Assembly: GCA_019634625.1 (NCBI GenBank) | Contig: JAHCBA010000005.1 | Location: 62,001-126,000 of the forward strand | From: Verrucomicrobiia bacterium | Lineage (GTDB): Bacteria > Verrucomicrobiota > Verrucomicrobiia > Limisphaerales > CAIMTB01 | Length of the DNA stretch: 64,000 nucleotides | Reading direction: 5' to 3' | In this document: positions 1 to 64,000 of the stretch, piece after piece | Position numbering within the stretch: position 1 is the first letter of the stretch | Layout of the letters: every line of letters begins with the position of its first letter | Made by a program: the position numbers and the translations under genes | Notes under the pieces: model-generated | What the model was told of the DNA's origin: nothing | Database searches by the model: none | Seen by the model: the letters and a program-made list of their open reading frames with translations, nothing else

Positions 1-510
1 TTCCTCGCCAACATGGCGGCCGACCGGGAATCGGTGCTTCCTCCCGGCACCGTGGACCTGGCCGCCGTCACCCGAACCGTGACCGAGCGCAATCTCGAGG
101 CCGCGCGCCGCAAGGGCATCGCCATGCAGACGCACCTGCCCGGGCACCCGGTGAAGGGGTACGGCCACGCCGAATCCCTCGACCGGGTTCTCGACAACCT
201 GATCTCCAACGCCATCAAATTCTCCCCCCCGGGCCGCATGGTCGAGGTCTCGGTGGAAGACCATCCCGACTGGATCGAGTGCCGGGTGCGGGACCAGGGA
301 CCCGGGTTCCAACCGGAGGATCGCGCCAGGCTGTTCCAGCGCTACGGACGCCTCTCGGCCCGTCCGACCGCAGGGGAACCCTCCACCGGACTTGGCCTCG
401 CCATCTCGCACAAGCTGGTCACCGCGATGCACGGCGAAATCCGGGTCGAAGGCGAACCCGGCGAGGGCGCGCGGATCACCGTGCGCCTTCCCCGCCGCAA
501 CGTCCCGTGA
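1..510 (+). CDS. Sensor histidine kinase, C-terminal part (5' end outside window)
   Basis: The frame is open from base 1, so only the last 169 residues are present. They hold the end of a dimerisation helix and a complete HATPase domain: N box 'NLISNAIKFSPPG', G1 box 'DQGPGF', F-box region 'ARLFQRYGRLS' and G2 box 'STGLGLAI'. This is the ATP-binding catalytic half of a histidine kinase that would phosphorylate a response regulator. The NtrC-type regulator that starts 24 bases downstream on the same strand is the obvious partner. The sensor domain and phospho-acceptor histidine lie outside the window, so the stimulus cannot be guessed. Confidence 0.9.
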   Translation, partial: FLANMAADRESVLPPGTVDLAAVTRTVTERNLEAARRKGIAMQTHLPGHPVKGYGHAESLDRVLDNLISNAIKFSPPGRMVEVSVEDHPDWIECRVRDQGPGFQPEDRARLFQRYGRLSARPTAGEPSTGLGLAISHKLVTAMHGEIRVEGEPGEGARITVRLPRRNVP

Positions 511-534
511 CCGACCGCCCATACCCCCCACGCC

Positions 535-1905
535 ATGGACTTTCTGATCGTCGATGACGACCCCACCTTCCGGGAGGGGGCCACCCTGCTGGTTGAAGAG
601 GAGGGTCACTACGCCGAGGCCGTCGGATCGGGCGAGGCGGCGTTGACCCGGTTGAGGGAGGACCGGTTCGAGGCGGTCCTGCTGGACCTTCACCTCGGGG
701 CCGAGAACGGACTCGACGTGCTGTCCGACATCCTCAGGGCGCACCCCGGCATGCCGGTGGTCCTGTGCACGGCGGAGGGAACGGTGGCCCCGGCGGTTGA
801 GGCCATGCGCCGTGGCGCGGTGGATTACCTGGAAAAACCCTTCCGCCGGGACCACCTCCTGACCGTCGTCGCGCGATTGCAGCGCATCGGGCAACTGGAC
901 CAGCGCATCCGCCGCCTCGAACAGGAGGTCAGCGAAAGCCGGTCCGGCAGCCCCGAGCCGCTGTTCGACTTCAGCACGCCGGCCATGCGCGAAGTGATGG
1001 ATGTGCTGTCCCGCGCCGCGCCCACCCCGGCGTCGATACTCATCCTGGGCGAAAGCGGCACCGGCAAAGGCGTCGTTGCCCGGGAGGTCCATCACCAGAG
1101 CGATCTCCGGGACAGGGCGTTCGTGACCGTCAGTTGCCCAAGCCTCTCCCGCGAACTCCTCGAAAGCGACCTGTTCGGACACACGAAGGGCGCCTTCACC
1201 GGGGCGGTGAAGGATCACTGGGGCAAAGTCCGGGCCGCCGAAGGCGGCACGCTGTTCCTCGACGAAATCGGCGACCTCCCTGTCGAGATCCAACCGAAAC
1301 TCCTGCGCCTCCTCCAGGAACGTGAGTACGAGCGCCTCGGCGAAAACGTCACCCGCCAGGCCCGGGTCCGTGTCATCGCCGCCACCAATCGCGACCTGAA
1401 ACAGCGCGTCGCCGAGGGCCACTTCCGCGAGGACCTCTTCTTCCGCCTCAATGTCATCTCGGTCACCATGCCGCCGCTTCGGGCGCGTCAGGAGGACATC
1501 GTGCGTTTCGCCGGGCACTACCTGCGCCATTTCGCCGCCCAGTGCGGACGCCGGTTCGAAGGCTTCTCCGACGATGCAAGGGCCGAACTGATGAGGTACC
1601 CTTGGCCCGGCAACCTGCGCGAACTGCGCAACGCCATCGAGCGGGCCGCCATCCTCGCCCGCGGACAAACCGTCCACCTCGCGGACCTCCCCCTGGAACT
1701 GCGCGCTCCCGTCGAACCCGGTGCAGAAGCCGGTCCGGTGGACACCGACGAGATCCTCTCTCTCGACCGCCTCGAGGAGCGGGCCATCCGGCGGGCGCTG
1801 AAGCGGGCCTCGAGCCTGGCCCAGGCCGCCCAGTGGCTCGGCATCGACCAGGCCACCCTCTACCGGAAACGCAAGAAGCTGGGCCTGTCGGGGTCAGATC
1901 TGTGA
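535..1905 (+). CDS. Sigma-54-dependent response regulator (NtrC family)
   Basis: A 456-residue, three-domain activator. The receiver is residues 1-115, with acidic pocket 'DDD' at 7-9 and phospho-acceptor D51 in 'VLLDLHLG'. The AAA+ domain is about 145-385, with Walker A 'GESGTGKG' (172-179), the sigma-54 contact loop 'GAFTGA' (219-224) and Walker B 'GGTLFLDE' (237-244). A Fis-type helix-turn-helix lies near 425-450 ('AQAAQWLGIDQATLYRKRK'). It should hydrolyse ATP to open sigma-54 promoters once phosphorylated, probably by the kinase just upstream. The last four residues and the stop codon are read from a REP-like palindrome that begins at 1890, so the native C-terminus may have been altered. 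It is of normal family length. Confidence 0.95.
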   Translation: MDFLIVDDDPTFREGATLLVEEEGHYAEAVGSGEAALTRLREDRFEAVLLDLHLGAENGLDVLSDILRAHPGMPVVLCTAEGTVAPAVEAMRRGAVDYLEKPFRRDHLLTVVARLQRIGQLDQRIRRLEQEVSESRSGSPEPLFDFSTPAMREVMDVLSRAAPTPASILILGESGTGKGVVAREVHHQSDLRDRAFVTVSCPSLSRELLESDLFGHTKGAFTGAVKDHWGKVRAAEGGTLFLDEIGDLPVEIQPKLLRLLQEREYERLGENVTRQARVRVIAATNRDLKQRVAEGHFREDLFFRLNVISVTMPPLRARQEDIVRFAGHYLRHFAAQCGRRFEGFSDDARAELMRYPWPGNLRELRNAIERAAILARGQTVHLADLPLELRAPVEPGAEAGPVDTDEILSLDRLEERAIRRALKRASSLAQAAQWLGIDQATLYRKRKKLGLSGSDL

Positions 1906-1977
1906 ATTTGACATTTGGGCGCGCCCCCCCCCCCCGCGGGACCCTGCCCCATTTGTCAAAATCAGAGATGCGACCCC
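1890..1977. repeat. REP-like palindromic element overlapping a gene's 3' end
   Basis: The left arm starts GGGGTCAGATCTGTGAATTT and continues through TGACATTTGGG. The right arm, reverse-complemented, starts GGGGTCGCATCTCTGATTTT and continues through TGACAAATGGG. The arms flank a GC-rich centre holding a run of 12 C (1924-1935). The layout and the GGGGTC...TTTGACA ends resemble REP sequences mobilised by RAYT/Y1 transposases; that family link is from memory. The left arm lies inside the regulator gene and its TGTGA supplies that gene's stop. No transposase gene is nearby. Confidence 0.75.
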
Positions 1978-1989
1978 GCGGCCTTCAGA

Positions 1990-2502
1990 TCAGGGTGCGA
2001 TGCGTTCGCTCAACCATTTCCGGGCGCGATCGAGCCGCTCGCTCAAGCCATCGTAGGCGTTCACCGCACCCGTCCGGACTGCCTCCCACGACTCCTCGGT
2101 CGCGCTTTCCACGTTGTCCAGCATGCCTCGCAACGCCGAGGCCCTCGTGTCGATGTCCTCAAGGATCTCCTGGGACTCCTCCCGAACGTTGGCGCCGGCC
2201 CGCTCCGCCGACTCCGCAAGTTCGGCAAACCTGCGCTCCAGGGCCTGGACCTTGATCCGCATGGCTTCCACGAACTCCTGCTTTCGGGTGTAGGCGAATT
2301 CGCCGGTGGCGCTGAACGCCTCCTGGTATTGTCGCTGCACCTCGCCCGCCGTCGGCGAGGCCTGCGACCGATCCACGGCAGGAGGCGGCGAAGCATCGTC
2401 CTCCAAGCCGCAGCCTGCGGCCAGAACGAGTCCCGTCAGGACGGCACTCGCAGCGATCCATCGTCGGACACGGCGTCGCTGGGGATGGTGGTTGGGGCTC
2501 AT
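1990..2502 (-). CDS. Predicted lipoprotein, coiled-coil
   Basis: 170 residues from the ATG at 2502; an ATG at 2526 would add eight. A basic, hydrophobic leader ends in lipobox 'LAAGC', so the mature protein should be lipid-anchored at about Cys31. The rest is hydrophilic and strongly helical with heptad-like runs ('RIKVQALERRFAELAESAER'), suggesting a periplasmic coiled coil. I recognise no family. It is followed after a short gap upstream by the DUF1328 membrane peptide on the same strand; both may be small envelope or stress proteins, but that is inference from neighbourhood only. Confidence 0.7.
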   Translation of the reverse strand: MSPNHHPQRRRVRRWIAASAVLTGLVLAAGCGLEDDASPPPAVDRSQASPTAGEVQRQYQEAFSATGEFAYTRKQEFVEAMRIKVQALERRFAELAESAERAGANVREESQEILEDIDTRASALRGMLDNVESATEESWEAVRTGAVNAYDGLSERLDRARKWLSERIAP

Positions 2503-2570
2503 GGGAAGGACTGGCTTGGGAAGCATGGTTTTCACGGGTAGTGGGTAGGAAGGTTGAGGTGGGTCGCGGG

Positions 2571-2726
2571 TCAGGCATTCCGCCGGATCAGCGACACGAG
2601 GAAAAAGACGAGGAAGATGACGAAGAGGATCTGCGCGATTCCGGCGGCGGCGCCGGCAATGCCGGTAAAGCCCAAGGCTCCAGCGATCAAGGCAAGAACC
2701 AGGAAGGTCAGCGTCCAGTGCAACAT
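2571..2726 (-). CDS. DUF1328 (YtjA-like) small membrane protein
   Basis: A 51-residue protein beginning '[20 protein letters not shown]' and ending '[11 protein letters not shown]'. It is two hydrophobic helices around a Gly/Ala-rich centre '[18 protein letters not shown]'. Length and the conserved pattern (W near the start, GF-x-G-x-AG, final basic tail) match the DUF1328/YtjA family of small inner-membrane proteins, whose function is unknown; members are often found near stress-response genes. The ATG at 2726 fits the family start exactly, although a much longer open frame extends upstream. AAGGGTCCTT-type sequence just upstream is compatible with a ribosome binding site. Confidence 0.88.
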
Positions 2727-3020
2727 AAGGGTCCTTTCTTTCGGGTTGTCTTGGTACGGCGCTCCGGGTCCAACCGGAATCCGCACAATCTCCCGGTGCA
2801 AAGTTCGTGCCCAACCCGGTCTGGGGCCTAACCCGTTGCCGTTGCGGCCCCCTCCCCGTCGGAGATCCGGATCGCACCGTGGCGACCTGCCCGACCCACC
2901 GTCAGCCTTCGTGCATCCTGCAAGATCCCGACATGGGGATTCTGAAGAGCCCTGTTCCGACGACGACCTGCAACATCCGGGCGTCGCGTGGCTACAAGTC
3001 GGCCATGGCGTCGGCTTGCC

Positions 3021-3593
3021 ATGATCGACCGACAGGTTCACAAGAAGGCGATGCATCAGATGGACGCCACCAGCGCGAACGGCGAACGGACGCTCACTTC
3101 GAGAATGGATCACGAGCTGTCGCCCGGAAGACCCGGGCCTCCCGGACCGGGGAAGGAGCGCAGGGAAGCGGCCCCATTCGCGGCTGCCGGCGAATCCCAG
3201 GGCGCGCAAACCGCCGTCCCAAGGAATCCGCGCATCCTGTGCGTGGATGATGACGAAGCGATCGTCTTCATCACCTCGAGGGTGCTGGAACGGCTGGGAT
3301 ACCAGGTGACAGGCCTGTTGAACGCCCAGGTGGCGCTGCAGCAGTTCGAGGCGAGTCCGGACGCCTTCGATGTGGTGGTCACCGACCTGTCGATGCCCGG
3401 ATTGTCCGGCATCGAACTGGCCTCGGAATTGAGGCGCATCCGGCCGGACGTGCCCATGGTGCTGACCTCCGGCTGCATCCGCCCCGAGGACCTGGAAATG
3501 GCAACCCGACTGGGGCGGACCGAGGTGGTCGGCAAACCGAGCCCTCCGGAGGAACTGGACGCCGTTCTCCGGAGGTTGCTGGAAAGCCGGTAG
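3021..3593 (+). CDS. Single-domain response regulator (receiver only)
   Basis: 190 residues from the ATG at 3021 (a GTG at 2988 and ATGs at 3051 and 3060 are alternatives). The first 70 residues are low-complexity and proline-rich. A receiver domain follows: 'ILCVDDDEA' acidic pocket, phospho-acceptor Asp in '[10 protein letters not shown]', switch Ser in 'LTSG' and Lys in 'VVGKPS'. There is no output domain, so it probably relays phosphate or is bound directly by a partner. It is convergent with the NtrC-type gene that ends 9 bases downstream. The partner kinase is not identifiable here. Confidence 0.85.
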
Positions 3594-3602
3594 GGCCGCC
3601 GC

Positions 3603-5084
<1,482 letters not shown>

Positions 5085-5162
5085 GAAACGTCCATCGGGC
5101 CCGCACGATATATCCGGGCCCGTCCAAGGAAAGCGTTTTGGACCGGCCACCTTGGGGGTGCC

Positions 5163-5297
5163 GTGCATCCCGGAGTTGTGGAGAGAGGTGCGAACTGCGC
5201 GAAACGTCGCCTCGGAGGGCCGAATTCCAAGAGGCCAGACCTGTGGGTGACCCGAAAGGCACGGACTCGCGGCTCCAGGTCCCCTCAAGCCACGGCC
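5163..5297. repeat. Interspersed palindromic element, copy A (degenerate)
   Basis: It begins GTGCATCCCGGAGTTGTGGA and continues with the family core 'CTCGGAGGGCCGAATTCCAA'; the right arm 'GGACTCGCGG' followed by 'CCCCTC' is decayed. It lies between the promoter side of the NtrC gene and the 3' end of the ceramidase-like gene. Other copies are at 38141, 41290 and 61166, with fragments at 11484 and 45686. No coding capacity of its own is evident. Confidence 0.75.
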
Positions 5298-5319
5298 TCA
5301 AGGCGGTTCGCAAGTCCGG

Positions 5320-6693
5320 TTAGGGCACGTCGAGGAGGCGCTGAAGCACCTCCGTCAGCACGCCCTCGACCTCGGGGGCGACATTGGAAGCCGGCGGGCT
5401 GGTCTCGTACCCGCCCTCGTCGTAGGCAATGGCCGTCCCGATGTATCCGGGTCCGTAGTCCCCGTACGCAGCCATGGCGACGAAAAGGTCCGGGCGCGCC
5501 GCCTTCGCCGCGAGCTGGTACTCGACAAACAATTCCCCGGGCAGATGGAGAATGCGGGCCGGGCCAAGGGCCAGGCAGCTCACGTCAACCCGGTGGCCGG
5601 ACTCGACACGCCGCAGCCAGGCGAGCTTGGAAGCCCCGCCGGTCAGGAAGAAAGTACCATCGCGGCCAGCCATCCGGGCTTCGAGATCGGCGATGGCAAG
5701 GTGCCGGGCCGGGGGCAGCGCCGTGGGGATCGAGGTCCATCCCACCCGACTGGCGTCGATCGGGGAGCGATCCGTGGCTTCCCAGGCGCGGCGCAGTCCG
5801 TCCGCCAGCCGTTCGGCGAGGAGCCCGCGGTTCTCCCGCGCGCCGTCGTTGTACTTGCCCGCCCCGAGATTGCCCCCTGCCCCGTTGAAATGAACGTGAA
5901 GCGCGTCCGGAACGGCCAGTTGCCGGAAGAACCGGGCCACTCCCGGGAAGTCGGGGTTCGGAATGCCGGTCCGGTAGTAGCTCTGGGGATGGACCGCGTA
6001 GTAGCTGAGCACCGCGAGGGGACGGTCGTGCTGCCAGAGACTGATCACCGAAACGATCGGGTCGATGGTGCCCTCGGGTTCGGCGCGAAGTTCGGGATCC
6101 CGGCAGGTGGTGTACCGGGTTGCCCGCACTTTGCCGTCGGAACCCAGAATTCGGCGATTCGAGGCCACTTCGAATACCGGCGCCTGACCAAGCCCGAGAT
6201 GGCTGATCGGCTCCGGCCGCGCCAAGGCCCGGCGCACCCCCACGTCGAGCCTGTCGAGGACCTCGCGGGCGAAGGTGCCGTCGTAGCTGCCCGGCTCGAG
6301 ACCAGCCTGGCGGAGCAGTCGTTCAGCACCGAAATCGCAGTGCGGCGCGTCGTGCTGGTGAAGCGCATGAACCGCCACCCGTTCCGGACGGGTGCCGGCG
6401 GCGCGGGCAAGGACTTGCCTGAAGACGTCGTGGCCTTCGTTGGCGATGCCGATCCAGTCGATGGCCATCAGGACGATCGGCTCCCCGGCGCCCACCAGCA
6501 CGATGCCGCGCGCGCGCAACCCGAGATCCCAACTGTTCGTGACTGGATCGTACGCCATGGCTGAACCGGGGGGGGGCGTGGCGTCCACATCGAAGGTGCC
6601 CAGACGCAGACCCGTCGCCGGCGCGGCCAGCGGGAGTCCGGAGCCGATCAGCCACAAACCTACAATCCAGCAACGAAGCAGGGAGGCGTGCAC
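5320..6693 (-). CDS. Secreted neutral/alkaline ceramidase-like hydrolase
   Basis: 457 residues from a GTG at 6693, chosen because a signal peptide follows at once ('LLRCWIVGLWLIGSGLPLAA'). The mature start 'GTFDVDATPPPGSAMAYD' and motifs 'IVLMAIDWIGIANEG', 'VHALHQHDAPH' and 'SYYAVHPQSYYR' are typical of the neutral/alkaline non-lysosomal ceramidase-like family common in Verrucomicrobiota and Planctomycetota, where the His cluster would bind catalytic zinc. The true substrate is unknown; many family members are not proven ceramidases. The frame is open upstream to a TTG at 6819 through a 36-bp tandem repeat, which I regard as non-coding. Confidence 0.78.
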   Translation of the reverse strand: MHASLLRCWIVGLWLIGSGLPLAAPATGLRLGTFDVDATPPPGSAMAYDPVTNSWDLGLRARGIVLVGAGEPIVLMAIDWIGIANEGHDVFRQVLARAAGTRPERVAVHALHQHDAPHCDFGAERLLRQAGLEPGSYDGTFAREVLDRLDVGVRRALARPEPISHLGLGQAPVFEVASNRRILGSDGKVRATRYTTCRDPELRAEPEGTIDPIVSVISLWQHDRPLAVLSYYAVHPQSYYRTGIPNPDFPGVARFFRQLAVPDALHVHFNGAGGNLGAGKYNDGARENRGLLAERLADGLRRAWEATDRSPIDASRVGWTSIPTALPPARHLAIADLEARMAGRDGTFFLTGGASKLAWLRRVESGHRVDVSCLALGPARILHLPGELFVEYQLAAKAARPDLFVAMAAYGDYGPGYIGTAIAYDEGGYETSPPASNVAPEVEGVLTEVLQRLLDVP

Positions 6694-6748
6694 GGCGGTA
6701 CGGTAACGCCCGTGCCGGCCGCAGGGAACCCTGCGATGGGGCGCGTCC

Positions 6749-6820
6749 GATAGCTCGCCAGGCTGCTTGTTGTTGATGTCCAACGATAGCTCGCCAGGCT
6801 GTTTGTTGTTGATGTCCAAT
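6749..6820. repeat. 36-bp tandem repeat, two copies
   Basis: Two adjacent 36-bp units (6749-6784 and 6785-6820) start GATAGCTCGCCAGGCTG and end TTGTTGATGTCCAA, with one internal and one terminal mismatch. On the minus strand they would read as a repeated peptide 'DINNKQPGELS' in the frame of the ceramidase-like gene, upstream of its signal peptide. Two copies only, with no known family. Confidence 0.85.
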
Positions 6821-7238
6821 ACCTAGTCAGTCTTTTATGTGTTGACCACGTATTCGATAGTAGGTCTGACTCATAGTTGTTGACACCGCACTCTCCTGCT
6901 GGGAATCCCGTCCGGCCGCCGGAGTTGACCTGCTCGCGGATCGTCAATCGCAATATGTCGGGCTTTTTATGCAACTGGGTCAGTGGTCAATAATTATTTG
7001 ACTGTCTTATCAAATGGAGCGCGGCTGAACGTCCATCCGGGTCGGTTGTTCCCCCAATGGTTTCTCCCAATATGCCCGCACTCCGCCGAGCCTTCCCCGG
7101 CACGGCAGTACGCCCCCCCAAGCCCCCAATAAGGACTCAACCATCCTCAAGCCGAATCGTTTGCCAAGGATTCGGGTGGAGGCTGGCGCTGCCGAGATTC
7201 CGCTTTCCGGCCGACGATCGGTCGGGGCTTGATGGGGC
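6821..7238. other. Intergenic region, AT-richer than surroundings
   Basis: Divergent spacer between the ceramidase-like gene and cdsA. Bases 6821-7010 are visibly richer in A/T, with several TTGAC motifs (for example near 6841, 6880 and 6924) and 'CAATAATTATTTGACTG' near 6990. It may hold promoters for either gene or be recently acquired DNA. I see no RNA gene, no credible open frame and no clear palindrome in it. Confidence 0.5.
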
Positions 7239-8138
7239 ATGTCCGCTGCCCCCGAAGCTCCGGCACCGAAGACCTCCGGTCCTACCCGCGGGCGCATTTT
7301 CGTGCGGCGCCTCGGCAGCACGGCGGCTCTATGGGCGGTGGTGCTCTGGACCGTGTTTTCCACCCGGCGGGACCTGACCGACTGGGTCTTCCTGGGGATG
7401 CTGATGGGCCTGACGTGGGTGGGGATGCGGGAGTTCTATGGCTGGGTTGGGCGACTCGGGAAAGCCTGCTTTCCCGGGTGGGGCGTCGGGCTGGGGCTGG
7501 GCATTGTGACGGTGCCGTATCTTGGGCAGATGGGGATTCTGGGCGGAGGCGACCTGGAAGGGCCGGCCATGGCGCTGGCCTTCCTGGCGCTGTGCGCGCG
7601 GCGCTTCCTGGCCCGGGACGTGACGGACGGTCTGGCCGCCCTGGCCACGACCTGGCTTGGATTGCTGTATGTGCCGTGGCTGCTGAACTTCATGGCCCGG
7701 ATCGTCCTCGACTCCGCCATCGATGGCCGCTGCTACCTCCTCTACTTCATCCTGGTGACCAAGTTCAGCGACCTCGGTGCCTATGTGACCGGTTCGCTAA
7801 TCGGCCGGCACAAGATGATTCCACGGATCAGCCCGGGGAAAACCTGGGAGGGTTTTGCCGGGGCGATCGCCTTTTCCACCGGCGCGAGCCTCGCCTTCAC
7901 CGCGACCGCTGGGGATCGATTGGCGGGCATGACCCTCATGCACGCCGCCCTGCTCGGCATCCTGTTGAGCGTGTCCGCGGTCCTGGGAGATCTGGTCGAG
8001 TCGCAGTTCAAGCGGGAGGCGGGCGTCAAGGATTCCGGGCAGTGGTTCCCCGGGATCGGAGGCGTCCTTGACCTGGTGGACAGCCTCCTGTTCAACGCAC
8101 CGCTGATGTACCTCTACCTACGGTTCGTGCTCACTTGA
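7239..8138 (+). CDS. cdsA: Phosphatidate cytidylyltransferase
   Basis: 299 residues, an integral membrane enzyme with about seven to eight hydrophobic segments. It makes CDP-diacylglycerol from phosphatidic acid and CTP, the branch point of phospholipid synthesis. The CTP-transferase signature is clear: 'KFSDLGAYVTGSLIGRHKM', 'PGKTWEG', then 'GDLVESQFKREAGVKDSG' and 'GGVLDLVDSLLF', whose Asp residues bind metal-CTP. The ATG at 7239 gives a cytosolic basic N-terminus. The last 8 bases overlap the end of the convergent dehydrogenase gene. None of its usual neighbours (uppS, dxr, rseP) is present. Confidence 0.93.
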   Translation: MSAAPEAPAPKTSGPTRGRIFVRRLGSTAALWAVVLWTVFSTRRDLTDWVFLGMLMGLTWVGMREFYGWVGRLGKACFPGWGVGLGLGIVTVPYLGQMGILGGGDLEGPAMALAFLALCARRFLARDVTDGLAALATTWLGLLYVPWLLNFMARIVLDSAIDGRCYLLYFILVTKFSDLGAYVTGSLIGRHKMIPRISPGKTWEGFAGAIAFSTGASLAFTATAGDRLAGMTLMHAALLGILLSVSAVLGDLVESQFKREAGVKDSGQWFPGIGGVLDLVDSLLFNAPLMYLYLRFVLT

Positions 8139-11100
8139 GGGCCACCGGGACGCCGTCCGTCAGGCAGGCGAGGAGATCCGCCAGTTCCTGAGGGGTGAGG
8201 GTTGTCTCGAAACCCTCGGGCATGAGGGATCGTGGTTCGGTGGTCTGCCGCAGGATGCGTTGGCGTGGGAGCGACGTTTCGAGACCGGATGCCTGCCGCA
8301 GAACGAGACCGTCGGCCGACTCCGAAACGATGACGCCGGTCAGCGACTCCCCGTCGGTGGTCTCGACCGTGGTGGCGAGGAAGGCGGAGGCGACTTCCCG
8401 GTTGGGATCCAGTATGCCCACCAGGAGCTTCTCCCGCGGTTGGGAACGCACACTCTCCAGATCGGGACCGAGGACGTGTCCGTATCCGGCGAGCCGGTGG
8501 CAGGGAGCGCACTGGGCCTGATGCACGGCGAAGCCGCGCCGCGGATCGGCAGGGAGATCCAGGGCGGCGAGCGCGGTGGCCAGGGCTTCAGTGCGCGACG
8601 GCGCTGGGGCCCCCAGCAATTCCATCGCGCGTTCGCGCCGGGCCGCATCGGGATGACGGCGGAGACCGGCGATCTGGGTGGCGGTCAGGTCGCGCGGGGT
8701 GAGAGTGCCGCCCGCCAGAGCGTCGAGAACGCGGTCCATCCCAGCGGGCCGGCGCAGGGTGATCTCCAGGGCGTCCAGGCGGGCCGGGGCCGCCAGTTGC
8801 GACCAGCGCGGGAGGAGGGCGTCCCAGGCGCGGGATTCGTCCGTTCGGAACAGGGCTTCCACCGCCGCGCGTGGCAGTTCAGTCGATCCGGCAAGGGTGG
8901 CGAGCAAGGCCAGGCGATCAAACCCGGAAGGAGTCGGCATCAGGCCGAGCCAGCGCACCGCATCGAGGCGATCGGCCAGGTCAGTGGCAGCCTCGGGGGA
9001 CGCGGCGAGGGTCAAAGCCAACGCATGGATGCCCTGCCATCGCGGGTCCCCGGGAACGAGGACGGCAGCCTCGGCGCCGGCCTGACGCAGCCCTTCGACG
9101 AAGCGCGTGGCCAGGTGAAGGACGGAGCGTTCCGGGGACCGCGCGAGGAGGACGTCCAGCATCGTGGCGCGTTCGTCGGGCCTGTTCCGACGCCCGAGGG
9201 TCCGGGCGAGAGCGGCCAGGGCGCCGGACCGGTGCGGAAGATCGTTGTCCCGAAGGAGCGCCCGGAAGAGCGCCAGCGTGTCGTCACCTGCCGACAGGAT
9301 CGCGGCCTCAACAATCCCCTGCTCCCGCGGCTGGCTGTCCGCCGTGCGGATCAGGCGGGCCAGTAGCGCGGTGCGTTGCGGGACCTGGAGGGTGCCGAGG
9401 GCGAAGGCGAGTTCGAGCCGGACGAACGGCTCGTCGCCGGCAAGGGCGGTCCATGTGGCGTCGTCGATCTCCGTGGGACCACGCCCGGTGAGGCGACGTT
9501 CGGCAAGGCGCACCGCGTGACGACGGACGGGTTCGGAAGCGTCGCCCAGGGCGCTGCCGAGGTCGGAGACCTGAAGCCCCCCGAGTGAGTCCAGCACGTA
9601 AAGGGCGTGGAGTCGGGCCATCGGGAACGCGGCGCCGCGCAGGGCGCCACGGAGCAGCGCCGGCGCTTCGGGATCCGCCCGTTCGAGGAGGAGACGGGCG
9701 GCGGTGTCACGATGCCAGCCGTTGGGATGCCCCAGCAGGGCGACGTACTCCGGGGTGGTGAGGCCGGCGAGCCCGACCTGACGGCGGATGGGTTGCTGGG
9801 CCGGGGCAACGCGATAGAGGCGGCCGAGGTCGTTGCCCGCATTGAGATCGAGGTGGCGTTTGAGGTTGGGCGGGAGCGACCACGGGTGTTCGATGATCTC
9901 CCGGTACATGTCGATGACCCACAGACAGCCGTCGGGGGCGTTGACGAAATCGACGGGGCGGAACCAGGTGTCACGGCTGGCCAGGAACTCCCGGTCACGT
10001 TCGTCAGAGGGCCGTTCGCCGATGAGCTCGCTGCCCTCGGCCCGGATCTTCTTGCGGTGAACGAGATTGCTCCCGCAGTCGGCGACGAAGGCGTCGTCGG
10101 CGAAATCGGGGCCGAAGGCGTCGCCCCGGTAGAGCGTGAGTCCGGTGGCGCTGGTGAAGTAGCCGCTGGATCGGCCACCCCCCTCGATGAGGCCGGCGAC
10201 CAAACCGGTCACGCGCCAGCGGGTGCGAATGATGCGCCAGGGTTCCTCGGGGCTGAGGCGGAACACCTCCGCGGCGGGTCCGTCGGCGGCGATGCTGACG
10301 CGGGCGGGTCCCAGGACGCCTGCGGTGTTCCGGGCGGCATGGTGCTCCTCGTACCGTGCCCATTGGAGGTGGTCGGAATTCGAGCAGAGGAACTTCCGGC
10401 CCGTGCTGTCGAAGCTCATGCCATGCTGGCCGCCGCCGGTCTCCGGTCGGAACTCCAGCGTGCGCGGATCCAGGGAGAAATCGCGTCCCCGCAAATCCCA
10501 GCTCCGTTCGGGATCGAGTGGCGGCAGGCCGGCTTTGGCGCGCCAGGCACGCGTGAAGGCGGAATCGACGGCACGGACCTGTCCGCCGCTCAAGCTGGAC
10601 GATCCGTGGATCCGGTTGTCGAGGCCCCAGCGGAACGAGTTCAGCATCGCCTGCACGTTGAGGCGGTTCGTGGCATACGGCGCGAACTGACTCGCGAACC
10701 CCGTGAAGACGATCTCGCGGAGGTCCGCGCGTCCGTCGCCCGTGGTGTCCTTGGCGTACCAGATGTCCGGCGTGGCCCCGACGAACACTCCGCCGTCCCA
10801 GCAGGCGATGGCGGTCGGCCACGGGAGGTCCTCCAGGAAAACCTCGCCCGTCTCGAAGTGGCCGTCGCCGTCGCGATCCTCGATGCGTCGGACGCGCCCA
10901 AGCTGTTCCGGGCGGCGCTCGGAGTAATCCCGCATCTCGATGACGAGTCCCCGCCCATGCTCATCGAACGCCAGCGCGATGGGGTCCACGACGGCGGGTT
11001 CGTGGGCGGCGAGTTCGATGCGGAACCCGGGTTTGACCACGAAAGCCGCCAGGGCTTCGCCCGGGTTCAGCGGCGGATACCGGGGAATCTCCTCCCGCTG

Positions 11101-11184
11101 CAGATCCGGCTCGGCGGCGCCCACGGCGGAACAGGCGATCGCGGCGGCAAGCAAGGCGGCGAAGGGGCGGCGCGACGGAGGCAT
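8131..11184 (-). CDS. PVC-type membrane-bound dehydrogenase with HEAT repeats and C-terminal cytochrome c domain
   Basis: 1017 residues from the ATG at 11184, which precedes a signal peptide 'RPFAALLAAAIACSAVGAAE'. Residues about 40-450 form the six-bladed propeller of the PVC 'membrane-bound dehydrogenase' family ('IALAFDEHGRGLVIEMRDY', 'GLDNRIHGSSS', 'GGGQHGMSFDS', 'VIDMYREIIEHP'). Residues 450-800 look like HEAT-type helical repeats. One haem site, 'CAPCH', lies near residue 892, followed by a 'GPDLESV' haem-binding-domain motif and a 'MPEGFE' distal Met. It should be a periplasmic electron-transfer enzyme acting on sugars or alcohols, but the substrate is not known for this family. It stands alone and overlaps cdsA tail to tail by 8 bases. 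Confidence 0.9.
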   Translation of the reverse strand: MPPSRRPFAALLAAAIACSAVGAAEPDLQREEIPRYPPLNPGEALAAFVVKPGFRIELAAHEPAVVDPIALAFDEHGRGLVIEMRDYSERRPEQLGRVRRIEDRDGDGHFETGEVFLEDLPWPTAIACWDGGVFVGATPDIWYAKDTTGDGRADLREIVFTGFASQFAPYATNRLNVQAMLNSFRWGLDNRIHGSSSLSGGQVRAVDSAFTRAWRAKAGLPPLDPERSWDLRGRDFSLDPRTLEFRPETGGGQHGMSFDSTGRKFLCSNSDHLQWARYEEHHAARNTAGVLGPARVSIAADGPAAEVFRLSPEEPWRIIRTRWRVTGLVAGLIEGGGRSSGYFTSATGLTLYRGDAFGPDFADDAFVADCGSNLVHRKKIRAEGSELIGERPSDERDREFLASRDTWFRPVDFVNAPDGCLWVIDMYREIIEHPWSLPPNLKRHLDLNAGNDLGRLYRVAPAQQPIRRQVGLAGLTTPEYVALLGHPNGWHRDTAARLLLERADPEAPALLRGALRGAAFPMARLHALYVLDSLGGLQVSDLGSALGDASEPVRRHAVRLAERRLTGRGPTEIDDATWTALAGDEPFVRLELAFALGTLQVPQRTALLARLIRTADSQPREQGIVEAAILSAGDDTLALFRALLRDNDLPHRSGALAALARTLGRRNRPDERATMLDVLLARSPERSVLHLATRFVEGLRQAGAEAAVLVPGDPRWQGIHALALTLAASPEAATDLADRLDAVRWLGLMPTPSGFDRLALLATLAGSTELPRAAVEALFRTDESRAWDALLPRWSQLAAPARLDALEITLRRPAGMDRVLDALAGGTLTPRDLTATQIAGLRRHPDAARRERAMELLGAPAPSRTEALATALAALDLPADPRRGFAVHQAQCAPCHRLAGYGHVLGPDLESVRSQPREKLLVGILDPNREVASAFLATTVETTDGESLTGVIVSESADGLVLRQASGLETSLPRQRILRQTTEPRSLMPEGFETTLTPQELADLLACLTDGVPVALK

Positions 11185-11483
11185 GACCCGGGCATGCGAA
11201 ACCGCCAGGCGCAACGCGGGCGAGTCGAAAATGGAGCCCGGGTCCATTCCCGGCATTCTTGACGGGAGCGTTCGCTCATCCGGAACCGCATTCTTCGGAT
11301 GGCCGGACTGTCCATTCCACAGATGTCCGGCAGGAGCCGGCCCGCACCGGGAATCGAATCCTCGATCGGGACGACGCAGCTCGAACGAGGCCCGCCGCAA
11401 CAGACCGCCCGGGAACGGTCAGGCGCTGCCCGCGTTGCCTGTGCCCCCGGTCCACGACGCCGGATTGCGTCAGGGTCGAGCCG
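11185..11483. other. Intergenic region upstream of the dehydrogenase gene
   Basis: GC-rich spacer. Nothing convincing was seen: no conserved frame on either strand. One tRNA-like T-arm string near 11350 was examined and rejected. It presumably holds the promoter for the dehydrogenase gene. Confidence 0.4.
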
Positions 11484-11527
11484 GTGCATCCCCGAGTTGT
11501 GGGTGGGGAGGCAGCGAATTGGAGGAT
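11484..11527. repeat. Interspersed palindromic element, fragment B
   Basis: 'GTGCATCCCCGAGTTGTGGG' followed by 'TGGGGAGGCAGCGAATTGGAG' matches, in reverse complement, the right end of the complete copy at 41290-41450 (its 'CTCCGATTCGCTGCCTC' and 'CCACAACTCCGGGATGCAC'). Only this end survives. It abuts the kinase remnant that starts at 11543. Confidence 0.7.
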
Positions 11528-11542
11528 CGGTTCAGATCGACT

Positions 11543-11794
11543 TCATCGTCCCGGGCCATCCAGTGGAAGGCGGATCGCCACGAGGGTTCCAAGACCGGGT
11601 TCGCTGACCAACTCGATCCTCCCCCCATGCCGCTCGACGACCGACTGCGCCACCGCCAATCCCAGCCCCGTTCCCTCGCCCGGCGGCTTGGTGGTGAAAA
11701 ACGGATCGAATACCCGGCTGATGGCAGCCCTTCCCATGCCCTGCCCCCCGTCGATGAAGAGGATGGACGCCCATTGGCAATCACCGTCCCCCAT
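11543..11794 (-). pseudogene. Histidine kinase remnant (HATPase C-terminal part)
   Basis: 83 residues from ATG 11794 read as the end of a kinase ATPase domain: G1-like 'FIDGGQGM', F box 'VFDPFFTTKPPGE', G2 'GTGLGLAVAQSVVERHGG' and the closing strands 'SEPGLGTLVAIRLPL'. About 11 more residues ('ESLTIGVERA') are recognisable upstream, after which similarity stops where the oppositely oriented protease gene begins. The N box, dimerisation helix and sensor are missing, so it is very probably a broken gene. The Asp-x-Gly-x-Gly of G1 is degraded (DGGQG). A short functional ATPase-only protein cannot be excluded. Confidence 0.75.
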
Positions 11795-11902
11795 GGCACG
11801 CTCCACGCCGATCGTCAGGCTTTCATGATCCCGCCGCCCCCGCTCCGAACGTCCCGCACCGCGTCCGGGCCGCTCTCTCCCCCGCACCCCGCGCCCCGCC
11901 GG

Positions 11903-13273
11903 ATGGCCACGCTCGCCCTGGCTTTCGTCATCGCGGCCGCTTTCCTGCCAACCCCTGCCCGCGCCTCCTCCTCCGGCCCGGCGCTCTCGGTCGCCCTCGA
12001 CTTCCGCGCCGAGGTCAATCAGGCCAAGGAACGCGTCTTTCCCGCGGTGGTCTTCCTCAAGTGCCTTCGTGAGGACTTCGAGGGCGGGGCCCGCCGGTCC
12101 CGGGAGGTGTCGGGCAGCGGATTCCTCATTTCGCCCAAGGGCGAGATCCTCTCGAACTGGCACGTGGTCGAGAAGGCACTGCGAGTCCGCTGCCTGCTCC
12201 AGGACGGCCGGGCCTTCCCCGCCGATATCGTGGGTTCGGACAAGGCCACGGACGTCGCGCTGCTCCGCCTGCGCCTGCCCGCGGACGCCGGACCCCTCCC
12301 GTTCGCGGTGCTGGGCGACTCGGATGCCCTGACCGAGGGCGACTTCGTGATGGCCATGGGCGCCCCCTGGGGCCTGGCGCGGTCGGTGTCGATCGGCATC
12401 GTCTCCTGCGCCCGACGCTTCCTGCCCGGGGCCAGCGAATACCACTGCTGGGTGCAGACCGACGCCGCGATCAGTCCGGGGAACTCCGGAGGCCCGCTCC
12501 TCAACACCGCCGGCGAGGTCATCGGCATCAACACCCGCGGTGCCATGGCCGGCGGCGACCTCGGGTTCGCCGTGCCCAGCAATGTCGCCCGGGAAATCGC
12601 CGAGCTTCTGCGTCGCCGTGGGGATCCGGGCTGGAGCTGGAGCGGGCTTCAACTCCAACCCCTGCGCGACTTCGACCGCGACATGTACTTCGATGCCGAC
12701 GAAGGGGTGATGGTCGCCGAGACAGCCGCCGACAGTCCGGCCCGGCGCGCCGGGTTCCTGCCGGGCGACCGGATTGTCTCCCTGAACGGGAATCCCGTGA
12801 CCGCCCGAACCGACGAGGACCTCCCGGATCTGCGCCGGCGGCTCGACCAGTTGCCCCCCGATGCCCCGGCCCGGGCCGACGTGATCCGCGGCCAGACCCC
12901 CCTCACCCTCTCCTTCCAGCCTGCGCGAAAGGGCGCCATCGAAGGGGACGTCCTCGACTGCCCGCGCTGGGATTTCACGGTCAAGGCGATCAACCGCTTC
13001 GACACCCCCAATCTCCACCTGCACCAATCCGAGGGGGTGTACGTGTTCGGTGTCCGCCAGCCCGGCAACGCGGCCCTCGCCGGGCTCCGACCCAATGACA
13101 TCCTCGCGCTCATCGACGGGGAACCCGTCCGCACCCTGGCCGAGGTGGCCGAACTGCACCGCCGCGCCCTCGAACGCATCGACCGCCAGCCCCGCGCCGT
13201 CCTCGGCATCCGCCGCGCCGGCCTCTCCCGTCAGGTGGTTCTCGATTTCTCCCGCGATTATCTCAAGGAATGA
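11903..13273 (+). CDS. HtrA/DegP-type serine protease with two PDZ domains
   Basis: 456 residues from ATG 11903 (an ATG at 11825 gives a longer, less likely N-terminus). Signal peptide 'LALAFVIAAAFLPTPARA'. The trypsin-like domain has an intact triad: H87 in 'SNWHVVE', D117 in 'KATDVALL', S195 in 'SPGNSGGPL'. Two PDZ domains follow: about 265-340 ('GVMVAETAADSPARRAGF') and 365-450 ('GVYVFGVRQPGNAALAGL'). It should be a periplasmic quality-control protease or chaperone. The stop overlaps the next start (ATGA), so it is probably co-translated with the PDZ companion that lacks a triad. Confidence 0.93.
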   Translation: MATLALAFVIAAAFLPTPARASSSGPALSVALDFRAEVNQAKERVFPAVVFLKCLREDFEGGARRSREVSGSGFLISPKGEILSNWHVVEKALRVRCLLQDGRAFPADIVGSDKATDVALLRLRLPADAGPLPFAVLGDSDALTEGDFVMAMGAPWGLARSVSIGIVSCARRFLPGASEYHCWVQTDAAISPGNSGGPLLNTAGEVIGINTRGAMAGGDLGFAVPSNVAREIAELLRRRGDPGWSWSGLQLQPLRDFDRDMYFDADEGVMVAETAADSPARRAGFLPGDRIVSLNGNPVTARTDEDLPDLRRRLDQLPPDAPARADVIRGQTPLTLSFQPARKGAIEGDVLDCPRWDFTVKAINRFDTPNLHLHQSEGVYVFGVRQPGNAALAGLRPNDILALIDGEPVRTLAEVAELHRRALERIDRQPRAVLGIRRAGLSRQVVLDFSRDYLKE

Positions 13274-15441
13274 TGCCCATGAAATCCCTGTTCCTCGCCT
13301 CGGCCCTGGGTCTCGTCGCCGCAACGCCCGCCACGGTGGCCGCCCCCTTGCCGCCCGAGGCGCAGTCCGCCCTCGCCCAGCATCTGCTCCCCTCCCTGGT
13401 CCGTATCGAACTCGAACTGCACCCCGATTCGGGAGACCCGCCCGAGGGTGCCGGCCTGGTCGAACGCTGCCCCCGCTGCGGACGTTTCCACGTCGAACTC
13501 GCCGCCACCGTGATCGAGGAGGATCGACGCCTCGAGTTCCCCGGGATCCTGATCGGGGACACCACGGTCCTCATGCCCGAGGCGCAGATCCACCCACGCT
13601 TCATCCGTTCCATCGTCGTTCGATCCGGCGACGATGACGTCGCCGCCCGGAGCGCCGCCCGGGCCGTGGGCCAGCCGGCCATGCTCCTGCACCTGGACCG
13701 TCCGTTACGGTCCAGCCGACCGGTGCCCTTCGACCCCCGCGCCGCCGCACCGCACGCCCTGGCCTCCTTCAAGTACGATGCCGGCTGGACGGTCGCGATC
13801 CACGCCCTGCCGACGGCGGTGTCCTTCCGTGAAGGCGTGCCACCGTTCCTTGATCTGGCCGCCCCGGGAATCCTCCTCTCCCCCACCGGCGTCGCCGCGG
13901 GCGCAACGCTCGACGGCCGTCTTCCCCTCGACGATTCCTGGAAGGGCCACCCCGGCCAGGTCTGGGATTGGCACGATGCCGCCGCCCTGGCCGCCCAGGA
14001 AACGACCCTGCGCCGCCGGATCGACGCAGCCGCCCTCCAGGTTGAACTGCGGTTCCGGGCCTCGCCGACCGCCATCGATCCCCGTCTCTCCATGCGCTAC
14101 GGTCTGAATACCGACGACGACGCGACCGAACGCCGCGAACTCGCCGTCCTCGTCGAGGATCGCCGCCTCGTTGTCCTGGCCGGACTTCCCCCGGCCACCA
14201 CGGCGCGGCTGGAACGAATCCTGGTTCATCCCCCCGAAGGCGACCCCATCGAGGCCACGTTCGTCGCGTCCCTCCGGGATACGGGCGCCTTCGTCGCCGA
14301 CCTGGCCCGCCCGCTGCCGGGCCCCTTGGAGCCCTCCGACCTCCCCGTCGCCGAATGGCCCTCGAAACCGCTCTGGCTGGCCCGGGTGGACCTGCGCGGC
14401 GAAACCCGGACCGCCCACCTCCAGCCGGTCCGGGTCGAGCAGACCGTTCGCGGTCCCCGACACCGGCTCTACCCGGAACTGCGCCCCGGCCTGCCCGAGG
14501 GATTCCTGCTCGACCACGCCGGCCGCGTTCTGGCCCTGCCGCTGGCGTCGCGAGCCCGCCCCTCCGCCACCGACCGGTTCTCCCGCGACGAGTCCCGGCG
14601 CCTCACCCCGCTGTCCTACCTGCGGGAGGCCCTCGCCGATCTGGACACCGCCTCGGACCCGGCCAATGCCCCGCTCACCGAAGCCGACGCCCGCCGCATG
14701 GTCTGGGCCGGGATCGAGATGGAGAGCATGACCCCCGATCTGGCCCGCGCCCTCGGCGTCTCCCACCTCACCCGCAACGGCCAGTTCGGCGGCATCGTCA
14801 CCGCCGTTCACCCCGATTCGCCGGCCCATGCCGCCGGTGTCGGGACCGGCTGGATCCTCCTGCGCCTGCATCCCGCCGGCCGCAACGTCCCCGTCGAGGT
14901 CCGGCTGGATCGCGATGGGGGCGGCGACGGCTTCGAGTTCCCCTGGGACCGCCTCGACGAGGTGCCGGCCGAGTACCTGGACCGCCTTCCGGCCCCCTGG
15001 CCTGCCGCCGAAACCCCGTTCAACCGTCTCCTGGCCCAACTCGGTCGCGGCACCCGCTACGCCGCCGAGTTTCTTGCCGACAGCGAATCCGTCCGGCGCG
15101 AACTCCAGGTCGAAGTCGGCCCCCCGCACTTCGACTCGGCGCCCAGCTTCAAATCCTCCGCCCTCGGATTGACCGCCAGGGACACCACCTTCGAGGTCCG
15201 TCGCTACCTCAATCTCGGCGCCGATGAACCCGCCGTCGTCGTGTCGAAGATCGAACCCGGCGGAAAGGCCGCCGTCGCCGGCCTCCGGCCCTACGAGATC
15301 ATCACCCACCTCGACGACCTGCCGTTGTCGGACGTCGCCATCCTCGAGACAGCCGTTCGCGCAGGGGGCGACTTCCGGCTCGCCATCCGCCGCATGAGCC
15401 AGGGGCGCGTCGTCCACCTGCGCGATGTCCCCGCCGAATAA
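13270..15441 (+). CDS. Secreted PDZ protein, catalytically empty partner of the upstream HtrA protease
   Basis: 723 residues from ATG 13270, or 720 from ATG 13279, with signal peptide 'SLFLASALGLVAATPATVAA'. Residues about 30-410 look like two degenerate beta-barrel units ('GILIGDTTVLMPEAQIHPRF' and 'LAVLVEDRRLVVLAGLPPAT') where an HtrA protease would have its body, but no His-Asp-Ser triad or GNSGGP motif is present. PDZ-like segments follow near 505 ('FGGIVTAVHPDSPAHAAGVG') and 655 ('PAVVVSKIEPGGKAAVAGL'). A CPRC pair near residue 60 could bind metal. Translational coupling to the active protease suggests a regulatory or substrate-binding partner; that is inference. Confidence 0.72.
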   Translation: MMPMKSLFLASALGLVAATPATVAAPLPPEAQSALAQHLLPSLVRIELELHPDSGDPPEGAGLVERCPRCGRFHVELAATVIEEDRRLEFPGILIGDTTVLMPEAQIHPRFIRSIVVRSGDDDVAARSAARAVGQPAMLLHLDRPLRSSRPVPFDPRAAAPHALASFKYDAGWTVAIHALPTAVSFREGVPPFLDLAAPGILLSPTGVAAGATLDGRLPLDDSWKGHPGQVWDWHDAAALAAQETTLRRRIDAAALQVELRFRASPTAIDPRLSMRYGLNTDDDATERRELAVLVEDRRLVVLAGLPPATTARLERILVHPPEGDPIEATFVASLRDTGAFVADLARPLPGPLEPSDLPVAEWPSKPLWLARVDLRGETRTAHLQPVRVEQTVRGPRHRLYPELRPGLPEGFLLDHAGRVLALPLASRARPSATDRFSRDESRRLTPLSYLREALADLDTASDPANAPLTEADARRMVWAGIEMESMTPDLARALGVSHLTRNGQFGGIVTAVHPDSPAHAAGVGTGWILLRLHPAGRNVPVEVRLDRDGGGDGFEFPWDRLDEVPAEYLDRLPAPWPAAETPFNRLLAQLGRGTRYAAEFLADSESVRRELQVEVGPPHFDSAPSFKSSALGLTARDTTFEVRRYLNLGADEPAVVVSKIEPGGKAAVAGLRPYEIITHLDDLPLSDVAILETAVRAGGDFRLAIRRMSQGRVVHLRDVPAE

Positions 15442-16348
15442 CCCCGGCGGCGCCGTCCCATTCTCCCCAGGTCAAACCCGGCGCCCCGTGAACCCCACTC
15501 TCCTCCAGGCCCTGCTCGATGCCGAGGCCCTCGTCATCGCCGCCGGTGCCGGCATGGGGGTGGACTCCGGTCTGCCCGATTTCCGCGGCACGGAGGGTTT
15601 CTGGCGCGCCTACCCTGCCGTCGCCCGCCTGGGACTCCGCTTCGAGCAGATGGCAAATCCAGCCTGGTTCCACCGTGATCCCCACCTCGCCTGGGCCTTC
15701 TACGGACACCGCCTGAACCTCTACCGCACCACCGTCCCCCACGACGGCTTCGCCCTCCTGCGTCGCTGGTCCGACCGCCTGCCCCACGGTGCCTTCGTCT
15801 TTACCTCCAACGTGGACGGCCAGTTTCAGCAGGCCGGCTTCGACCCCGCCCGCCTCGTCGAGTGCCACGGATCGCTCCACCACGCCCAGTGCTCCCAACC
15901 CTGCACGGACGACATCCTCCCGGCGGACAACCTGACGGTCGCCGTGGACGAGGAAACCTTCCGCGCCGCCGATCCCCTGCCGCGCTGCCCCCGCTGCGGA
16001 GCCGTCGCCCGGCCCAATGTCCTCATGTTCGGCGACGGTTCCTGGATCCCGGACCGCACCGACACGCAATGGGGGGCGCTCGAAGGCTGGCTCGAAGCCC
16101 TGCGCACGGAACGCGCCCGTCTGGTGATCATCGAACTCGGCGCCGGCTCCGCCGTGCCGACCGTCCGCCACTTCTCCGAAGACCTCGCCCGCTCGCCCCG
16201 CGCCGTCCTCCTCCGCATCAACCCGCGCGAACCCGAAGTCCCCCCGGGCCATTTCAGCCTCCCCGAGGGCGCCCTCGCCGGGCTCCGCCAACTCGACGCC
16301 GCCCTCGCTCCCCACCTTTCGCTTCCCTCCAGCGCCCCCTCCGCCTAG
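15425..16348 (+). CDS. Sir2-family NAD-dependent protein deacylase-like protein
   Basis: 307 residues from ATG 15425, which overlaps the previous gene by 17 bases; a GTG at 15488 gives 286 residues and avoids the overlap. Sirtuin signatures are readable: NAD-binding 'GAGMGVDSGLPDFRG' (41-55), 'TSNVDGQF' in place of the usual TQNVD, catalytic His in 'VECHGS', and zinc cysteines 'CSQPC' and 'CPRCG'. The segment 'RPNVLMFGDGSW' replaces the classic RPxVVxFGE. These changes are known in a bacterial subgroup of Sir2-like proteins whose substrates are poorly defined. It is the third gene of an overlapping run, followed 13 bases later by bioB. Confidence 0.85.
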   Translation: MSPPNNPGGAVPFSPGQTRRPVNPTLLQALLDAEALVIAAGAGMGVDSGLPDFRGTEGFWRAYPAVARLGLRFEQMANPAWFHRDPHLAWAFYGHRLNLYRTTVPHDGFALLRRWSDRLPHGAFVFTSNVDGQFQQAGFDPARLVECHGSLHHAQCSQPCTDDILPADNLTVAVDEETFRAADPLPRCPRCGAVARPNVLMFGDGSWIPDRTDTQWGALEGWLEALRTERARLVIIELGAGSAVPTVRHFSEDLARSPRAVLLRINPREPEVPPGHFSLPEGALAGLRQLDAALAPHLSLPSSAPSA

Positions 16349-16361
16349 GCTGTCAACCGCT

Positions 16362-17450
16362 ATGGGGAAGCTCGTTGACGCCACGCCAGGAACACGGATC
16401 GCAGCCCTCGGACAGCAGGTTCTGGAAGGCGGGCGCCTCAGCCGCGAAGACGCCCTCTTCCTGTTCCATCTGGAAGGCGCCGCCGACATCTTCGATCTCC
16501 TCGCCTGGGCCAACCGCATCCGGGAGCACTTCAAGGGGAACAAGATCCACCTCTGCTCCATCGTGAACGCCAAGGCCGGCGGCTGCTCCGAAAACTGCAA
16601 GTTCTGCGCCCAGTCCGCCTTCTACCAGACCGACTCGCCCCGGTACGGCTTCGTCGAACCCGAACCCACCCTCGAGGCCGCCGCCGAAGCCGGACGCAAC
16701 CAGGTCACCGCCCTCGGCCTCGTCGCCGCCTGGAAGGGCCTCAACGAGGGCCCCATGCTCGACGAGGTCTGCGACCGCGTCCGCGAACTCAAGGCGTCCG
16801 GCAAGGTCCGCGTCGATGTCTCCCTGGGCATGATCGGCAAACAGGCCGTCGCCGACCGGCTCCGCGACGCCGGCGTCGAATGCTACGGGCACAACCTCGA
16901 AAGCTCCCGCCGCTTCTTCCCCGAACACTGCACCACCCACACCTACGACGACCGCCTCCAGACCATCCGCTTTCTCAAGACGGCCGGCATCCGCATCTGC
17001 TCCGGCGGCATCATCGGCATGGGCGAATCCCGCGAGGACCGCTGCGATCTCGCCCTCGAACTCCGCGAAATCGGCGCCAACGTGGTCCCCATCAACATCC
17101 TCAATCCCATCCCCGGCACCCCCTTCGAGAAGCTCACCCCCATCGAGCCCATGGAGGCCCTCAAGACCATCGCCTGCTTCCGCTTCCTCCTGCCCCGCCA
17201 GGAAATCATGGTCGCCGGCGGCCGCACCCAGGGGCTCCGCGACCTCCAAAGCATGATCTTCACCGCCGGCGCCAGCGCCCTCATGGTCGGCAACTACCTC
17301 ACCACCCTCAACCGCCCGGTCGAAGACGATCTCCGCATGCTCAAAGACCTCGGCCTCGATCCCTCCTGGGATCATCACTTCGCCGATCAACTCGAATCCG
17401 TCCCCGCCGTCCCCTCCGCCGCCGCCCCCGCTGCCCTCGCCACCGCATGA
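16362..17450 (+). CDS. bioB: Biotin synthase
   Basis: 362 residues. A radical-SAM enzyme that inserts sulfur into dethiobiotin, the last step of biotin synthesis. The SAM cluster motif is C75-x3-C79-x2-C82 in 'GGCSENCKFCAQS'. Other BioB hallmarks are 'GVECYGHNLESSRRFF' (normally YNHNLDTS; here YGHNLESS), 'ICSGGIIGMGE', 'NVVPINILNPIPGTPFE' and the Arg ligand of the [2Fe-2S] cluster in 'AGGRTQGLRD'. No other bio genes are in the window. Its TGA overlaps the ATG of the thioredoxin-TPR gene (ATGA). Confidence 0.95.
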   Translation: MGKLVDATPGTRIAALGQQVLEGGRLSREDALFLFHLEGAADIFDLLAWANRIREHFKGNKIHLCSIVNAKAGGCSENCKFCAQSAFYQTDSPRYGFVEPEPTLEAAAEAGRNQVTALGLVAAWKGLNEGPMLDEVCDRVRELKASGKVRVDVSLGMIGKQAVADRLRDAGVECYGHNLESSRRFFPEHCTTHTYDDRLQTIRFLKTAGIRICSGGIIGMGESREDRCDLALELREIGANVVPINILNPIPGTPFEKLTPIEPMEALKTIACFRFLLPRQEIMVAGGRTQGLRDLQSMIFTAGASALMVGNYLTTLNRPVEDDLRMLKDLGLDPSWDHHFADQLESVPAVPSAAAPAALATA

Positions 17451-18256
17451 ACGAAGCCCCTCTCGATTTCGACCGCGACGTCCTCCACCGCAGCCGTTCC
17501 ATCCCCGTCGTCGTGGACTTCTGGGCCCCCTGGTGCGGCCCCTGCAAAATGCTCGGCCCCGTCATCGAACGCCTCGCCTCCGAGGCCGACGGTCGATGGG
17601 CCCTGGTCAAGGTCGATACCGATGCCCAACCCGGCCTCGCCGAAGCCTACCGCATCGCCAGCCTCCCCACGGTCAAACTCTTCCGGGACGGCGCCGTCGT
17701 GGACGAGTTCTCCGGCTTCCTCCCCGAAGCCGGGATCCGGCGCTGGCTCGATCGGCACCTCCCTTCCCCCGCCACCCTCGAACTCGAAAAGGCCGCCGAA
17801 CTCATCGACGACGGCGATCTCGCCGGCGCCCGCGTCCTCATCGAACAATCCCTCGCCGCCGATCCCGCTCGCGCCGCCGCCAAGCTCCTCCTCGCCGAAA
17901 TCCTCCTGGCCACCGACCCGCAGCGCGCCCTGGCGCTCCTCGCCGAAATCCCCGTCGAAGCCGATGAAGCCAGTCATGCCCAGGCCCTCCGGTTGCTGAT
18001 CGAAGGCACGCTTCGCCTCGACCAGGGCCTGCCCGATCACGACGCCCGACCCCGCCTCGAACAAGCCCTCCAGGCCGTCCGCCAGCGTGACTGGGAAACC
18101 GCCCTGCCCGCCTTCACCGACGTCCTCGAACGCGCCCCCACCTACGCCGAAGGCCTCGCCGCCGACGCCGGCAAGGCCATCTTCCGCTACCTCGGCATCC
18201 GCCACCCCACCGCCGAAAAGCACTACCGCCGCTTCAGCGGCGCCCTCAACGCCTGA
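17447..18256 (+). CDS. Thioredoxin-TPR protein (CnoX/YbbN-like)
   Basis: 269 residues. The N-terminal thioredoxin fold (1-105) has active site 'WAPWCGPCK' with C30 and C33, and the cis-Pro in 'IASLPTVKLF'. Residues about 115-265 are alpha-helical and TPR-like ('LEKAAELIDDGDLAGARVLI', 'LLLAEILLATDPQRALALL'). This architecture is that of CnoX/YbbN, a chaperone-like 'chaperedoxin' that protects substrates from over-oxidation and hands them to chaperonins. Unlike E. coli CnoX (SxxC), the redox pair here is complete, so it may also reduce disulfides, as in the Caulobacter type. It is ATGA-coupled to bioB. Confidence 0.9.
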   Translation: MNEAPLDFDRDVLHRSRSIPVVVDFWAPWCGPCKMLGPVIERLASEADGRWALVKVDTDAQPGLAEAYRIASLPTVKLFRDGAVVDEFSGFLPEAGIRRWLDRHLPSPATLELEKAAELIDDGDLAGARVLIEQSLAADPARAAAKLLLAEILLATDPQRALALLAEIPVEADEASHAQALRLLIEGTLRLDQGLPDHDARPRLEQALQAVRQRDWETALPAFTDVLERAPTYAEGLAADAGKAIFRYLGIRHPTAEKHYRRFSGALNA

Positions 18257-18278
18257 ACCTTCCGGCCTGAACCCTCCG

Positions 18279-18809
18279 ATGAGCGCCATCCCCGCGGACC
18301 CCCTCAAGGACGCCATCCGCAACGTGCCCGATTTCCCCAAGCCGGGGATTCAATTCAAGGACATCACGCCGCTCCTCGCCAACCCCGCCCTGCTGGCCGC
18401 CTGCATCGATCGCCTCGTCGGATCCCACCGGCCCGGGGACATCGATCTGGTCGCCGGCATCGACGCCCGAGGCTTCCTCTTCGCTTCCGCCGTGGCCCTC
18501 CGCCTCAATGCCGGAGTCGTCCCCGTCCGCAAAAAGGGCAAGCTCCCCTTCGACACCATCGAGGAAAGCTACCAGCTCGAATACGGCACCAACACCCTCT
18601 GCCTTCACGTCGATGCCATCCGCCCGGGACAACGCGTCCTCCTCGTGGACGACGTCCTCGCCACCGGCGGAACCGCGGCGGCCACCGTGGCCCTCATCGA
18701 ACGCCTCGGCGGACGCCTGGTCGAGGTGGTGTTCCTGCTGGAACTCGGCTTCCTCGAGGGTCGCGCCCGTCTCGGCGGGCGCCCGGTCCGCAGCGTGCTC
18801 CAGTTCTGA
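18279..18809 (+). CDS. apt: Adenine phosphoribosyltransferase
   Basis: 176 residues, the normal size for the family. It salvages adenine to AMP using PRPP. Diagnostic motifs are 'IRNVPDFPKPGIQFKDITPL' at the N-terminus, 'GIDARGFLFASAVA', the flexible-loop 'RKKGKLPFDTIEESYQLEYG', and the PRPP-binding 'VLLVDDVLATGGTAAA'. The ATG at 18279 follows the thioredoxin-TPR stop by 22 bases, so it is likely the last gene of that run. Downstream it converges with the isomerase gene. Confidence 0.95.
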   Translation: MSAIPADPLKDAIRNVPDFPKPGIQFKDITPLLANPALLAACIDRLVGSHRPGDIDLVAGIDARGFLFASAVALRLNAGVVPVRKKGKLPFDTIEESYQLEYGTNTLCLHVDAIRPGQRVLLVDDVLATGGTAAATVALIERLGGRLVEVVFLLELGFLEGRARLGGRPVRSVLQF

Positions 18810-18852
18810 CCCAACCCGGCTGACCCGGCCGACGAACCGGCAGTCCGCCCGT

Positions 18853-19833
18853 TCAGGACCCGAACGCCCGCCGCAGCATGGCGATGCTGTTGGGCACCGC
18901 GATATCGGGATCCTCCTTCCCCTCCATCTCCAGCGAGACATACCCGGTGTAGCCCACCTCGGCCAGGATGCGGGCGATCCGCGGGTAATCGAGGTCCAGC
19001 GTGTACCACTCGCCGCCCCCGTCGTACGTCTTCGCCTGCACGAACACCGTCCTGGGCGCGATGGCGGCCAGCTTGTCGTAGGGATCCTCGAGGAAGTTCC
19101 CGGTATCCATCAATACTCCCAGCCACGGGGAATCGATGGCCTTGACGATCCGCAGCAGCCCCTCCGGCGTGTTGGTCAGACCCCAGTGATTCTCGAGGGC
19201 CAGCAGGACCCCGCATTCCTCCGCCTTGGGCAGGCACTTCTCGATCGAGTCGATGCACCACTTGAACCCGTCGTCCTCGGTGTACCCGTCGAGGATCGGC
19301 TCGATGCCGCGCGCCTTCATCAGATCGTTGAAATTCGCGATGGTGTTCCAGCGGCCCGAGTTCAACCGGATGCAGGGAATGCCCAGCTCGTAGGCGATCT
19401 CGATGCACTTCCGCGTGTGCTCGATCTGCCCCGCCAGGTACTCCGGACGCGGATCCACAAAGTCCTGATGAATGGACAACGCGATCAGGTCGATGCCGTT
19501 CCGGAACGCATGCCGCTTGAGCCGCTGCAGATAGGCGCGATGCCCCGGGGTCAGCGGCTCGCGTTCCCCCATGTCCATCTGCCGGTGCAGGATATCCACC
19601 CCTTCCACCCCGATCAGCGCGGACTTCTCGATCACCGTCTCGACCGGAACCTTCGCCGTCCGGAAATGCCAGTACGAATAGGTCGAGATCGCCAGTTTGA
19701 CCCGGGGCCGACGCCCCGCCGGCACCGGCGCTCCCGGCGCAACCGCCGCCCCCGATGTTGGAAGACCCCCAACCAGCCCGGCCGCCGAAGCCAGGGCCGT
19801 GGATCCGAAAAAGGCGCGACGTGTGATTGGCAT
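18853..19833 (-). CDS. Tat-exported sugar phosphate isomerase/epimerase (AP endonuclease 2 family)
   Basis: 326 residues from ATG 19833. A twin-arginine-type leader 'ITRRAFFGSTALASAAG' is followed by a TIM barrel of the xylose-isomerase-like family: 'LAISTYSYWHF', 'GVEGVDILHRQ', metal-ligand Glu in 'LLALENHWGLT', Asp in 'GVLMDTGNF', 'FVQAKTYD' and 'GYVSLEMEGKED'. Such exported isomerases are numerous in Verrucomicrobiota and Planctomycetota and are thought to act in periplasmic sugar metabolism; the substrate is unknown. The leader has only two arginines and no classical SRRxFLK, but 'TRRAFF' is common in PVC Tat proteins. Confidence 0.85.
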   Translation of the reverse strand: MPITRRAFFGSTALASAAGLVGGLPTSGAAVAPGAPVPAGRRPRVKLAISTYSYWHFRTAKVPVETVIEKSALIGVEGVDILHRQMDMGEREPLTPGHRAYLQRLKRHAFRNGIDLIALSIHQDFVDPRPEYLAGQIEHTRKCIEIAYELGIPCIRLNSGRWNTIANFNDLMKARGIEPILDGYTEDDGFKWCIDSIEKCLPKAEECGVLLALENHWGLTNTPEGLLRIVKAIDSPWLGVLMDTGNFLEDPYDKLAAIAPRTVFVQAKTYDGGGEWYTLDLDYPRIARILAEVGYTGYVSLEMEGKEDPDIAVPNSIAMLRRAFGS

Positions 19834-20092
19834 GCATGGAGGATGCGCCAAACCCGGCGCCCCCGTGAATCGGAATCGCCACCCCGCGCACCACCCCCCA
19901 CCTAACATCGTGCCACCCGTCGCGCCTCCCACCGCGCCTCCCCTCCGCCAGCCCTGCGGCCCGGCCCTCGAACGTCTCGCGCAGCATCCGTTCGGGGGCC
20001 AACCCCGCCGAACCGCATCGCGCCGCTCCGGCAGGCACCGAGAACGAAGGAACACGAGTGCGACGCAACGCCCGGAAGGTGACCCTTCGCCC
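19834..20092. other. Spacer left of the MITE
   Basis: GC-rich, C-heavy DNA upstream of the isomerase gene. It likely contains that gene's promoter. No conserved frame was seen. The bases 20375-20525 on the other side of the MITE likewise hold no recognisable gene. Confidence 0.4.
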
Positions 20093-20374
20093 TAAGAGCC
20101 TCTCTGAAAACTGGAAGGGGCCCTGCGACGAGGGTTTTGGTCCCGCAGCCGCGGGACGGCGAGGCCGGCGCATCCCCGCAGCGGGCTGTAACGGTCGAGC
20201 CAACGCAGGCCCTGGCCGAAAGGACCGTCGCCCGAAGGGTTGTCGCGGAAGAGGCCGGCTGGCTTCGTTGCTCCTCGGTCACAGACCGCTGGCGGGTAGG
20301 CTCCCTCCTCGCGCCTCGCCATCCGGCCTTTTCCGCGACACCAGGGCCCCTTCCAGTTTTCAGACAGGCTCTTA
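20093..20374. mobile_element. MITE-like element with 33-bp terminal inverted repeats
   Basis: 282 bp. The left end is TAAGAGCCTCTCTGAAAACT and continues GGAAGGGGCCCTG; the right end, reverse-complemented, is the same 33 bases with one mismatch (CTC/CTG at position 10). The interior has no credible gene. This is the structure of a non-autonomous derivative of a DDE-type insertion sequence; the 'GAGCCTGTCTGAAAACT' end recalls IS5-like elements, from memory only. A target duplication is not clear, because the flanking CTAAG/CTTAG can be read as part of the inverted repeat. No matching transposase is in the window. Confidence 0.85.
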
Positions 20375-20525
20375 GCCGTAGCCATGCAGTTGGGAGGAAA
20401 GCGATGGCGCCGCAGAGTTTCGGGCAAGACGAGGAGTGAGCGAGGCGCGTCTTGGAACAGATGCGTAACGAATGAATGACGAAGCTCCTGACCCCTTTCT
20501 GGAGGCGTCTCCTACCCACCCTGCA

Positions 20526-21521
20526 TCATGGCAACACGACGACTCGATAGGACCTCTGGGGCTGGCCGAACGGCACATCGTCGGTAACACACTGAACCTC
20601 GCCGATAGCGCTTATCGCCGCTCCCAGATCCATCCATCCAGGAGGTGTCAAATCTGATCGATACTGCACCTGGTACGACGCCCCAACCGTGGCATTCCAG
20701 CAAATCTCAACCTGCGAGCAACGAATGGTGGCAATCGGGCCGCATAATGGCTTGCGGCAGTAATCGAATGTATTCAGGAACAACGCTTCATTCTGTGAGA
20801 ACGCACCCGGGACCGTCGTGTCCGCGAACGCATCGTGGTCCGAGTAGATGACCACCCGACCCGCCCCGGGACCCAACATTCCTGCCTCGATTACCGCCAG
20901 CGCAACGCCGATCTGATTTGTGGCAAGCGACACAGCGTACGGGCCTAGATCGGTCAGACCCCCGGGAAATACCTGACCAAACGCAGCGACACTGCCAAAT
21001 GGGCCACGGGTGACCGGGTGCGACGACGGCATCGTCACAGTAGCGGTGGCGAAGCCACCTACCGTGCCGTCGACTTGGACTCCAAACGGGGCGAGAACGG
21101 CCTCGTTCGCGGCAGGCGCGCTGGGATCGAATGTTGAGTTATCGGCGAAGACGACTGCCGACCCGCCGTGGCGAACGAACTCCATCACCGCCCCCTGCTC
21201 ATCCTCGGAGAGCGGCTCGATCGCACCTTGCCGGTCGGCTGCCGAACCGATGATAAGTATGTCCACAACAACGAGGCTTGAGGCATCCATCGTTGTGAAA
21301 CCTTCGAATGTGACGTTCGGAAACCGGGCCGCGACCGCGGCCCTGGCCTGGGAGTAGTAGGCTCCCTCGATAAAGGAATAGCTTCCGGCTCGCTGGCTGG
21401 TGAAGCCACCGACGACGAGGCTCGACTTCGATGTGCATGCCAGAGGTGTCTGCGCCTGTAGTGTCAGCGAGACCGCGAGGGGCAGGATTAGGCGTACTAC
21501 GTGATCCAATCCGATCTTCAT
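20526..21521 (-). CDS. Secreted protein of unknown function with C-terminal SxDLxxW-type module
   Basis: 331 residues from ATG 21521. Signal peptide 'LILPLAVSLTLQA'. Residues about 25-240 look like a Rossmann-type or DUF4350/GldG-like fold ('SSLVVVDILIIGSA', 'FVRHGGSAVVFADNSTF', 'GRVVIYSDHDAFAD'), without clear catalytic residues. The last 60 residues are a small beta module 'SYQVQYRSDLTPPGWMDLG' ending 'RSYRVVVLP'; similar endings occur on the four other secreted proteins up to 31777. Two CxxxxC-type pairs near 255-275 could form disulfides. Last gene of the minus-strand secreted cluster, 29 bases after a CsgG remnant. No function can be assigned. Confidence 0.75.
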   Translation of the reverse strand: MKIGLDHVVRLILPLAVSLTLQAQTPLACTSKSSLVVGGFTSQRAGSYSFIEGAYYSQARAAVAARFPNVTFEGFTTMDASSLVVVDILIIGSAADRQGAIEPLSEDEQGAVMEFVRHGGSAVVFADNSTFDPSAPAANEAVLAPFGVQVDGTVGGFATATVTMPSSHPVTRGPFGSVAAFGQVFPGGLTDLGPYAVSLATNQIGVALAVIEAGMLGPGAGRVVIYSDHDAFADTTVPGAFSQNEALFLNTFDYCRKPLCGPIATIRCSQVEICWNATVGASYQVQYRSDLTPPGWMDLGAAISAIGEVQCVTDDVPFGQPQRSYRVVVLP

Positions 21522-21550
21522 GGCTTTAATGGTATGGTGTCTTTGCAGTG

Positions 21551-21691
21551 TCACAGAACGTCGTCACCGAATACAACCGCGTCATGCCCTTGGCGGATGC
21601 CGTTGTTAAGCACGTTGACGGCGGTCGCTTCCAGCACGGTGATCTTCCCGATCCTGGCTGACTCGGTGAGCCACATGTTTGCCGGCCCGCT
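21551..21691 (-). pseudogene. CsgG-like gene remnant
   Basis: Reading the minus strand from 21691 to the TGA at 21551-21553 gives 'SGPANMWLTESARIGKITVL' followed by 'EATAVNVLNNGIRQGHDAVV'. This aligns without gaps with residues 'SGLADMLVTEVGRIGKFTVL' and onward in the intact CsgG-like protein at 26338-27345; by eye about 20 of 40 positions are identical. It has no start codon context and no N- or C-terminal remainder, and directly abuts the end of the propeller gene. It is best read as the leftover of a duplicated CsgG-like gene in the same operon. Confidence 0.8.
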
Positions 21692-21692
21692 C

Positions 21693-24479
21693 TCAACGGG
21701 TATGAGTTCGGAAGAACAGCCGGGTTTCAGGCGAAATCGATCTCAACAGGTCTGTCGTCGCCGCCTCGCTTACAACATTTGTCCACATCGTCCATTCGAC
21801 CAGGTCCGAGGACTCTTCAACGGTGAAGGCTCTCCCCGCCGGGCCGGAAACGCGGAGGCGGAGTTGACCGGCGTCGAGGAACTCCGCCGACAAGCTGATG
21901 ACTTCGGCAGGCGCGGCAAAGACGCGAATCACTGCTGGTCCCATCCCGAGATAAATATAGCCCCGTGGATCGTAGGCGACACAGCTGGGAATCCCAAGGT
22001 TCTGGCTGGTGTCGAATCCGGCATCGAATGTTCCATCGGGATTGATCCGCGCGTATTTGCTGACCGCATTGCCGAGCACGTTGGAAGCCGTGTCAGAGCT
22101 GTTCTCGCGCCCGAAGATCATCACGATCTTTCCGTCAGCTTGCTCGACCGCGTCGATAAACTGCGGACTCACGGTTGCATTGGCGACGTTGAAGACCGGA
22201 TCAAACGTGCCATCGGATCTCATCAAACGTAACAGATGCTCGCCTTCCACCCCCTGACACACGAGAACGCGGCCGTTCCCAAGGAGCTTCGCGGCAGCGA
22301 TCAGGTTCGAACCGGTGGTGGTATGGAAAGGGCTGAAGTTCGCAGCCTTGTTTCCGCTGGAGTCGAGTTTCATCAGTTGCGAGGCATCCAATCCATTCCA
22401 GGATTGGAAGCCGCCGAACACCCAGATCGATCCAGCCGGATCATGCCCGACACTGGCCAGGGAGTTTGTGTCAAAATTCCACCTTTTGAAGAGGTTTTCA
22501 CGGCCTGACACTGACAACAACTCTGCCAGCGCTTCCGCCCCCGGCCCATTTTGCACGTCGAAAGCCGGGATGACTCTCCCGTGATAGTCCACCAACGTCG
22601 CCTGCATCGCGGCGTTCGTGATCCCGCCGGTGACCACGTTGGTGAACCCTCCGACGAGGACGTAGCCGACACCCGGCCTTTCCGAGATCGAATTCGCCGG
22701 GCCCCCAATCAACTCGATGGGACTGAACGACGGATCATCCGGAAGGCCGGCCTGGTCGGCGAATACCCGTTGGATGATGTACTTGAAGACAGGGACTCGG
22801 CCTCCAGGACCTCGCCCGCCTTGTCCTTGTCGAACATTGCTACTGCATACAAGCCGGCCTTGGGAGTCGATGATGCCATTCTGAAAGGAGTGGCTGGTGG
22901 TTTCCTCGTCCAGGCCGAAGGCACTCCATGCGGATCTTTGGTCAACTACCCCTCCGTCGGGACCGATGCGTTGGATGACACCACTTGTACCGGTCGCCAC
23001 GACACTCCCGTCCCTTCGGACGAACAGGCGGGTGAGGGTGCCACTGCCCATGCTCGCCGGTTTCATCGTGGGATCGTGTGCTCCGTCGCGGCGCTCGACC
23101 ACCTGCACGATGCCAGCAGCCGAAGTTTGCTGCCCGAAGATTCCGCCGTCCGAGACAAGGCAACGATAGTTGCCGGAATCATTGGTTGTCGCATTGGCCA
23201 CGATGAACATTGCGGCGGTCGCATTGGGAATATTCGTGTAGCCCAACCTCCCGGCCGGCTGCTTCTGCCATTGGTAGATCGGATCTACACTCACAGCGAA
23301 GACACTGACGCTCAAAGCGAGGGTTTGGCCCGTCAGGAGTGCGGCCGATCGAGGGTGCTCCGTGACGACGATGCGCGGAGTCGGCGTGAAGTTGACATCG
23401 GCAACAGGAATGCGAAGCAGCCGGACCAAGCTGTCCGCGGCAAGCGCAAACAGGTGCGGACCGTGACGGAAGACATGCCGGGTCCAGGATTGGACAAGAC
23501 TGGCAGGCAACGAGGCGGTCGCGGTCGGAAGATTGTCCCACGTTATCCCGTCAGTGACAGAGAACTTTGGCCCTTCGATGCTGGTTCCCGCAAGGTGGCC
23601 GAGAAAAAGAGTGGATCCGTCCGAGGTGAGATTCCATTGAAAATTTGCGCCCGTCCCCAATCCGGCTCTCGCCTCTGTCCACGAGTCACCGAAGTCGTCT
23701 GTGAAGTAGATGCCCTCGGGCGACCTTGCCCTGAGCGGATCCTCATCGATCGGAATGAAAACCCGGCTGCCGTGGCGAACAAACTGACCGTGGTAAATGC
23801 CAACCGGTGCGGTTGTCTTTCTCCAACTGGCTCCATGGTCCGTCGTCTTGTATATCTCATGAGGCAGAGCATTTGGGATTCGCACACTCACGAGTGCTTG
23901 CCCTGCCCCGGCTATGACGGACTTCGGCTGAGTGCCTGCGGGCAATCCATTCGTGACTTGGTGCCAGTCCATCCCGTTTGCAGACGTGTACACGCCGTTC
24001 CATACCGAAGGGACGTAGTAACGCTCAGACGCGGCGTCATAAGCGATGTCCCGCAGAATCGGAACTGAATCGAGTGCTATACCTGATTCAACGGCCTTCT
24101 CCCATGTCGCTTCCCCGGGCCGAAGCCGATGGAGCGCTGTTGCGCCCACCGGTGTCTGCGGTTGAAGCAGATCCCCGCCGACCCAGACGAACCCGTTCTC
24201 GAATTTCACAAAGTTCAAGGAGAGGTTCGTCAAGTTGTATGAGCCGGTTCCCTGAACCGCGTTGATGGTGTCAAACGTCCGCCCATCCTCGGTCCGATAG
24301 ACGCCCGCAGCGCCCAGGAAGTAGAGGTGTGTGCCGTCACTGGCAACAGGTTGAGTGCGGCTTGATGAGGTGCTGGCTATCGTCAGCGGCCCGGGGACGT
24401 TCGTGGTTATCTCTGTCCACGTCTGAGCAGGTGCGGCAAGGGCCGGAACGATCCATGCGAGGGCAGGCAATTTCTTCAT
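21693..24479 (-). CDS. Large secreted protein: Asp-box propeller, Ig-like domain, delta-60 repeats
   Basis: 928 residues from ATG 24479 ('MKKLPALAWIVPALAAPAQT' is the leader). Residues about 30-365 form a BNR/Asp-box propeller ('KTTDHGASWRK', 'YFTDDFGDSWTEA', 'FSVTDGITWDN'). About 375-460 is an Ig-like domain ('YQWQKQPAG', 'ATTNDSGNYRCLVSDGG'). From 475 to 870 come delta-60-type repeats ('LTRLFVRRDGSVVATG', 'YARINPDGTFDAGFDTS'). The C-terminus is the shared module 'FTVEESSDLVEWTMWTNVV' ending 'TRLFFRTHTR'. Probably cell-surface or extracellular; no enzyme motif seen. Its start is 20 bases after the stop of the upstream delta-60 gene, so they are likely co-transcribed. Confidence 0.85.
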   Translation of the reverse strand: MKKLPALAWIVPALAAPAQTWTEITTNVPGPLTIASTSSSRTQPVASDGTHLYFLGAAGVYRTEDGRTFDTINAVQGTGSYNLTNLSLNFVKFENGFVWVGGDLLQPQTPVGATALHRLRPGEATWEKAVESGIALDSVPILRDIAYDAASERYYVPSVWNGVYTSANGMDWHQVTNGLPAGTQPKSVIAGAGQALVSVRIPNALPHEIYKTTDHGASWRKTTAPVGIYHGQFVRHGSRVFIPIDEDPLRARSPEGIYFTDDFGDSWTEARAGLGTGANFQWNLTSDGSTLFLGHLAGTSIEGPKFSVTDGITWDNLPTATASLPASLVQSWTRHVFRHGPHLFALAADSLVRLLRIPVADVNFTPTPRIVVTEHPRSAALLTGQTLALSVSVFAVSVDPIYQWQKQPAGRLGYTNIPNATAAMFIVANATTNDSGNYRCLVSDGGIFGQQTSAAGIVQVVERRDGAHDPTMKPASMGSGTLTRLFVRRDGSVVATGTSGVIQRIGPDGGVVDQRSAWSAFGLDEETTSHSFQNGIIDSQGRLVCSSNVRQGQGGRGPGGRVPVFKYIIQRVFADQAGLPDDPSFSPIELIGGPANSISERPGVGYVLVGGFTNVVTGGITNAAMQATLVDYHGRVIPAFDVQNGPGAEALAELLSVSGRENLFKRWNFDTNSLASVGHDPAGSIWVFGGFQSWNGLDASQLMKLDSSGNKAANFSPFHTTTGSNLIAAAKLLGNGRVLVCQGVEGEHLLRLMRSDGTFDPVFNVANATVSPQFIDAVEQADGKIVMIFGRENSSDTASNVLGNAVSKYARINPDGTFDAGFDTSQNLGIPSCVAYDPRGYIYLGMGPAVIRVFAAPAEVISLSAEFLDAGQLRLRVSGPAGRAFTVEESSDLVEWTMWTNVVSEAATTDLLRSISPETRLFFRTHTR

Positions 24480-24498
24480 GCGGCAGTTCGTTTCAGGC

Positions 24499-26277
24499 TC
24501 AGTTCCCTGTCGCGGGCTTCGCTGGAAGGTGGAGGCGGGAGGCGGGGGTTCGAAGCCGGAGTCGCGGTTCGGATCGAACCACATAGAATCGGAACGGAAG
24601 GCCTGGGGTTGCCGAACCAACGAACTCGTATTCGCCCGGGACCAATTCCCTGGCAGGACCCATCGGCATCCACTGACTCCTCGGCAAACCCAAGAGATCC
24701 GTGGCCAGGACCGTGAAGGTCTCACCCGCCGGGGCCGTGAACTCCATGCGCAACGAACCGTCGCCCGAGAGCGTCACGGCGGTGAACTCAGGTGGCGGGG
24801 ACATGAGGGCATAGTCGGCGAGGGTCTCCACGAGCCCCGAGGTGACGGCCCCATCCGTTACCCGCGCACGGGCCCTCACGGACCCGGTGACTGGAAGCGC
24901 GAGATCGGTGAGTTGCCAGCCTCCCGGAATGCGCACTCCCGCTCCCAGCGCGCTCCAGATCATGCCCCCGTCCGTCGAGAGATCGAACGCGACACCTTCC
25001 GCCTCCGGTGAGGCGCCGCCGCGCAGCCATTCGATCCTGTCGGCCGCCGTGACGGCGAGGTTTTGCGTGGCGGCATCGTTCTTGAGCAGCGCAAGATTGG
25101 CCCGCGGCTGCCCATTGACCCCGGCAAACCTGCCTCCGATCACCACGCTCCCGTCTCCCTGGATGAGGACGCCCGAGACGACAGGAGCAGCGACCTCGGC
25201 GTAGGCGCTGGCAGCGAAGGCGGCATCGATGGTCCCGTCGGGAAGAAGCCTTGCCATGGCGTTGCGAGCGATCCCCCCAACGGCTTTAAAGAATCCGCCG
25301 ATGACGAGTCTAGCATCCGTCTGCAATCCCATGGTGAACACGCCGACGGTTCCGGCGCCCGAGATCTGTGGATCGAAACCCATATCCAGCGAGCCATCAG
25401 GGTGAAGACGGGCCATGTGAGTCCGTGCGGTCCCCGCGACGGAGTGAAAAATGCCCCCGACCAGGATCATTCCATCCGGCTGCTCGCGGATGGCGTACAC
25501 GCCACCGAATTCGCCGCCGGACACGCCGGGATTGAAGTCAGGATCAAGCGACCCGTCGGGATGAAGCCGCGCGAGGTTGGTGCGCGCCACACCGTCGATC
25601 CCCGTGAAGCCGCCTCCCACCAGAATGCGGCCATCAGATTGCCGGACAAGGGCGTTCACAGAAGCGAATCCGCCATCCGCCGACACCCGCGGATCAAAGG
25701 CCGGATCGACCGAACCGTCGGACTCAATCCTCGCCAGATGAGCGCGTTCGATCCCGCCGACGGTGTCGAAGATCCCGCCCAGGATGAACCGCCCGTCCGG
25801 CAGGAGGAGCGTGGTGTACACCCCTGTGAACGAACCCTCCCCCGACACTCTCGGATCGAAGCCCGCATCGAGGGCGCCGTCCGGATGAAGTCGCGCGGCG
25901 AATACCCGCTCAACACCCCCGATCGATCTGAATGCTCCGCCGAGGACGATCCCGCCATCGCCCAGCACGATGATGCTGCTCACATCCCCGCGCACGTCCG
26001 CCTCGAAGCCGGGATCGGGATCACCGTTCGGGAGAAGGCGCACCAAATGGTTCCGTCCAGTGCCTCCTGTACGCAGGGCGACCAGTATTCCATGATCGGC
26101 CTGCACCGTCGCGGTCACGACAAACGGATCGATGACGGGGCGGAATGCCTCGTCCACGTCGCCCGGCGACGGCCTCCCCATCGACATCCCGTTCCCGGCA
26201 AGGATCGAACCCAACACCGCCAGCGCCGCCTTCCGAACGAAGGCCATCCGGTGACGCTCCCATCCAGGTGCCTTCAT
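24499..26277 (-). CDS. Secreted delta-60 repeat protein
   Basis: 592 residues. The leader 'FVRKAALAVLGSILAGNG' is followed by seven or so delta-60 repeats of about 55 residues with the consensus 'ARLHPDGSLDPDFNPGVSG...V.AI..QPDGMILVGG.F..V.G', a beta-propeller-forming motif. Then comes a beta region ('GVAFDLSTDGGMIWSALGAG') and the shared C-terminal module 'FTVLATDLLGLPRSQWMPMG' ending 'FRFYVVRSEP'. Delta-60 proteins are abundant in Verrucomicrobiota and Bacteroidota and are thought to be surface-exposed binding proteins. It sits 60 bases downstream of the CsgG-like gene and 19 bases upstream of the next propeller gene. Confidence 0.88.
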   Translation of the reverse strand: MKAPGWERHRMAFVRKAALAVLGSILAGNGMSMGRPSPGDVDEAFRPVIDPFVVTATVQADHGILVALRTGGTGRNHLVRLLPNGDPDPGFEADVRGDVSSIIVLGDGGIVLGGAFRSIGGVERVFAARLHPDGALDAGFDPRVSGEGSFTGVYTTLLLPDGRFILGGIFDTVGGIERAHLARIESDGSVDPAFDPRVSADGGFASVNALVRQSDGRILVGGGFTGIDGVARTNLARLHPDGSLDPDFNPGVSGGEFGGVYAIREQPDGMILVGGIFHSVAGTARTHMARLHPDGSLDMGFDPQISGAGTVGVFTMGLQTDARLVIGGFFKAVGGIARNAMARLLPDGTIDAAFAASAYAEVAAPVVSGVLIQGDGSVVIGGRFAGVNGQPRANLALLKNDAATQNLAVTAADRIEWLRGGASPEAEGVAFDLSTDGGMIWSALGAGVRIPGGWQLTDLALPVTGSVRARARVTDGAVTSGLVETLADYALMSPPPEFTAVTLSGDGSLRMEFTAPAGETFTVLATDLLGLPRSQWMPMGPARELVPGEYEFVGSATPGLPFRFYVVRSEPRLRLRTPASRLHLPAKPATGN

Positions 26278-26337
26278 GGTCGGACCAGGATTCAGATCGA
26301 AGGTCGTGCCGCGCGCGGCTTTCCGGCTGCGGGACGC

Positions 26338-27345
26338 CTACTTCGCCTTGACCACCCAGCCGGCCTTGACCTCGAGATCGCCCTCGTAAACCGCCCGGCT
26401 TCTCTCCTCCTGGGCCGATTGGATGGTCAATTCCCCCACCAGCTTCTCCTCCGTAAAGACAACCACGTCATGCTCATCCCGGATCTCGATGGCCTCGTAG
26501 AGATTCAGCTTCTCGCCGTCCCTGAAGCCCTGCGCCTTGCCAAGCGACACGATGATCGCCTGCCGGCTCGGTGCGGCAAGCACCTTGCCCGCCGTGGCGC
26601 GCCTGGCCTGGAACTCAGCGCTCGCCGCGGCACCCGCGGCCTGATCCCTGGCGGCGATCCGCTTCACGCGACCGGACTCCGGCAGTGTCACGGGCCGCAG
26701 TTCCTCGACAATCATCCCGAGCGCATCGACCGTGGCCTTGACCAGAGCGCTGTCCATGAACTCACGGTTGTCGTGACTGATGCCGCCCCCGCTGCCCCTG
26801 CCGAATCCGGAAACATTGAAGCTCGTGCCTCTCTTTTCCGCCGTGGCCGAACCGGTCTTGATGACCCGCCGGTGCGAGGCATCCACCAGCCGCCAGTCGA
26901 TCCGCACATCGACCGAACTCTGCCGGATGCCCACGTTGCCCAGGCCCACGCGCCGGGCGATGCCGCCGACGCCGGTATTGGATTCCTGGGCGCCGAAGCG
27001 CGTGACCTTGCCGGTCAGCATGAAGTCCGCGGCGGCAAACCCGCCCTTCTCGACCATCTCAGCCGCGTCGATCCAGCCGTCCTGGCCCTCGCGGATTTCG
27101 TCCTTGAGCACATCGAGATGGATCGTTTCGAGCACGGTGAACTTGCCGATTCTTCCGACCTCCGTGACCAGCATGTCGGCCAGCCCGCTGCCCAGCGCGG
27201 GCTGCCAGTACTGGATGTGAACCCGGTCCCCGGTGAATGGCGCCACGATCAGGGTCGGAGGTTCGCCTTTGGCAACCCTCGACGTTGTCGCCGCGCCCGA
27301 GATCACGAGAAGGGTCAGCAGGGTGGAGATGCAGTGTCGTTTCAT
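26338..27345 (-). CDS. CsgG-like secretion/assembly protein
   Basis: 335 residues with leader 'ISTLLTLLVISGAATTSRVA'; there is no lipobox Cys, so it is not a classical CsgG lipoprotein. The core matches the CsgG superfamily: 'LIVAPFTG', 'GSGLADMLVTEVGRIGKFTV', 'AAADFMLTGKVTRFG', 'VDVRIDWRLVDASHRRVIKT' and 'ALVKATVDALGMIVEEL'. Residues about 255-335 add a beta-rich C-terminal domain ('VSLGKAQGFRDGEKLNLYEA', 'VGELTIQSAQEERSRAVYEG'), a FlgT-like feature. CsgG forms the outer-membrane pore for curli; in other family members the role is assembly scaffolding. It heads the run of secreted repeat proteins, suggesting it helps to display or export them. That role is inferred. Confidence 0.85.
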   Translation of the reverse strand: MKRHCISTLLTLLVISGAATTSRVAKGEPPTLIVAPFTGDRVHIQYWQPALGSGLADMLVTEVGRIGKFTVLETIHLDVLKDEIREGQDGWIDAAEMVEKGGFAAADFMLTGKVTRFGAQESNTGVGGIARRVGLGNVGIRQSSVDVRIDWRLVDASHRRVIKTGSATAEKRGTSFNVSGFGRGSGGGISHDNREFMDSALVKATVDALGMIVEELRPVTLPESGRVKRIAARDQAAGAAASAEFQARRATAGKVLAAPSRQAIIVSLGKAQGFRDGEKLNLYEAIEIRDEHDVVVFTEEKLVGELTIQSAQEERSRAVYEGDLEVKAGWVVKAK

Positions 27346-27512
27346 ATCATGGACGGTGTTGGTGTGCTTGAGTGGTCTTGGAGGTTGTACAGGTCATCCT
27401 GGTTCGTCTTCAGCCTGCGGGATCGAACGGTCTGCCTTTCCCGCGCTGCCGAGGGAGTCGTTGGGCATCTTCATCGGGCATGGTGAAGTCCAGGTGGGTG
27501 GCAGGCATGGCT

Positions 27513-30500
27513 TCAAGGCGTCGGCGGGCGCAGCCGGAAGAACCGTTGCCCGGGTTCGACAGGGATCGTGATCCGCACGTTGAGGCCGTTGTCGTTCACC
27601 GCGCCGATGTCCTCCCAGCCATCCGGGTCATCGACGACCTCGCTCCACTGCAACACATGCCCTGTCAGCGCGGACGGCCAGTTCACGGTCACGGTCTCGT
27701 TCTGCAGCGCGTCCCGCTGCCAAGCCACGCGCAGTTGCTTGCCCTGCTCGGGCAGGCCGGTGGCGGAGATTTGATAGTTGCCGGTGCCACCCGCGGTGTT
27801 GTTGGCCACCACCACCAGGAAAATGCCGCTGTCCGGGGCGGTGAAGTTGAGCTGCGCCAGGCTGGCGTGCGTGTGGGAGCCGATGAACTGACCATCGGGA
27901 CCATAGAGCAGGAGCAACGGCGTCAGGCTCGTTGTGGTCACTTCCTGGACTTGCAGAGTGATGTTGTTCCCTTGATCCGCTTCAAACGTCCAGGGATCCA
28001 GATCGGCGAGTGTGACGGCGCCTTCATGGTTGCCGCCGTTGGTCAACGGCCCGCCCTCGTCCCCGCCGGGGATGATGAACGCGCCCGGGATCTTCAGGTA
28101 GTGGAGCCGGTAGGTGCCGATCAGGCCGGTTCCGAAACTGACCAGGGCAGTGTAGCTGCCCGCCACCCCGGTCACGAAGCTGATGCTGGCGTCATTGTGA
28201 GCCGAAGTGCTCGCGACCAACTCGCCATCGGGCCCATAGACACCCAATCGGAGCGTGGGTATGGCGGAGTTGCCCGAACCACCGGTGAGCGCGGCCAGGC
28301 GCAGGAGCACCTGCTCGCCCGCAGACACTTCAAAGGTCCAGGGATCCAGATCGGCGAGTGTGACGGCGCCTTCGTGGTTGCCGCCGTTGGCCAGCGGCCC
28401 ACCCTCGTCCCCGCCGGGGATGGTGAAGGCACTGGGAAGCTTCAAGTAGTGCAGGCGGTAGGTGCCGGTCAGGCCGGTTCCGAAACTGACCAGGGCAGTG
28501 TAACTGCCCGCCACCCCGGTCACGAAGCTGATGCTGGCGTCGTTGTGAGCCGAAGTGCTCGCGACCAACTCACCCTCGGGCCCATAGACACCCAATCGGA
28601 GCGTGGGTATGGCGGAGTTGCCCGAACCCCCGGTGAGCCCGGCCAGGCGCAGGAACACCTGCTCGCCCGCAGACACTTCAAAGGTCCAGGGATCCAGATC
28701 GGCCAGCGTAACGGCACCTTCGTGGTTGCCGCCGTTGGCCAGCGGCCCGCCCTCGTCCCCGCCGGGGATGGTGAAGGCACTGGGAAGCTTCAAGTAGTGC
28801 AGGCGATAGGTGCCGGTCAGGCCGGTTCCGAAACTGACCAGGGCAGTGTAGCTGCCCGCCACCCCGGTCACGAAGCTGATGCTGGCGTCGTTGTGAGCCG
28901 AAGTGCTCGCGACCAACTCACCCTCGGGCCCATAGACACCCAATCGGAGCGTGGGTATGGCGGAGTTGCCCGAACCGCCGGTGAGCCCGGCCAGGCGCAG
29001 GAACACCTGCTCGCCCGCAGACACTTCAAAGATCCAGGGGTCCTCCTCCCCTACCGCAATAGCCCCTTCGTGATTCCCGCCGTTTGTCAGGGTTGTTCCG
29101 TTCGCGGGCTCGGGCGAGAACGGCCCGGCTTCGAGCAGATAGTTGATCCGATAGTTGCCTGAACCTCCTATCAACAGGGAGTCCAGGACCACGTTGAACG
29201 TGCCGGTGGTCGGCAGGATGAGTTTGAGCGTGCTGGCCGAGGCACTGCCCGGGACGGTGTCCACGCTGTATCCGACCAGCGTGCCGTTGCCATCGTACAC
29301 CCTCGCGCGGGGTGCGTAGGTCGCGGCGCCCGTCAACTGAGTCAGGCCGAGCGTCACCCGGTCCCCGGCATTGGCGGTGAAGGTCCAAACGTCCAGGTCG
29401 CCGAGCGTGGTGCTGCCGTCCTGATTGCCGGTGACGAGCGGCATGCCATCGTCCAAGGGCGGGGTGATGAACGAGCCGGGCGATTTCAGATAGAACAGCC
29501 GGTAGTTGCCGGTGCCCTCGACCAGGCTGGAATCGAGCACGACCGTGAAGCTTCCTTCCTCGTCCGGCACAAAATCCAGCCGCGCTTCAGACGCATTCGA
29601 GTTGCTTGCGCCCGCCGCGTGGCCCACGAGGAGACCCCGGGCATCATAGACCTGGAGGCGTGGGGCGAAGGTGGCATCACCCGAAGTTTGCGCCGCGCGC
29701 AAAAATACGCGCTCGCCGGCCGCCGCTTCGAACGTCCACGCATCCATGTCACCGAGGCTGATCGCCCCATCGTGGTTCCCCCCGCTGGTGAGCGGGCCTC
29801 CCGTGTCGCCCGATGGCGTGGTCACGGCGCCTGGGAGTTGCAGCCGGTGAATCCGGTAATTGCCCGTGCCTTCGGCGGTGGCGGAGTCGATGGCGAGCAT
29901 GAACGTGCCCTCCGCCGTGGGTTGAAACAGCAGCCGCGCCTCGGAAGTGCTCGAGTTGGAACCACCAGCCGCCTCAGCCAGGAGTCCTCCATCAGCGCCG
30001 AACACGCGCATCCGGGGAACGAATCCCGTGCCGCCGGAGAGTTGTGCCAGCCGGAGCAGCACCGAGTTGCCCGTCGCCGCCTCGAAGCTCCAGACGTCCA
30101 GGTCGCCGATGGCGATGGCGCCTTCGGAGCGGGATTCGTTGGGCAGCGGGCCGCCGGTTTCGCCGGAGGGGACCGCGGCGTCCCCGGGTTGGCGCACGAA
30201 ATCCATGCGGTAGTTGCCGGTGCCATTGGCCAGTGCGGAATCCACGATGACCGTGAACGTCCCGGTGGAGGTGGCGACATGGTCCAGGCGGGCGGAAGAC
30301 GTCGAGGAATCACTGGCTCCGGCCGCCCGTCCGACCAGGTTTTGTCCGGCATCGAAGACGCGGAGGCGCGGGGCGAAAGTCGTGCCGCCGCTGGTCTGGC
30401 TGGCGCGCAGGTAAATGCGATCACCCTCCTGGGCGGTGAAGGTCCATGTGTCCTCGTCCCCGGCAGGAGAGATGGCGTCGCTGTGATTGCCGGCGTGGGT

Positions 30501-30758
30501 GAGGGGGCCGTCAGCCCGCACCGTGAGCAACCCGGCCATCAGCATTGACAGCGAAACAGTCAGCGCCTTGACGGCAGAAGCCCGGGCATGAAGAACGGTC
30601 GGCGTTGAGATCCGCGGCTGGAAATCAGTCAGGGAAGCGCGCAGACGCCGATTCGGCGACAGAGGCTCAAGGACGGGGCCAAGGGGAGTTCGCGCCGGGC
30701 GTAATTGCCCGTGGGAAGATTGCGCTGTCGGTGGTACTTCAGGGGTGGGCTTTATCAT
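27513..30758 (-). CDS. Secreted protein with eight pre-peptidase-C-type (PPC) repeats
   Basis: Up to 1081 residues; the start is uncertain because the hydrophobic leader 'VKALTVSLSMLMAGLLTVRA' lies 62 residues in, and no ATG directly precedes it. Eight repeats of about 115-120 residues follow, each beginning like 'GGPLANGGNHEGAVTLADLD' and 'PWTFEVSAGEQVFLRLAGL', the PPC beta-sandwich. Units five to seven are almost identical in DNA as well. The end 'LQWSEVVDDPDGWEDIG...GQRFFRLRPPTP' is the shared C-terminal module. There is no peptidase domain, so it is probably an adhesin or carbohydrate-binding surface protein. It is upstream of the CsgG-like gene with a 167-base gap. Confidence 0.85.
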   Translation of the reverse strand: MIKPTPEVPPTAQSSHGQLRPARTPLGPVLEPLSPNRRLRASLTDFQPRISTPTVLHARASAVKALTVSLSMLMAGLLTVRADGPLTHAGNHSDAISPAGDEDTWTFTAQEGDRIYLRASQTSGGTTFAPRLRVFDAGQNLVGRAAGASDSSTSSARLDHVATSTGTFTVIVDSALANGTGNYRMDFVRQPGDAAVPSGETGGPLPNESRSEGAIAIGDLDVWSFEAATGNSVLLRLAQLSGGTGFVPRMRVFGADGGLLAEAAGGSNSSTSEARLLFQPTAEGTFMLAIDSATAEGTGNYRIHRLQLPGAVTTPSGDTGGPLTSGGNHDGAISLGDMDAWTFEAAAGERVFLRAAQTSGDATFAPRLQVYDARGLLVGHAAGASNSNASEARLDFVPDEEGSFTVVLDSSLVEGTGNYRLFYLKSPGSFITPPLDDGMPLVTGNQDGSTTLGDLDVWTFTANAGDRVTLGLTQLTGAATYAPRARVYDGNGTLVGYSVDTVPGSASASTLKLILPTTGTFNVVLDSLLIGGSGNYRINYLLEAGPFSPEPANGTTLTNGGNHEGAIAVGEEDPWIFEVSAGEQVFLRLAGLTGGSGNSAIPTLRLGVYGPEGELVASTSAHNDASISFVTGVAGSYTALVSFGTGLTGTYRLHYLKLPSAFTIPGGDEGGPLANGGNHEGAVTLADLDPWTFEVSAGEQVFLRLAGLTGGSGNSAIPTLRLGVYGPEGELVASTSAHNDASISFVTGVAGSYTALVSFGTGLTGTYRLHYLKLPSAFTIPGGDEGGPLANGGNHEGAVTLADLDPWTFEVSAGEQVLLRLAALTGGSGNSAIPTLRLGVYGPDGELVASTSAHNDASISFVTGVAGSYTALVSFGTGLIGTYRLHYLKIPGAFIIPGGDEGGPLTNGGNHEGAVTLADLDPWTFEADQGNNITLQVQEVTTTSLTPLLLLYGPDGQFIGSHTHASLAQLNFTAPDSGIFLVVVANNTAGGTGNYQISATGLPEQGKQLRVAWQRDALQNETVTVNWPSALTGHVLQWSEVVDDPDGWEDIGAVNDNGLNVRITIPVEPGQRFFRLRPPTP
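28000..29040. repeat. 348-bp tandem repeats inside the PPC gene
   Basis: Three consecutive units at a constant 348-bp spacing (for example the string GTCCAGGGATCCAGATCGGC near 28337 and 28685) are nearly identical, including synonymous sites; the third repeat near 29033 diverges at its edge. Each unit codes 116 residues. The near-identity implies recent duplication or gene conversion, and the copy number may vary between strains. Confidence 0.88.
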
Positions 30759-30883
30759 GTGATCGTGGAAATGGGCGTCGTTGTCGGGTCGCAGCAGAGC
30801 GCAGCACGGCGGAAAACGTCCGCACGTTGTCAGGGCCGGTCGAAAAGGGTGCGGATTCCGGGAGGGTCCAGAGTTCCGATGAC

Positions 30884-31777
30884 CTATTCCGGAACAACCT
30901 CAGCCTTGAAGTAGCCGGGTGTCCCGAACTCCCGAGTCGAGAAGAGGTGATAGAGGGTGTCCCCGGTGCCCACGAACGGGGCCGCGACCGGGCTCCAGTT
31001 GGCCAGATCGGGGGAGCGGAGAAGCTGGTAGGTGGTTCCGGGTACGGTGGGCGTCCCGATTTCAATGGCGGTTGCGGAAGTCATCACCCATTCCGCCGGC
31101 TCGATCTGGATGGAGTGAACCAGCGTGTCGTAGAAGATGTCCCCGGCGGCATCCACTGCGAAATCGACCCTGTCGCCCTCCTTCAGTCCAACACCAAAGC
31201 TGTAGCCGGAACCCGCCGTGTCGCCCCCGCTCACCAGGCGTTCGAACACCTTCCGTCCGTTGATGTACACGGTGAACCGGACGCCATTGCCGCCGGCGGA
31301 ATGTTTGGCGAGGTGACCAGAGATGCGCACCAGGCCCGTCGTCCCGCTGATCCACCGCCGGATCGCCCAATGTTCCTGAGCGTCCCCGGCATGGGGATGC
31401 GCGCTGGTGGCGGTGACTTCGGTCCAGAACGAGCCGATCCTCCAGGCAGGGCTCCCGAGGTTGCCCGGTTCGAAGACAGGGAATGGAGTGAAGTCGTGTT
31501 CGGGATCATAACCGGGTGTCGTGTCGGCGGTGACATTGTAGTAGCCGTAATGCCAGTTGTTGGCGCCCTGGACGTTCGAGAATCCGGACACGGAATCCGC
31601 AATGGGCTGGGCGGAGGCCGAAGCGCAAAAAAATGCCAGGATCAGTCCGGCAGGGAGGCGTTTCACGGACGCGAGGACGGCAGATCGAGCCTGGGACTCC
31701 ACGCGGGACAATCGCCAGTCCATGGAGGCGGAAGAGGGTCGGCGACTTCGGACTGGGTGGCTTTCTGGCGAGGTCAT
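30884..31777 (-). CDS. Secreted beta-sandwich protein with C-terminal SxDLxxW module
   Basis: 297 residues from ATG 31777, or 279 from ATG 31723; the leader is 'LPAGLILAFFCASASAQ'. The body ('NNWHYGYYNVTADTTPGYDP', 'TGLVRISGHLAKHSAGGNGV', 'VDFAVDAAGDIFYDTLVHSI') resembles lectin-like or carbohydrate-binding sandwiches that Verrucomicrobiota and Planctomycetota attach to secreted proteins. The C-terminus 'TYQLLRSPDLANWSPVAAP' ending 'GYFKAEVV' is the shared module. It lies just downstream of the kinase-regulator pair at 31933-35855 on the same strand, with an 18-bp palindrome in the gap, so it may be a direct target of that system. Confidence 0.78.
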   Translation of the reverse strand: MTSPESHPVRSRRPSSASMDWRLSRVESQARSAVLASVKRLPAGLILAFFCASASAQPIADSVSGFSNVQGANNWHYGYYNVTADTTPGYDPEHDFTPFPVFEPGNLGSPAWRIGSFWTEVTATSAHPHAGDAQEHWAIRRWISGTTGLVRISGHLAKHSAGGNGVRFTVYINGRKVFERLVSGGDTAGSGYSFGVGLKEGDRVDFAVDAAGDIFYDTLVHSIQIEPAEWVMTSATAIEIGTPTVPGTTYQLLRSPDLANWSPVAAPFVGTGDTLYHLFSTREFGTPGYFKAEVVPE

Positions 31778-31888
31778 TCTTGAAGTGGCGGTGTGTTGGG
31801 CCTTCAGGGGCTTGAGAAGCATGCCAGCGGGCCGGGTCGTCCGGGAATACTCCTTGCGGGTGATGCCGGGTGGCCGGCACGACCTCCC

Positions 31889-31906
31889 GACCCCTCGCGA
31901 GGGGTC
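31889..31906. promoter_or_regulatory. 18-bp perfect palindrome, possible operator
   Basis: GACCCCTCGCGAGGGGTC is a perfect inverted repeat located 26 bases after the regulator gene's end and about 110 bases before the start of the secreted-protein gene (minus strand). It could be a binding site for the LuxR-type regulator encoded next door, or a weak hairpin; no T-run follows on the minus strand, which argues against a simple terminator. Confidence 0.45.
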
Positions 31907-31932
31907 ACGCGGGAAGGTGAGGGCGGATCCGG

Positions 31933-32589
31933 CTATTCGTCGGGGAGGGGTGGAAGACCCTGAACCTTGAGCACCGCCTCGCGCATCGAGTTCACACCCA
32001 GTTTCCGGTAGATGTGGCTGCAGTGCTTCTTGACGGTGTTGATCTCGATGCCGAGTTCCAGGGCGATCTCGCCCTGTTGTTTGCCTCGGGAACCGTGACG
32101 GAGCACGTCCCATTCACGGGGAGTGAGGCCGTGATCGCCGGGGGGAACCGCCAGGAGGTACCGCTGCGCCAGGTTCCAGAGCCGGCAGGCGACGGAAGGG
32201 CTCATGGCCGGTGCACGGTCCGCGAGGACATCCTCCAACCCGGCGATCAGATGAGCCTTTTCGCGCTTCACGATGTATCCGCAGGCTCCGGCATGGATGG
32301 CGCGCGAGATGGCGGTGTCGTTTTCAACGACCGTGAGCATGACCACCCGGGCTCCGGGCAACGCCCGTTTGAGCGGCGCAATGAGTTTGATGCCGTCATC
32401 GTCGGCGCCGAGGACGATGTCCAACAGGATGATGTCCGGTTTCGCATCGGGGATGCGTTCGAGGGCGTCCTCGGCGCTGCCGCAGTCGGCGACGACCGAC
32501 CATCCGTCCCGGGCATCGAGGGTGGACCGCAGCAGGCTCCGCAACGGGTCGGAGTCTTCGACCAGGGCGATTCGAACCTGGCGACTCAT
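31933..32589 (-). CDS. NarL/LuxR-type response regulator
   Basis: 218 residues from ATG 32589. Receiver domain with 'LVEDSD' acidic pocket, phospho-acceptor Asp in 'IILLDIVLG' (about residue 57), switch Thr in 'VMLTVVE' and Lys in 'GYIVKRE'. The C-terminal LuxR helix-turn-helix is 'LTPREWDVLRHGSRGKQQGE' then 'IALELGIEINTVKKHCSHIY'. The ATG overlaps the stop of the sensor kinase gene (ATGA), which makes the two a cognate pair. Likely targets are the secreted-protein genes immediately downstream. Confidence 0.93.
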   Translation of the reverse strand: MSRQVRIALVEDSDPLRSLLRSTLDARDGWSVVADCGSAEDALERIPDAKPDIILLDIVLGADDDGIKLIAPLKRALPGARVVMLTVVENDTAISRAIHAGACGYIVKREKAHLIAGLEDVLADRAPAMSPSVACRLWNLAQRYLLAVPPGDHGLTPREWDVLRHGSRGKQQGEIALELGIEINTVKKHCSHIYRKLGVNSMREAVLKVQGLPPLPDE

Positions 32590-35500
32590 CGGGATCCGAA
32601 CGCCTTCGGATTGGGGAGGCTCATGGGCACGACAAGCCGGACCTCGACGCCGCAACCCGGCCGGGAGCGGATTTCGCAGTGACCGCCGAGTTCGGCACAA
32701 CGGGTTCGGAGGTTCCGAAGGCCGCGTCCCCGGACGAACGACTGCCCGGAGGAGGGAACGCCGGGCTCGCCATCGAACCCGCATCCGTTGTCTTCGATGG
32801 ACAGTTCGAGCAAACCTTCCCGGACTCGCAACCGGATGGAGACATGGGTGGCGTGGGCGTGCTGGACGACATTGCGAAGGGCTTCCTTGAACATGCCGGC
32901 GACATCCCGACGCAGATGGACGGCCACCGGGACATCGGGCAGATCGGGCGGGATGTCCGCCTTCAGGGTCAGTCCGGCGGCGCCGAGGAACCGGCTGGCA
33001 TGGTCGATGATGAATCCGGCCAGGCTGGGGAGGGTATCGTGTTCCGGATGGACGGCCCAGATCAGGTCACCGAGTTCGCCCAGGGACTCGCGAACGTGAT
33101 GCTCAACGCCGGTCCCGCCGGTAAAGGCCGCCGCCGTCAGTCGTGAACCGAGATGATCGTGCAAATCGCGGGCGATCCGCGCGCGCTCGGTTTCCAGGGC
33201 ATGCCGGCGCTCGGCATCGAGGCGGCGGCGCTGGCGGCGCAACCGCCAGATCACCGCAGCCGCGGTGCCTCCGAACAGGCCCAACCCACAAGTGAGGTAA
33301 AAGGGCCGGCTCTCCCATAAGAAGGGAGTCAGGCGGAACGCCACCACGGCGTCGTCCTCGCTCCAGCGGCCCTCGTGATTCCGCGCCTGAACCCGGAAGC
33401 GGTACCGGCCCGGTCGGAGGTTCGCATAGCTCGCACGGCGGACGGAGCCGGCCTCGATCCAATCGGGATCGTGGCCATCCAGCCGGTAGCGGAGGAGCAC
33501 GCGCTCGGGCGAATGCAGACTGGTGGCGGTAAAGCGAAACTCGAGGTGGCGTCCCTGCCCGGAACGAAGATCGATCGCCGCTTCGGCCCCACGCGCGGCC
33601 TCCGGGCGGGGTAACCGGTCCGCGACGGAGTGGAACGGAGCAAGGTTCAGGATCTCCCCATCCGCGATCGCACTTTCGATATGGACCTGGGGCGGTGGGG
33701 CGGTGGGGCATTCGGAAGGATCCACCACCACCAGGGACCCATCCTTCGAGAACCACAGGCGACCGTCGCTGCCTTTGATACACGTTTGAGCGCCGACCCG
33801 GCCCCGGAGGGTCGCGACGCCATCCGCGGTTCCGAAGATGGCGACGGCAGGCTGACGCGCGGGTTCCCGCAACCAAAGCCTCAGTTCGTCCAGCGCAACC
33901 CGGACCACGCCCGCATCGCAACTCATCCACAGGCGTCCGGAATCGTCTTCGAGGATGCCGTGAATGGCCAGTTGAGGAAGGCCGGACTCCGGACCGAACC
34001 GTGCGAACTCGCCCATCGCGAACCGTTGCAGACCCTGCCGCGTCCCCAGCCAGAGTTCTCCTTCTTCCGTGGCATGCAGGGCGATCACGGCGGTGTCGCC
34101 CCGGTCGAACGGTTCCGTCAGGCCCTCGATGCGGCCGGTGGGGTCGAGCCGGTACAGTCCGCCCTGGGTTCCGATCCAGAGGTTGGTCCGGCGGTCCTCG
34201 ATGAACGCATGGATCCCCGGGAACTCGAAATCACCCATCGGCACGGCCCGGGTCGCGTCGGCGGCAAGAAAAAGACGATTCGAAGTGCCAAGCCAGAGCC
34301 CGCCCGAACGGCTGGCGTGCAGCGCCCGCAACTCGCCCAGTTCCTGAAAGCGGCGCGGAAACGGGTCCCCGGGTTCCGATTCAGGGGATTGCAGCGGCAA
34401 CCGAAAGAGCCCGCCAGAACTGTGACTCGCCCAAGTGCCATCGGACGAACCGGCCAACACGAGCGGGTACTGGAGCAGCCGGGTGCGCACGTTGAAGAGG
34501 CGTTGCGTGTCGAGGATGGCTAACTCCTGGCCCGACCAGCGTCCGAAGAAGTAAAGACCCCCGAGCCAGAGGGCTCCTGCCGGATCCTCCGCCAAGGAAA
34601 AATGGCCCCGGGTTGACGGTCCATCGAACGACAGGACCGCAAAAGGCAGGGCACGCACCCGGGCGAGACCGTCCCAGCCACCCGCCCAGACCGCACCGTC
34701 GCGATCCACCCAGATGCACAGTTTGATTCCCATCATCGGGCCGACGGGGACGGGGAGAATCCTCCCTTGTTCCTCCACCAGTCGAAACAAGCTGCCAAGA
34801 TGATCGACATAGTCGGACCCGTTGGTGGCCCAGATGTTGCCCTGACCATCCTCCGCGAGGCCAATGCTGGTACGTACCTCCCGGATATCGAGGCGAACGG
34901 GCGATGCATCCGGTGAGTTCAGCAGCGCGATGCCATGAGTGGAGGCAATCCACAGGCGCTGCCGGCGGTCGAGGAGCAACCCGAGAACGTCGATGGGCGC
35001 CGCTCTCGTTCTCAAGTCGGAATGGGTCCAGGCCCGAAGAACCTGGCGCGACGCCGTGTCGTAATAGGTCACCGAACCGGGCGTGCCGAGCCACACTCTG
35101 CCGTCGGCCGCTTCGGCGAGCGACAGGACCCGGCTGACCCCGGGGATCTCCATCCATTGAACGCCGTCGCCCTCCCAAAGACCCAGGCCGCGATCCGCGC
35201 CGATCCAGAATCCGCCCGCAGCGCGCCCGGCAATGGCGTTGATCGCTTCGCCCTGCAATTCCATGTCTCCGGGAAACCGGACGAACTGACCTCCTGCGCG
35301 GCAGAGGACCCCGTTTCCCGTGCCAATCCACAGCCGGCCCTCCGGGTCCTCGTACAGGCAGCGTCCGATGGATCGATGGTCCCGCAGCTCGGGAGTGTTC
35401 CCCGCGTCGAACGTGGTGAAGCGGACGCCGTCGAAGCGCACCAGGGCGCGGACTTTGCCCATCCAGAGGAAACCATCGCGGGTCTGAAGAAGGGAAAGGA

Positions 35501-35855
35501 TCCTGTGAGCGGGCAGTCCGCCTTCCACGTTCCAACGATCGATGACGTATCTGGGCTGCGGCCGCGCCGGCGGGCTGCCTGCCCGTGGATCCCCCCAGAA
35601 CGCGACTCCGATCCCAGCCGCGGTGCCTTCCTGGACCGGAGATTCATTATCGAACACGACATTGGTGACTCGATTCCCATAGACGACGGAAGTGATGCGG
35701 TGTGGCGTCAAGGTCACCATGGGCGCACCGCTGAGTTCGACCGCCATCTGACTGACTCGAAACGGAGGGGATTCCATGAGTCCGACCGATTCGGTCGAGG
35801 CAAGCGTCCCGCCCGATGTCAGCAGCATCCCGACACCCAGCCGAAGTCGCATCAT
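32586..35855 (-). CDS. Propeller-sensor histidine kinase (two-component propeller, Y_Y_Y, HisKA_3)
   Basis: 1089 residues from the ATG pair at 35855/35852, chosen for the leader 'RLRLGVGMLLTSGGTLAS'. A large periplasmic region holds two-component regulator propeller repeats from about 100 to 730 ('ILSLLQTRDGFLWMGKVRAL', 'DPEGRLWIGTGNGV', 'EDRRTNLWIGTQGGLYRLD'), then a Y_Y_Y domain ('YRLDGHDPDWIEAGSVRRAS'), and one membrane helix near 850-870. The cytosolic part has the HisKA_3 His in 'ARIARDLHDHLGSRLTA' and HATPase motifs 'EALRNVVQHAHAT' and 'EDNGCGFDG'. This architecture commonly senses polysaccharide fragments in Bacteroidota; the ligand here is unknown. ATGA-coupled to its regulator. Confidence 0.93.
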   Translation of the reverse strand: MMRLRLGVGMLLTSGGTLASTESVGLMESPPFRVSQMAVELSGAPMVTLTPHRITSVVYGNRVTNVVFDNESPVQEGTAAGIGVAFWGDPRAGSPPARPQPRYVIDRWNVEGGLPAHRILSLLQTRDGFLWMGKVRALVRFDGVRFTTFDAGNTPELRDHRSIGRCLYEDPEGRLWIGTGNGVLCRAGGQFVRFPGDMELQGEAINAIAGRAAGGFWIGADRGLGLWEGDGVQWMEIPGVSRVLSLAEAADGRVWLGTPGSVTYYDTASRQVLRAWTHSDLRTRAAPIDVLGLLLDRRQRLWIASTHGIALLNSPDASPVRLDIREVRTSIGLAEDGQGNIWATNGSDYVDHLGSLFRLVEEQGRILPVPVGPMMGIKLCIWVDRDGAVWAGGWDGLARVRALPFAVLSFDGPSTRGHFSLAEDPAGALWLGGLYFFGRWSGQELAILDTQRLFNVRTRLLQYPLVLAGSSDGTWASHSSGGLFRLPLQSPESEPGDPFPRRFQELGELRALHASRSGGLWLGTSNRLFLAADATRAVPMGDFEFPGIHAFIEDRRTNLWIGTQGGLYRLDPTGRIEGLTEPFDRGDTAVIALHATEEGELWLGTRQGLQRFAMGEFARFGPESGLPQLAIHGILEDDSGRLWMSCDAGVVRVALDELRLWLREPARQPAVAIFGTADGVATLRGRVGAQTCIKGSDGRLWFSKDGSLVVVDPSECPTAPPPQVHIESAIADGEILNLAPFHSVADRLPRPEAARGAEAAIDLRSGQGRHLEFRFTATSLHSPERVLLRYRLDGHDPDWIEAGSVRRASYANLRPGRYRFRVQARNHEGRWSEDDAVVAFRLTPFLWESRPFYLTCGLGLFGGTAAAVIWRLRRQRRRLDAERRHALETERARIARDLHDHLGSRLTAAAFTGGTGVEHHVRESLGELGDLIWAVHPEHDTLPSLAGFIIDHASRFLGAAGLTLKADIPPDLPDVPVAVHLRRDVAGMFKEALRNVVQHAHATHVSIRLRVREGLLELSIEDNGCGFDGEPGVPSSGQSFVRGRGLRNLRTRCAELGGHCEIRSRPGCGVEVRLVVPMSLPNPKAFGSR

Positions 35856-36218
35856 CAGACCCGACCTCGTACATGGTGCCGGCATCGGGAACCCTCCCCA
35901 ACCCTCTCGATGTTCGCGGTCATCCCGGACGCCACCGCAGGACAACCGGCGACCTGACCGGCCGTGAAATGACCCGGGCTCATGGACCTGGATCTCGCGG
36001 AATCCATGCCCACGGCTCTACACCGTCCGATTCCTTCAAGCCAAGCCTCTTCAGGCCCCGTGGCAACGGCTCCGATCGCCGGAGGAGAAGTCCCCGACCG
36101 CGCCCCATGGAATGCTGCGATCGTTCGCGCTCTCCACAGGCGCATCCGCCGAGGGACCCCCGGGCAATAAGTCGGAGGACTTGTGCGATGCGGGAATCCT
36201 CCCCGAACCGTCCACCGG
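35856..36218. other. Intergenic region
   Basis: Spacer between the sensor kinase start and the DUF1428 stop. It should contain the kinase promoter. I see no conserved frame, no palindromic element of the families described here, and no RNA gene. Confidence 0.4.
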
Positions 36219-36581
36219 CTAGGCCTCGACGAAGCACTTGAACCCGCCGAAAGCCATCCGCTTGTAGTCGAAGATCGGATGCTCCGGGTCGCACATCGCC
36301 TTGATCCGCGGATCGGCCATGATCTTGGCGTTGACCTCGTCGCGATGCTCACGAGAGCGGTACACGATATAGGCCATCACGACCTTCTCGTTCGGCCCGG
36401 CACCGGCCATCCTCGGAAACGGGACCATGTCCTGGGCCTCCATGTCGTCACCAATCGCCTCGACGTATTCGAGGGCACCGTGCTCTTTCCAGATCGCGGC
36501 CGCCTTGGATGCCGTTTCTCGGTAGACCTCCACTTTGTCGTCGGGCAGCGGGAGGACGAATCCATCGATGTACTTGCTCAT
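36219..36581 (-). CDS. DUF1428 family protein (YbaA-like)
   Basis: 120 residues, typical for the family. It is a ferredoxin-like alpha-beta barrel related to antibiotic-monooxygenase-like folds: 'MSKYIDGFVLPLPDDKVEVY', 'EAIGDDMEAQDMVPFPRMAG', 'VVMAYIVYRSREHRDEVNAK' and the closing 'FDYKRMAFGGFKCFVEA' are near-invariant in DUF1428. The biochemical function is not established. The ATG at 36581 lies 13 bases downstream of the PQQ-like propeller gene's stop on the same strand, so the two may be co-transcribed. Confidence 0.92.
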   Translation of the reverse strand: MSKYIDGFVLPLPDDKVEVYRETASKAAAIWKEHGALEYVEAIGDDMEAQDMVPFPRMAGAGPNEKVVMAYIVYRSREHRDEVNAKIMADPRIKAMCDPEHPIFDYKRMAFGGFKCFVEA

Positions 36582-36594
36582 GGGTCAACTGGTT

Positions 36595-38034
36595 TTACTG
36601 GGGGTTTGTTGTGGACCCGCGGCCGGCCTCCGGACGGGCGGTGCGCAGGCAGTAAAGGCGGGCCGAGGTGCGGATCAGCAACCGGTCCCCGGCCAGGGCG
36701 GGTGTGGCCATGCACATGTCGTCGTCCGCCAGCGTGTTGGTATGGAGCAGTTCGAAGCTGTCGCCGGCACGCAGGACGTAGCAGACGCCGTCTTCGTTGA
36801 GGAAGAACACCCGTCCGTTGGCGGCCCAGGGGGAGGAGGTGAAGGCGAAACCCCGGGGCAGACGTTCGCGGTCGTAGAGCAAGCGACCGGTGGCGGCCTC
36901 GAAGGCGCTCACCAGCCCGCGATCATACAGGACATGGACCCGGCCATCGTAGTGGAGGGGCGAGGGGTTGTAGGGGCCGCCGACCGGGTTCGACCAGGCG
37001 ATGAAGGCATTGCGGGTTTCGTCCGGGGTCAGCGTGATGTCGCCCTGGGCGCCGGGGCGGACGGCATACAGCGGGCGGAGCGCGTCGCCCACGTAACCAG
37101 AGCTGACGAAGAGCAGTCCGCTGCCGGCGACCGGGGTGGGGATGGCGATGCCGGACATCCCGGAGAACGACCACAACAGCCGGCCCTCGAGATCGTAGCT
37201 GCGCACCGCGCCGCTGCCCGGGGTGACCAGTTCCGTGCGCCGGTCGTTCCGCCAGAGGAAGGGTGTCGCCCAGTTGCTCTTTTCGTCGCGGTCCACGCGC
37301 CACAATTCGCGTCCGGTGGCGGCTTCGATGGCCAACAGTTCGGCGCGTTCCTCGTTGTCGTTGACCAGGAAGAGGCGACCGCCGTGCAGGACGGGCGACG
37401 ACGCCGTGCCCCAGCCGTAACGCATCCGGCGCGGTTCCAGTGGCCTGGACCAGGCAGGGTTGCCGTCGGGTGTCAGGGCAAACAGGCCGATGCCACCAAA
37501 GAGGGCATACACCCGTTGGCCGTCGGTCACAGGGGTTTCGGCGCCGTAGCTGCTCTTGAGGTGGATGGGGGTGGGGGGCAGGCCGCGGTGAACGGTCCGT
37601 TCCCAGGCGATGGCTCCGGTTTCCAGGTCCAGGCAGAGCACCTTCCATTCATGTTCCGACCCGGGTGGTTCTGGTCGGTCCCCGCCGAAATAGAGGCCCT
37701 TCCTGGGTTCCTCGGACTCGCCCGAGTTCACCACCGTCGTGACGAACACGCGTGGTCCCCAGACGATGGGTGAAGACCAGCTGCGACCGGGAAGGTCGGT
37801 CTTCCACGCCACGTTTTCAGTGGCCGACCAGGTGTCCGGAACCCTGGGGTCGGCGCTGACGCCGGCGCCGTCGGGCCCGCGAAACTGGGGCCAAAGGGCC
37901 GTGCCTGGGTCGAGGGCCGGGGCCGGGGCGGTGACCATCCATGACACGATGCAGGCCAGGGCGGTGATCCAGACCCTCCCTGGACGGCGCCGTGGATACG
38001 GGACTGGGTGGGGCGGGAAGATGTCCGGTGGCAT
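36595..38034 (-). CDS. Exported PQQ-like beta-propeller protein
   Basis: 479 residues from ATG 38034. Signal-like segment 'VWITALACIVSWMVTAPAPA', then 'LWPQFRGPDGAGVSADPRVP', the hallmark of PVC outer-membrane-assembly/PQQ-like propellers. Blade motifs include 'KVLCLDLETGAIAWERTVHR', 'LLAIEAATGRELWRVDRDEK' and 'LVSAFEAATGRLLYDRERL'. Eight-bladed folds of this type occur in BamB and in quinoprotein dehydrogenases; I see no clear PQQ or metal ligands, so a binding rather than a catalytic role is plausible. Such proteins are numerous in Verrucomicrobiota, with unknown substrates. Confidence 0.88.
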   Translation of the reverse strand: MPPDIFPPHPVPYPRRRPGRVWITALACIVSWMVTAPAPALDPGTALWPQFRGPDGAGVSADPRVPDTWSATENVAWKTDLPGRSWSSPIVWGPRVFVTTVVNSGESEEPRKGLYFGGDRPEPPGSEHEWKVLCLDLETGAIAWERTVHRGLPPTPIHLKSSYGAETPVTDGQRVYALFGGIGLFALTPDGNPAWSRPLEPRRMRYGWGTASSPVLHGGRLFLVNDNEERAELLAIEAATGRELWRVDRDEKSNWATPFLWRNDRRTELVTPGSGAVRSYDLEGRLLWSFSGMSGIAIPTPVAGSGLLFVSSGYVGDALRPLYAVRPGAQGDITLTPDETRNAFIAWSNPVGGPYNPSPLHYDGRVHVLYDRGLVSAFEAATGRLLYDRERLPRGFAFTSSPWAANGRVFFLNEDGVCYVLRAGDSFELLHTNTLADDDMCMATPALAGDRLLIRTSARLYCLRTARPEAGRGSTTNPQ

Positions 38035-38140
38035 GAGGGGTTGGGCAGGGCGGAGGGGGCAACTTCTATCAGGGCCGGGATTCGGATACCAGAACCGCGG
38101 GCGTGGGCCAATGCCACACTGCGAACTGGCCCGGAGGGCC

Positions 38141-38295
38141 GTGCATCCCGGAATTGTGGGGAGAGGCGCGAACTTCGCGAAGCATCGCCTCGGAGGGCCG
38201 AGTTCCACGAGGCCGCAACGATGGGGTGCGTTGGGCTGAGGACTCGCGGAGCTTGTCCCTCCGATTGGCTGCCTCCTCACCGACATTCCTGCCGG
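38141..38295. repeat. Interspersed palindromic element, copy C
   Basis: It begins GTGCATCCCGGAATTGTGGG; the core has 'CTCGGAGGGCCGAGTTCCAC' followed by 'GAGGCCGCAACG', then the inverted arm 'GAGGACTCGCGGAGCTTGTC'. The two inner arms are reverse complements with few mismatches, so a long hairpin is possible. It lies between the divergent PQQ-like propeller and pseudopilin genes. Confidence 0.85.
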
Positions 38296-38449
38296 CTGGA
38301 AGACAAGGCTTGACCTCCGTTACGCACTAATGTAATCCGAGAACATCAACGCCCGGCAGAAGAAGCGGTTCGCGACGGGATGGTGTTGGGGTGGAGTGGC
38401 GAAGTGCGGCGGATCCCGGGCGGTCGTGTGTCATCCGGAATCGACCCTT

Positions 38450-39304
38450 ATGAAGACGAGAACACGGCGTGGATTCACGCTGATCGAGTTGCTGGTGGTG
38501 ATTGCGATCATTGGGATCCTGGCGAGTTTGTTGTTGCCGGGGTTGAGTCAGGCGAAGGAACGGGCGCACGAGACGACCTGCATCAACAATCTGCGGCAGA
38601 TCGGAATCGGCATACGCCTGTACATGGAGGATTACCGGTCCCATTACCCGCCTTCGCGCGTCGAGCGTCGGGATCCCGTCACGGGGCGGTTGATACGAAC
38701 GTATGACGTTCGGTACACGATGGGGGGGGCGATGCAGAAGACGGAGGATCACCCGATGACGATCTATGCGCCGAAGGAGTTGCGTCCCCTGAATCCGTAC
38801 GTGCCCGCGGAGGCGACATTTGAGTGTCCGCGGGATCGCGGTGTACCGTGGCAGGCGTGCGCGGATTGTCCCGGGATGCCGGACCGGAAGTGGGAGGAGC
38901 TGGGTTGCAGTTACAATTACAACGCCGGACAGTTCACCAGGCTCACGGTGGCGGCGACGCGGGAGCCGCAGGAGGATCCGGAGGACGGGATGGCGGGCAA
39001 GGCGGAGAACTGGGTTCGCGAGCCATCACGCTATATTTCGATGTATGAGCCGCCGGCGCGGCCGTGGGGATGCGCGGGGGAACCGGCGGTTTGGGTGCAA
39101 TGGCACCGGGCTCGCGGGGCTTCGACCTACCACGATCCGGTGGTGGCTCCGCCGGCGTTCTATTCGCCGGTGTTGTTCGTGGATGGTCATGTGAAGTTTC
39201 ACAATTTCACCCGGGCGTTGCGGGACGACCCTCTGTATCCCTACGAGCCGACACGTGACTGGATCTGGTACCGGCCGAAGGACCCGGAGGTTGCGAGCCG
39301 TTGA
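38450..39304 (+). CDS. Type II secretion/pilin-like protein (verrucomicrobial pseudopilin family)
   Basis: 284 residues from ATG 38450. Class III leader and N-methylation helix '[19 protein letters not shown]' with Gly-Phe cleavage site and Glu5. The body carries '[20 protein letters not shown]' and an xDG element '[13 protein letters not shown]' near the end, typical of the DUF1559/H-X9-DG pseudopilins that occur in tens of copies in Verrucomicrobiota and Planctomycetota. Four cysteines ('[15 protein letters not shown]') could form disulfides or bind metal. No other secretion genes are near. It is 7 bases upstream of the DUF3179 gene. Confidence 0.9.
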
Positions 39305-39311
39305 ACCGAGC

Positions 39312-40709
39312 ATGGAACAGCAGGTTGAGATTCGATTGCTGGCGCGACTGGTTGGCGCCATGGCGCCGGCCTTCGGGGAGTCGGGAATGGGCGGCCCGGC
39401 GATGGCCGGGGTTTTGAGGAGGTCGATGTCGTGCTCATGTGTTTCGTGCGGCATCGAGGTGTCCGGTGAGGACCTGATTGCGGCGGGACCCGGATCGGCG
39501 GAAGCGGAGGGGTTGACGGAGAAGCAACGCCGTCTCCAGATGGGCTACTGCGCGCGCCGGGATTGTCCGGCGGTGTATTACCGGGTTCGGTTCCAGGTTT
39601 GCGAGGGGGTGGATTGGCCGTCGATCTGGTCCAGGACCGAACGCGAACTGGGGACGTCAGCATCGACGGCAACCAGGGTTTCCGGACCGGCCTGGTGGGT
39701 GCGCGGGTGGAATGAAGTTCGCGCCCGGATTTCCAGGCGGCCGTGGGTTGCACTGGGAGGGGTGGCGGGCGTGGCGGTGCTCGCGGTCGTGGGAATGGTG
39801 CGATCCGGAATTGCCGTTCCGGGCCTCGTGCCCCGGGGCCGGACGTTCATGGTTGCCAACGCGGGGGGTCAACTGCATCCGGCCAGGGGGCGGGACGCCA
39901 TTCCGGCGGTGACCGATCCGGTGTTCGCGGCCACGGCACCGAACACGTCGGGACTGGAGGACGACGACTGGGTCATCGGGGTGGTTCGCGGTTCGGAAGC
40001 GCGGGCGTATCCACTCTGGATCCTCTCGCAGCGGGAGATTGTGAACGACCGGTTCGGTTCCGAACCGATCTGCGTGACGTATTGTCCATGGTCGGCGTCG
40101 GCGGTCGCGTTTGTCGCACGCGTCGGGAGGCGTCGGGCCACGTTTGGCAATGAGGGGGCGGTCTATGAGTGCAACCTGGTGATGTACGACCGGGCGACGG
40201 GAAGCCTTTGGCATCAACTGGGCGGAGTGGCGATCGAGGGTTTGCATTCCGGGGTGCGATTGACGGCCGTCCCGGCGCCCGTGCTTCGATGGGGCGATTG
40301 GCGGCGGCAACATCCCGCGACCCAGGTGCTGGTCGGGGACGCGCGGCAAGGAAGGTTTTATCGGACCGGACCGATGGAACGTGGCCAGGGACGCTTCCAG
40401 GTGGAGTCACCATCGGCACCTGTCAGCCGGGAGGACCCCCGTCTGCCGCCGATGCAGCCGGTGGCGGGTTTCCGGTACGGGGAGCATGCGGTCTGTGTGC
40501 CGGTGGAGGTGCTTTCCTGGCTGGAGGGTGAACGCATGGAACTGCCGGGATTCCCGTGGCCGGTGGAGATCCAGTCGGAACGCGGCCGGGTGAAGGTGCA
40601 CGGGGCGGAGGGAGCACCCGTCGACGTTCCGCTGGTGGAGGCGTACTGGTTCACATGGTACGCCGCGTTTCCTGACAGCATCGTGCTGCCTCCGGCGCCA
40701 CGGCGTTGA
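39312..40709 (+). CDS. DUF3179 domain membrane protein
   Basis: 465 residues from ATG 39312. The N-terminal part has possible zinc-binding cysteines ('CSCVSCGIEV', 'YCARRDCPAVYY'). A single membrane helix 'WVALGGVAGVAVLAVVGMV' lies near 140-160. A DUF3179 domain (about 185-455) has 'VIGVVRGSEARAYPLWIL', 'EIVNDRFG', 'VTYCPWSASAVAF' and 'GSLWHQLGGVAIEG'. The function of DUF3179 is unknown; the conserved Cys and His suggest metal or redox chemistry outside the membrane. The 7-base gap to the pseudopilin gene suggests co-transcription, although a functional link is not obvious. Confidence 0.85.
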   Translation: MEQQVEIRLLARLVGAMAPAFGESGMGGPAMAGVLRRSMSCSCVSCGIEVSGEDLIAAGPGSAEAEGLTEKQRRLQMGYCARRDCPAVYYRVRFQVCEGVDWPSIWSRTERELGTSASTATRVSGPAWWVRGWNEVRARISRRPWVALGGVAGVAVLAVVGMVRSGIAVPGLVPRGRTFMVANAGGQLHPARGRDAIPAVTDPVFAATAPNTSGLEDDDWVIGVVRGSEARAYPLWILSQREIVNDRFGSEPICVTYCPWSASAVAFVARVGRRRATFGNEGAVYECNLVMYDRATGSLWHQLGGVAIEGLHSGVRLTAVPAPVLRWGDWRRQHPATQVLVGDARQGRFYRTGPMERGQGRFQVESPSAPVSREDPRLPPMQPVAGFRYGEHAVCVPVEVLSWLEGERMELPGFPWPVEIQSERGRVKVHGAEGAPVDVPLVEAYWFTWYAAFPDSIVLPPAPRR

Positions 40710-40845
40710 CGGCGTCCCGGGGCGGGCGGCAGCCGGCTTTGTCTCTTCCGCGACCGGCCGGGCGATGGAGCGGAGTCATGGCTGCCACAAGGACGGCAAG
40801 GGCACGAGCCAGAGTCGATCTCCTGATGGAAGCACCCGGTCGCCC

Positions 40846-41226
40846 AATCGGAACGATCTCCATCCGCCCGGCCAGCGATTCCGACAATCGCGGCGGGATC
40901 ATGACGTTGGCGGACGCCGTCAGCAGGAAGCGGCCGGCCACTCGATGCTGGTCCACGGCCAGCTTGATGGCAGGGAACAAGTCCGGGGCTTGCTGGATTT
41001 CATCGAGGACGACAGGTCCGGAAAGGTTTCGGATGAACCCGGTCGGATCCGCGGTGGCCAGCGCGAGGGTGGCGGCATCGTCGAGGGTGAAGTAGGTGGC
41101 ACCGGAACGTTGGCCGATGGCCTGAGCGAGAGTGGTCTTACCGGTCTGGCGGGCCCCGTTGAGGAGGACGACCGGAGTATCGCCCAGGGCGCGCCGGAGG
41201 GGCTCATCGATATGTCGCCGGATCAC
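40846..41226 (-). pseudogene. Truncated AAA ATPase (AAA_14/DUF4143 type)
   Basis: From a GTG at 41226 about 127 residues match the N-terminal ATPase domain of the AAA_14 family: Walker A 'LLNGARQTGKTTLAQAIG', 'YFTLDDAATLALATADPTGF' and Walker B 'GPVVLDEIQQAPDLF', ending 'ESLAGRMEIVPIG'. Normal family members continue for about 250 more residues into DUF4143. Here the frame runs into unrelated sequence and the 3' end of the DUF3179 gene (nominal stop at 40651). The 5' side abuts the palindromic element at 41290. I read it as a gene cut short by rearrangement. Confidence 0.8.
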
Positions 41227-41289
41227 GGACGTTTTTTCACCGGTTCATGGTGAATTTGCAGGACATGGCTTGCGTGAACGGGGATACCC

Positions 41290-41450
41290 GTGAGTTCTGA
41301 AGTTGTCGGTCGAGGTGCGAACTCCGCGAAGCGGCGCTTCGGAGGGCCGAGTTCCACGAGGCCGCAACGGTGTGGAGCGTTGGGTTGAGGACTCGCGGAG
41401 CTCGTCCCTCCGATTCGCTGCCTCTTCACCCACAACTCCGGGATGCACCG
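41290..41450. repeat. Interspersed palindromic element, copy D (most complete right half)
   Basis: The core 'GCTTCGGAGGGCCGAGTTCC', 'ACGAGGCCGCAACGG' and 'GGACTCGCGGAGCTCGTCCC' is followed by 'CTCCGATTCGCTGCCTC' and a terminal 'CACAACTCCGGGATGCAC', the reverse complement of the left terminus seen in copies A, C and E. Over about 105 bp it differs from copy E (61166) at only about three positions by eye. Confidence 0.88.
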
Positions 41451-41533
41451 GGGGCATCTGCGAGTGGATTCATGGCGGGTCGCTTTCGTCACGATTCGCT
41501 TTGCGGGTGCCGGTCGATCCTTAGAGTGACCGC

Positions 41534-43099
41534 ATGTCGTCGCGTTGTTTCGCCGTGGTTGGTGCCCTGCTGGCCCTCATCGTTTCGCCGGTGGCGGCTG
41601 CCCGGCCGGCTCCGTTGCCGGACGCCTCGTGGGACCGGTTGCCGGAGTGGCGCGGTTTCAACCTGCTCAACCGGTTTCATCGCGACTGGGCCACCCGGCC
41701 GTTCGAGGAGGCGGAGTTTCAGCTCCTGGCGCGGCTGGGGTTCAATTTCGTCCGGTTGCCCATCGACTACCGCACTCTGATCGTCGGCACCAACTGGACC
41801 GAGTTCTCGTCCGCGGCGCTTGAGGACCTGGACCGCGTCATGGTGTACGGGGAGCGCCACGGCATTCATGTGTGCGTCAATTTCCACCGCATCGCCGGGT
41901 TCACTGTCGCGTCGCCGCCCGAACCGCTGGACCTCTTCACCGATCCCGAGGCGCAACGGGTGGCGGCACTGCATTGGTCCACCCTCGCCCGACGGTACGC
42001 CGGCCGTCCGAATTCCCACGTCAGCTTCAACCTGTTCAACGAACCCCACGGGGTGTCCGCCCTGGTGTATTCGAATGTCGTGGCCCGTCTCGTTGCCGCC
42101 ATCCGGGCGGAGGATCCCGAACGCCTGATCATTGCCGACGGACTCGAGTACGGGCGCATGCCCGTCCCCGAACTCATCCCCCTGCGGGTGGCCCAGGCGA
42201 CCCGCGGTTACGCGCCGTTCGGGCTCACCCATTACCGCGCCAGTTGGGTGACCGGGTCCGATTCCTGGCCGGTTCCCGTCTGGCCCGCCTCGCGTGTCAA
42301 TCATCACCTGTACGGTTCCATGAAACAGGAATACCAGAGCCCGCTCGTCCTGGCCGGACCTTTCCCGGTGCCCACCCGCCTTCGGGTGCACGTCAACCAG
42401 GTCTCCTCACGCGCCCGGCTGGTGGTGCGGGCCGACAACGCCGTTCTGCTCGACAAGCTTTTCGTGCCCGGGGCGGGGGAAGGCGAATGGGCCGAGGTGG
42501 TGCATCGACCGGAATGGAACAGCTATCAGAATTTCTACCGGCGGGACTACACCGCCGTGATCCCCGCCGGTTCGGCACGGGTGACCGTTGCCAACACCGA
42601 CGGCGACTGGCTGACCTTCCGGGAGGTGGGATTGCTTCCCGAACGGCCGGGTGCGGTCGAGGTGGTGCTGCGGCCCGGGAGCATGGATTGGGGCGAACGC
42701 CAGGTCGGCACCGTCGAGTATCGGGATGGCGACACGGTGGAACCGTTCCGCTACCCGGAGGCGTTGGGACGCGACTGGCTGTGGCGGGAAACGATCCAGC
42801 CCTGGATCGAGCTGCGGGAACGCGGGGTGGGCGTGATGGTGGGGGAGTGGGGTGTGCATCATCAGACCCCGCACCCGGTGGCTCTGGCCTGGATGCGCGA
42901 CATGCTGGCGAATTATCGCCGGGCCGGCCTGGGCTGGGCCCTGTGGAATTTCGGCGGGAGCTTCGGCCCCCTCGATTCCAACCGGCGCGATGTGGAGTAC
43001 GAACCCCTGGAAGGGCGGCAAGCCGACCGTGCCATGCTCGATCTGCTGGTGGGTGCGGCCGGGCAGGGAGGCGTGGCCGTTCCTCCATCCCCGCGGTGA
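41534..43099 (+). CDS. Secreted glycoside hydrolase family 5 enzyme with an inserted beta-sandwich
   Basis: 521 residues with signal peptide 'CFAVVGALLALIVSPVAAA'. The TIM barrel starts 'WRGFNLLNRF' and 'LGFNFVRLPIDYR'. Acid/base Glu170 lies in 'FNLFNEPHG', a conserved His in 'GLTHYRASW', and nucleophile Glu438 in 'VMVGEWGVHHQ'. GH5 enzymes cleave beta-1,4-glucans, mannans and related polymers. Unusually, about 130 residues (265-395: 'TRLRVHVNQVSSRARLVVRA', 'SARVTVANTDGDWLTFREV') are inserted between the catalytic glutamates and look like a carbohydrate-binding beta-sandwich. The gene stands alone, just downstream of copy D. Confidence 0.9.
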   Translation: MSSRCFAVVGALLALIVSPVAAARPAPLPDASWDRLPEWRGFNLLNRFHRDWATRPFEEAEFQLLARLGFNFVRLPIDYRTLIVGTNWTEFSSAALEDLDRVMVYGERHGIHVCVNFHRIAGFTVASPPEPLDLFTDPEAQRVAALHWSTLARRYAGRPNSHVSFNLFNEPHGVSALVYSNVVARLVAAIRAEDPERLIIADGLEYGRMPVPELIPLRVAQATRGYAPFGLTHYRASWVTGSDSWPVPVWPASRVNHHLYGSMKQEYQSPLVLAGPFPVPTRLRVHVNQVSSRARLVVRADNAVLLDKLFVPGAGEGEWAEVVHRPEWNSYQNFYRRDYTAVIPAGSARVTVANTDGDWLTFREVGLLPERPGAVEVVLRPGSMDWGERQVGTVEYRDGDTVEPFRYPEALGRDWLWRETIQPWIELRERGVGVMVGEWGVHHQTPHPVALAWMRDMLANYRRAGLGWALWNFGGSFGPLDSNRRDVEYEPLEGRQADRAMLDLLVGAAGQGGVAVPPSPR

Positions 43100-43243
43100 G
43101 CCCCGGACCGGCGGCGATGAAGGCGGCATGGCGGACCGGTGGGGGCCGGGCGCCGGCAGGGCAAGTTCTGGTGGGGAAATGGCACGGTAGGGCTGGTCAG
43201 GGGGGGGCGGCCCTTGAAGGATGAACGGCAAGGCGATGCATCC

Positions 43244-44551
43244 ATGAGTGGCCCCACGCGATTCGACCTGACCCAGGCGGAGATTCCGTCCGCATGGTAC
43301 AACCTGAACGCCGATTTTCCGGAGCCGTTGCCGCCGCCGTTGCATCCGGGGACGCGGGAGCCGCTGACGCCGGAAGCGATGGAGGGGTTGTTTCCGAGGA
43401 ATCTGATCGAGCAGGAGATCAGTGCGGAGCGGTGGATCGAGATTCCGGAACCGGTGCGGGAGATCTATGCGCTGTGGCGTCCGACACCGCTGCTTCGGGC
43501 GGTGCGGTTCGAGAGGGCGCTGCAGACGCCGGCCCGCATCTATTACAAGTACGAGGGGGTGAGTCCGGCCGGGAGTCACAAGGTGAACACCTCGGTGCCG
43601 CAGGCGTACTTCAACAAGCTGGCGGGGACGCGGCGGCTGGCGACCGAGACGGGGGCGGGGCAGTGGGGTTCGTCGCTCGGGTTCGCGTGCCGTCTCTTCG
43701 GGCTGGAATGCAATGTGTACATGGTGCGGGTGAGTTACGACAGCAAGCCGTACCGGCGGATGCTGATGCACACGTGGGGCGCGACGGTCCATGCGAGTCC
43801 GAGCGGGCAGACGGCGTACGGCCGGCGTTTGCAGGCGGAGGATCCGGACTGTCCGGGCAGCCTGGGCATTGCGATCAGCGAGGCCATCGAGGACGCAACC
43901 ACCCATCCGCACACGAAGTATTCCCTGGGGAGCGTGTTGAATCACGTGTGTCTGCACCAGACGGTCATCGGGCAGGAGACGCTGCGACAGATGGAGCGTG
44001 CCGGGGAGGAGCCCGACGTGATCATCGGGTGCTGCGGGGGCGGGAGCAATTTCGCGGGTCTGGCGTTTCCGTATCTGCGGAGGAAGATCGTGGAGGGGAA
44101 GCCGTACCGGGTCATCGGCGTCGAGCCGTCGGCCTGTCCCACCCTGACGCAGGGGGAGTTGCGGTACGATTTCGGGGACACGGCGGAGATGACGCCGTTG
44201 ATGATGATGCACACCCTGGGACACCGGTTCATGCCGCCATCGATTCATTCGGGGGGACTGCGGTACCACGGGATGGCGCCCATGGTGAGTCACGCGCTGA
44301 AGCTGGGTTTGATGGAGGCGGAGGCGTACCAGCAGACCGAGGTGTTCGAGGCGGCCACGTTGTTTGCCCGGAGCGAGGGGCTGGTGCCGGCGCCGGAGTC
44401 GGCGCATGCGATTGCCTCGGTGGTGAACGAGGCGAAGCGCTGCCGGGAGTCTGGCGAATCGCGGGTGCTGCTGTTCAACCTGTCCGGTCATGGGCTCCTG
44501 GACCTGAGCGCCTACGAGGCGTACCTGGGTGGCGGGTTGACGGACGGGTAA
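43244..44551 (+). CDS. Tryptophan synthase beta-like protein, TrpB2 type
   Basis: 435 residues from ATG 43244. A fold-type II PLP enzyme; the Schiff-base Lys is K113 in '[11 protein letters not shown]', and the phosphate loop is '[12 protein letters not shown]'. The extended N-terminus ('[20 protein letters not shown]'), '[10 protein letters not shown]' and '[17 protein letters not shown]' identify the TrpB2 subgroup (about 430-450 residues), which joins indole and serine, or O-phosphoserine in some archaea, without needing TrpA. There are no other trp genes in the window, consistent with an indole-salvage role. An AraC-type regulator follows on the same strand. Confidence 0.92.
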
Positions 44552-44659
44552 CTGTGCCGTGAGGGGTTGTGGGAGAGGCGGCACGAAGGGCGCAAGCGGA
44601 AGACAATTTGGGACAAGCGACAGCAAGCGGCGCGGGCGGGGACGGGTTAGAGAGACGGG

Positions 44660-45631
44660 GTGTGCGCCGACCGTTCGGACTCCGGTGACGGGGAGGAAGG
44701 TTGCCGATGGGAATCGGCGGCGTGGGCGCGTGTGGGTCGGGGTTGGTGCCCGTTGTTCGGCGGGTTCCACGAATTGGGCTTCAGTTTCGAGTGGCACGAT
44801 TTCGAGATGGAACGGGAGGGCCTTGACTGGGCGCCGAGTTTTCATCCGGGAAGCCTCGAGATCTGCCTCAACCTGGCCGGGGACGGAACGGTGGCCGGGG
44901 ACGGGTCGAGCCTGCGACTGACGCCGGGGACCTGCGGGTTCTACGTGCCCGGGGAAGCGGGGTTGAGGGCGAGGCGCGAGGCGGGAGGGAGACACCAGTT
45001 TCTCACGGTGGAACTGGCCCGTCCCTTCCTGCGGACGCGGCTGGCGGCATCGGCGGAGCGGCTGCATCCGGTCGTGCGGGCCCTGGTCGAGGAGGGACCC
45101 GGCAAAGTGGGTGTGGGCGGGGTGGAACGGCTCAATCCGCGTCAACTCGAACTCGTGCGGGCCCTGCGCAGTCCGCCGGTGCCGCGGGCGGCGCGACGAT
45201 TGTGGTACGAGGCGCGGGCGCTGGATGTGCTGGTGGAGTGCTGCTTTGCGCCGGCGGCGGACGAGTTGTTCTGCCAGCGTCAATTGCGTCTGCAGCGGGA
45301 CCGGGTGGCGGAGGCCATCGGCATCTTGAAACGGAACCTCGCGGAACCGCCGTCGCTCGGGAAACTGGCGCGCGAGGTGGGGGTGAGTCCGTGCTACCTG
45401 AGCCGGACTTTTTCGAGGGAGATGGGGGTGTCGCTGAGCCAGTTCCTGCGGCGGTTGCGGCTGGATCGGGCGGCGGAACTGCTGAGGAGCGGGGAATACA
45501 ACGTGACCGAGGCGGCGTTCGAGGTGGGTTACAACAGCCTGAGCCACTTCAGCGCGGCGTTTCACGAAACCTTCGGGATCTGTCCGGGACTCTATCCGCT
45601 CCGTGCGAAACCGGCGGCGAAGGGGAAGTGA
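44660..45631 (+). CDS. AraC-family transcriptional regulator
   Basis: Up to 323 residues from a GTG at 44660; the true start could be further in, since the first 40 residues look unstructured. A cupin-like sensing region ('GSLEICLNLAGDGTVAGDGS', 'LRLTPGTCGFYVPGEAG') is followed by the double helix-turn-helix at about 215-315: 'PSLGKLAREVGVSPCYLSRT', 'GVSLSQFLRRLRLDRAAELL' and 'NVTEAAFEVGYNSLSHFSAA'. It probably responds to a small ligand. Downstream, after a repeat fragment, comes the nucleoside transporter gene; either that or trpB2 could be a target, but there is no direct evidence. Confidence 0.88.
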   Translation: MCADRSDSGDGEEGCRWESAAWARVGRGWCPLFGGFHELGFSFEWHDFEMEREGLDWAPSFHPGSLEICLNLAGDGTVAGDGSSLRLTPGTCGFYVPGEAGLRARREAGGRHQFLTVELARPFLRTRLAASAERLHPVVRALVEEGPGKVGVGGVERLNPRQLELVRALRSPPVPRAARRLWYEARALDVLVECCFAPAADELFCQRQLRLQRDRVAEAIGILKRNLAEPPSLGKLAREVGVSPCYLSRTFSREMGVSLSQFLRRLRLDRAAELLRSGEYNVTEAAFEVGYNSLSHFSAAFHETFGICPGLYPLRAKPAAKGK

Positions 45632-45685
45632 GGGGCGGCGGAACGGCATCGTGTCAGCCGTCCGAAAGGCGCGCCCTACCGGGCC

Positions 45686-45720
45686 GCTGGGATGAGGACT
45701 CGCGGAGCTCGTCCCTCCGA
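45686..45720. repeat. Interspersed palindromic element, fragment F
   Basis: 'GCTGGGATGAGGACTCGCGG' followed by 'AGCTCGTCCCTCCGA' is the right inner arm of the family (compare 41388-41412). No left arm is present. Confidence 0.65.
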
Positions 45721-45868
45721 AGGGTGAAGCAGGGTGGGGCGGGTGAGCGCTTGCATCGCGGGGTGGGAGGGGGCGAGCCTTGGTCAGGGTTGCACGAGCG
45801 GGGGCGATCGGCCGTTGTGATGGGGCCGTGGGGTCGTCCGGGTTTTCGGCACCCGGTTCAGGATCAGG

Positions 45869-47134
45869 ATGCAGAATCTGGTCGCGATTCTCGGGATCCC
45901 GGCGTTCATCGGGCTGGCGTGGCTGCTGTCGCTGCGGCGCACGGCGTTTCCATGGCGGACGGTGGTGGCGGGGTTGGCGCTGCAGGGCTGTTTCGCGCTG
46001 GTGATTCTGCGGACCGAGGCTGGGTTGTGGGTGTTCGCGTGGACGCAGCGGGCGTTCAACCGGCTGCTGGGGTTCGCCGGGGAGGGGGCGCGGATGGTGT
46101 TCGGGCCGTTGGCGGACGGGGAATCGCTGGGCGGCGCCTTCGGTCCGACCCAGGTCCATATCGTGGCGGTGATGGTGACGGCGACGATCATCGTGGTCGC
46201 GGCGTTGTCGGCACTGCTTTACCACTGGGGCTGGCTGCAGCGGGTGGTGGCGATGGCGGCGTGGGTGATGCGGCGGCTGATGCGGACCAGTGGGAGCGAG
46301 AGTCTGGCGGCGGCGGCGAACATCTTCGTGGGGCAGGCGGAGGCGCCGCTGGTGGTGCGGCCCTATCTGCGTGGGATGACGCGGAGCGAGTTGCTGTCGC
46401 TGATGACCGGGGGCATGGCCACCATCGCGGGAGGCGTGGGGGCGGTGTATGTCACGCTCGGGGTGCAGGCGGGCGAGGCGAACATGGCGGGGCACCTGCT
46501 GACGGCATCGGTCATGAGCGCGCCGGCGGCGCTGCTTGTCGCCAAGGTCATGCTGCCTGAGATCGAGGCCAGCGAGACGTCGGAGGGGGCGGAGCTGGCG
46601 ACCGGTCGGGAGGCGGCGAACAGCATCGATGCCCTGTGCCGCGGGGCGGGCGAAGGGATGAAACTGTCGTTGAACGTGCTGGCCATGCTGATCGCGTTTG
46701 TCGCCATCGTGGCCCTGGCGAATTTCCTGTTCGGGCTGGCGCAACGGCCGTTGGGCGTGGTCCAGCCGGTGACGCTTCAGCAGGTGCTGGGATGGCTGAA
46801 TGCGCCGCTGGCGTGGCTGATGGGGGTGCCGTGGAAGGATTGTGTGACGGTGGGATCGGTTCTGGGGGAGCGGGTGATTCTCAACGAGTTTGTGGGGTAC
46901 ACCACCCTGGCGGCCCAACGACCGGAGATCGAGCCGCGCAGTTTCGTGATTGCGACCTACGCCCTGTGCGGATTCGCGAATTTCGGGAGCGTCGCGATCC
47001 AGATTGGCGGCATTGGGGCCCTGATTCCGGAACGGCGGGGGGAATTGGCCGCGCTGGGGTTGAGAGCGATGGTGGGCGGGGTTCTGGCATCGTATCTGAC
47101 CGCGGCGATGGCGGGGCTGCTCTTGGGGGGATGA
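45869..47134 (+). CDS. Concentrative nucleoside transporter (CNT/NupC family)
   Basis: 421 residues with about ten hydrophobic helices. A sodium- or proton-driven importer of nucleosides in the inner membrane. Diagnostic segments are 'SESLAAAANIFVGQAEAPLV' (the nucleoside/cation-binding G-Q-x-E-A-P motif), 'MTGGMATIAGGVGAVYV', 'LLTASVMSAPAALLVAKVM', 'GERVILNEFVGYTTL' and 'SFVIATYALCGFANFGSVAI'. The start 'MQNLVAILGIPAFIGLAWLL' fits. It may complement the purine salvage enzyme apt elsewhere in the window, though they are far apart. The TolC-like gene follows after 116 bases. Confidence 0.94.
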   Translation: MQNLVAILGIPAFIGLAWLLSLRRTAFPWRTVVAGLALQGCFALVILRTEAGLWVFAWTQRAFNRLLGFAGEGARMVFGPLADGESLGGAFGPTQVHIVAVMVTATIIVVAALSALLYHWGWLQRVVAMAAWVMRRLMRTSGSESLAAAANIFVGQAEAPLVVRPYLRGMTRSELLSLMTGGMATIAGGVGAVYVTLGVQAGEANMAGHLLTASVMSAPAALLVAKVMLPEIEASETSEGAELATGREAANSIDALCRGAGEGMKLSLNVLAMLIAFVAIVALANFLFGLAQRPLGVVQPVTLQQVLGWLNAPLAWLMGVPWKDCVTVGSVLGERVILNEFVGYTTLAAQRPEIEPRSFVIATYALCGFANFGSVAIQIGGIGALIPERRGELAALGLRAMVGGVLASYLTAAMAGLLLGG

Positions 47135-47250
47135 GTGGGGAGCGGGAGGGGGGGGGGACTTGCGGAGTTCGTCCTGCCGGATGGGGAAGGCGCTCGAGCG
47201 TCCGCGTGGGATTTGACGAAGCGGGGCGGTTCGAACAGGCTGGCGCCGCG

Positions 47251-48813
47251 ATGCGCAGCACGTTGGTCCTTCTCAGGTGGTTGCCGGTGTTCATGGTCGC
47301 CTGCATGTCGGGGCGCGCGGTGGCGGCGGCGGCGGTGGAGCGGCCGATTGCCCTGGCGGACTGCATCGCGATGGCGTTGGAGCACAACCTGGACATCCAG
47401 ATCGAGCGGTATTCGCCGTTGATCGCCGAGTCGCGGTTGCGGCTGGTGTACGGCGACTACGATCCGCAGGTGACGTTCCGGGGTTCCCACAGTTACAGCC
47501 AGTCGCCGGGCGGCGTGGACGATCGCGGACCGTTCAGCGGACGGGAGAGCGAGTCGGACAACTTCTCGGCCTCGTTGTCCGGTCTGGCGCCCGGGGGCTT
47601 GAGCTACAGCATCTCGACCTTTGCGGGGGACCGGCTGGACCGGCAGGAATTGCGGGACCCGATCACGGGGGATCCGTTCATGACGCAGTCGCCGTTTGCG
47701 CAGGCGGAGTTTGCGGTGGGGGAGTTGCGTCAGCCGCTGCTCCGGAACTTCTGGATCGACGGGACGCGGTTGAATGTGGGGTTGCGGAGGCGGGATCTGC
47801 GGATTTCGGATTTGAACCTGCGGCTGCAGATCATCAACACGGTGAGCAGCGTGGAGCAGGCGTACTACGACCTGATTGCGGCGCGGGAGAACGTGGTGAG
47901 TGCGGAAATCGCGCTGCAACTGGCGAGAAAGCTGTACGAGGAGAACAAGAAGCGGGTGGAGGTGGGGGCGATGGCGCAGTTGGACGAGCGGCAGGCGCAG
48001 GCGCAGATGGCGGCGAGCGAGGCTGCGGTGATCGAGGCGCGGCGGGCGGTGAACTTCGCCGGGAACATCCTCAAGAACCTGCTGACGGACAACTACCAGG
48101 AGTGGCACCGGGTGGAGATTGTGCCGGCGGAGAAACTCGACGCCCTGCCGCAGGCACTGGATGTCGAGGAAGCCTGGGACCTTGCGTTCCGGCTGCGGCC
48201 TGACCTGCTGGCCCTCGTGATCGACATGGAGCGGCGGAACCTGCTGACGCGGTACACGCGGAACCAGCTGTTCCCGCAACTGGATGTGTTCGGAGCGTTC
48301 GGGTGGCAGGGGGCCGATGCTTCGGGACGGTCGATCGGGGATTCGTACAGCCAGGTTCTCGACGGGTCGGCGCCCCGGCACAGTTACGGGGCCGTCCTGA
48401 GTTTTCCCCTGAGCAACCGGCGGGCGCGGGAGAACTTCCGGATCAGCAAGGACGAGAAGGCCCAGGCGGAACTGCGGCTGCGACAGGCCCGGCAGCAGAT
48501 CATGGTGGGCGTGCACGATGCGATCCAGGAGGCGGAATCGAGCTTTCAGCGGGTGGGGGCCACGCGTGCGGCGCGGCAGTTTGCGGAGGAGGCCCTGGAC
48601 GCGGAGGAGAAGAAGCTGGCGAACGGGAAGAGCACCAGTTTCGAGGTGCTGCGATTGCAGCGGGACCTGACCCAGGCGCGCCGCGACGAAACGCGGGCCC
48701 TGGCGGATTACAACAAGGCGCTGGCGACGGTCCGGCAGCGGCAAGGTTCGAGCCTGCTGAAGTTCGATCTGGAGACGGCGGTGGAGATTCCGGATCGGGC
48801 GCGGCTGCCTTGA
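47251..48813 (+). CDS. TolC-family outer-membrane efflux protein
   Basis: 520 residues from ATG 47251, leader 'WLPVFMVACMSGRAVAAAA'. 'IALADCIAMALEHNLDIQIE' opens the first OEP repeat; long coiled-coil helices follow ('VEQAYYDLIAARENVVSAEI', 'ARKLYEENKKRVEVGAMAQL', 'RARENFRISKDEKAQAELRL', 'DAEEKKLANGKSTSFEVLRL'). It should trimerise into an outer-membrane channel and periplasmic tunnel. No RND or ABC pump or membrane-fusion protein is adjacent, so its pump partner must be encoded elsewhere. The beta-barrel part is somewhat enlarged ('SYSISTFAGDRLDRQELRDP'). Confidence 0.92.
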   Translation: MRSTLVLLRWLPVFMVACMSGRAVAAAAVERPIALADCIAMALEHNLDIQIERYSPLIAESRLRLVYGDYDPQVTFRGSHSYSQSPGGVDDRGPFSGRESESDNFSASLSGLAPGGLSYSISTFAGDRLDRQELRDPITGDPFMTQSPFAQAEFAVGELRQPLLRNFWIDGTRLNVGLRRRDLRISDLNLRLQIINTVSSVEQAYYDLIAARENVVSAEIALQLARKLYEENKKRVEVGAMAQLDERQAQAQMAASEAAVIEARRAVNFAGNILKNLLTDNYQEWHRVEIVPAEKLDALPQALDVEEAWDLAFRLRPDLLALVIDMERRNLLTRYTRNQLFPQLDVFGAFGWQGADASGRSIGDSYSQVLDGSAPRHSYGAVLSFPLSNRRARENFRISKDEKAQAELRLRQARQQIMVGVHDAIQEAESSFQRVGATRAARQFAEEALDAEEKKLANGKSTSFEVLRLQRDLTQARRDETRALADYNKALATVRQRQGSSLLKFDLETAVEIPDRARLP

Positions 48814-48879
48814 TCTTTCCGGTCGCGGCCGGACACCCGCGGCCATCGACGACCTCTTACGGGAAGATCACGGGGCAGA

Positions 48880-49383
48880 TTACGGGGCGTTGGCGGGACG
48901 TTGCGGGCCCGGGTAGGGATCGAATGCCGGGGCGGCGAAGAGACCGTTCGCCGGCAGGGGCATCACGGATGATTCCCCGACGTAGGTTGCGGGAGAGACC
49001 CGGTAGATGACTCCCGAGGGCACCGCGGAAGCAAAGGGGGAAACGTTGATCGGACTGCCATCCATCGCGAAGGCCTCCAAGCCCCCAAGAGGCGTGGAAG
49101 GACCGGCGGGTTCGGTGGCCACCTGGAAGACACTGATTCCGAAGATCAGGGCACCGGTCGCCAGTGCCGCGTAGGAGCCGGCCAGGAGGGGTTCATGGCG
49201 CACATTGTGCCAAAGGCGCTCCCACCACGGGATCTCGGGGGTCCGGGAGCCCGCCCGGATGTTGACGAGGACACGATGGGGCAGCAGATCGAAGAAACCG
49301 GGCGGAGGCGTCTCGTGCCGTTTCAGCGCGAGGAGACTGAGGAGACGTCGATTGGCTTCGTCGGGGTTGGGGACCATCGTCAT
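48880..49383 (-). CDS. Membrane protein paired with an ECF sigma factor (putative anti-sigma)
   Basis: 167 residues. The N-terminal 70 residues are cytosolic and helical ('DEANRRLLSLLALKRHETPP', 'GFFDLLPHRVLVNIR'), one membrane helix follows ('LLAGSYAALATGALIFGISV'), then a proline- and serine-rich periplasmic tail of about 65 residues. It overlaps the sigma factor gene by 4 bases, the usual layout for an anti-sigma factor. It lacks a zinc-binding HxxxCxxC motif, so it is not a ZAS-type anti-sigma; the role is inferred from position. Confidence 0.7.
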   Translation of the reverse strand: MTMVPNPDEANRRLLSLLALKRHETPPPGFFDLLPHRVLVNIRAGSRTPEIPWWERLWHNVRHEPLLAGSYAALATGALIFGISVFQVATEPAGPSTPLGGLEAFAMDGSPINVSPFASAVPSGVIYRVSPATYVGESSVMPLPANGLFAAPAFDPYPGPQRPANAP

Positions 49384-50015
49384 TGGAGGTAATCGGACAG
49401 GTAAGCCTGGAGTTGCTGGCGCGCGTAGAACAGCCGCGATCGCACGGTGCCCGGGTTGCAGTCCATGATGGTGGCGATTTCCTCGTGGGGAAGCCCTTGG
49501 ATGTCGTGCAGAACTACCACCATTCTATGCACTTCCGACAGCTTGAGCAGGGCGGCGTTCAACTTTTCCTGAAGTTCTCCCAGGTCGATGTCACGGCGGG
49601 GCGTCCGGTCGGAGATGAGGGACACAATTTCGGGATCGTGTTCGGCCTGGAAGTCGAGGTCGTTAAGGCTGAGGTGGACGACCCGCTGGCGTCGTTGCTT
49701 GAGAAAATTGAGGGTCCGGTTCACCGCGATGCGGTACAGCCAGGTGAAGAAGCTGCAGTCGCCCTTGAAACCGCGAAGGGCGTTGTGGGCCTTGATGAAC
49801 GATTCCTGGGTGATGTCGGCGGCATCCTCGTGATTGGCCGTCATGTGGTACACGGTGCCGTACACCCGCTCCTGATGGCGCCGAACCAGCTCGCCGAAGG
49901 CATCCAGGTCTCCGGCCCTGGCCCGCTGCACAAGCATGGCATCGTCCACTGGCGGAGGCGGGTTGCCTCCTGGCGTGGGCGACACGGCGGGTGCAGTCGC
50001 TGACGGTTTCGACAT
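49380..50015 (-). CDS. ECF-family RNA polymerase sigma factor
   Basis: 211 residues. Sigma region 2 is 'LVQRARAGDLDAFGELVRRH' through 'ADITQESFIKAHNALRGFKG' and 'FFTWLYRIAVNRTLNFLKQR'; region 4 is 'LSEVHRMVVVLHDIQGLPHE' with helix-turn-helix 'EEIATIMDCNPGTVRSRLFY'. The first 25 residues are a proline-rich extension. It starts 6 bases after the polyprenyl synthase stop and overlaps the presumed anti-sigma gene, so the three form one operon. The target promoters are unknown. Confidence 0.95.
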   Translation of the reverse strand: MSKPSATAPAVSPTPGGNPPPPVDDAMLVQRARAGDLDAFGELVRRHQERVYGTVYHMTANHEDAADITQESFIKAHNALRGFKGDCSFFTWLYRIAVNRTLNFLKQRRQRVVHLSLNDLDFQAEHDPEIVSLISDRTPRRDIDLGELQEKLNAALLKLSEVHRMVVVLHDIQGLPHEEIATIMDCNPGTVRSRLFYARQQLQAYLSDYLQ

Positions 50016-50021
50016 GGCGTT

Positions 50022-51071
50022 TCAGGAGTCAACCAGGCAAGCCGCCTGATCGGCGAGGTGGACGGTGAGAGCGAGAAGGGCGGACGACCCGTCCGACGAG
50101 CCGAGGAAGGCGAGGGCGGACCGGGCACTGTGGAGATGCGCGTCCACGACATCGCGGCAGGCGGCGGCCGCGCCGTAGCGGGCGAGGACGGGGCGGATTC
50201 CCGGCGGCGCTGCGGGCGCGGTTCCACCCAGGAAGCGTTCGATGAGCTGACGGTCGGACGGGCTGGCCCGCTGGTAGGCGAGCAGGATGGGGAGGGTGAC
50301 TTTGCCGTTGGCCAGGTCGGTCCCGAGGGTTTTTCCGGCCGTCTGCTCGTTGCCGAAGACATCGAGGCAGTCGTCGAAGATCTGGTAGGCCGTGCCGAAT
50401 TCGAGGCCGAAGCGACGGAGCGAGGTGCGATGAGCGGCCTGATGGGTGGCCAGCAGGGCTCCGATCTCACAGGCGAGGGCGAACAGTTCGGCGGTTTTGA
50501 GCTGGAGGATCCGGAAGTACTGCTCGATCGGCTGATCGACACGACCGGGGCGCAGGGTCTGGAGGATCTCCCCGGAACAGACCGCCTTGGTGGCCGCCGA
50601 GACGGCGCGGCAGACGTCGGTGGTGGGATAGCCCGACGCCAGTTTCAGGGCGTGGGCGAAGAGGCAATCGCCGAGCAGGACGGCGGTTCGATTCCCGAAG
50701 CGGGCGGCGACCGTGGGCAACTGGCGCCGGACCCCGGCGGCATCGATCACATCGTCGTGGACGAGGGTGGCAAGGTGAACGAGTTCAACGATGGCAGCGC
50801 CGGTGACATGGGAGGGTTGGAGGCTGCCGACCGCCCTGGCGCTGAGGGCCACCAGGACTGGCCGGAGTTGCTTGCCACTGGCGGAGAGGGCATAGCGGGC
50901 GCCTTCGGCGACTTCCTCCTCGAAGGTGGCCACCTGGGCCTCGAGGAAGCGGCGAACGTCGGCCAGGAACGGTGCCAGGGGATCGGAGACCTCCCGCCAA
51001 GCCCTGCTTGTCGTCGCAGGGCTTGACCGGGGAGGCCCTCCCTGCGCGGGCTTGAGTTCGGCGGCCAACAT
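50022..51071 (-). CDS. Polyprenyl diphosphate synthase
   Basis: 349 residues from ATG 51071 (a TTG at 51098 adds nine). A trans-prenyltransferase building long isoprenoid chains from IPP for quinones or lipid carriers. The first Asp-rich motif is 'LVHDDVIDAAGVRR', the second 'YQIFDDCLDVFGNEQTAGKT'; 'SASGKQLRPVLVALSA' is the G-K-x-x-R-P substrate loop and 'GKVTLPILLAY' is also typical. The chain length cannot be read with certainty; small residues before the first DDxxD ('IVELVHLATLVHDD') fit octaprenyl-type enzymes. It leads an operon with the ECF sigma factor. Confidence 0.93.
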   Translation of the reverse strand: MLAAELKPAQGGPPRSSPATTSRAWREVSDPLAPFLADVRRFLEAQVATFEEEVAEGARYALSASGKQLRPVLVALSARAVGSLQPSHVTGAAIVELVHLATLVHDDVIDAAGVRRQLPTVAARFGNRTAVLLGDCLFAHALKLASGYPTTDVCRAVSAATKAVCSGEILQTLRPGRVDQPIEQYFRILQLKTAELFALACEIGALLATHQAAHRTSLRRFGLEFGTAYQIFDDCLDVFGNEQTAGKTLGTDLANGKVTLPILLAYQRASPSDRQLIERFLGGTAPAAPPGIRPVLARYGAAAACRDVVDAHLHSARSALAFLGSSDGSSALLALTVHLADQAACLVDS

Positions 51072-51169
51072 CGGTTGCGACTCTAGGTTTGCGGGCAATT
51101 CAAGTCAAACCGTTCACCCTGTTGGAATTTGCGATTGTGCGCCGGGGGCGGCGCGGGAATCTTGACGAC

Positions 51170-52315
51170 GTGCAGGCATCGTATCGTTCCTGGAGAAGTC
51201 GGCTCGGCGGACTGGTGGTGGGATGGGTCCTGATCTGCGGAGGGGCAGGCGCGGGCACAACTGGGGACGTCGGGGGGGAAAGCGCGGGACGGACGATCGG
51301 TTGGGCGGAGCTGGAGACCGGGGCGTATGCGGCTTACCTCGATCGACTTCGGGCGGCCGGTTGTCCTCCGGAGCGGGTGCGGCTGATCGTGCTGGCCGAC
51401 GCGGACGAGTGGCTCCTGCAGCGGCGGATTTCGCAGGCGGTGGCCGGCGATTTTCCCTGGTGGAAGGCCGAGCCTCCCACGGCGACGGATCCGGCATTTG
51501 GAAACCAGTACGCCCAATTGCGGGCGCAACGGGCGGAGCTGGTGCGACGCCACTTGGGCGAGGATGCGGAGGACGGGGGCGAAGGGGTGGATGAGGTGCC
51601 GATCGTGGTGCCGCTGTCGGGGCCGGTTTTGGGGGCGTTGCCGCGGGACAAGTACAACCGGGTGCAGGAGATCTGCGCGCGCTCGCTGGACCGGCACCAG
51701 GGGTATTTCAATGCGCGCCAGTCCGAGGGGGTATTCTTGAACCAGGGCGACATGGCGCGATTGCGGGACTTCACAAGGGTTCACCTGGCCGAAATCCTGA
51801 CGAGCGAAGAGCTGGAGGAGTTCCTCCTGCGTTATTCCCACAATGCGAACCGGTTGCGGCGCGAATTGGCGGGTTTGGAGCCGACCCCGGAGGAATTTCG
51901 CGGGGTCTTCCGGGCGGTGGACGCCCTGGAGCACCGCTTGCAACTGGAGTACGGCGCCATCGATTCCCTGAGTGCGCGTCAGCGGGAGAGGTTCGAGCGG
52001 GAGCGGGAGGAGGCGATCCGGGAGGTGCTGGCCCCGGACCGGTATCAGCGATACCTGGTGGGCCGGTACCCCTTGTTCCGGCAGGCCCAACTGGCGATTC
52101 GACGGGCGGGGCTACCGGACGACCGGGTACTGGCCTTTTACGAGATCCTCAATGCCCACGAGAGCCGGAGGCGGGAGGTGTTGAACAATACGGCGCTCAA
52201 CGCGGGGCAGCGACAGGCGGGCCTGGAGGAGCTGGAGCGGGAGCGGGAGCGGGGCTTGCGTCAGGCCCTTGGCGACGACGGGTATCGTCAGTACCGGGAA
52301 TCGCTCGTGAACTAG
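51170..52315 (+). CDS. Exported helical protein of unknown function
   Basis: 381 residues from a GTG at 51170; a TTG at 51089 would overlap the divergent synthase gene. One hydrophobic leader 'LGGLVVGWVLICGGAGAG'. The rest is highly charged and helical, with heptad-like stretches ('LSARQRERFEREREEAIREV', 'RQAGLEELERERERGLRQAL') and 'YLVGRYPLFRQAQLAIRRAG'. It resembles verrucomicrobial periplasmic proteins with Spy/LTXXQ-like character that I cannot name. The 3' end overlaps the convergent gene at 52197-52829 by 119 bases, which is unusual for this compact genome. Confidence 0.7.
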   Translation: MQASYRSWRSRLGGLVVGWVLICGGAGAGTTGDVGGESAGRTIGWAELETGAYAAYLDRLRAAGCPPERVRLIVLADADEWLLQRRISQAVAGDFPWWKAEPPTATDPAFGNQYAQLRAQRAELVRRHLGEDAEDGGEGVDEVPIVVPLSGPVLGALPRDKYNRVQEICARSLDRHQGYFNARQSEGVFLNQGDMARLRDFTRVHLAEILTSEELEEFLLRYSHNANRLRRELAGLEPTPEEFRGVFRAVDALEHRLQLEYGAIDSLSARQRERFEREREEAIREVLAPDRYQRYLVGRYPLFRQAQLAIRRAGLPDDRVLAFYEILNAHESRRREVLNNTALNAGQRQAGLEELERERERGLRQALGDDGYRQYRESLVN

Positions 52316-52829
52316 CGGCTGGCACGGACGGGCGGCGGCCCGTTGGGGCGGGGGTGAGCGACGGGAGCTTGTCGGCGGCGTGCAGGTCCACGGTGGCGAG
52401 TTCGCGCCACGGATGTTCCCGGCGGTTCAGGTAGAGGGCTCGTGGCAGAAGCTGCACTTCGTGGCCGAAGCAATGGAGGACCACCGTGCCCGGGAGGTAC
52501 ATCAGGTCATCGAAGACCGTCGCGCCGAAGGGGACCGGCAGGCGTGGCTGATCGAAGCGGACCGTGTCGGGAAGCGAGGGCGGTTCCGGATCGAGACGCT
52601 CCTCAGGGAAACGAAGGGTAACCGCGGGGATTCCCAGGTTCGGGTGGGCGATGCGAAGGGCGGGAGTGCCGGTAGCCTCGGTCAGGAAAGTGACCTCCCA
52701 AGGTCCATGACGCGTACGAAGGTGACGGTCGCATCCGTACAGCAGCAGGTAGCCTGTCAGTGCCAGCAGGGCGGGAATGGCGAAAATGCGCCAGGCAGGC
52801 GCTGTCTGCGGGGGTGCGGACTCGGTCAT
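52197..52829 (-). CDS. Membrane-anchored protein of unknown function
   Basis: 210 residues from ATG 52829 (ATGA overlap with the previous gene's stop). One N-terminal helix 'FAIPALLALTGYLLLYGCD', then a beta-rich domain ('PWEVTFLTEATGTPALRIAH', 'GIPAVTLRFPEERLD', 'GTVVLHCFGHEVQLLPRALY') probably in the periplasm. The last 55 residues are Pro/Ala-rich and lie over the 3' end of the opposite-strand gene, so the native stop may have been lost or the tail may be disordered. I recognise no family. It is co-transcribed with the membrane protein upstream. Confidence 0.65.
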   Translation of the reverse strand: MTESAPPQTAPAWRIFAIPALLALTGYLLLYGCDRHLRTRHGPWEVTFLTEATGTPALRIAHPNLGIPAVTLRFPEERLDPEPPSLPDTVRFDQPRLPVPFGATVFDDLMYLPGTVVLHCFGHEVQLLPRALYLNRREHPWRELATVDLHAADKLPSLTPAPTGRRPSVPAASSRAIPGTDDTRRRQGPDASPAPAPAPAPPGPPVAAPR

Positions 52830-53713
52830 CGGGGGGATATGAATGGGTTCTCCGGGGCGACGGCGTCCGTGGGAGCGGGGAGCGGTTCCGGATCGGGGGG
52901 GCGAAACGGATTGGCCGGGGGTGAGGCGGGCGGGCGCGTGAGCTTCCAGGCGCCCCCGGCGGCGAAGATCCAACCGGCCACGAGGTGCAGGGGCAGGGCC
53001 ACGAGCAGGCCGACCAGGCTCAACTGCCGGCTCGCATAAAGCGCGACGGCCGCCGCCATCAGGAGGGCGCCGGGCAGGAGGGCCGCCTGCGCCAGTTGCC
53101 AGGCGACGCCAAGGGAAAGGGGACGTCCGACTAGAAACGCGGCGGTGGCGAGGATCGGAGTGTGGAGGAGGGCCAGGGCCAGCCAGGCGATGGCGAGTCC
53201 GAGGACGATCAGGGCACCGAGCAGCGCGAGCAGGGGGGTACGCCAGGCTGCGATCTGGGCGGAGGCCTCCGTTCGGGAGAGGGAGAAGCGTCCGTTTCGT
53301 GGGTAAGGCACCTGGGTCCAGCCGAACAGCGACCGGATGCCGAGGTGGGAGGCTTCAAGACTGAGGGTGACATCGGCGGCCTGGCCGATTTCGCGGGTTC
53401 CGTGGGGATCAATCACCAGGCTCAGGAACGCCCCCTGATGCAGGACGAGCGGGGCCGGATGTTCCCAGACCAGGGCACCCTGACGGATTTCCCCCCTCGC
53501 CGGGAGGGAGGCCGCAGCATGCTCGAGGGCGCGGCCCCAGGTCGCTTGAAAGGCCCACACCAGAATGCCCGCCGAGATCGCGGCAATGAGGGTCTGCCAG
53601 ATGCGCAGACGGGTTGGGGGGCCGGACGCCAGCGCCGCAACGCCCCCGAAGGTGGTGGGGAGGGGCAGGGCGTGGGGACGACTGTCGGTGTCAGTGGGCC
53701 CGGGGGCATCCAT
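52826..53713 (-). CDS. Multi-pass membrane protein of unknown function
   Basis: 295 residues from ATG 53713. One helix near 40-60 ('IWQTLIAAISAGILVWAF'), a periplasmic stretch with 'FLSLVIDPHGTREIGQAADV', then four helices ('LLALLGALIVLGLAIAWLAL', 'PILATAAFLVGR', 'ALLPGALLMAAAVALYASRQ', 'LVGLLVALPLHLVAGWIFAA') and a proline-rich tail 'NPFRPPDPEPLPAPTD'. The pattern is that of a membrane platform rather than a transporter; no family recognised. Divergent from the parE gene 135 bases away, and ATGA-coupled to the next gene. Confidence 0.7.
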   Translation of the reverse strand: MDAPGPTDTDSRPHALPLPTTFGGVAALASGPPTRLRIWQTLIAAISAGILVWAFQATWGRALEHAAASLPARGEIRQGALVWEHPAPLVLHQGAFLSLVIDPHGTREIGQAADVTLSLEASHLGIRSLFGWTQVPYPRNGRFSLSRTEASAQIAAWRTPLLALLGALIVLGLAIAWLALALLHTPILATAAFLVGRPLSLGVAWQLAQAALLPGALLMAAAVALYASRQLSLVGLLVALPLHLVAGWIFAAGGAWKLTRPPASPPANPFRPPDPEPLPAPTDAVAPENPFISPR

Positions 53714-53848
53714 CGATGGGCGCCATTCTCGGAGGGACGTCGGGGCGGCGCAAACGGGATTTCCGTGGGGACGGCCCGATGGGTGGGTGCGGTTCATGGA
53801 ATCGCGTTGCCACGATGCCGGGGGCACGCAGACAGTGGCGTTCGAAGC

Positions 53849-55669
53849 ATGTCGTCCTCGAAGAGCCACCAATACGATGAGGGGAAGATCCAGACGTTGT
53901 CATCGATCGAACACATCCGGAAGCGGACCGGGATGTACATCGGCCGGTTGGGCGACGGGACGCACTACGACGACGGGATCTACATCCTGGTGAAGGAGGT
54001 GGTGGATAACGCGGTGGACGAATACATCATGGGCCACGGGCGGTCGGTGGACATCCGGATCGAGGGGGCGGAGGTGACGGTGCGGGATTACGGGCGCGGG
54101 ATCCCGCTGGGCAAGGTCGTCGAGTGCGTGAGCCGGATCAACACGGGGGCGAAGTACAACGACGAGGTCTTCCAGTTCTCGGTGGGACTGAACGGGGTGG
54201 GGACCAAGGCGGTGAATGCGCTGTCCGAGGACTTCCTGGTACGGAGCCACCGGTCGGGGCAGTACGTCGAGGCGGTGTTCCGTCAGGGAACCCTGGCCGC
54301 GGAACGCAAAGGCAAGACCTCCGAGCCGGACGGAACGCTGGTCCGGTTCACGCCGGACCGGGAGATTTTCAAGGCGTACGAATTCCGGGAGGAGCACCTC
54401 GACCACCGGTTGCGGCACTACGCCTATCTCAACAGCGGATTGAAGCTGGTCTGGAACGGGCGGGAGTATCTGTCGAGGCGGGGTCTATTGGAACTGGTTC
54501 TGGACGAGGTGAAGGAGGAGGCGATCTACGCGCCGCTGTATTTCACGTCGAAGACGCTCGAGTTCTGTTTCACGCACAGCAACAGCCGGTTCGGGGAGAC
54601 CTTCTGGTCCTTTGTGAACGGGCAGTACACCAGCGACGGCGGGACCCATCTCAGCGCTTTTCGCGAGGGATTGTTGAAGGCGGTCAACGAACTCGCCGGC
54701 GGGAAGCTGGAAGGCGACGACGTGCGGGAATGCATGGTGGGCGCGGTGGCGATCCGGCTGCAGGACCCTGTCTTCGAGTCGCAGACCAAGAACAAGCTGG
54801 GCAACACCGAGATCCGGGGCGACCTGGTCAACCGGGTCCGCGAGGAGGTGCTGCACTACCTGCACAAGGACAAGGCGACGGCAGACAGGATCGTGGCCAA
54901 GTGTCTCGACACGCAGCAGCTCCGGAAGGAACTGCAGGAGGTCAAGAAGCTCGCGCGCGAACGTTCCAAGGCCATCACCCTGCGCATCCCGCAACTGAAG
55001 GACTGCCGGATGCACTTCGACAAGGCGCGGAACAAGGGTCGGGGGACGATGGTGTTCCTTTGCGAAGGGGTGAGCGCGGCCGGGTCGATCGTCTCGTGCC
55101 GGGACACCAACACGCAGGCCATTTTCACGCTGCGTGGCAAGCCGCTGAACGTGTGGGACCTCAAGCGGGACGTGATGTATCGCAACGACGAGTTGTACAA
55201 CCTGATGCGGGCGCTGGACATCGAGGACACGGCGGACCGGCTGCGGTACGAGAAGGTGATCCTGGCCACCGATGCCGACGTGGACGGCCTGCACATCCGG
55301 AACCTGATGATCACGTATTTCTTCCGGTTCTTTGAACCGCTGGTCCACGACGGCCATTTGCATGTCCTCGAGACCCCGCTGTTCCGGGTCCGGAACAAGG
55401 AGACCACGCGGTACTGTTATTCCGAGGAGGAACGCGACGAGGCGGCGAAGGGGCTGGGACGCGGTGTGGAGATCACGCGGTTCAAGGGGCTGGGGGAGAT
55501 TTCGCCGAAGGAGTTCCGGCAGTTCATCGGGCCGGACATGCGCCTCAGCCAGGTCGAGTTCGCGCCCAAGCCGGACTCGACGCACATCTTCGGGTTTTAC
55601 ATGGGGCGCAACACGCCCACCCGGCGCGACTACATCATGGAGAACCTGGTGGTCCGGGCGGAGGACTGA
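53849..55669 (+). CDS. parE: DNA topoisomerase IV subunit B-like (type IIA, ATPase subunit)
   Basis: 606 residues from ATG 53849. GHKL ATPase: 'KEVVDNAVDEYI', 'DYGRGIPLGK', 'GLNGVGTKAVNALS'. Transducer domain Lys in 'QTKNKLGN'. TOPRIM: catalytic Glu406 in 'LCEGVSAAGSIV' and metal-binding 'ATDADVDG' (D475, D477, D479). The segment 'LKDCRMHFDKARNKGRGTM' and length place it with ParE of the Bacteroidetes/Verrucomicrobia type rather than GyrB. The usual EGDSA reads EGVSA here, a D-to-V change next to the catalytic Glu. The partner parC is not immediately downstream; the next gene is convergent. Confidence 0.9.
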   Translation: MSSSKSHQYDEGKIQTLSSIEHIRKRTGMYIGRLGDGTHYDDGIYILVKEVVDNAVDEYIMGHGRSVDIRIEGAEVTVRDYGRGIPLGKVVECVSRINTGAKYNDEVFQFSVGLNGVGTKAVNALSEDFLVRSHRSGQYVEAVFRQGTLAAERKGKTSEPDGTLVRFTPDREIFKAYEFREEHLDHRLRHYAYLNSGLKLVWNGREYLSRRGLLELVLDEVKEEAIYAPLYFTSKTLEFCFTHSNSRFGETFWSFVNGQYTSDGGTHLSAFREGLLKAVNELAGGKLEGDDVRECMVGAVAIRLQDPVFESQTKNKLGNTEIRGDLVNRVREEVLHYLHKDKATADRIVAKCLDTQQLRKELQEVKKLARERSKAITLRIPQLKDCRMHFDKARNKGRGTMVFLCEGVSAAGSIVSCRDTNTQAIFTLRGKPLNVWDLKRDVMYRNDELYNLMRALDIEDTADRLRYEKVILATDADVDGLHIRNLMITYFFRFFEPLVHDGHLHVLETPLFRVRNKETTRYCYSEEERDEAAKGLGRGVEITRFKGLGEISPKEFRQFIGPDMRLSQVEFAPKPDSTHIFGFYMGRNTPTRRDYIMENLVVRAED

Positions 55670-56357
55670 CGGGGCCGCGACGGGTCCAGCGTTCGATGGT
55701 GAAGTCGGGTGTCTCGCGAAGGATTGCCGCGCGCTCGAAGAGGGGTTCGAAGGCGGGAAACTGGGTGTCGCCTTCGACCGTGCGGTGGACCCGGGTCAGG
55801 AGCAGTTCCCGGCAGAAGGGGAGGGCCTGGCGGTAGATCTCGGCGCCGCCGCAGATGAAGACCTGGCAGGGGAAGGATTCGCGGGCGAGCAGGTCGAGGG
55901 AGGGGATGAGGCGCAGGTCGGGCTGGGCGAAGGGCGCCAGCGGCATCTGACCCATCGATTCCCGGTGGGCCAGTGCGGACCGTGAGACCTTGCCGCTGGC
56001 GAACAGGTTCGGTTGGCGGTCGCGGAGGAGCTTGGGATTCCGGGTCAGGACGAAGGTCGTCCGGCCCGGCAGGGGCTTGGGCAGGCTTTCGAACGTCTTC
56101 CGCCCCATCACCACAATCTGTCCGAGCGTGCATTCCTTGAACCAGCGGAAATCCTCGGGCAGATGCCACGGAATGCCGTTGTGGTGGCCGATGACCCGGT
56201 TTTCGGCCATGGCCGCGATGGCCTTCCAGTCGAGGACGGTGCCCGGGGGGATGGCCGCGGCGGGCTTTTCGGAGCGACGGGCCGCAGCCGGCGGCGACGG
56301 GCGCGGATCGGCGGGAAGATCGAGCATCTCCTCGAAGGTGGTCTGGGCTTCGTTCAT
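55635..56357 (-). CDS. folA: Dihydrofolate reductase
   Basis: 240 residues from ATG 56357 (ATGA overlap with the methyltransferase gene). An N-terminal extension of about 42 residues precedes a complete DHFR core: 'WKAIAAMAENRVIGHHNGIP', 'WHLPEDFRWFKECTLGQIVV', 'MGRKTFESLPKPLPGRTTFV' and 'VFICGGAEIYRQALPFC'. An insertion around 135-160 ('SRSALAHRESMGQMPLAPFA') makes it longer than the usual 160-180 residues. It regenerates tetrahydrofolate from the dihydrofolate made by ThyA, encoded two genes upstream in the same operon. The last 35 bases overlap parE tail to tail. Confidence 0.93.
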   Translation of the reverse strand: MNEAQTTFEEMLDLPADPRPSPPAAARRSEKPAAAIPPGTVLDWKAIAAMAENRVIGHHNGIPWHLPEDFRWFKECTLGQIVVMGRKTFESLPKPLPGRTTFVLTRNPKLLRDRQPNLFASGKVSRSALAHRESMGQMPLAPFAQPDLRLIPSLDLLARESFPCQVFICGGAEIYRQALPFCRELLLTRVHRTVEGDTQFPAFEPLFERAAILRETPDFTIERWTRRGPVSPPPGPPGSP

Positions 56358-57265
56358 GCAGCTTGAGCCACGACCCAGATATTGTCGGTGAGGCGGGCGA
56401 AGGCGAGGAGTCTTTCGAGGGCGGCGAGCAGGCGACGGGCGGGCTGCATCCGGGGGGATTGCTTCAGCCGGGTGGTGGTGCGGAGGAGCGAGGCGCGTTC
56501 GGCGTCGGGGACAAAGGTGTGCGGAGGGAGGCGCCGGTCCTGCCAGAGCACGACGGGGTTGAAGTGGCAGCCGCCATGGGCGAGCGGGACCAGTCCCGAA
56601 CGGAGGAACAGCCGGTCGAGGGTGGAACGGGTGAAGTAGTTCACGTGCTGGGGCAGCACGTAGCGGTACCGGGCACCGAGGAGGCGGAAGGCGAGGGAAT
56701 CGAGGTTCGGCACAATGGCCAGGCACACACCGCCCGGGCTCAGCAGTTCCGCGGCGCGCCGGAGCAGCGGCGCCGGGTCGGGAAGGTGCTCGATCACCGC
56801 CCAGAACGTGATGGCGTCGAAGCGGGCGGCGCCGAAGTCGTGGGTGAGCAGGGAGCCGTCGAGCACCGGCAGACCGCGTTGGCGGGCGTGGTCGAGGGCG
56901 GATCGGGAAACGTCGAGGCCGACGGCCGAATAGTCGCCTCCGAAGCGGCGAAGCAGGTGGAAGAGGAAGGCGCCGGTGTTGCAGCCGACATCCAGAACCC
57001 GGCCGCGGGGGCAGTGGCGCCGGAGCAGGCGCAGTTCGCGTTCAAAGCGGACGCCGGCGTAGTCGCTCCCGAGCTTGTCGGGGGAGAGGTAATAGGGATG
57101 TCCCAGGCGATCGTAGGCGGAGGCGTCGGCATCCGCCGGAAGCGGATCGGCGTGAACCAGGTTGCAGGTCCGGCAGCGGACGAGTTGAAGGGAGGCCTTG
57201 GTGAGGAAGGGGACGGAATCCGTCGTGGCGCAAATCGGGCAGGGACGACGGACGTCAGGGTGCAT
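56354..57265 (-). CDS. SAM-dependent methyltransferase with N-terminal zinc-ribbon-like segment
   Basis: 303 residues. The start 'CPICATTDSVPFLTKASLQL' plus 'VRCRTCNLVHADPLP' gives two CxxC pairs, a probable zinc ribbon. The class I methyltransferase core has SAM-binding 'GRVLDVGCNTGAFLFHLLRR', an acidic loop 'VGLDVSRSALDHAR', 'FDAITFWAVIEHLPDPAPLL' and 'GVCLAIVPNLDSLAFRLLG'. This is the UbiG/sugar-methyltransferase-like type often found in polysaccharide loci; the substrate is unknown. Its position between thyA and folA is conserved only as far as this window shows; no direct link to folate chemistry is visible. Confidence 0.88.
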   Translation of the reverse strand: MHPDVRRPCPICATTDSVPFLTKASLQLVRCRTCNLVHADPLPADADASAYDRLGHPYYLSPDKLGSDYAGVRFERELRLLRRHCPRGRVLDVGCNTGAFLFHLLRRFGGDYSAVGLDVSRSALDHARQRGLPVLDGSLLTHDFGAARFDAITFWAVIEHLPDPAPLLRRAAELLSPGGVCLAIVPNLDSLAFRLLGARYRYVLPQHVNYFTRSTLDRLFLRSGLVPLAHGGCHFNPVVLWQDRRLPPHTFVPDAERASLLRTTTRLKQSPRMQPARRLLAALERLLAFARLTDNIWVVAQAA

Positions 57266-57306
57266 GAACGGGGTTCACCGGGGAGGCGTCGCGGGGCTGC
57301 GGAGCA

Positions 57307-58104
57307 TCAGACGGCGACCGGGGCCTTGATGGGCGGGTGGGGGTCGTAGCCCTCGACGACGAGGTCTTCGAAACGGAAATCGGGCAGTTCGCGGACGTCA
57401 GGATTCAGGCGGAGGCGGGGGAGGGGACGGGGTTCGCGGGCGAGCTGGGTGCGGGCCTGATCGAGGTGGTTCCGGTAGAGGTGGACATCGCCGAAGGTGT
57501 GGATGAAATCGCCGGGTTCGAGGCGGCACACCTGGGCGACCATGTGGGTGAGGAGGGCGTAGCTGGCAATGTTGAAGGGAACGCCGAGGAAGAGGTCGGC
57601 GCTGCGCTGGTAGAGCTGGCAGCTCAGACGGCCGTTGAGGACGTAGAACTGAAAAAGGACATGGCAGGGAGGCAGGGCCATGCCATCGATCTCGCCGGGG
57701 TTCCAGGCGGTGACGATCAGGCGCCGGCTGTCGGGCTGGCTTCGGATCTGGGCGATGACCTGGTCGAGTTGGTGGATGGAGCGGCCGTCTGCGGTTCGCC
57801 AGTCGCACCACTGGGCGCCATAGACCCGGCCGAGGTCCCCGGACTCCGGATCCGCCCATTCGTCCCAGATGGAGACGCCGTGTTGCTGAAGCCAGCGGAC
57901 GTTGGTGTCGCCGCGGAGGAACCAGAGGAGTTCGTAGAAGACGCTCCTGACGTGGATTCGTTTGGTGGTGACGAGGGGGAATCCTTCGGAGAGAGGGAAG
58001 CGGAGCTGGGCACCGAACTGGGAGAGGGTGCCGGTCCCGGTGCGGTCGTCCTTGACCTGACCGTGTTCGAGGACGTGGCGAAGGAGGTCGAGGTAGGACT
58101 TCAT
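57307..58104 (-). CDS. thyA: Thymidylate synthase
   Basis: 265 residues from ATG 58104 ('[20 protein letters not shown]'), the same size as E. coli ThyA. It methylates dUMP to dTMP with methylene-tetrahydrofolate. The catalytic Cys147 lies in '[13 protein letters not shown]'; other landmarks are '[11 protein letters not shown]', '[13 protein letters not shown]', '[11 protein letters not shown]', '[20 protein letters not shown]' and '[15 protein letters not shown]'. It is the first gene of a minus-strand run with the methyltransferase and folA, a compact dTMP-folate cycle unit. Confidence 0.97.
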
Positions 58105-58176
58105 GGCGGGAAAAGGGATCGGGTGGAGGCAGGCCTGGGGGCCCGGCTCCACCCGTGTACGGAAAGGGGCGGGGGA

Positions 58177-58590
58177 TTACTTGGCGCCCTGATCGATCCA
58201 GGCCCGGACGAGACCGACCTCTTCCTTGGTGAAGGGGTCACCTTTGCCTTCCGGGGGCATGGCACTGTCCTCGTCGATGCGGGCGATGGAGTGGACCAGG
58301 AGGCTTTCCGCGCTCTTGCCCTTCTTAAGGATCTCATCGCCGCCGGCGCCCTTCATGACCCATTCGAGGGTGTCCAGGCGGAGGCGGGCCTTGGGGCGTC
58401 CCTCGGTGCCGTGACACTCGACGCAGGAGCGTTCGAAGAGGGGCTTGATGTCCTTGTCGAAGGTGATCCCCGTCTTGGTCGAGGGGGGCGGGAGTTTGCT
58501 TTCATCCACCTTGGCGGCGCCGAGTACGGCGAGGGTGGCGGCCGCAGCGAGGAAGGAGACGAAGATGGGTTTGAACTTGGTTCCGGTCAT
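58177..58590 (-). CDS. Small secreted cytochrome c (planctomycete/PVC type)
   Basis: 137 residues. Leader 'FKPIFVSFLAAAATLAVLGA', then 'ITFDKDIKPLFERSCVECHG', the classic 'D-I-x-P-I/L-F' entry to PVC haem domains with the CVECH haem site. A distal Met ligand is plausible in 'DSAMPPEGK'. It probably carries electrons in the periplasm. The start codon is 113 bases from the ATG of the divergent membrane gene at 58691, so they may share a regulatory region. Confidence 0.9.
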   Translation of the reverse strand: MTGTKFKPIFVSFLAAAATLAVLGAAKVDESKLPPPSTKTGITFDKDIKPLFERSCVECHGTEGRPKARLRLDTLEWVMKGAGGDEILKKGKSAESLLVHSIARIDEDSAMPPEGKGDPFTKEEVGLVRAWIDQGAK

Positions 58591-58690
58591 AGTTTCGGGC
58601 CGTTATGGACGGCGGGAAGCTGGGCGAATTCGACAAGCCTGTCAAAGGCGGGCTTTGACCCCGGGGACCCGGGCGGCGCAGGGTGGGTTC

Positions 58691-59320
58691 ATGCACCTCA
58701 TGGCGGCGATCGGACTGGCCTTTCTGAGCGGGATGGCGGTGATGGTGATCGAGATCGTCGGGGCGCGAATGCTGGCGCGGGACTTCGGGGGATCGTTCTA
58801 TGTATGGACCAGCCAGATCGGGGTGGTTCTGGTGGCGTTGGCGATCGGCTACGTGGTGGGGGGCGTCCTGGCGGATCGGTATCGGCGCCCCCGACTGCTG
58901 GCCTGGGTGCTGGGGGCGGCAGGTGTATTCACGGTGGCGATTCCGTGGTTTGCCGGGGATGTGATGGGCTACCTGGTGGACCGGCATCCGCATGACCAGG
59001 ACATTCCGGCGTTGTGGCAGCGGTTGGACCCGGCCCTGGGGGCTGCGGTCGTGTTCCTGCCACCGTGCCTGCTGCTGGCCATTCTGCCGCCCTATCTGAT
59101 CCGCCTGGCCACCGGGGCGGTGGATCGGGTGGGGCGGGTCAGCGGGTGGGTGTACGGCGCAGGCTCGGCGGGAAGCATTGTGGGGGTGTTTGCGTCGGGT
59201 TATATCCTGATCGACCTGTTCCCGCTGCCCTGGCTTTTTCTGGGGACCGGAGGGTTGATCCTGGCGCTGGCGGTGCTGTGTTGGTTTTGGAACCTGCGAA
59301 GCCATGAAGACGATCCCTGA
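58691..59320 (+). CDS. Membrane half of a split spermidine-synthase-like protein
   Basis: 209 residues from ATG 58691, five to six helices: 'MAAIGLAFLSGMAVMVIEIV', 'VWTSQIGVVLVALAIGYVVG', 'LLAWVLGAAGVFTVAIPWFA', 'LLLAILPPYLIRLATG', 'GSAGSIVGVFASGYILIDLF'. This matches the N-terminal membrane region of fused 'spermidine synthase'-like proteins common in bacteria ('GARMLAR-x-FG', 'Y-L-x-R-L-A'). In most relatives the methyltransferase-like domain continues in the same polypeptide; here it is the next gene, overlapping by 17 bases. The two products probably form one complex. Confidence 0.85.
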   Translation: MHLMAAIGLAFLSGMAVMVIEIVGARMLARDFGGSFYVWTSQIGVVLVALAIGYVVGGVLADRYRRPRLLAWVLGAAGVFTVAIPWFAGDVMGYLVDRHPHDQDIPALWQRLDPALGAAVVFLPPCLLLAILPPYLIRLATGAVDRVGRVSGWVYGAGSAGSIVGVFASGYILIDLFPLPWLFLGTGGLILALAVLCWFWNLRSHEDDP

Positions 59321-60260
59321 TTCTGGAGCCTCGGTGACGTGTGGAAGGCGGGGGTGGGCAGTGCTGGCGGTGGGGCTGGCGCTGGTGGCAGGCGGTCGGG
59401 TGCCGCCGGTCGAGGCGCGGGTGGTCTTCCAGAAATACTCGCCTTATCACCACGTCATGGTGCTGGAGCAGGGCGGCCTGCGGATCCTGAGCTTCGACGG
59501 CACCCAGGAAACAAGGATGTCGCTGCGGAACCCGTTGCAGGGGCATTTCGAGTACACGGAATTCTTCCATTTCGGGTGGCTCTGGAACACCAATTTGAAC
59601 CGGGTCCTGATGCTGGGATTGGGGGGCGGGAGCGCCCAGCGGTCCTTTCTCCACCACTACCCGGCGGTGACCCTCGACTCGGTCGAGATCGATCCGGTGG
59701 TGGTGCAGGTGGCGAGCAACTATTTCCATGTGGCGGCGTCGGAGCGGCATCGCATCCGGGTGGATGATGGACGGACCTTTGTACGGCGCTCACAGGACAC
59801 GTACGACCTGATCGTGCTGGATGCCTACACCAAGCATCGCTACGGCTCGCAGATCCCGCAGCACCTGGCCACACGGGAGTTCTTCGAACTGGCACAACGC
59901 CGGCTCACCACCAATGGCGTGCTGGCCTACAATGTGATCACAACCGGCCGGCTCGGCGGGGCGGATGCCGGGCTGGCGCTGGCGCGGACCCTGCAATCGG
60001 TGTTTCCCCAAGTGTACGTGTTCCGCGCCAACACCTCGCTCAATGCCGTCCTGATCGCCACGAAGGACTCCCAACGGTGGACGAACGCGGACTTGTCGAG
60101 GCGGGCCACGGAGCTGATCCGGGGCGGGTTGACGCCACCGGCGGGGCTGTTCCAGCGATTGCCTTCGTTCCATCTGGATGTGCCGCGGGAGGTGGAACGG
60201 GCGCCGTTGCTGACCGACGACTATGCGCCCGTGGAATCGCTGGGACGCCGGAGGCGGTAA
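59304..60260 (+). CDS. Spermidine-synthase-like (aminopropyltransferase-fold) protein
   Basis: 318 residues. A hydrophobic segment near the N-terminus ('GWAVLAVGLALVAGG') suggests membrane anchoring or export. The Rossmann core has 'RVLMLGLGGGSAQRSFLHHY', acidic 'LDSVEIDPVVVQVA', 'RIRVDDGRTFV' and 'YDLIVLDAYTKH', as in polyamine synthases, but the active-site D-x-x-x-P-x-G of true spermidine synthase is not obvious ('DAYTKHRYGSQIP'), so polyamine synthesis is doubtful. The start overlaps the membrane-half gene by 17 bases. Probably acts with it; the substrate is unknown. Confidence 0.85.
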   Translation: MKTIPDSGASVTCGRRGWAVLAVGLALVAGGRVPPVEARVVFQKYSPYHHVMVLEQGGLRILSFDGTQETRMSLRNPLQGHFEYTEFFHFGWLWNTNLNRVLMLGLGGGSAQRSFLHHYPAVTLDSVEIDPVVVQVASNYFHVAASERHRIRVDDGRTFVRRSQDTYDLIVLDAYTKHRYGSQIPQHLATREFFELAQRRLTTNGVLAYNVITTGRLGGADAGLALARTLQSVFPQVYVFRANTSLNAVLIATKDSQRWTNADLSRRATELIRGGLTPPAGLFQRLPSFHLDVPREVERAPLLTDDYAPVESLGRRRR

Positions 60261-60321
60261 CGGGCGGGGTTCCGCCATTTCAGGACTGGCGGATGGAACT
60301 GGAAGACCGGGTCAAGTCGTT

Positions 60322-60398
60322 TCAGACCTCAGGTCTCAGGCTTCAGGCTTCAGGCTTCAGGTCTCAGGCTTCAGGTCTCAGGCTTCAGGTCTCAGGCC
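60322..60398. repeat. Heptanucleotide tandem repeat
   Basis: Eleven consecutive 7-mers of the form TCAGGCT or TCAGGTC (first unit TCAGACC, last TCAGGCC), just downstream of the spermidine-synthase-like gene. It is non-coding in context. Such short-unit arrays are prone to slippage, so the copy number may vary. Confidence 0.9.
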
Positions 60399-60448
60399 TC
60401 AAGGTGGGAGCCACGGAGTGATGGTTCCGCTCGCCGGGTTCAAGCGGG

Positions 60449-60844
60449 TCAGGAAATCGTCGTGACGTGCGGGTAGCCGCGAATCTTGCCGTCTGTGGTC
60501 ACGAGCGTCAGGCGTTCATAGCGCGCAGTCGCGATCAGGACGCGATCCGCCGGGTCGCGGTGAATGGGCGCGGGCAGGCCGTAGGCTTCGGCCATGATTT
60601 CGGCGGTAATCGGCAGGCAGGTCCACGCTGTCCGCTTCAACAAGGCATCCCACCAGGCGCGCCAGTGTTGTTTGAGCGTGATCTTCCCGCGCTCCTGAAG
60701 GCAGGCGAGTTCGGCCACCGAAATTGCCGAGACGAAGACCTCGCCGGCCGGCGCGGCGTCCATCAACTGGAGCGTGGCCGGCGACAGGTCGGCGGTGCTT
60801 TCCGCGATGAACAGAATGGCGCAGGTGTCGAGGAGATAGGGCAT
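60449..60844 (-). CDS. PIN-domain toxin (VapC-like)
   Basis: 131 residues, typical for VapC. An RNase toxin; the acidic residues are D6 in 'YLLDTCAIL', Glu in 'SVAELACLQERGKI', Asp in 'HRDPADRVLIATA' and Asp in 'LVTTDGKI'. It lies 7 bases downstream of a Phd/YefM-type antitoxin gene on the same strand, giving a complete type II module. The RNA target cannot be predicted. Confidence 0.93.
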   Translation of the reverse strand: MPYLLDTCAILFIAESTADLSPATLQLMDAAPAGEVFVSAISVAELACLQERGKITLKQHWRAWWDALLKRTAWTCLPITAEIMAEAYGLPAPIHRDPADRVLIATARYERLTLVTTDGKIRGYPHVTTIS

Positions 60845-60851
60845 GGCCGCG

Positions 60852-61100
60852 TCACTTCAGCATTTCCCAGTCGGCTTCCGGAATACACGGTTCGCTCAGA
60901 TCACCATGGATCTGGACCGTGCCTTTCATGCAACCCAAGGCGCTGTGTTGCGCTTTCCGCGGCACCGGCTTGCGGATCGGTTCGACGCGGGCCAGCGGAA
61001 CATTTCGACGGCAGACGACGATCTCGCCCCCCTGTTCCACCAAGGTGAGCAGTTCGGACAACCGATCTTTGAACTCCGCGACATTGACGGTCTTGTTCAT
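60852..61100 (-). CDS. Phd/YefM-type antitoxin
   Basis: 82 residues from ATG 61100 ('MNKTVNVAEFKDRLSELLTL'), the usual start of Phd/YefM proteins; the frame is open further upstream. 'VEQGGEIVVCRRNVPLARVE' is the DNA-binding and dimerisation part; the C-terminal 'CIPEADWEMLK' should wrap the toxin. It neutralises the adjacent VapC-like toxin and represses the operon. Its 5' end lies 65 bases from palindromic element copy E. Confidence 0.9.
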   Translation of the reverse strand: MNKTVNVAEFKDRLSELLTLVEQGGEIVVCRRNVPLARVEPIRKPVPRKAQHSALGCMKGTVQIHGDLSEPCIPEADWEMLK

Positions 61101-61165
61101 GGCCAGGAACATGGCCAACTTCGTGCCCGAAGCCAAGCCGCCTTTTGAACTGCATCCGCAGCGCA

Positions 61166-61312
61166 GTGCATCCCGGAGTTGTCAGTAGAGGTACGAACTC
61201 CGCCAAGCGGCGCTTCGGAGGGCCGAGTTCCACGAGGCCGCAACGGTGTGGAGCGTTGGGTTGTGGACTCGCGGAGCTCGTCCCTCCGATTCGCTGGCTC
61301 ACCACCCAGTAT
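61166..61312. repeat. Interspersed palindromic element, copy E
   Basis: It begins GTGCATCCCGGAGTTGTCAG and carries the full core ('GCTTCGGAGGGCCGAGTTCC', 'GGACTCGCGGAGCTCGTCCC') with the end 'CTCCGATTCGCTGGCTCACC'. It is nearly identical to copy D over about 105 bp. It lies between two toxin-antitoxin modules. Confidence 0.88.
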
Positions 61313-61423
61313 CGCGAGCATCCCTCCTGGAGTGACCAACTCCACGCCGACAACCTCGTCGCCCGCCTCCAGGCCGATCCCGCTCTCGGACCCAATCCAT
61401 CCTATCGCTCCGTCCTGGGGCAG

Positions 61424-61864
61424 TTACGCGACGATCTCCAGCACCTTGAGGTCTGCTGACCTCGGTTCGGGCAGCGCCGCGATGCCTTGGTCCAGCGTCG
61501 CGAGCACACCACCCCGGCGGATCGCCAAGCCGAGCAGGTAGGCATCCGTCACCTGTTGATGCCCCATCAGTCGGACGCCGGTGAAGGCGACCGCTTCGGC
61601 GACCGGAAGTTCGTCCGGCCAGAAGGCGTGGTCCTTGGCGGCGGTGTTGGCGGAAAGAACGTGGATGGCCTCGCGCGGCTGGACGGCGTCGCGGGAGAAG
61701 GCGGGATTCGAGACGATGCGAACGAAACCGGCCTGGGTGAAGGGGCACGTCGCCCAGCCCTTGGCGCGATGGCGGGTGAACCATTTCAACGCGAGGTCGT
61801 GCTGCTCATGGCTGGGCCAGAGCAGCGCGATGAGCAGATTGGTGTCGAGCAGGTAGCCCTTCAT
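61424..61864 (-). CDS. PIN-domain toxin (VapC-like), second
   Basis: 146 residues. 'YLLDTNLLIALLWPSHEQHD' holds the first catalytic Asp, 'CPFTQAGFVRIVSNPAF' the Gln/Glu region, and 'QQVTDAYLLGLAIRRGGVLA' with 'TLDQGI' the remaining Asp residues. The TQAGFxRIxSNP string marks the subgroup that pairs with ribbon-helix-helix antitoxins. The start overlaps the antitoxin stop by 4 bases. It is unrelated in detail to the toxin at 60449. Confidence 0.93.
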   Translation of the reverse strand: MKGYLLDTNLLIALLWPSHEQHDLALKWFTRHRAKGWATCPFTQAGFVRIVSNPAFSRDAVQPREAIHVLSANTAAKDHAFWPDELPVAEAVAFTGVRLMGHQQVTDAYLLGLAIRRGGVLATLDQGIAALPEPRSADLKVLEIVA

Positions 61865-62088
61865 ACGCCCTCGGTCTCGATGCGGCGCACGTCGTCCGTG
61901 GTCACTTTCGGCGAGTCCGCCGGCAGGTCGAAGACCACGAGGCCGCCCTTGTCCCGGGCCGGGGTGGAGGCGTTCAGCCCCTTGCGCAACAGGTCCGAGA
62001 CGGTCTTGCCGAGCGAAACGCCCCGGAGCTTCGCCTGCCGGGCGGCCAGTTCGAGGATGTCATCGTCCAGAGTCAACGTCGTTCTCAT
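61861..62088 (-). CDS. Ribbon-helix-helix antitoxin
   Basis: 75 residues from ATG 62088: 'MRTTLTLDDDILELAARQAK' and 'RGVSLGKTVSDLLRKGL' form the ribbon-helix-helix DNA-binding domain; the acidic tail 'VVFDLPADSPKVTTDDVRRI' should block the toxin. ATGA-coupled to the VapC-like toxin gene. Probably autoregulatory. Confidence 0.92.
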   Translation of the reverse strand: MRTTLTLDDDILELAARQAKLRGVSLGKTVSDLLRKGLNASTPARDKGGLVVFDLPADSPKVTTDDVRRIETEGV

Positions 62089-62174
62089 GGCGGAAGCGTG
62101 CCTTGATCGTAATTTGATGTCAAATTGCGCAGACGCCATCACTTTCCATTTTAAGTGCCACTTCAACTCATCCC

Positions 62175-62285
62175 ATGCCTCCCTCCAACGAAGAAGCCCT
62201 GTTCGCCCTCGCGCTCGCAAAGCCCGCCGCGAGGCGGGCGGCGTGGCTCGACGCCGAATGCGAAGGCGACCCCGCGCTGCGCTAC
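62175..62285 (+). pseudogene. 5' stub of a Ser/Thr protein kinase-type gene
   Basis: 'MPPSNEEALFALALAKPAAR' continued by 'RAAWLDAECEGDPALR' is the characteristic N-terminus of PVC-phylum serine/threonine kinases (x-x-E-x-L-F-x-x-A-L-x-K-P-x-x-x-R-x-A-x-L-D-x-x-C-x-G-D-x-x-L-R). Directly after 'DPALR' the expected 'x-x-V-E-x-L-L-x-A-H' is replaced by unrelated sequence leading into the palindrome at 62314. No kinase domain exists downstream. The identification comes from remembered family pattern and needs a search. Confidence 0.65.
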
Positions 62286-62313
62286 CGCCATCGGCCGTCT
62301 TACCTTCTGGCCT

Positions 62314-62463
62314 GTCCCGCCATAGCTTCAGCGGAGGCGGATCGAGCGCAACGCGCCTGGAGGCGGGGGATACCGCCGGCTTCCAGCGCTTGCTTCAGTA
62401 CTTCCTTCGTTGCCCCTTCAGCCAGACTCGGATGATCCGCCTCCGCCAAGGCTACGGCGGGAC
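62314..62463. repeat. 150-bp element with 30-bp inverted arms
   Basis: The left arm GTCCCGCCATAGCTTCAGCG runs on into GAGGCGGATC (62314-62343). The right arm, reverse-complemented, reads GTCCCGCCGTAGCCTTGGCG and GAGGCGGATC (62434-62463). The arms are separated by 90 bases and differ at about five positions. It is distinct from the family at 41290. Its left side cuts the kinase stub. Confidence 0.85.
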
Positions 62464-62636
62464 AATTCGAGGTCACCGAGGCCGGGAAGAACTCGGTGGG
62501 GAGGATCACGCCGCTTTGCGGGGGTGCGATCTGCCCAACGGGTGGGTGTGCCCTCGATCGGCCTCCGACCCCCAGCCGGGGGCTGGTCGGCGCCTCCCCA
62601 ACCGCGGGGCCAGGTCCGGCGAACCGGCGGAGCGCG

Positions 62637-62666
62637 CCACGGCCTTCCCCCGGGGGACGGCCGTGG
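62637..62666. terminator. Strong 30-bp hairpin, terminator-like or REP
   Basis: CCACGGCC (62637-62644) pairs with GGCCGTGG (62659-62666), and CCCCC/GGGGG pairs inside. No T-run follows ('TGATATTCCG'), so an intrinsic terminator is not certain; it could be another small palindromic repeat. A smaller hairpin CCAGCC...GGCTGG lies near 62571. Both are in the spacer before the oxidoreductase gene. Confidence 0.5.
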
Positions 62667-62782
62667 TGATATTCCGCCCCGCTTCAGCCCGCCTGTTGGC
62701 TTGAACTCCCCCTCCCGATCCGCCATTCTCGCGGCACCCCAAAAAGCAAATTCCCATCAGTCAGTCTGCGTTTAGGGTCCAC

Positions 62783-63868
62783 ATGAAAAGGAAGATTTGG
62801 CGGGTGGCCGGGATCAACTTCGATCATTTCCACATGGGCGATCTGCTCCGGTACACGGCGGAGCATCCAGGCGCGGAGATCGTCGGGATTTCCGACGAGC
62901 GTCCGGAGAAGATGGAGGAGGCGATCGGCAAGCTGGGCATCGCGCGGGACCGGGCCTTCACGGATTACCGCGAATGCCTCGAGAAGACCCGTCCCGAGGT
63001 GGTGATCCTGTGCCCGGCGGCGTCGCGACACGGCGAATGGGTGAAGAAGGTCGCGCCCTGCGGGGCGCACCTGATGGTGGAGAAACCCTTTGCGGCGTCG
63101 TTGAAGGAGGCGGACACCATGGTGCGCGCGATGCCGAAGGGATCGACCCTGATGATCAACTGGCCGCTCCAATGGGTGGCGTCGCACCGCAAGGCCTACG
63201 AGCGGGTCGCCGGCGGCGAGATCGGGGAGGTGCTCAACGTCTGGCACTTCGGCGGCAACCGGGGTCCGCTTTGGCACGGGGCGGACAAGGACGAAAAGAC
63301 GGCGGACCAGGTGGCAGGGGAGAAGCCGCAGTCGTGGTTCTACAAGCGGGCGCACGGGGGCGGGTCGTTGCTCGACTACCTGGGGTACGGAACGACGCTG
63401 GGAACCTGGTTCCAGGGCGGGCGCCGGCCGATCGAAGTGACGGCGACGGTGGACGAACCGGCGGGTCTGGAGGTGGACGAGCACAGCATCGTGGTGGCGC
63501 GGTACGCCCATGGGCTCTCGAAGTTCGAGACCCGCTGGGGGACGTTCACCGACCCGTGGCACATCCAGCCGCAGCCCCGCTGCGGCTTCGTCATCGCCGG
63601 GACCGAGGGCACGGTGTCGAGCCACGATTACGACGATGTCATCACGATCCAGACGCGGCGGCGTCCGAAGCCGCATGCGGTGGCGGCCCCGGCTCCGCGG
63701 GCGCCGCATCGGAACCCGGTGGAGTATCTGCTCCATTGCCTGGATCGGGGACTGCCTCTGGAAGGGCCGGTATCCCTGCCGATCAGCCGGACCGGACAGG
63801 AGATCGTCGATGCGGCGGTGCGCAGCGCGGCGACGAAGCGGACGGTCCGGCTGGCGGGGGCACGATGA
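62783..63868 (+). CDS. Gfo/Idh/MocA-family oxidoreductase
   Basis: 361 residues. The N-terminal NAD(P)-binding fold begins 'VAGINFDHFHMGDLLRYTAE'; the usual G-x-G-x-x-G is replaced by 'GINFDHFH', seen in a PVC subgroup. 'PEVVILCPAASRHGEWVKKV' and the catalytic-Lys motif 'MVEKPFA' follow. The substrate domain has 'KRAHGGGSLLDYLGYGTTLG', where a conserved His would be expected, and 'GFVIAGTEGTVSSHDYDD'. There is no signal peptide, so it is cytosolic. These enzymes oxidise or reduce sugars or inositols; the substrate is unknown. No partner gene lies in the remaining 130 bases on this strand. Confidence 0.9.
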   Translation: MKRKIWRVAGINFDHFHMGDLLRYTAEHPGAEIVGISDERPEKMEEAIGKLGIARDRAFTDYRECLEKTRPEVVILCPAASRHGEWVKKVAPCGAHLMVEKPFAASLKEADTMVRAMPKGSTLMINWPLQWVASHRKAYERVAGGEIGEVLNVWHFGGNRGPLWHGADKDEKTADQVAGEKPQSWFYKRAHGGGSLLDYLGYGTTLGTWFQGGRRPIEVTATVDEPAGLEVDEHSIVVARYAHGLSKFETRWGTFTDPWHIQPQPRCGFVIAGTEGTVSSHDYDDVITIQTRRRPKPHAVAAPAPRAPHRNPVEYLLHCLDRGLPLEGPVSLPISRTGQEIVDAAVRSAATKRTVRLAGAR

Positions 63869-63969
63869 CGTCGAAGCCGCGGGAGCCGCGGGGCGGGCAG
63901 GAATCGTGACGGGGGGATGACCCTCGATGGGCGACGCGATCGGGGATGGTGCCGGGCCCTGACGCCGGG

Positions 63970-64000
63970 TCAGGCGCTGCCGATGGCGTGGACTTCGAAG
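63970..64000 (-). CDS. Possible 3' end of a minus-strand gene (cut by window edge)
   Basis: Reading inward from the right edge on the minus strand gives 'FEVHAIGSA' and a TGA at 63970-63972. It is convergent with the oxidoreductase gene at a plausible distance, so it may be the tail of the next gene. Ten codons are too few to identify anything. Confidence 0.25.
   Translation of the reverse strand, partial: FEVHAIGSA

Follow-up and report, generated by a model that had tools for sequence, protein, structure and literature searches.

A predicted FnIII-like, mostly C-terminal module on exported proteins of Verrucomicrobiota and its tentative reading as a T2SS recruitment domain

Introduction

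T9SS CTDs are C-terminal beta-sandwiches of ~80 aa found on many unrelated secreted proteins. PEP-CTERM/exosortase is a many-substrate C-terminal signal in Gram-negatives, including the Verrucomicrobiota. The signals of the T2SS are, to our knowledge, without sequence conservation, and we know of no common signal for this system so far.

In PelI and Pel3, loop 3 of the Fn3 domain, between strands C and C', serves as a signal for recruitment to the T2SS, and GspC and GspD are interaction partners of PelI; how the T2SS selects its substrates was termed elusive in the same work (PMC7949064). Within the Verrucomicrobiota, a 2026 study of an isolate proposed the T2SS as a possible exporter of alginate lyase and reported 67 PulG-like pseudopilins (PMC13274419).

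Herein, a module is described that was found in a window of 64,000 nucleotides, i.e. the whole stretch of DNA analysed, and then elsewhere in the same genome and in half of the sampled Verrucomicrobiota genomes. Like the Fn3 domains of PelI (Dickeya) and Pel3 (Pectobacterium), the module is predicted to be FnIII-like and sits at an end of exported proteins, and its conserved S.DL..W segment lies where these two have their secretion loop, between C and C'. The PelI Fn3 differs in being N-terminal, seven-stranded and present on a few lyases, whereas the module is mostly C-terminal and present on >100 hosts. Like the T9SS CTDs (TIGR04183 and relatives), the module is a beta-sandwich, as predicted, at the C-terminus of many unrelated exported proteins; it differs in that it has no NCBIfam match, occurs in genomes without SprA, and has tandem and N-terminal copies. 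In contrast to PEP-CTERM, it is a soluble beta-domain ending with RFYR and a few residues.

Results

The ORF tables confirm five genes at 20526, 21693, 24499, 27513 and 30884, the positions given in a sequence-only reading of the window, and all five are on the minus strand (Table 1). The same reading called the genes consecutive, which applies only when the CsgG-family gene between the third and the fourth is skipped. The open frame of the 30884 gene extends past 31777 to 32113, and its likely start is near 31723. The short spacers indicate that the array is likely a regulated operon. The sensor kinase and the LuxR-type regulator (31933-35945, minus strand) may control the array. Elsewhere in the window (42407-48846, minus strand), two long ORFs of 1503 and 629 aa are R/H/P/Q-rich and have no Pfam match; both have the look of frames antisense to genes on the plus strand rather than of proteins.

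Table 1 Positions of the module-gene array, the five terminal modules and the neighbouring genes in the window.
Feature	Position	Strand	Basis	Gene
Module-gene array (five module genes, one CsgG-family gene)	20526..31723	(-)	ORF tables, starts; short spacers	
Terminal module	20532..20729	(-)	Profile matches; AF2 model	20526-21554, likely start 21521
Terminal module	21699..21908	(-)	Profile matches	21693-24725, likely start 24479, MKKLPALAWIVPALAAPAQ
Terminal module	24574..24798	(-)	Profile matches; Pfam on gene body	24499-26277
CsgG-family protein without module	26338..27345	(-)	PF03783 E=1.7e-19	
Terminal module	27522..27707	(-)	Profile matches; AF2 model	27513-30758
Terminal module	30908..31081	(-)	Profile matches	30884-32113, likely start near 31723
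LuxR-type response regulator, just upstream of array	31933..32784	(-)	PF00072, PF00196	
Reg_prop/Y_Y_Y sensor histidine kinase, just upstream of array	32586..35945	(-)	Pfam	

The claim that the five bodies are unrelated was upheld by Pfam. The body of the 24499 protein is a DUF5122/delta-60 propeller, and that of the 27513 protein consists of PPC repeats. The 21693 protein has Ig and Sortilin-like repeats below the Pfam cut-offs, the 20526 protein is weakly ABC_transp_aux-like, and the Pfam search with the body of the 30884 protein gave no family. Judged by eye, a signal-peptide-like sequence follows the likely start in all five proteins.

The five tails were verified with two independent profiles run against the 570 window ORFs with a length of at least 60 aa. 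An HMM built from 23 tails of the same genome, with the window left out, matched the same five only (i-E 7e-12, 2e-11, 3e-10, 3e-7 and 1e-4), with no other match below E=1 among the 570 ORFs. An HMM of 19 tails from other organisms ranked the same five first (1e-14, 4e-8, 2e-5, 1e-4 and 0.036), and the next-best window ORF reached only E 0.89. The shared C-terminal module is therefore real, since independent profiles single out exactly these five proteins. Its length, earlier given as 50-60 residues, is corrected to ~60-80 aa from strand A to strand F. The module of the 27513 gene is the most divergent among the five window copies, and the 24499 protein has ~20 aa extra C-terminal to its module.

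The consensus comprises strand A, then ..L.L.W.a.pG..Y.vE.S.DL...W..lg.........f.Dp......RFYRl and a few residues. The Trp is kept in 107 of the 111 copies of the genome. The terminal F-F/Y-R/K pattern that had been proposed holds as well: Arg follows FY or FF in 99/99 aligned copies of the genome, and within the window, the 24499 protein has V and the 30884 protein K at this position. Module proteins end in Pro in 47% of cases, vs 13% of control ORFs. Where it is not Pro, the C-terminal residue is often acidic or basic (L032-L091, L093-L121).

Modelled with AF2, the tails at 20526 and 27513 share one strand order, A-B-C-C'-E-F, with a core pLDDT of mostly 93-97 in the former and about 75-91 in the latter. 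In both models, the predicted chain stops at or just after strand F, and strand G is absent. The models were aligned to solved FnIII domains with Z of 6-7.8 and rmsd mostly 2-4 over 65-80 residues; a Z below 8 may reflect a common arrangement only, and fold class alone is read from these scores. The Fn3 of PelI/Pel3 was among the top rows for both models (Z 6.5-7.7), level with many FnIII domains, and the modelled resemblance to PelI/Pel3 goes no further than FnIII-likeness. The two modelled tails are predicted to be six-strand FnIII-like sandwiches without strand G. One fold had been expected from structure prediction, and the two modelled tails agree with this.

Like fn3 (PF00041), the module is predicted as a beta-sandwich with strands A-B-C-C'-E-F in order. 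It differs in ending at strand F (the alignments stop at residues 76-77 of Tencon chains of 93-96 residues), in being terminal while fn3 is internal, and in its near-invariant FYR. The eight fn3 matches in the same genome are all separated from the stop by 274 aa or more, and none is terminal. An ordinary fn3 domain was rejected because the fn3 model gives no match to the module and the fn3 sites are internal. For two sets of module sequences (23 and 24), Pfam gave no fn3-family match and no model for the module, and NCBIfam gave no model and no T9SS sorting-domain match. A literature search, largely outside subscription journals, found no description of the module. By these sequence scans, neither Pfam nor NCBIfam has a model for the module, which represents a so far unnamed domain family of the Verrucomicrobiota.

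Outside the window, a profile built on the five tails gave 67 further matches in the genome, with E up to 1.3. The 23-tail profile, built on a subset of these matches, puts the number of copies in this genome at 129 or more (E<1e-3), among 150 scored of 463 candidates. About 1 in 40 genes of this genome carries the module, assuming about 5,500 genes. Module genes are adjacent in 21 pairs genome-wide, vs 12.9 expected and a maximum of 24 in 2000 simulations; the pairing is only mildly above random.

The position of the module within proteins was surveyed in 60 stretches (1.13 Mb) and the window, a non-random sample picked around module matches. Among 100 complete ORFs, the last module copy lies at most 34 residues from the stop in 93 and at most 16 residues in 88. 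In five of the seven exceptions, the module is close behind the signal peptide; of the remaining two, one has a LamG-like region after the module and the other ~220 residues. The module had been expected always to be C-terminal on exported proteins. This applies to ~93%; strict C-terminality, a requirement for a cleaved sorting tail, breaks down in ~7%, where the module follows the signal peptide or has an internal place. Three proteins carry three or five modules in tandem, with a period near 80 aa, and these arrays always end C-terminally. At 29 loci from other Verrucomicrobiota genomes, the module ends 1-5 residues before the stop in 28, and at L095, from another genome, it precedes a different body.

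On contig C60 (L032, 1225-9420, plus strand), a frame of 2731 aa carries the module five times in tandem. A GspE-type ATPase and a secretin are encoded ~7 kb away on this contig, and a tricorn-type protease gene separates them from the frame (L032/L177). On C26 (L175), an ORF at 4939-7899 (plus strand), whose C-terminal region gives a partial module-like match, is tail to tail with a GspD gene at 7980-11327 (minus strand) that encodes N0 and repeated secretin_N domains. The proximity on C60 and C26 was discounted as evidence for a link of module and T2SS, given the intervening genes and a spacing that is unremarkable at the expected density.

The hosts were characterized by picking 20 at random. 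The families found were Big_9/cadherin-like, LamG, matrixin, multicopper oxidase, MauG, Beta-lactamase (PF00144), RCC1, delta-60, HpiC1-like and others typical of exported proteins, and none of the 20 belongs to an obviously cytosolic family. A crude signal-peptide scan was positive in 70/99 module ORFs vs 108/262 other ORFs; the scan overlooks several visible signal peptides, including those of two of the five window proteins, and probably over-calls membrane helices among the control ORFs. Judged by the crude scan and by eye, module proteins appear to carry the Sec signal peptide of T2SS substrates.

The distribution of the module was surveyed in 288 sampled Verrucomicrobiota genomes, and 144 of them contain it by profile search. 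Copies per genome in this survey are at-least values among the matches listed, which number 19 for many genomes. Some other Verrucomicrobiota genomes carry at least 60-81 copies. A wider scan of 84,980 genomes used the consensus letter string as query; the named matches were almost all from Verrucomicrobiota, with one from Lentisphaerae, and those from Prevotella and Bacteroidia were partial. In a Bacteroidota sample, 18/99 genomes had one or two weak matches, with a best E of 8e-8. The module is enriched in Verrucomicrobiota compared with this sample, and a module common to all bacteria was rejected on the same weak matches. A locus labelled Omnitrophota (L140) is no sign of spread, as it groups with Verrucomicrobiota on a search of its phylum.

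GspD was the one T2SS component profiled, and a best E<=1e-70 was taken as a strong GspD. It was found in 48/48 genomes with at least 15 module copies among the matches listed, in 54/56 with 3-14 copies, in 6/16 with one copy and in 6/20 with none. Overall, 102/104 genomes with at least three copies have a strong GspD vs 12/36 with 0-1 copies. The contrast persists among genomes matched for size (2.0-3.6 Mb), with 34/35 vs 7/27 by hand tally. Within family f3, four genera with a strong GspD are module-rich, and genus g3, with a weak secretin match only, has 0-1 copies. The correlation is phylogenetically confounded, as most GspD-weak genomes belong to this one genus. Six genomes with a strong GspD carry no module, and one small genome (G108) has four modules and only a weak GspD (E=1.7e-31). 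At most, GspD goes with the module, and sufficiency is not implied.

Other machinery was also searched. SprA was found in 0/60 Verrucomicrobiota genomes, with a positive control that worked in two Bacteroidota genomes, and T9SS was rejected on this result. When the module tails were read directly, none had a PEP motif followed by a transmembrane helix and a basic tail. The CsgG family occurs more often where the module is abundant (23/40 vs 1/20 genomes).

Discussion

The module may be a terminal recruitment domain for the T2SS, by analogy with the Fn3 of PelI/Pel3. This reading is tentative, with a probability of about 0.37. It is ranked first because of the FnIII-like fold, the S.DL..W at the loop position of PelI/Pel3 and the co-occurrence with GspD; a post-export binding domain is ranked second and a sorting translocon third. 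A host protein would be exported via Sec and would fold in the periplasm. The T2SS would then recognise the module as a structural address for outer-membrane passage, perhaps via the conserved C-to-C' segment (Y.vE.S.DL..W) beside the exposed strand F (RFYR). We infer both the role of the module as an element read by a secretion system and the residues that may be involved. The N-terminal and tandem copies fit a position-tolerant structural signal better than a cleaved tail. The sequence conservation of the module, a difference from known T2SS signals, counts against T2SS recruitment. The wider form, a phylum-specific, sequence-recognisable T2SS address domain on >100 substrates of one genome, is unlikely. 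If T2SS recruitment is true, the module offers a testable handle on substrate choice by the T2SS; as an address, it would make substrates readable from sequence and the T2SS receptor mappable. A model for the module would annotate large parts of Verrucomicrobiota secretomes.

The second reading, only a little less likely, is an accessory FnIII-like domain that is mobile and, once its host has been exported, binds glycans, matrix or neighbouring surface proteins; it would have no export role. The C-terminal placement would then result from the mode of spread and from tolerance at protein ends. The predicted fold, the tandem and mature N-terminal copies, weak profile resemblance to glucanase discoidin-like domains and the Fn3-like protein 3mpc, and the existence of other adhesive domains on many hosts are consistent with it. 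However, in roughly 90% of cases only a few residues separate the module from the stop, whether the host is an enzyme, a propeller or an adhesin, whereas the true fn3 of the same genome is terminal in 0/8 and never closer than 274 aa to the stop. The near-invariant Trp and Arg across unrelated hosts also argue against an accessory domain. An adhesive role would still make it a major surface module without a previous description.

T2SS recruitment was further weighed against a C-terminal sorting tail, possibly cleaved, for an outer-membrane translocon other than T9SS and analogous to the T9SS CTDs. The extreme C-terminal position, the >100 substrates in one genome, the size of 60-80 aa with a beta-sandwich fold and the frequent C-terminal Pro (47% vs 13%) resemble such a tail. 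It is quite unlikely, as SprA was found in 0/60 Verrucomicrobiota genomes with a working positive control, and a candidate translocon was not found. Tandem copies and the five copies directly behind the signal peptide are ill-suited to cleavage, and a cleaved T9SS-type tail is unlikely for the same reason.

A folding or protection cap, in which the small, often Pro-ended sandwich shields the C-termini of long exported proteins from proteases, would match the terminal position, the Pro enrichment and the great host variety; it is improbable, leaving unexplained the conserved Trp and Arg, the mature N-terminal copies and the co-occurrence with GspD.

The proposal of a sorting or secretion module in the sequence-only reading was a reasonable one, given a shared, terminal module with one predicted fold on exported hosts, but its suggestion that the CsgG-like protein is the dedicated system did not survive. 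An exporter of this kind would agree with the CsgG-family gene inside the array and with the frequency of the family in module-rich genomes; it is very improbable, because PF03783 finds nothing at E<=1e-3 in 17/40 module-rich genomes, complete ones included, and matches only once in this genome, against >100 module hosts.

The GspD of this genome carries N0 and repeated secretin_N domains. About eight secretin ORFs of the same genome (G000) match the GspD model, which is beyond the needs of one T2SS and one pilus.

Follow-up and report, generated by a model that had tools for sequence, protein, structure and literature searches.

A 138-bp remnant of a second CsgG/FlgT-like gene in the genome of a Verrucomicrobiia bacterium

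The analysed stretch of 64,000 nucleotides (hereafter the window) carries, on its minus strand, an intact CsgG/FlgT-like gene and, about 5 kb away from it, a short frame lying between two codirectional genes (Table 1). This frame (21691-21551) comprises 46 codons and a stop, compared with the 335 codons of the intact gene. It fits tightly between its neighbours: the upstream gene ends with its stop codon at 21693, a single base (21692) ahead of the region of homology described below, and 32 bases lie between the end of the remnant (21554) and the inferred ATG of the downstream gene (21521). Both neighbouring genes putatively encode secreted proteins, as judged by eye from their N-terminal ends.

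Table 1. Features of the remnant, its neighbours and the intact gene (window positions)
Feature	Position	Strand	Remarks
Downstream neighbour, 331 aa	20526..21521	-	start codon inferred
Stop codon closing the remnant frame	21551..21553	-
Piece 2 of the remnant (probable)	21554..21579	-	fits intact-gene codons 294-302
Piece 1 of the remnant	21580..21691	-	matches codons 53-89 of the intact gene
Inferred junction of the internal deletion	21580..21601	-	overlaps the end of piece 1; 16/22 bases like each repeat
Upstream neighbour	21693..24479	-	start codon inferred; Ig and delta-60 matches under curated cut-offs
Intact CsgG/FlgT-like gene, 335 aa	26338..27345	-	parent or sister copy; Pfam CsgG PF03783, E 1.7e-19
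Right repeat	26466..26487	-	gene nt 859-880; best match of the left repeat in the gene
Left repeat	27078..27099	-	gene nt 247-268; matches the junction

Both neighbouring genes share a C-terminal module of about 60 residues, delimited by eye, which recurs in many large, apparently secreted proteins and is marked by a D-L-x-x-W type motif and FFR/FYR-like terminal residues. In the window it is also found in genes 24499-26277, 27513-30758 and 30884-31783, and outside it in two loci with orthologs of the intact gene (L083, 5789-10360; L072, 9127-10275). Residues ~265-331 of the downstream protein match within many large frames in all nine genomes searched (own included). The module might be a sorting or anchoring domain.

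The protein encoded by the intact gene passes the gathering score of PF03783 with 70.4 bits (cut-off 20.8) and remains under the cut-offs of two other Pfam families, LpoB (22.1 vs 22.3) and FlgT_C (15.9 vs 27). A profile built from 12 sequences matches solved CsgG chains (E ~0.006). The structure model of the protein is of moderate quality (mean pLDDT 72.8, pTM 0.51). When it was compared with known structures using Foldseek, FlgT (3w1e) ranked second with an E-value of 1.9e-13; it aligns over residues 19-335 with a Z-score of 12.9, but with an rmsd of 19-21 and a TM-score of 0.33 over the whole chain. Among the 50 entries listed, 3w1e and 8z5n (LPHT ring) were the only two to span both domains of the model.

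CsgG, the curli secretion channel (PF03783; PDB 4uv2, 4uv3), aligns with the model over approximately residues 27-223; unlike CsgG, the intact protein has an additional C-terminal domain. With FlgT, a component of the flagellar basal body, the likeness extends over both domains of the model. However, the FlgT_C score is under the cut-off, and in three of the eight genomes searched, all of which carry the intact gene, the flagellar protein FlgI was not detected, one of the three being only 80% complete; FlgI was found in the other five (own included). Neither CsgF (PF10614) nor curlin repeats (PF07012) were found in any of the eight genomes at E 0.1, a search that diverged partners may escape. 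F1/V1 ATPase chains also align to model residues 236-335, which we read as a common small fold. The name 'CsgG-like' given to the gene by the sequence-only reading is right at the level of the domain, and 'CsgG/FlgT-like' is more exact for the intact gene. In 10 of the 11 papers listed for CsgG with Verrucomicrobia, titles and opening lines of abstracts reveal no evident work on this gene family.

The sequence-only reading had proposed that the 46-codon frame matches this CsgG-like protein, with about 20 of 40 residues identical and no gaps. The TBLASTN search of the window that it called for recovered the stretch at an E-value of 6e-7. Codons 1-37 of the frame (21691-21580) align without gaps with residues 53-89 of the intact protein, and 20 of the 37 residues (54%) are identical, so that the ungapped match stands and the count is refined. 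At the DNA level, blastn with the intact gene finds 70.5% identity over 112 nt, ungapped (E 4.7e-9). Profile HMMs of 12 and 27 sequences, both including the gene of this genome, detect the remnant in the window at E 1.5e-7 and 8.6e-7, respectively; the Pfam CsgG profile picks up the intact gene only.

The matched stretch is short (37 residues), which is the one point that speaks for a chance similarity. However, its BLOSUM62 score of 91 was equalled by none of 20,000 shuffled sequences, the best of which reached 57, and together with the TBLASTN E-value and the ungapped DNA identity this renders chance a practically negligible explanation. The 138-bp stretch is a remnant of a second CsgG/FlgT-like gene; the earlier claim that at least two genes of the family were once present and that one of them decayed is borne out by homology far above chance. 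In the whole genome of 6.74 Mb the remnant is the sole other significant match to the intact protein (E 5.9e-4). No third significant copy was found, as the next match, on contig C36, has an E-value of 1.06 and was not recovered by the profile HMM at E 0.5. Likewise, a six-frame search of the 20.4-25 kb region with the 12-sequence HMM (filters off) gave no other gene pieces below E 1, the next match being at E 3.2.

Similarity to the colinear part of the intact gene ends after residue 89. The last nine codons of the remnant fit best to codons 294-302 (rank 1 of 327 offsets): scored against 27 sequences, this placement gives 18.0, versus 7.4 for the next one and -0.07 for the colinear continuation; against the gene of this genome the values are 18 and 11 for the best and the next offset. 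The tail keeps V295, V296 and F297, three residues that do not vary across 26 aligned sequences. Against the 27 sequences, and anywhere in the protein, its score is reached by 469 of 20,000 shuffles, and by 269 of 16,105 9-mers of the window; in smaller series of 1000 shuffles it was reached 164 times against the own sequence and 24 times against 12 sequences.

The junction between the two parts resembles two short imperfect repeats of the intact gene. The left and right repeats share 16 of 22 bases, the best of 943 offsets, and the right end defined in this way, which was derived independently of the tail, is the very end implied by the tail. The similarity of the two repeats is highest in the gene of this genome among 26 sequences, and of the 26,335 in-frame pairs of 22-mers in the gene that are separated by 300 nt or more, only three are equally alike, the 22-base window having been picked after the junction was seen. 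On account of the tail offset and the matching repeat ends, we take the stretch to be the scar of an in-frame deletion: it is likely that the tail is derived from the same gene's 3' portion and that about 204 codons were lost in frame between the repeats.

It might instead be that the remnant consists of codons 53-89 alone and that the tail is unrelated to the gene, an explanation which we regard as possible, with distinctly the smaller share of the probability, and which can hold together with a duplicate origin of the remnant. The match of the tail to codons 294-302 has a chance rarity of only ~2%, and the tail DNA also resembles the antisense strand of a gene, identified by eye as hsdR-like, in one of eight genomes searched (G003; 40/51 bases, 2 gaps, E 0.015). 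This match, of L099 1501-1550 with plus-strand positions 21554-21603, was judged to be due to chance: Pfam and NCBIfam give no hit for the plus-strand peptide at E-values up to 10, and the 122-aa hsdR-like piece is unmatched in the own genome, in a search run without a positive control. Moreover, the deletion ends that the tail implies fall on the best repeat found for the left end, which counts against an unrelated tail. The earlier description of a gene 'decayed to a fragment' therefore holds as regards the decay, while the single fragment is most likely two pieces joined by a deletion.

Projected onto the model of the intact protein, piece 1 lies in the first domain and takes in the greater part of helix 49-66, together with strand 70-72 and helix 74-88; as model residues 75-102 have a pLDDT below 50, the second of these helices is of low confidence. 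Piece 2 corresponds to the start of strand 295-311 in the C-terminal domain. Of the CsgG-like domain the remnant, unlike CsgG itself, retains just 37 codons, and the long strands 108-178 are missing altogether. Without these strands, its product presumably could not build the assembly of the parent protein.

The distribution of the family was studied in three samples. Of 58 near genomes, seven are matched by the intact protein, among them the genome under study; one of the seven matches is weak. In a class-wide sample in which at most five candidates per genome were scored, 26 of 384 genomes gave a match at E 0.001 or better, of which 10 were strong (E <1e-40; the own gene and one split gene included) and the rest weak. 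A scan of named genomes gave no loci with the single protein as a query and 27 with an alignment; 26 of these are clear relatives, the titles of which are mainly Verrucomicrobiota and include one Victivallales bacterium (Lentisphaerota). The trees and alignments exclude the weak and distant locus L097, and alignment A2 also excludes L091, the gene of which is cut by a contig end.

No clear second copy was found at any of the 39 ortholog loci, i.e. L057-L068 (12) and L071-L097 (27), many of the former being the same records as members of L071-L096. Each of the 12 loci has one gene, with borderline extras at E 0.075 (L057) and 0.36 (L062), and each of the 27 has one match, with borderline extras at E 0.095 (L082) and 0.061 (L092). 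Whole-genome searches likewise gave a single match per clear-ortholog genome, except for G245, in which the ortholog (L068, 9639-10690) is split into two overlapping frames, apparently by a frameshift or an assembly error. Two matches each were obtained in G060, G075 and G106, which carry distant kin only. In G106 they include two adjacent, weakly CsgG-like genes (C32:61548-63007; L041, L056), possibly an intact tandem pair of distant kin.

The comparison with related genomes that the sequence-only reading had called for was attempted by way of the two flanking genes, and it brought to light no relative with an intact or half-decayed copy at the site of the remnant. Neither flanking gene matches the 39 loci around the orthologs at E 1e-4. 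Among the matches in nine genomes (own included), the upstream gene has only partial counterparts, and the downstream gene has no full-length counterpart, being met chiefly via its C-terminal domain.

Within the family, the nearest kin of the remnant is, on well-supported comparisons of aligned codons, the intact gene of the same genome. Over 38 codons their DNA identity is 0.693, versus at most 0.596 between the remnant and any of 26 relatives. DNA trees join the two with support values of 97/93 (13 rows) and 98/96 (28 rows); the 92/91 of the protein tree is not decisive. Four nucleotide states are common to the remnant and the intact gene alone when compared with 11 orthologs; with any single ortholog the remnant shares zero to two. 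In AU tests on the 38 protein columns four other groupings were kept (p 0.061-0.169), so that the placement of the remnant depends mainly on DNA. The best reading of these data is that the duplication occurred within this lineage, after its split from the 26 sampled relatives.

The remnant could also be a xenologous scrap, derived from a family gene of another bacterium rather than from a local duplication. The family is patchy, as its presence in only seven of the 58 near genomes indicates, the intact gene itself groups outside the copies of its genus-mates, and other placements survive the AU tests. On the other hand, remnant and intact gene are neighbours in the 28-row DNA tree, and the intact gene clearly leads in DNA identity to the remnant; a foreign origin seems unlikely to us. 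We consider it very probable that the stretch is the pseudogene remnant of a lineage-specific duplicate, a reading against which its length of just 38-46 codons counts.

The intact gene has peculiarities of its own. It groups with L083, its closest relative, and with L071 and L072 (99% SH-aLRT), and not with the copies of its genus-mates (L079, L081), and no terminal branch of the tree is longer than its own (0.83); transfer or fast evolution of this gene is possible. A gene for a PPC-repeat protein (35% over 714 aa) adjoins the CsgG/FlgT-like gene both in L083 (4585-10360), where it lies directly downstream, and in the window (26338-30758), where it lies directly upstream.

The two copies differ in the way they have changed. 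With states polarised by relatives, parsimony counts on this short sequence place 26 changes on the branch of the remnant (7.5 synonymous and 18.5 nonsynonymous; codon positions 9/7/10; pN/pS 0.77) and nine on that of the intact gene (6 synonymous and 3 nonsynonymous; codon positions 2/1/6; pN/pS 0.16), a difference with a p-value of 0.006. An earlier polarisation by the 11 orthologs had given 25 versus 10 changes, and the relative-rate excess of the remnant passes a chi-square of 3.84 with seven of the 11 single orthologs and fails to do so with four. The nonsynonymous changes of the remnant are close to the neutral expectation (18.5 vs 19.8), in a comparison that has little power at such length, and over all sites the remnant has changed about as fast (26/114 = 0.23) as the intact branch has at synonymous ones (6/27 = 0.22), as an early loss of function predicts. 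Of the 13 residues invariant among 12 sequences (own included), it keeps nine and has lost four.

The remnant thus does not show purifying selection on its amino acids and does show the near-neutral substitution pattern of a bacterial pseudogene. Near-neutral drift is well supported by these counts and suggests that function was probably lost soon after the lineage-specific duplication. This bears on the earlier claim that the divergence shows the duplication to be old, which cannot be upheld: the branch of the remnant, with its near-neutral rate, carries the greater part of the divergence, and in the 28-row DNA tree the duplication is younger than the separation from the 26 sampled relatives. 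The pairwise distance between the two copies (dS 0.84, dN 0.30) is inflated because constraint was relaxed on one of them. As a functionless copy diverges fast, a large divergence does not imply an old duplication.

A functional product of the stretch was also considered, namely a small protein of ~41 codons read from the ATG at 21676, for which the old gene would have been co-opted. An open frame that runs in the direction of the genes on both sides speaks for it. However, when 26 changes were simulated neutrally, the frame also stayed open in 11,786 of 20,000 runs, and so its being open is no argument for coding. The pN/pS value, the even spread of changes over codon positions and the loss of four of the 13 conserved residues argue against such a protein, as do its termination partway through a modelled strand of the C-terminal domain and the failure of a sigma-70 type scan to find a promoter- or terminator-like site in 21400-21850. 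We therefore hold a small protein to be very improbable; that its 41 codons, with the helix-strand-helix and one further strand of the parent, were kept and still interact with the assembly which the intact protein forms, e.g. as a dominant modulator, is less probable again. Rfam gave no match at gathering scores in 21300-21900 either, and the remnant is best read as a 138-bp spacer whose sequence bears no sign of function.

Taken as a decayed duplicate, the stretch would have the following history, with the order of events as we infer it. The CsgG/FlgT-like gene would have been duplicated in this lineage, presumably locally, and one copy would have lost its function early and then drifted near-neutrally. 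Codons 1-52 would have been lost, so that the remnant now starts right behind the stop codon of the upstream gene. An in-frame deletion between the short imperfect repeats (codons 83-90 and 287-294) probably removed about 204 codons from the interior, and the loss of all that lay beyond approximately codon 302 would have left the present spacer.

In passages of Liu et al. (2004, PMC522871), three origins are suggested for prokaryotic pseudogenes, among them disabled native duplications. Like the pseudogenes treated there, the remnant lies between genes and is homologous to an intact gene elsewhere in its genome. Unlike them, it would not satisfy the criterion of more than one disablement given in those passages, its 37 codons having neither frameshift nor premature stop; instead, it was cut by large deletions. 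In Salmonella, according to another study (PMC2916853), young pseudogenes are rapidly removed by deletion.

The stretch is an ordinary pseudogene fossil, the product of ordinary gene decay. A remnant first seen by eye is now confirmed computationally, and its wider importance is little. A fossil of 138 bp still tells from which gene it came and that it drifted near-neutrally, and the short repeats to which it probably owes its largest internal loss can be pointed out as well.
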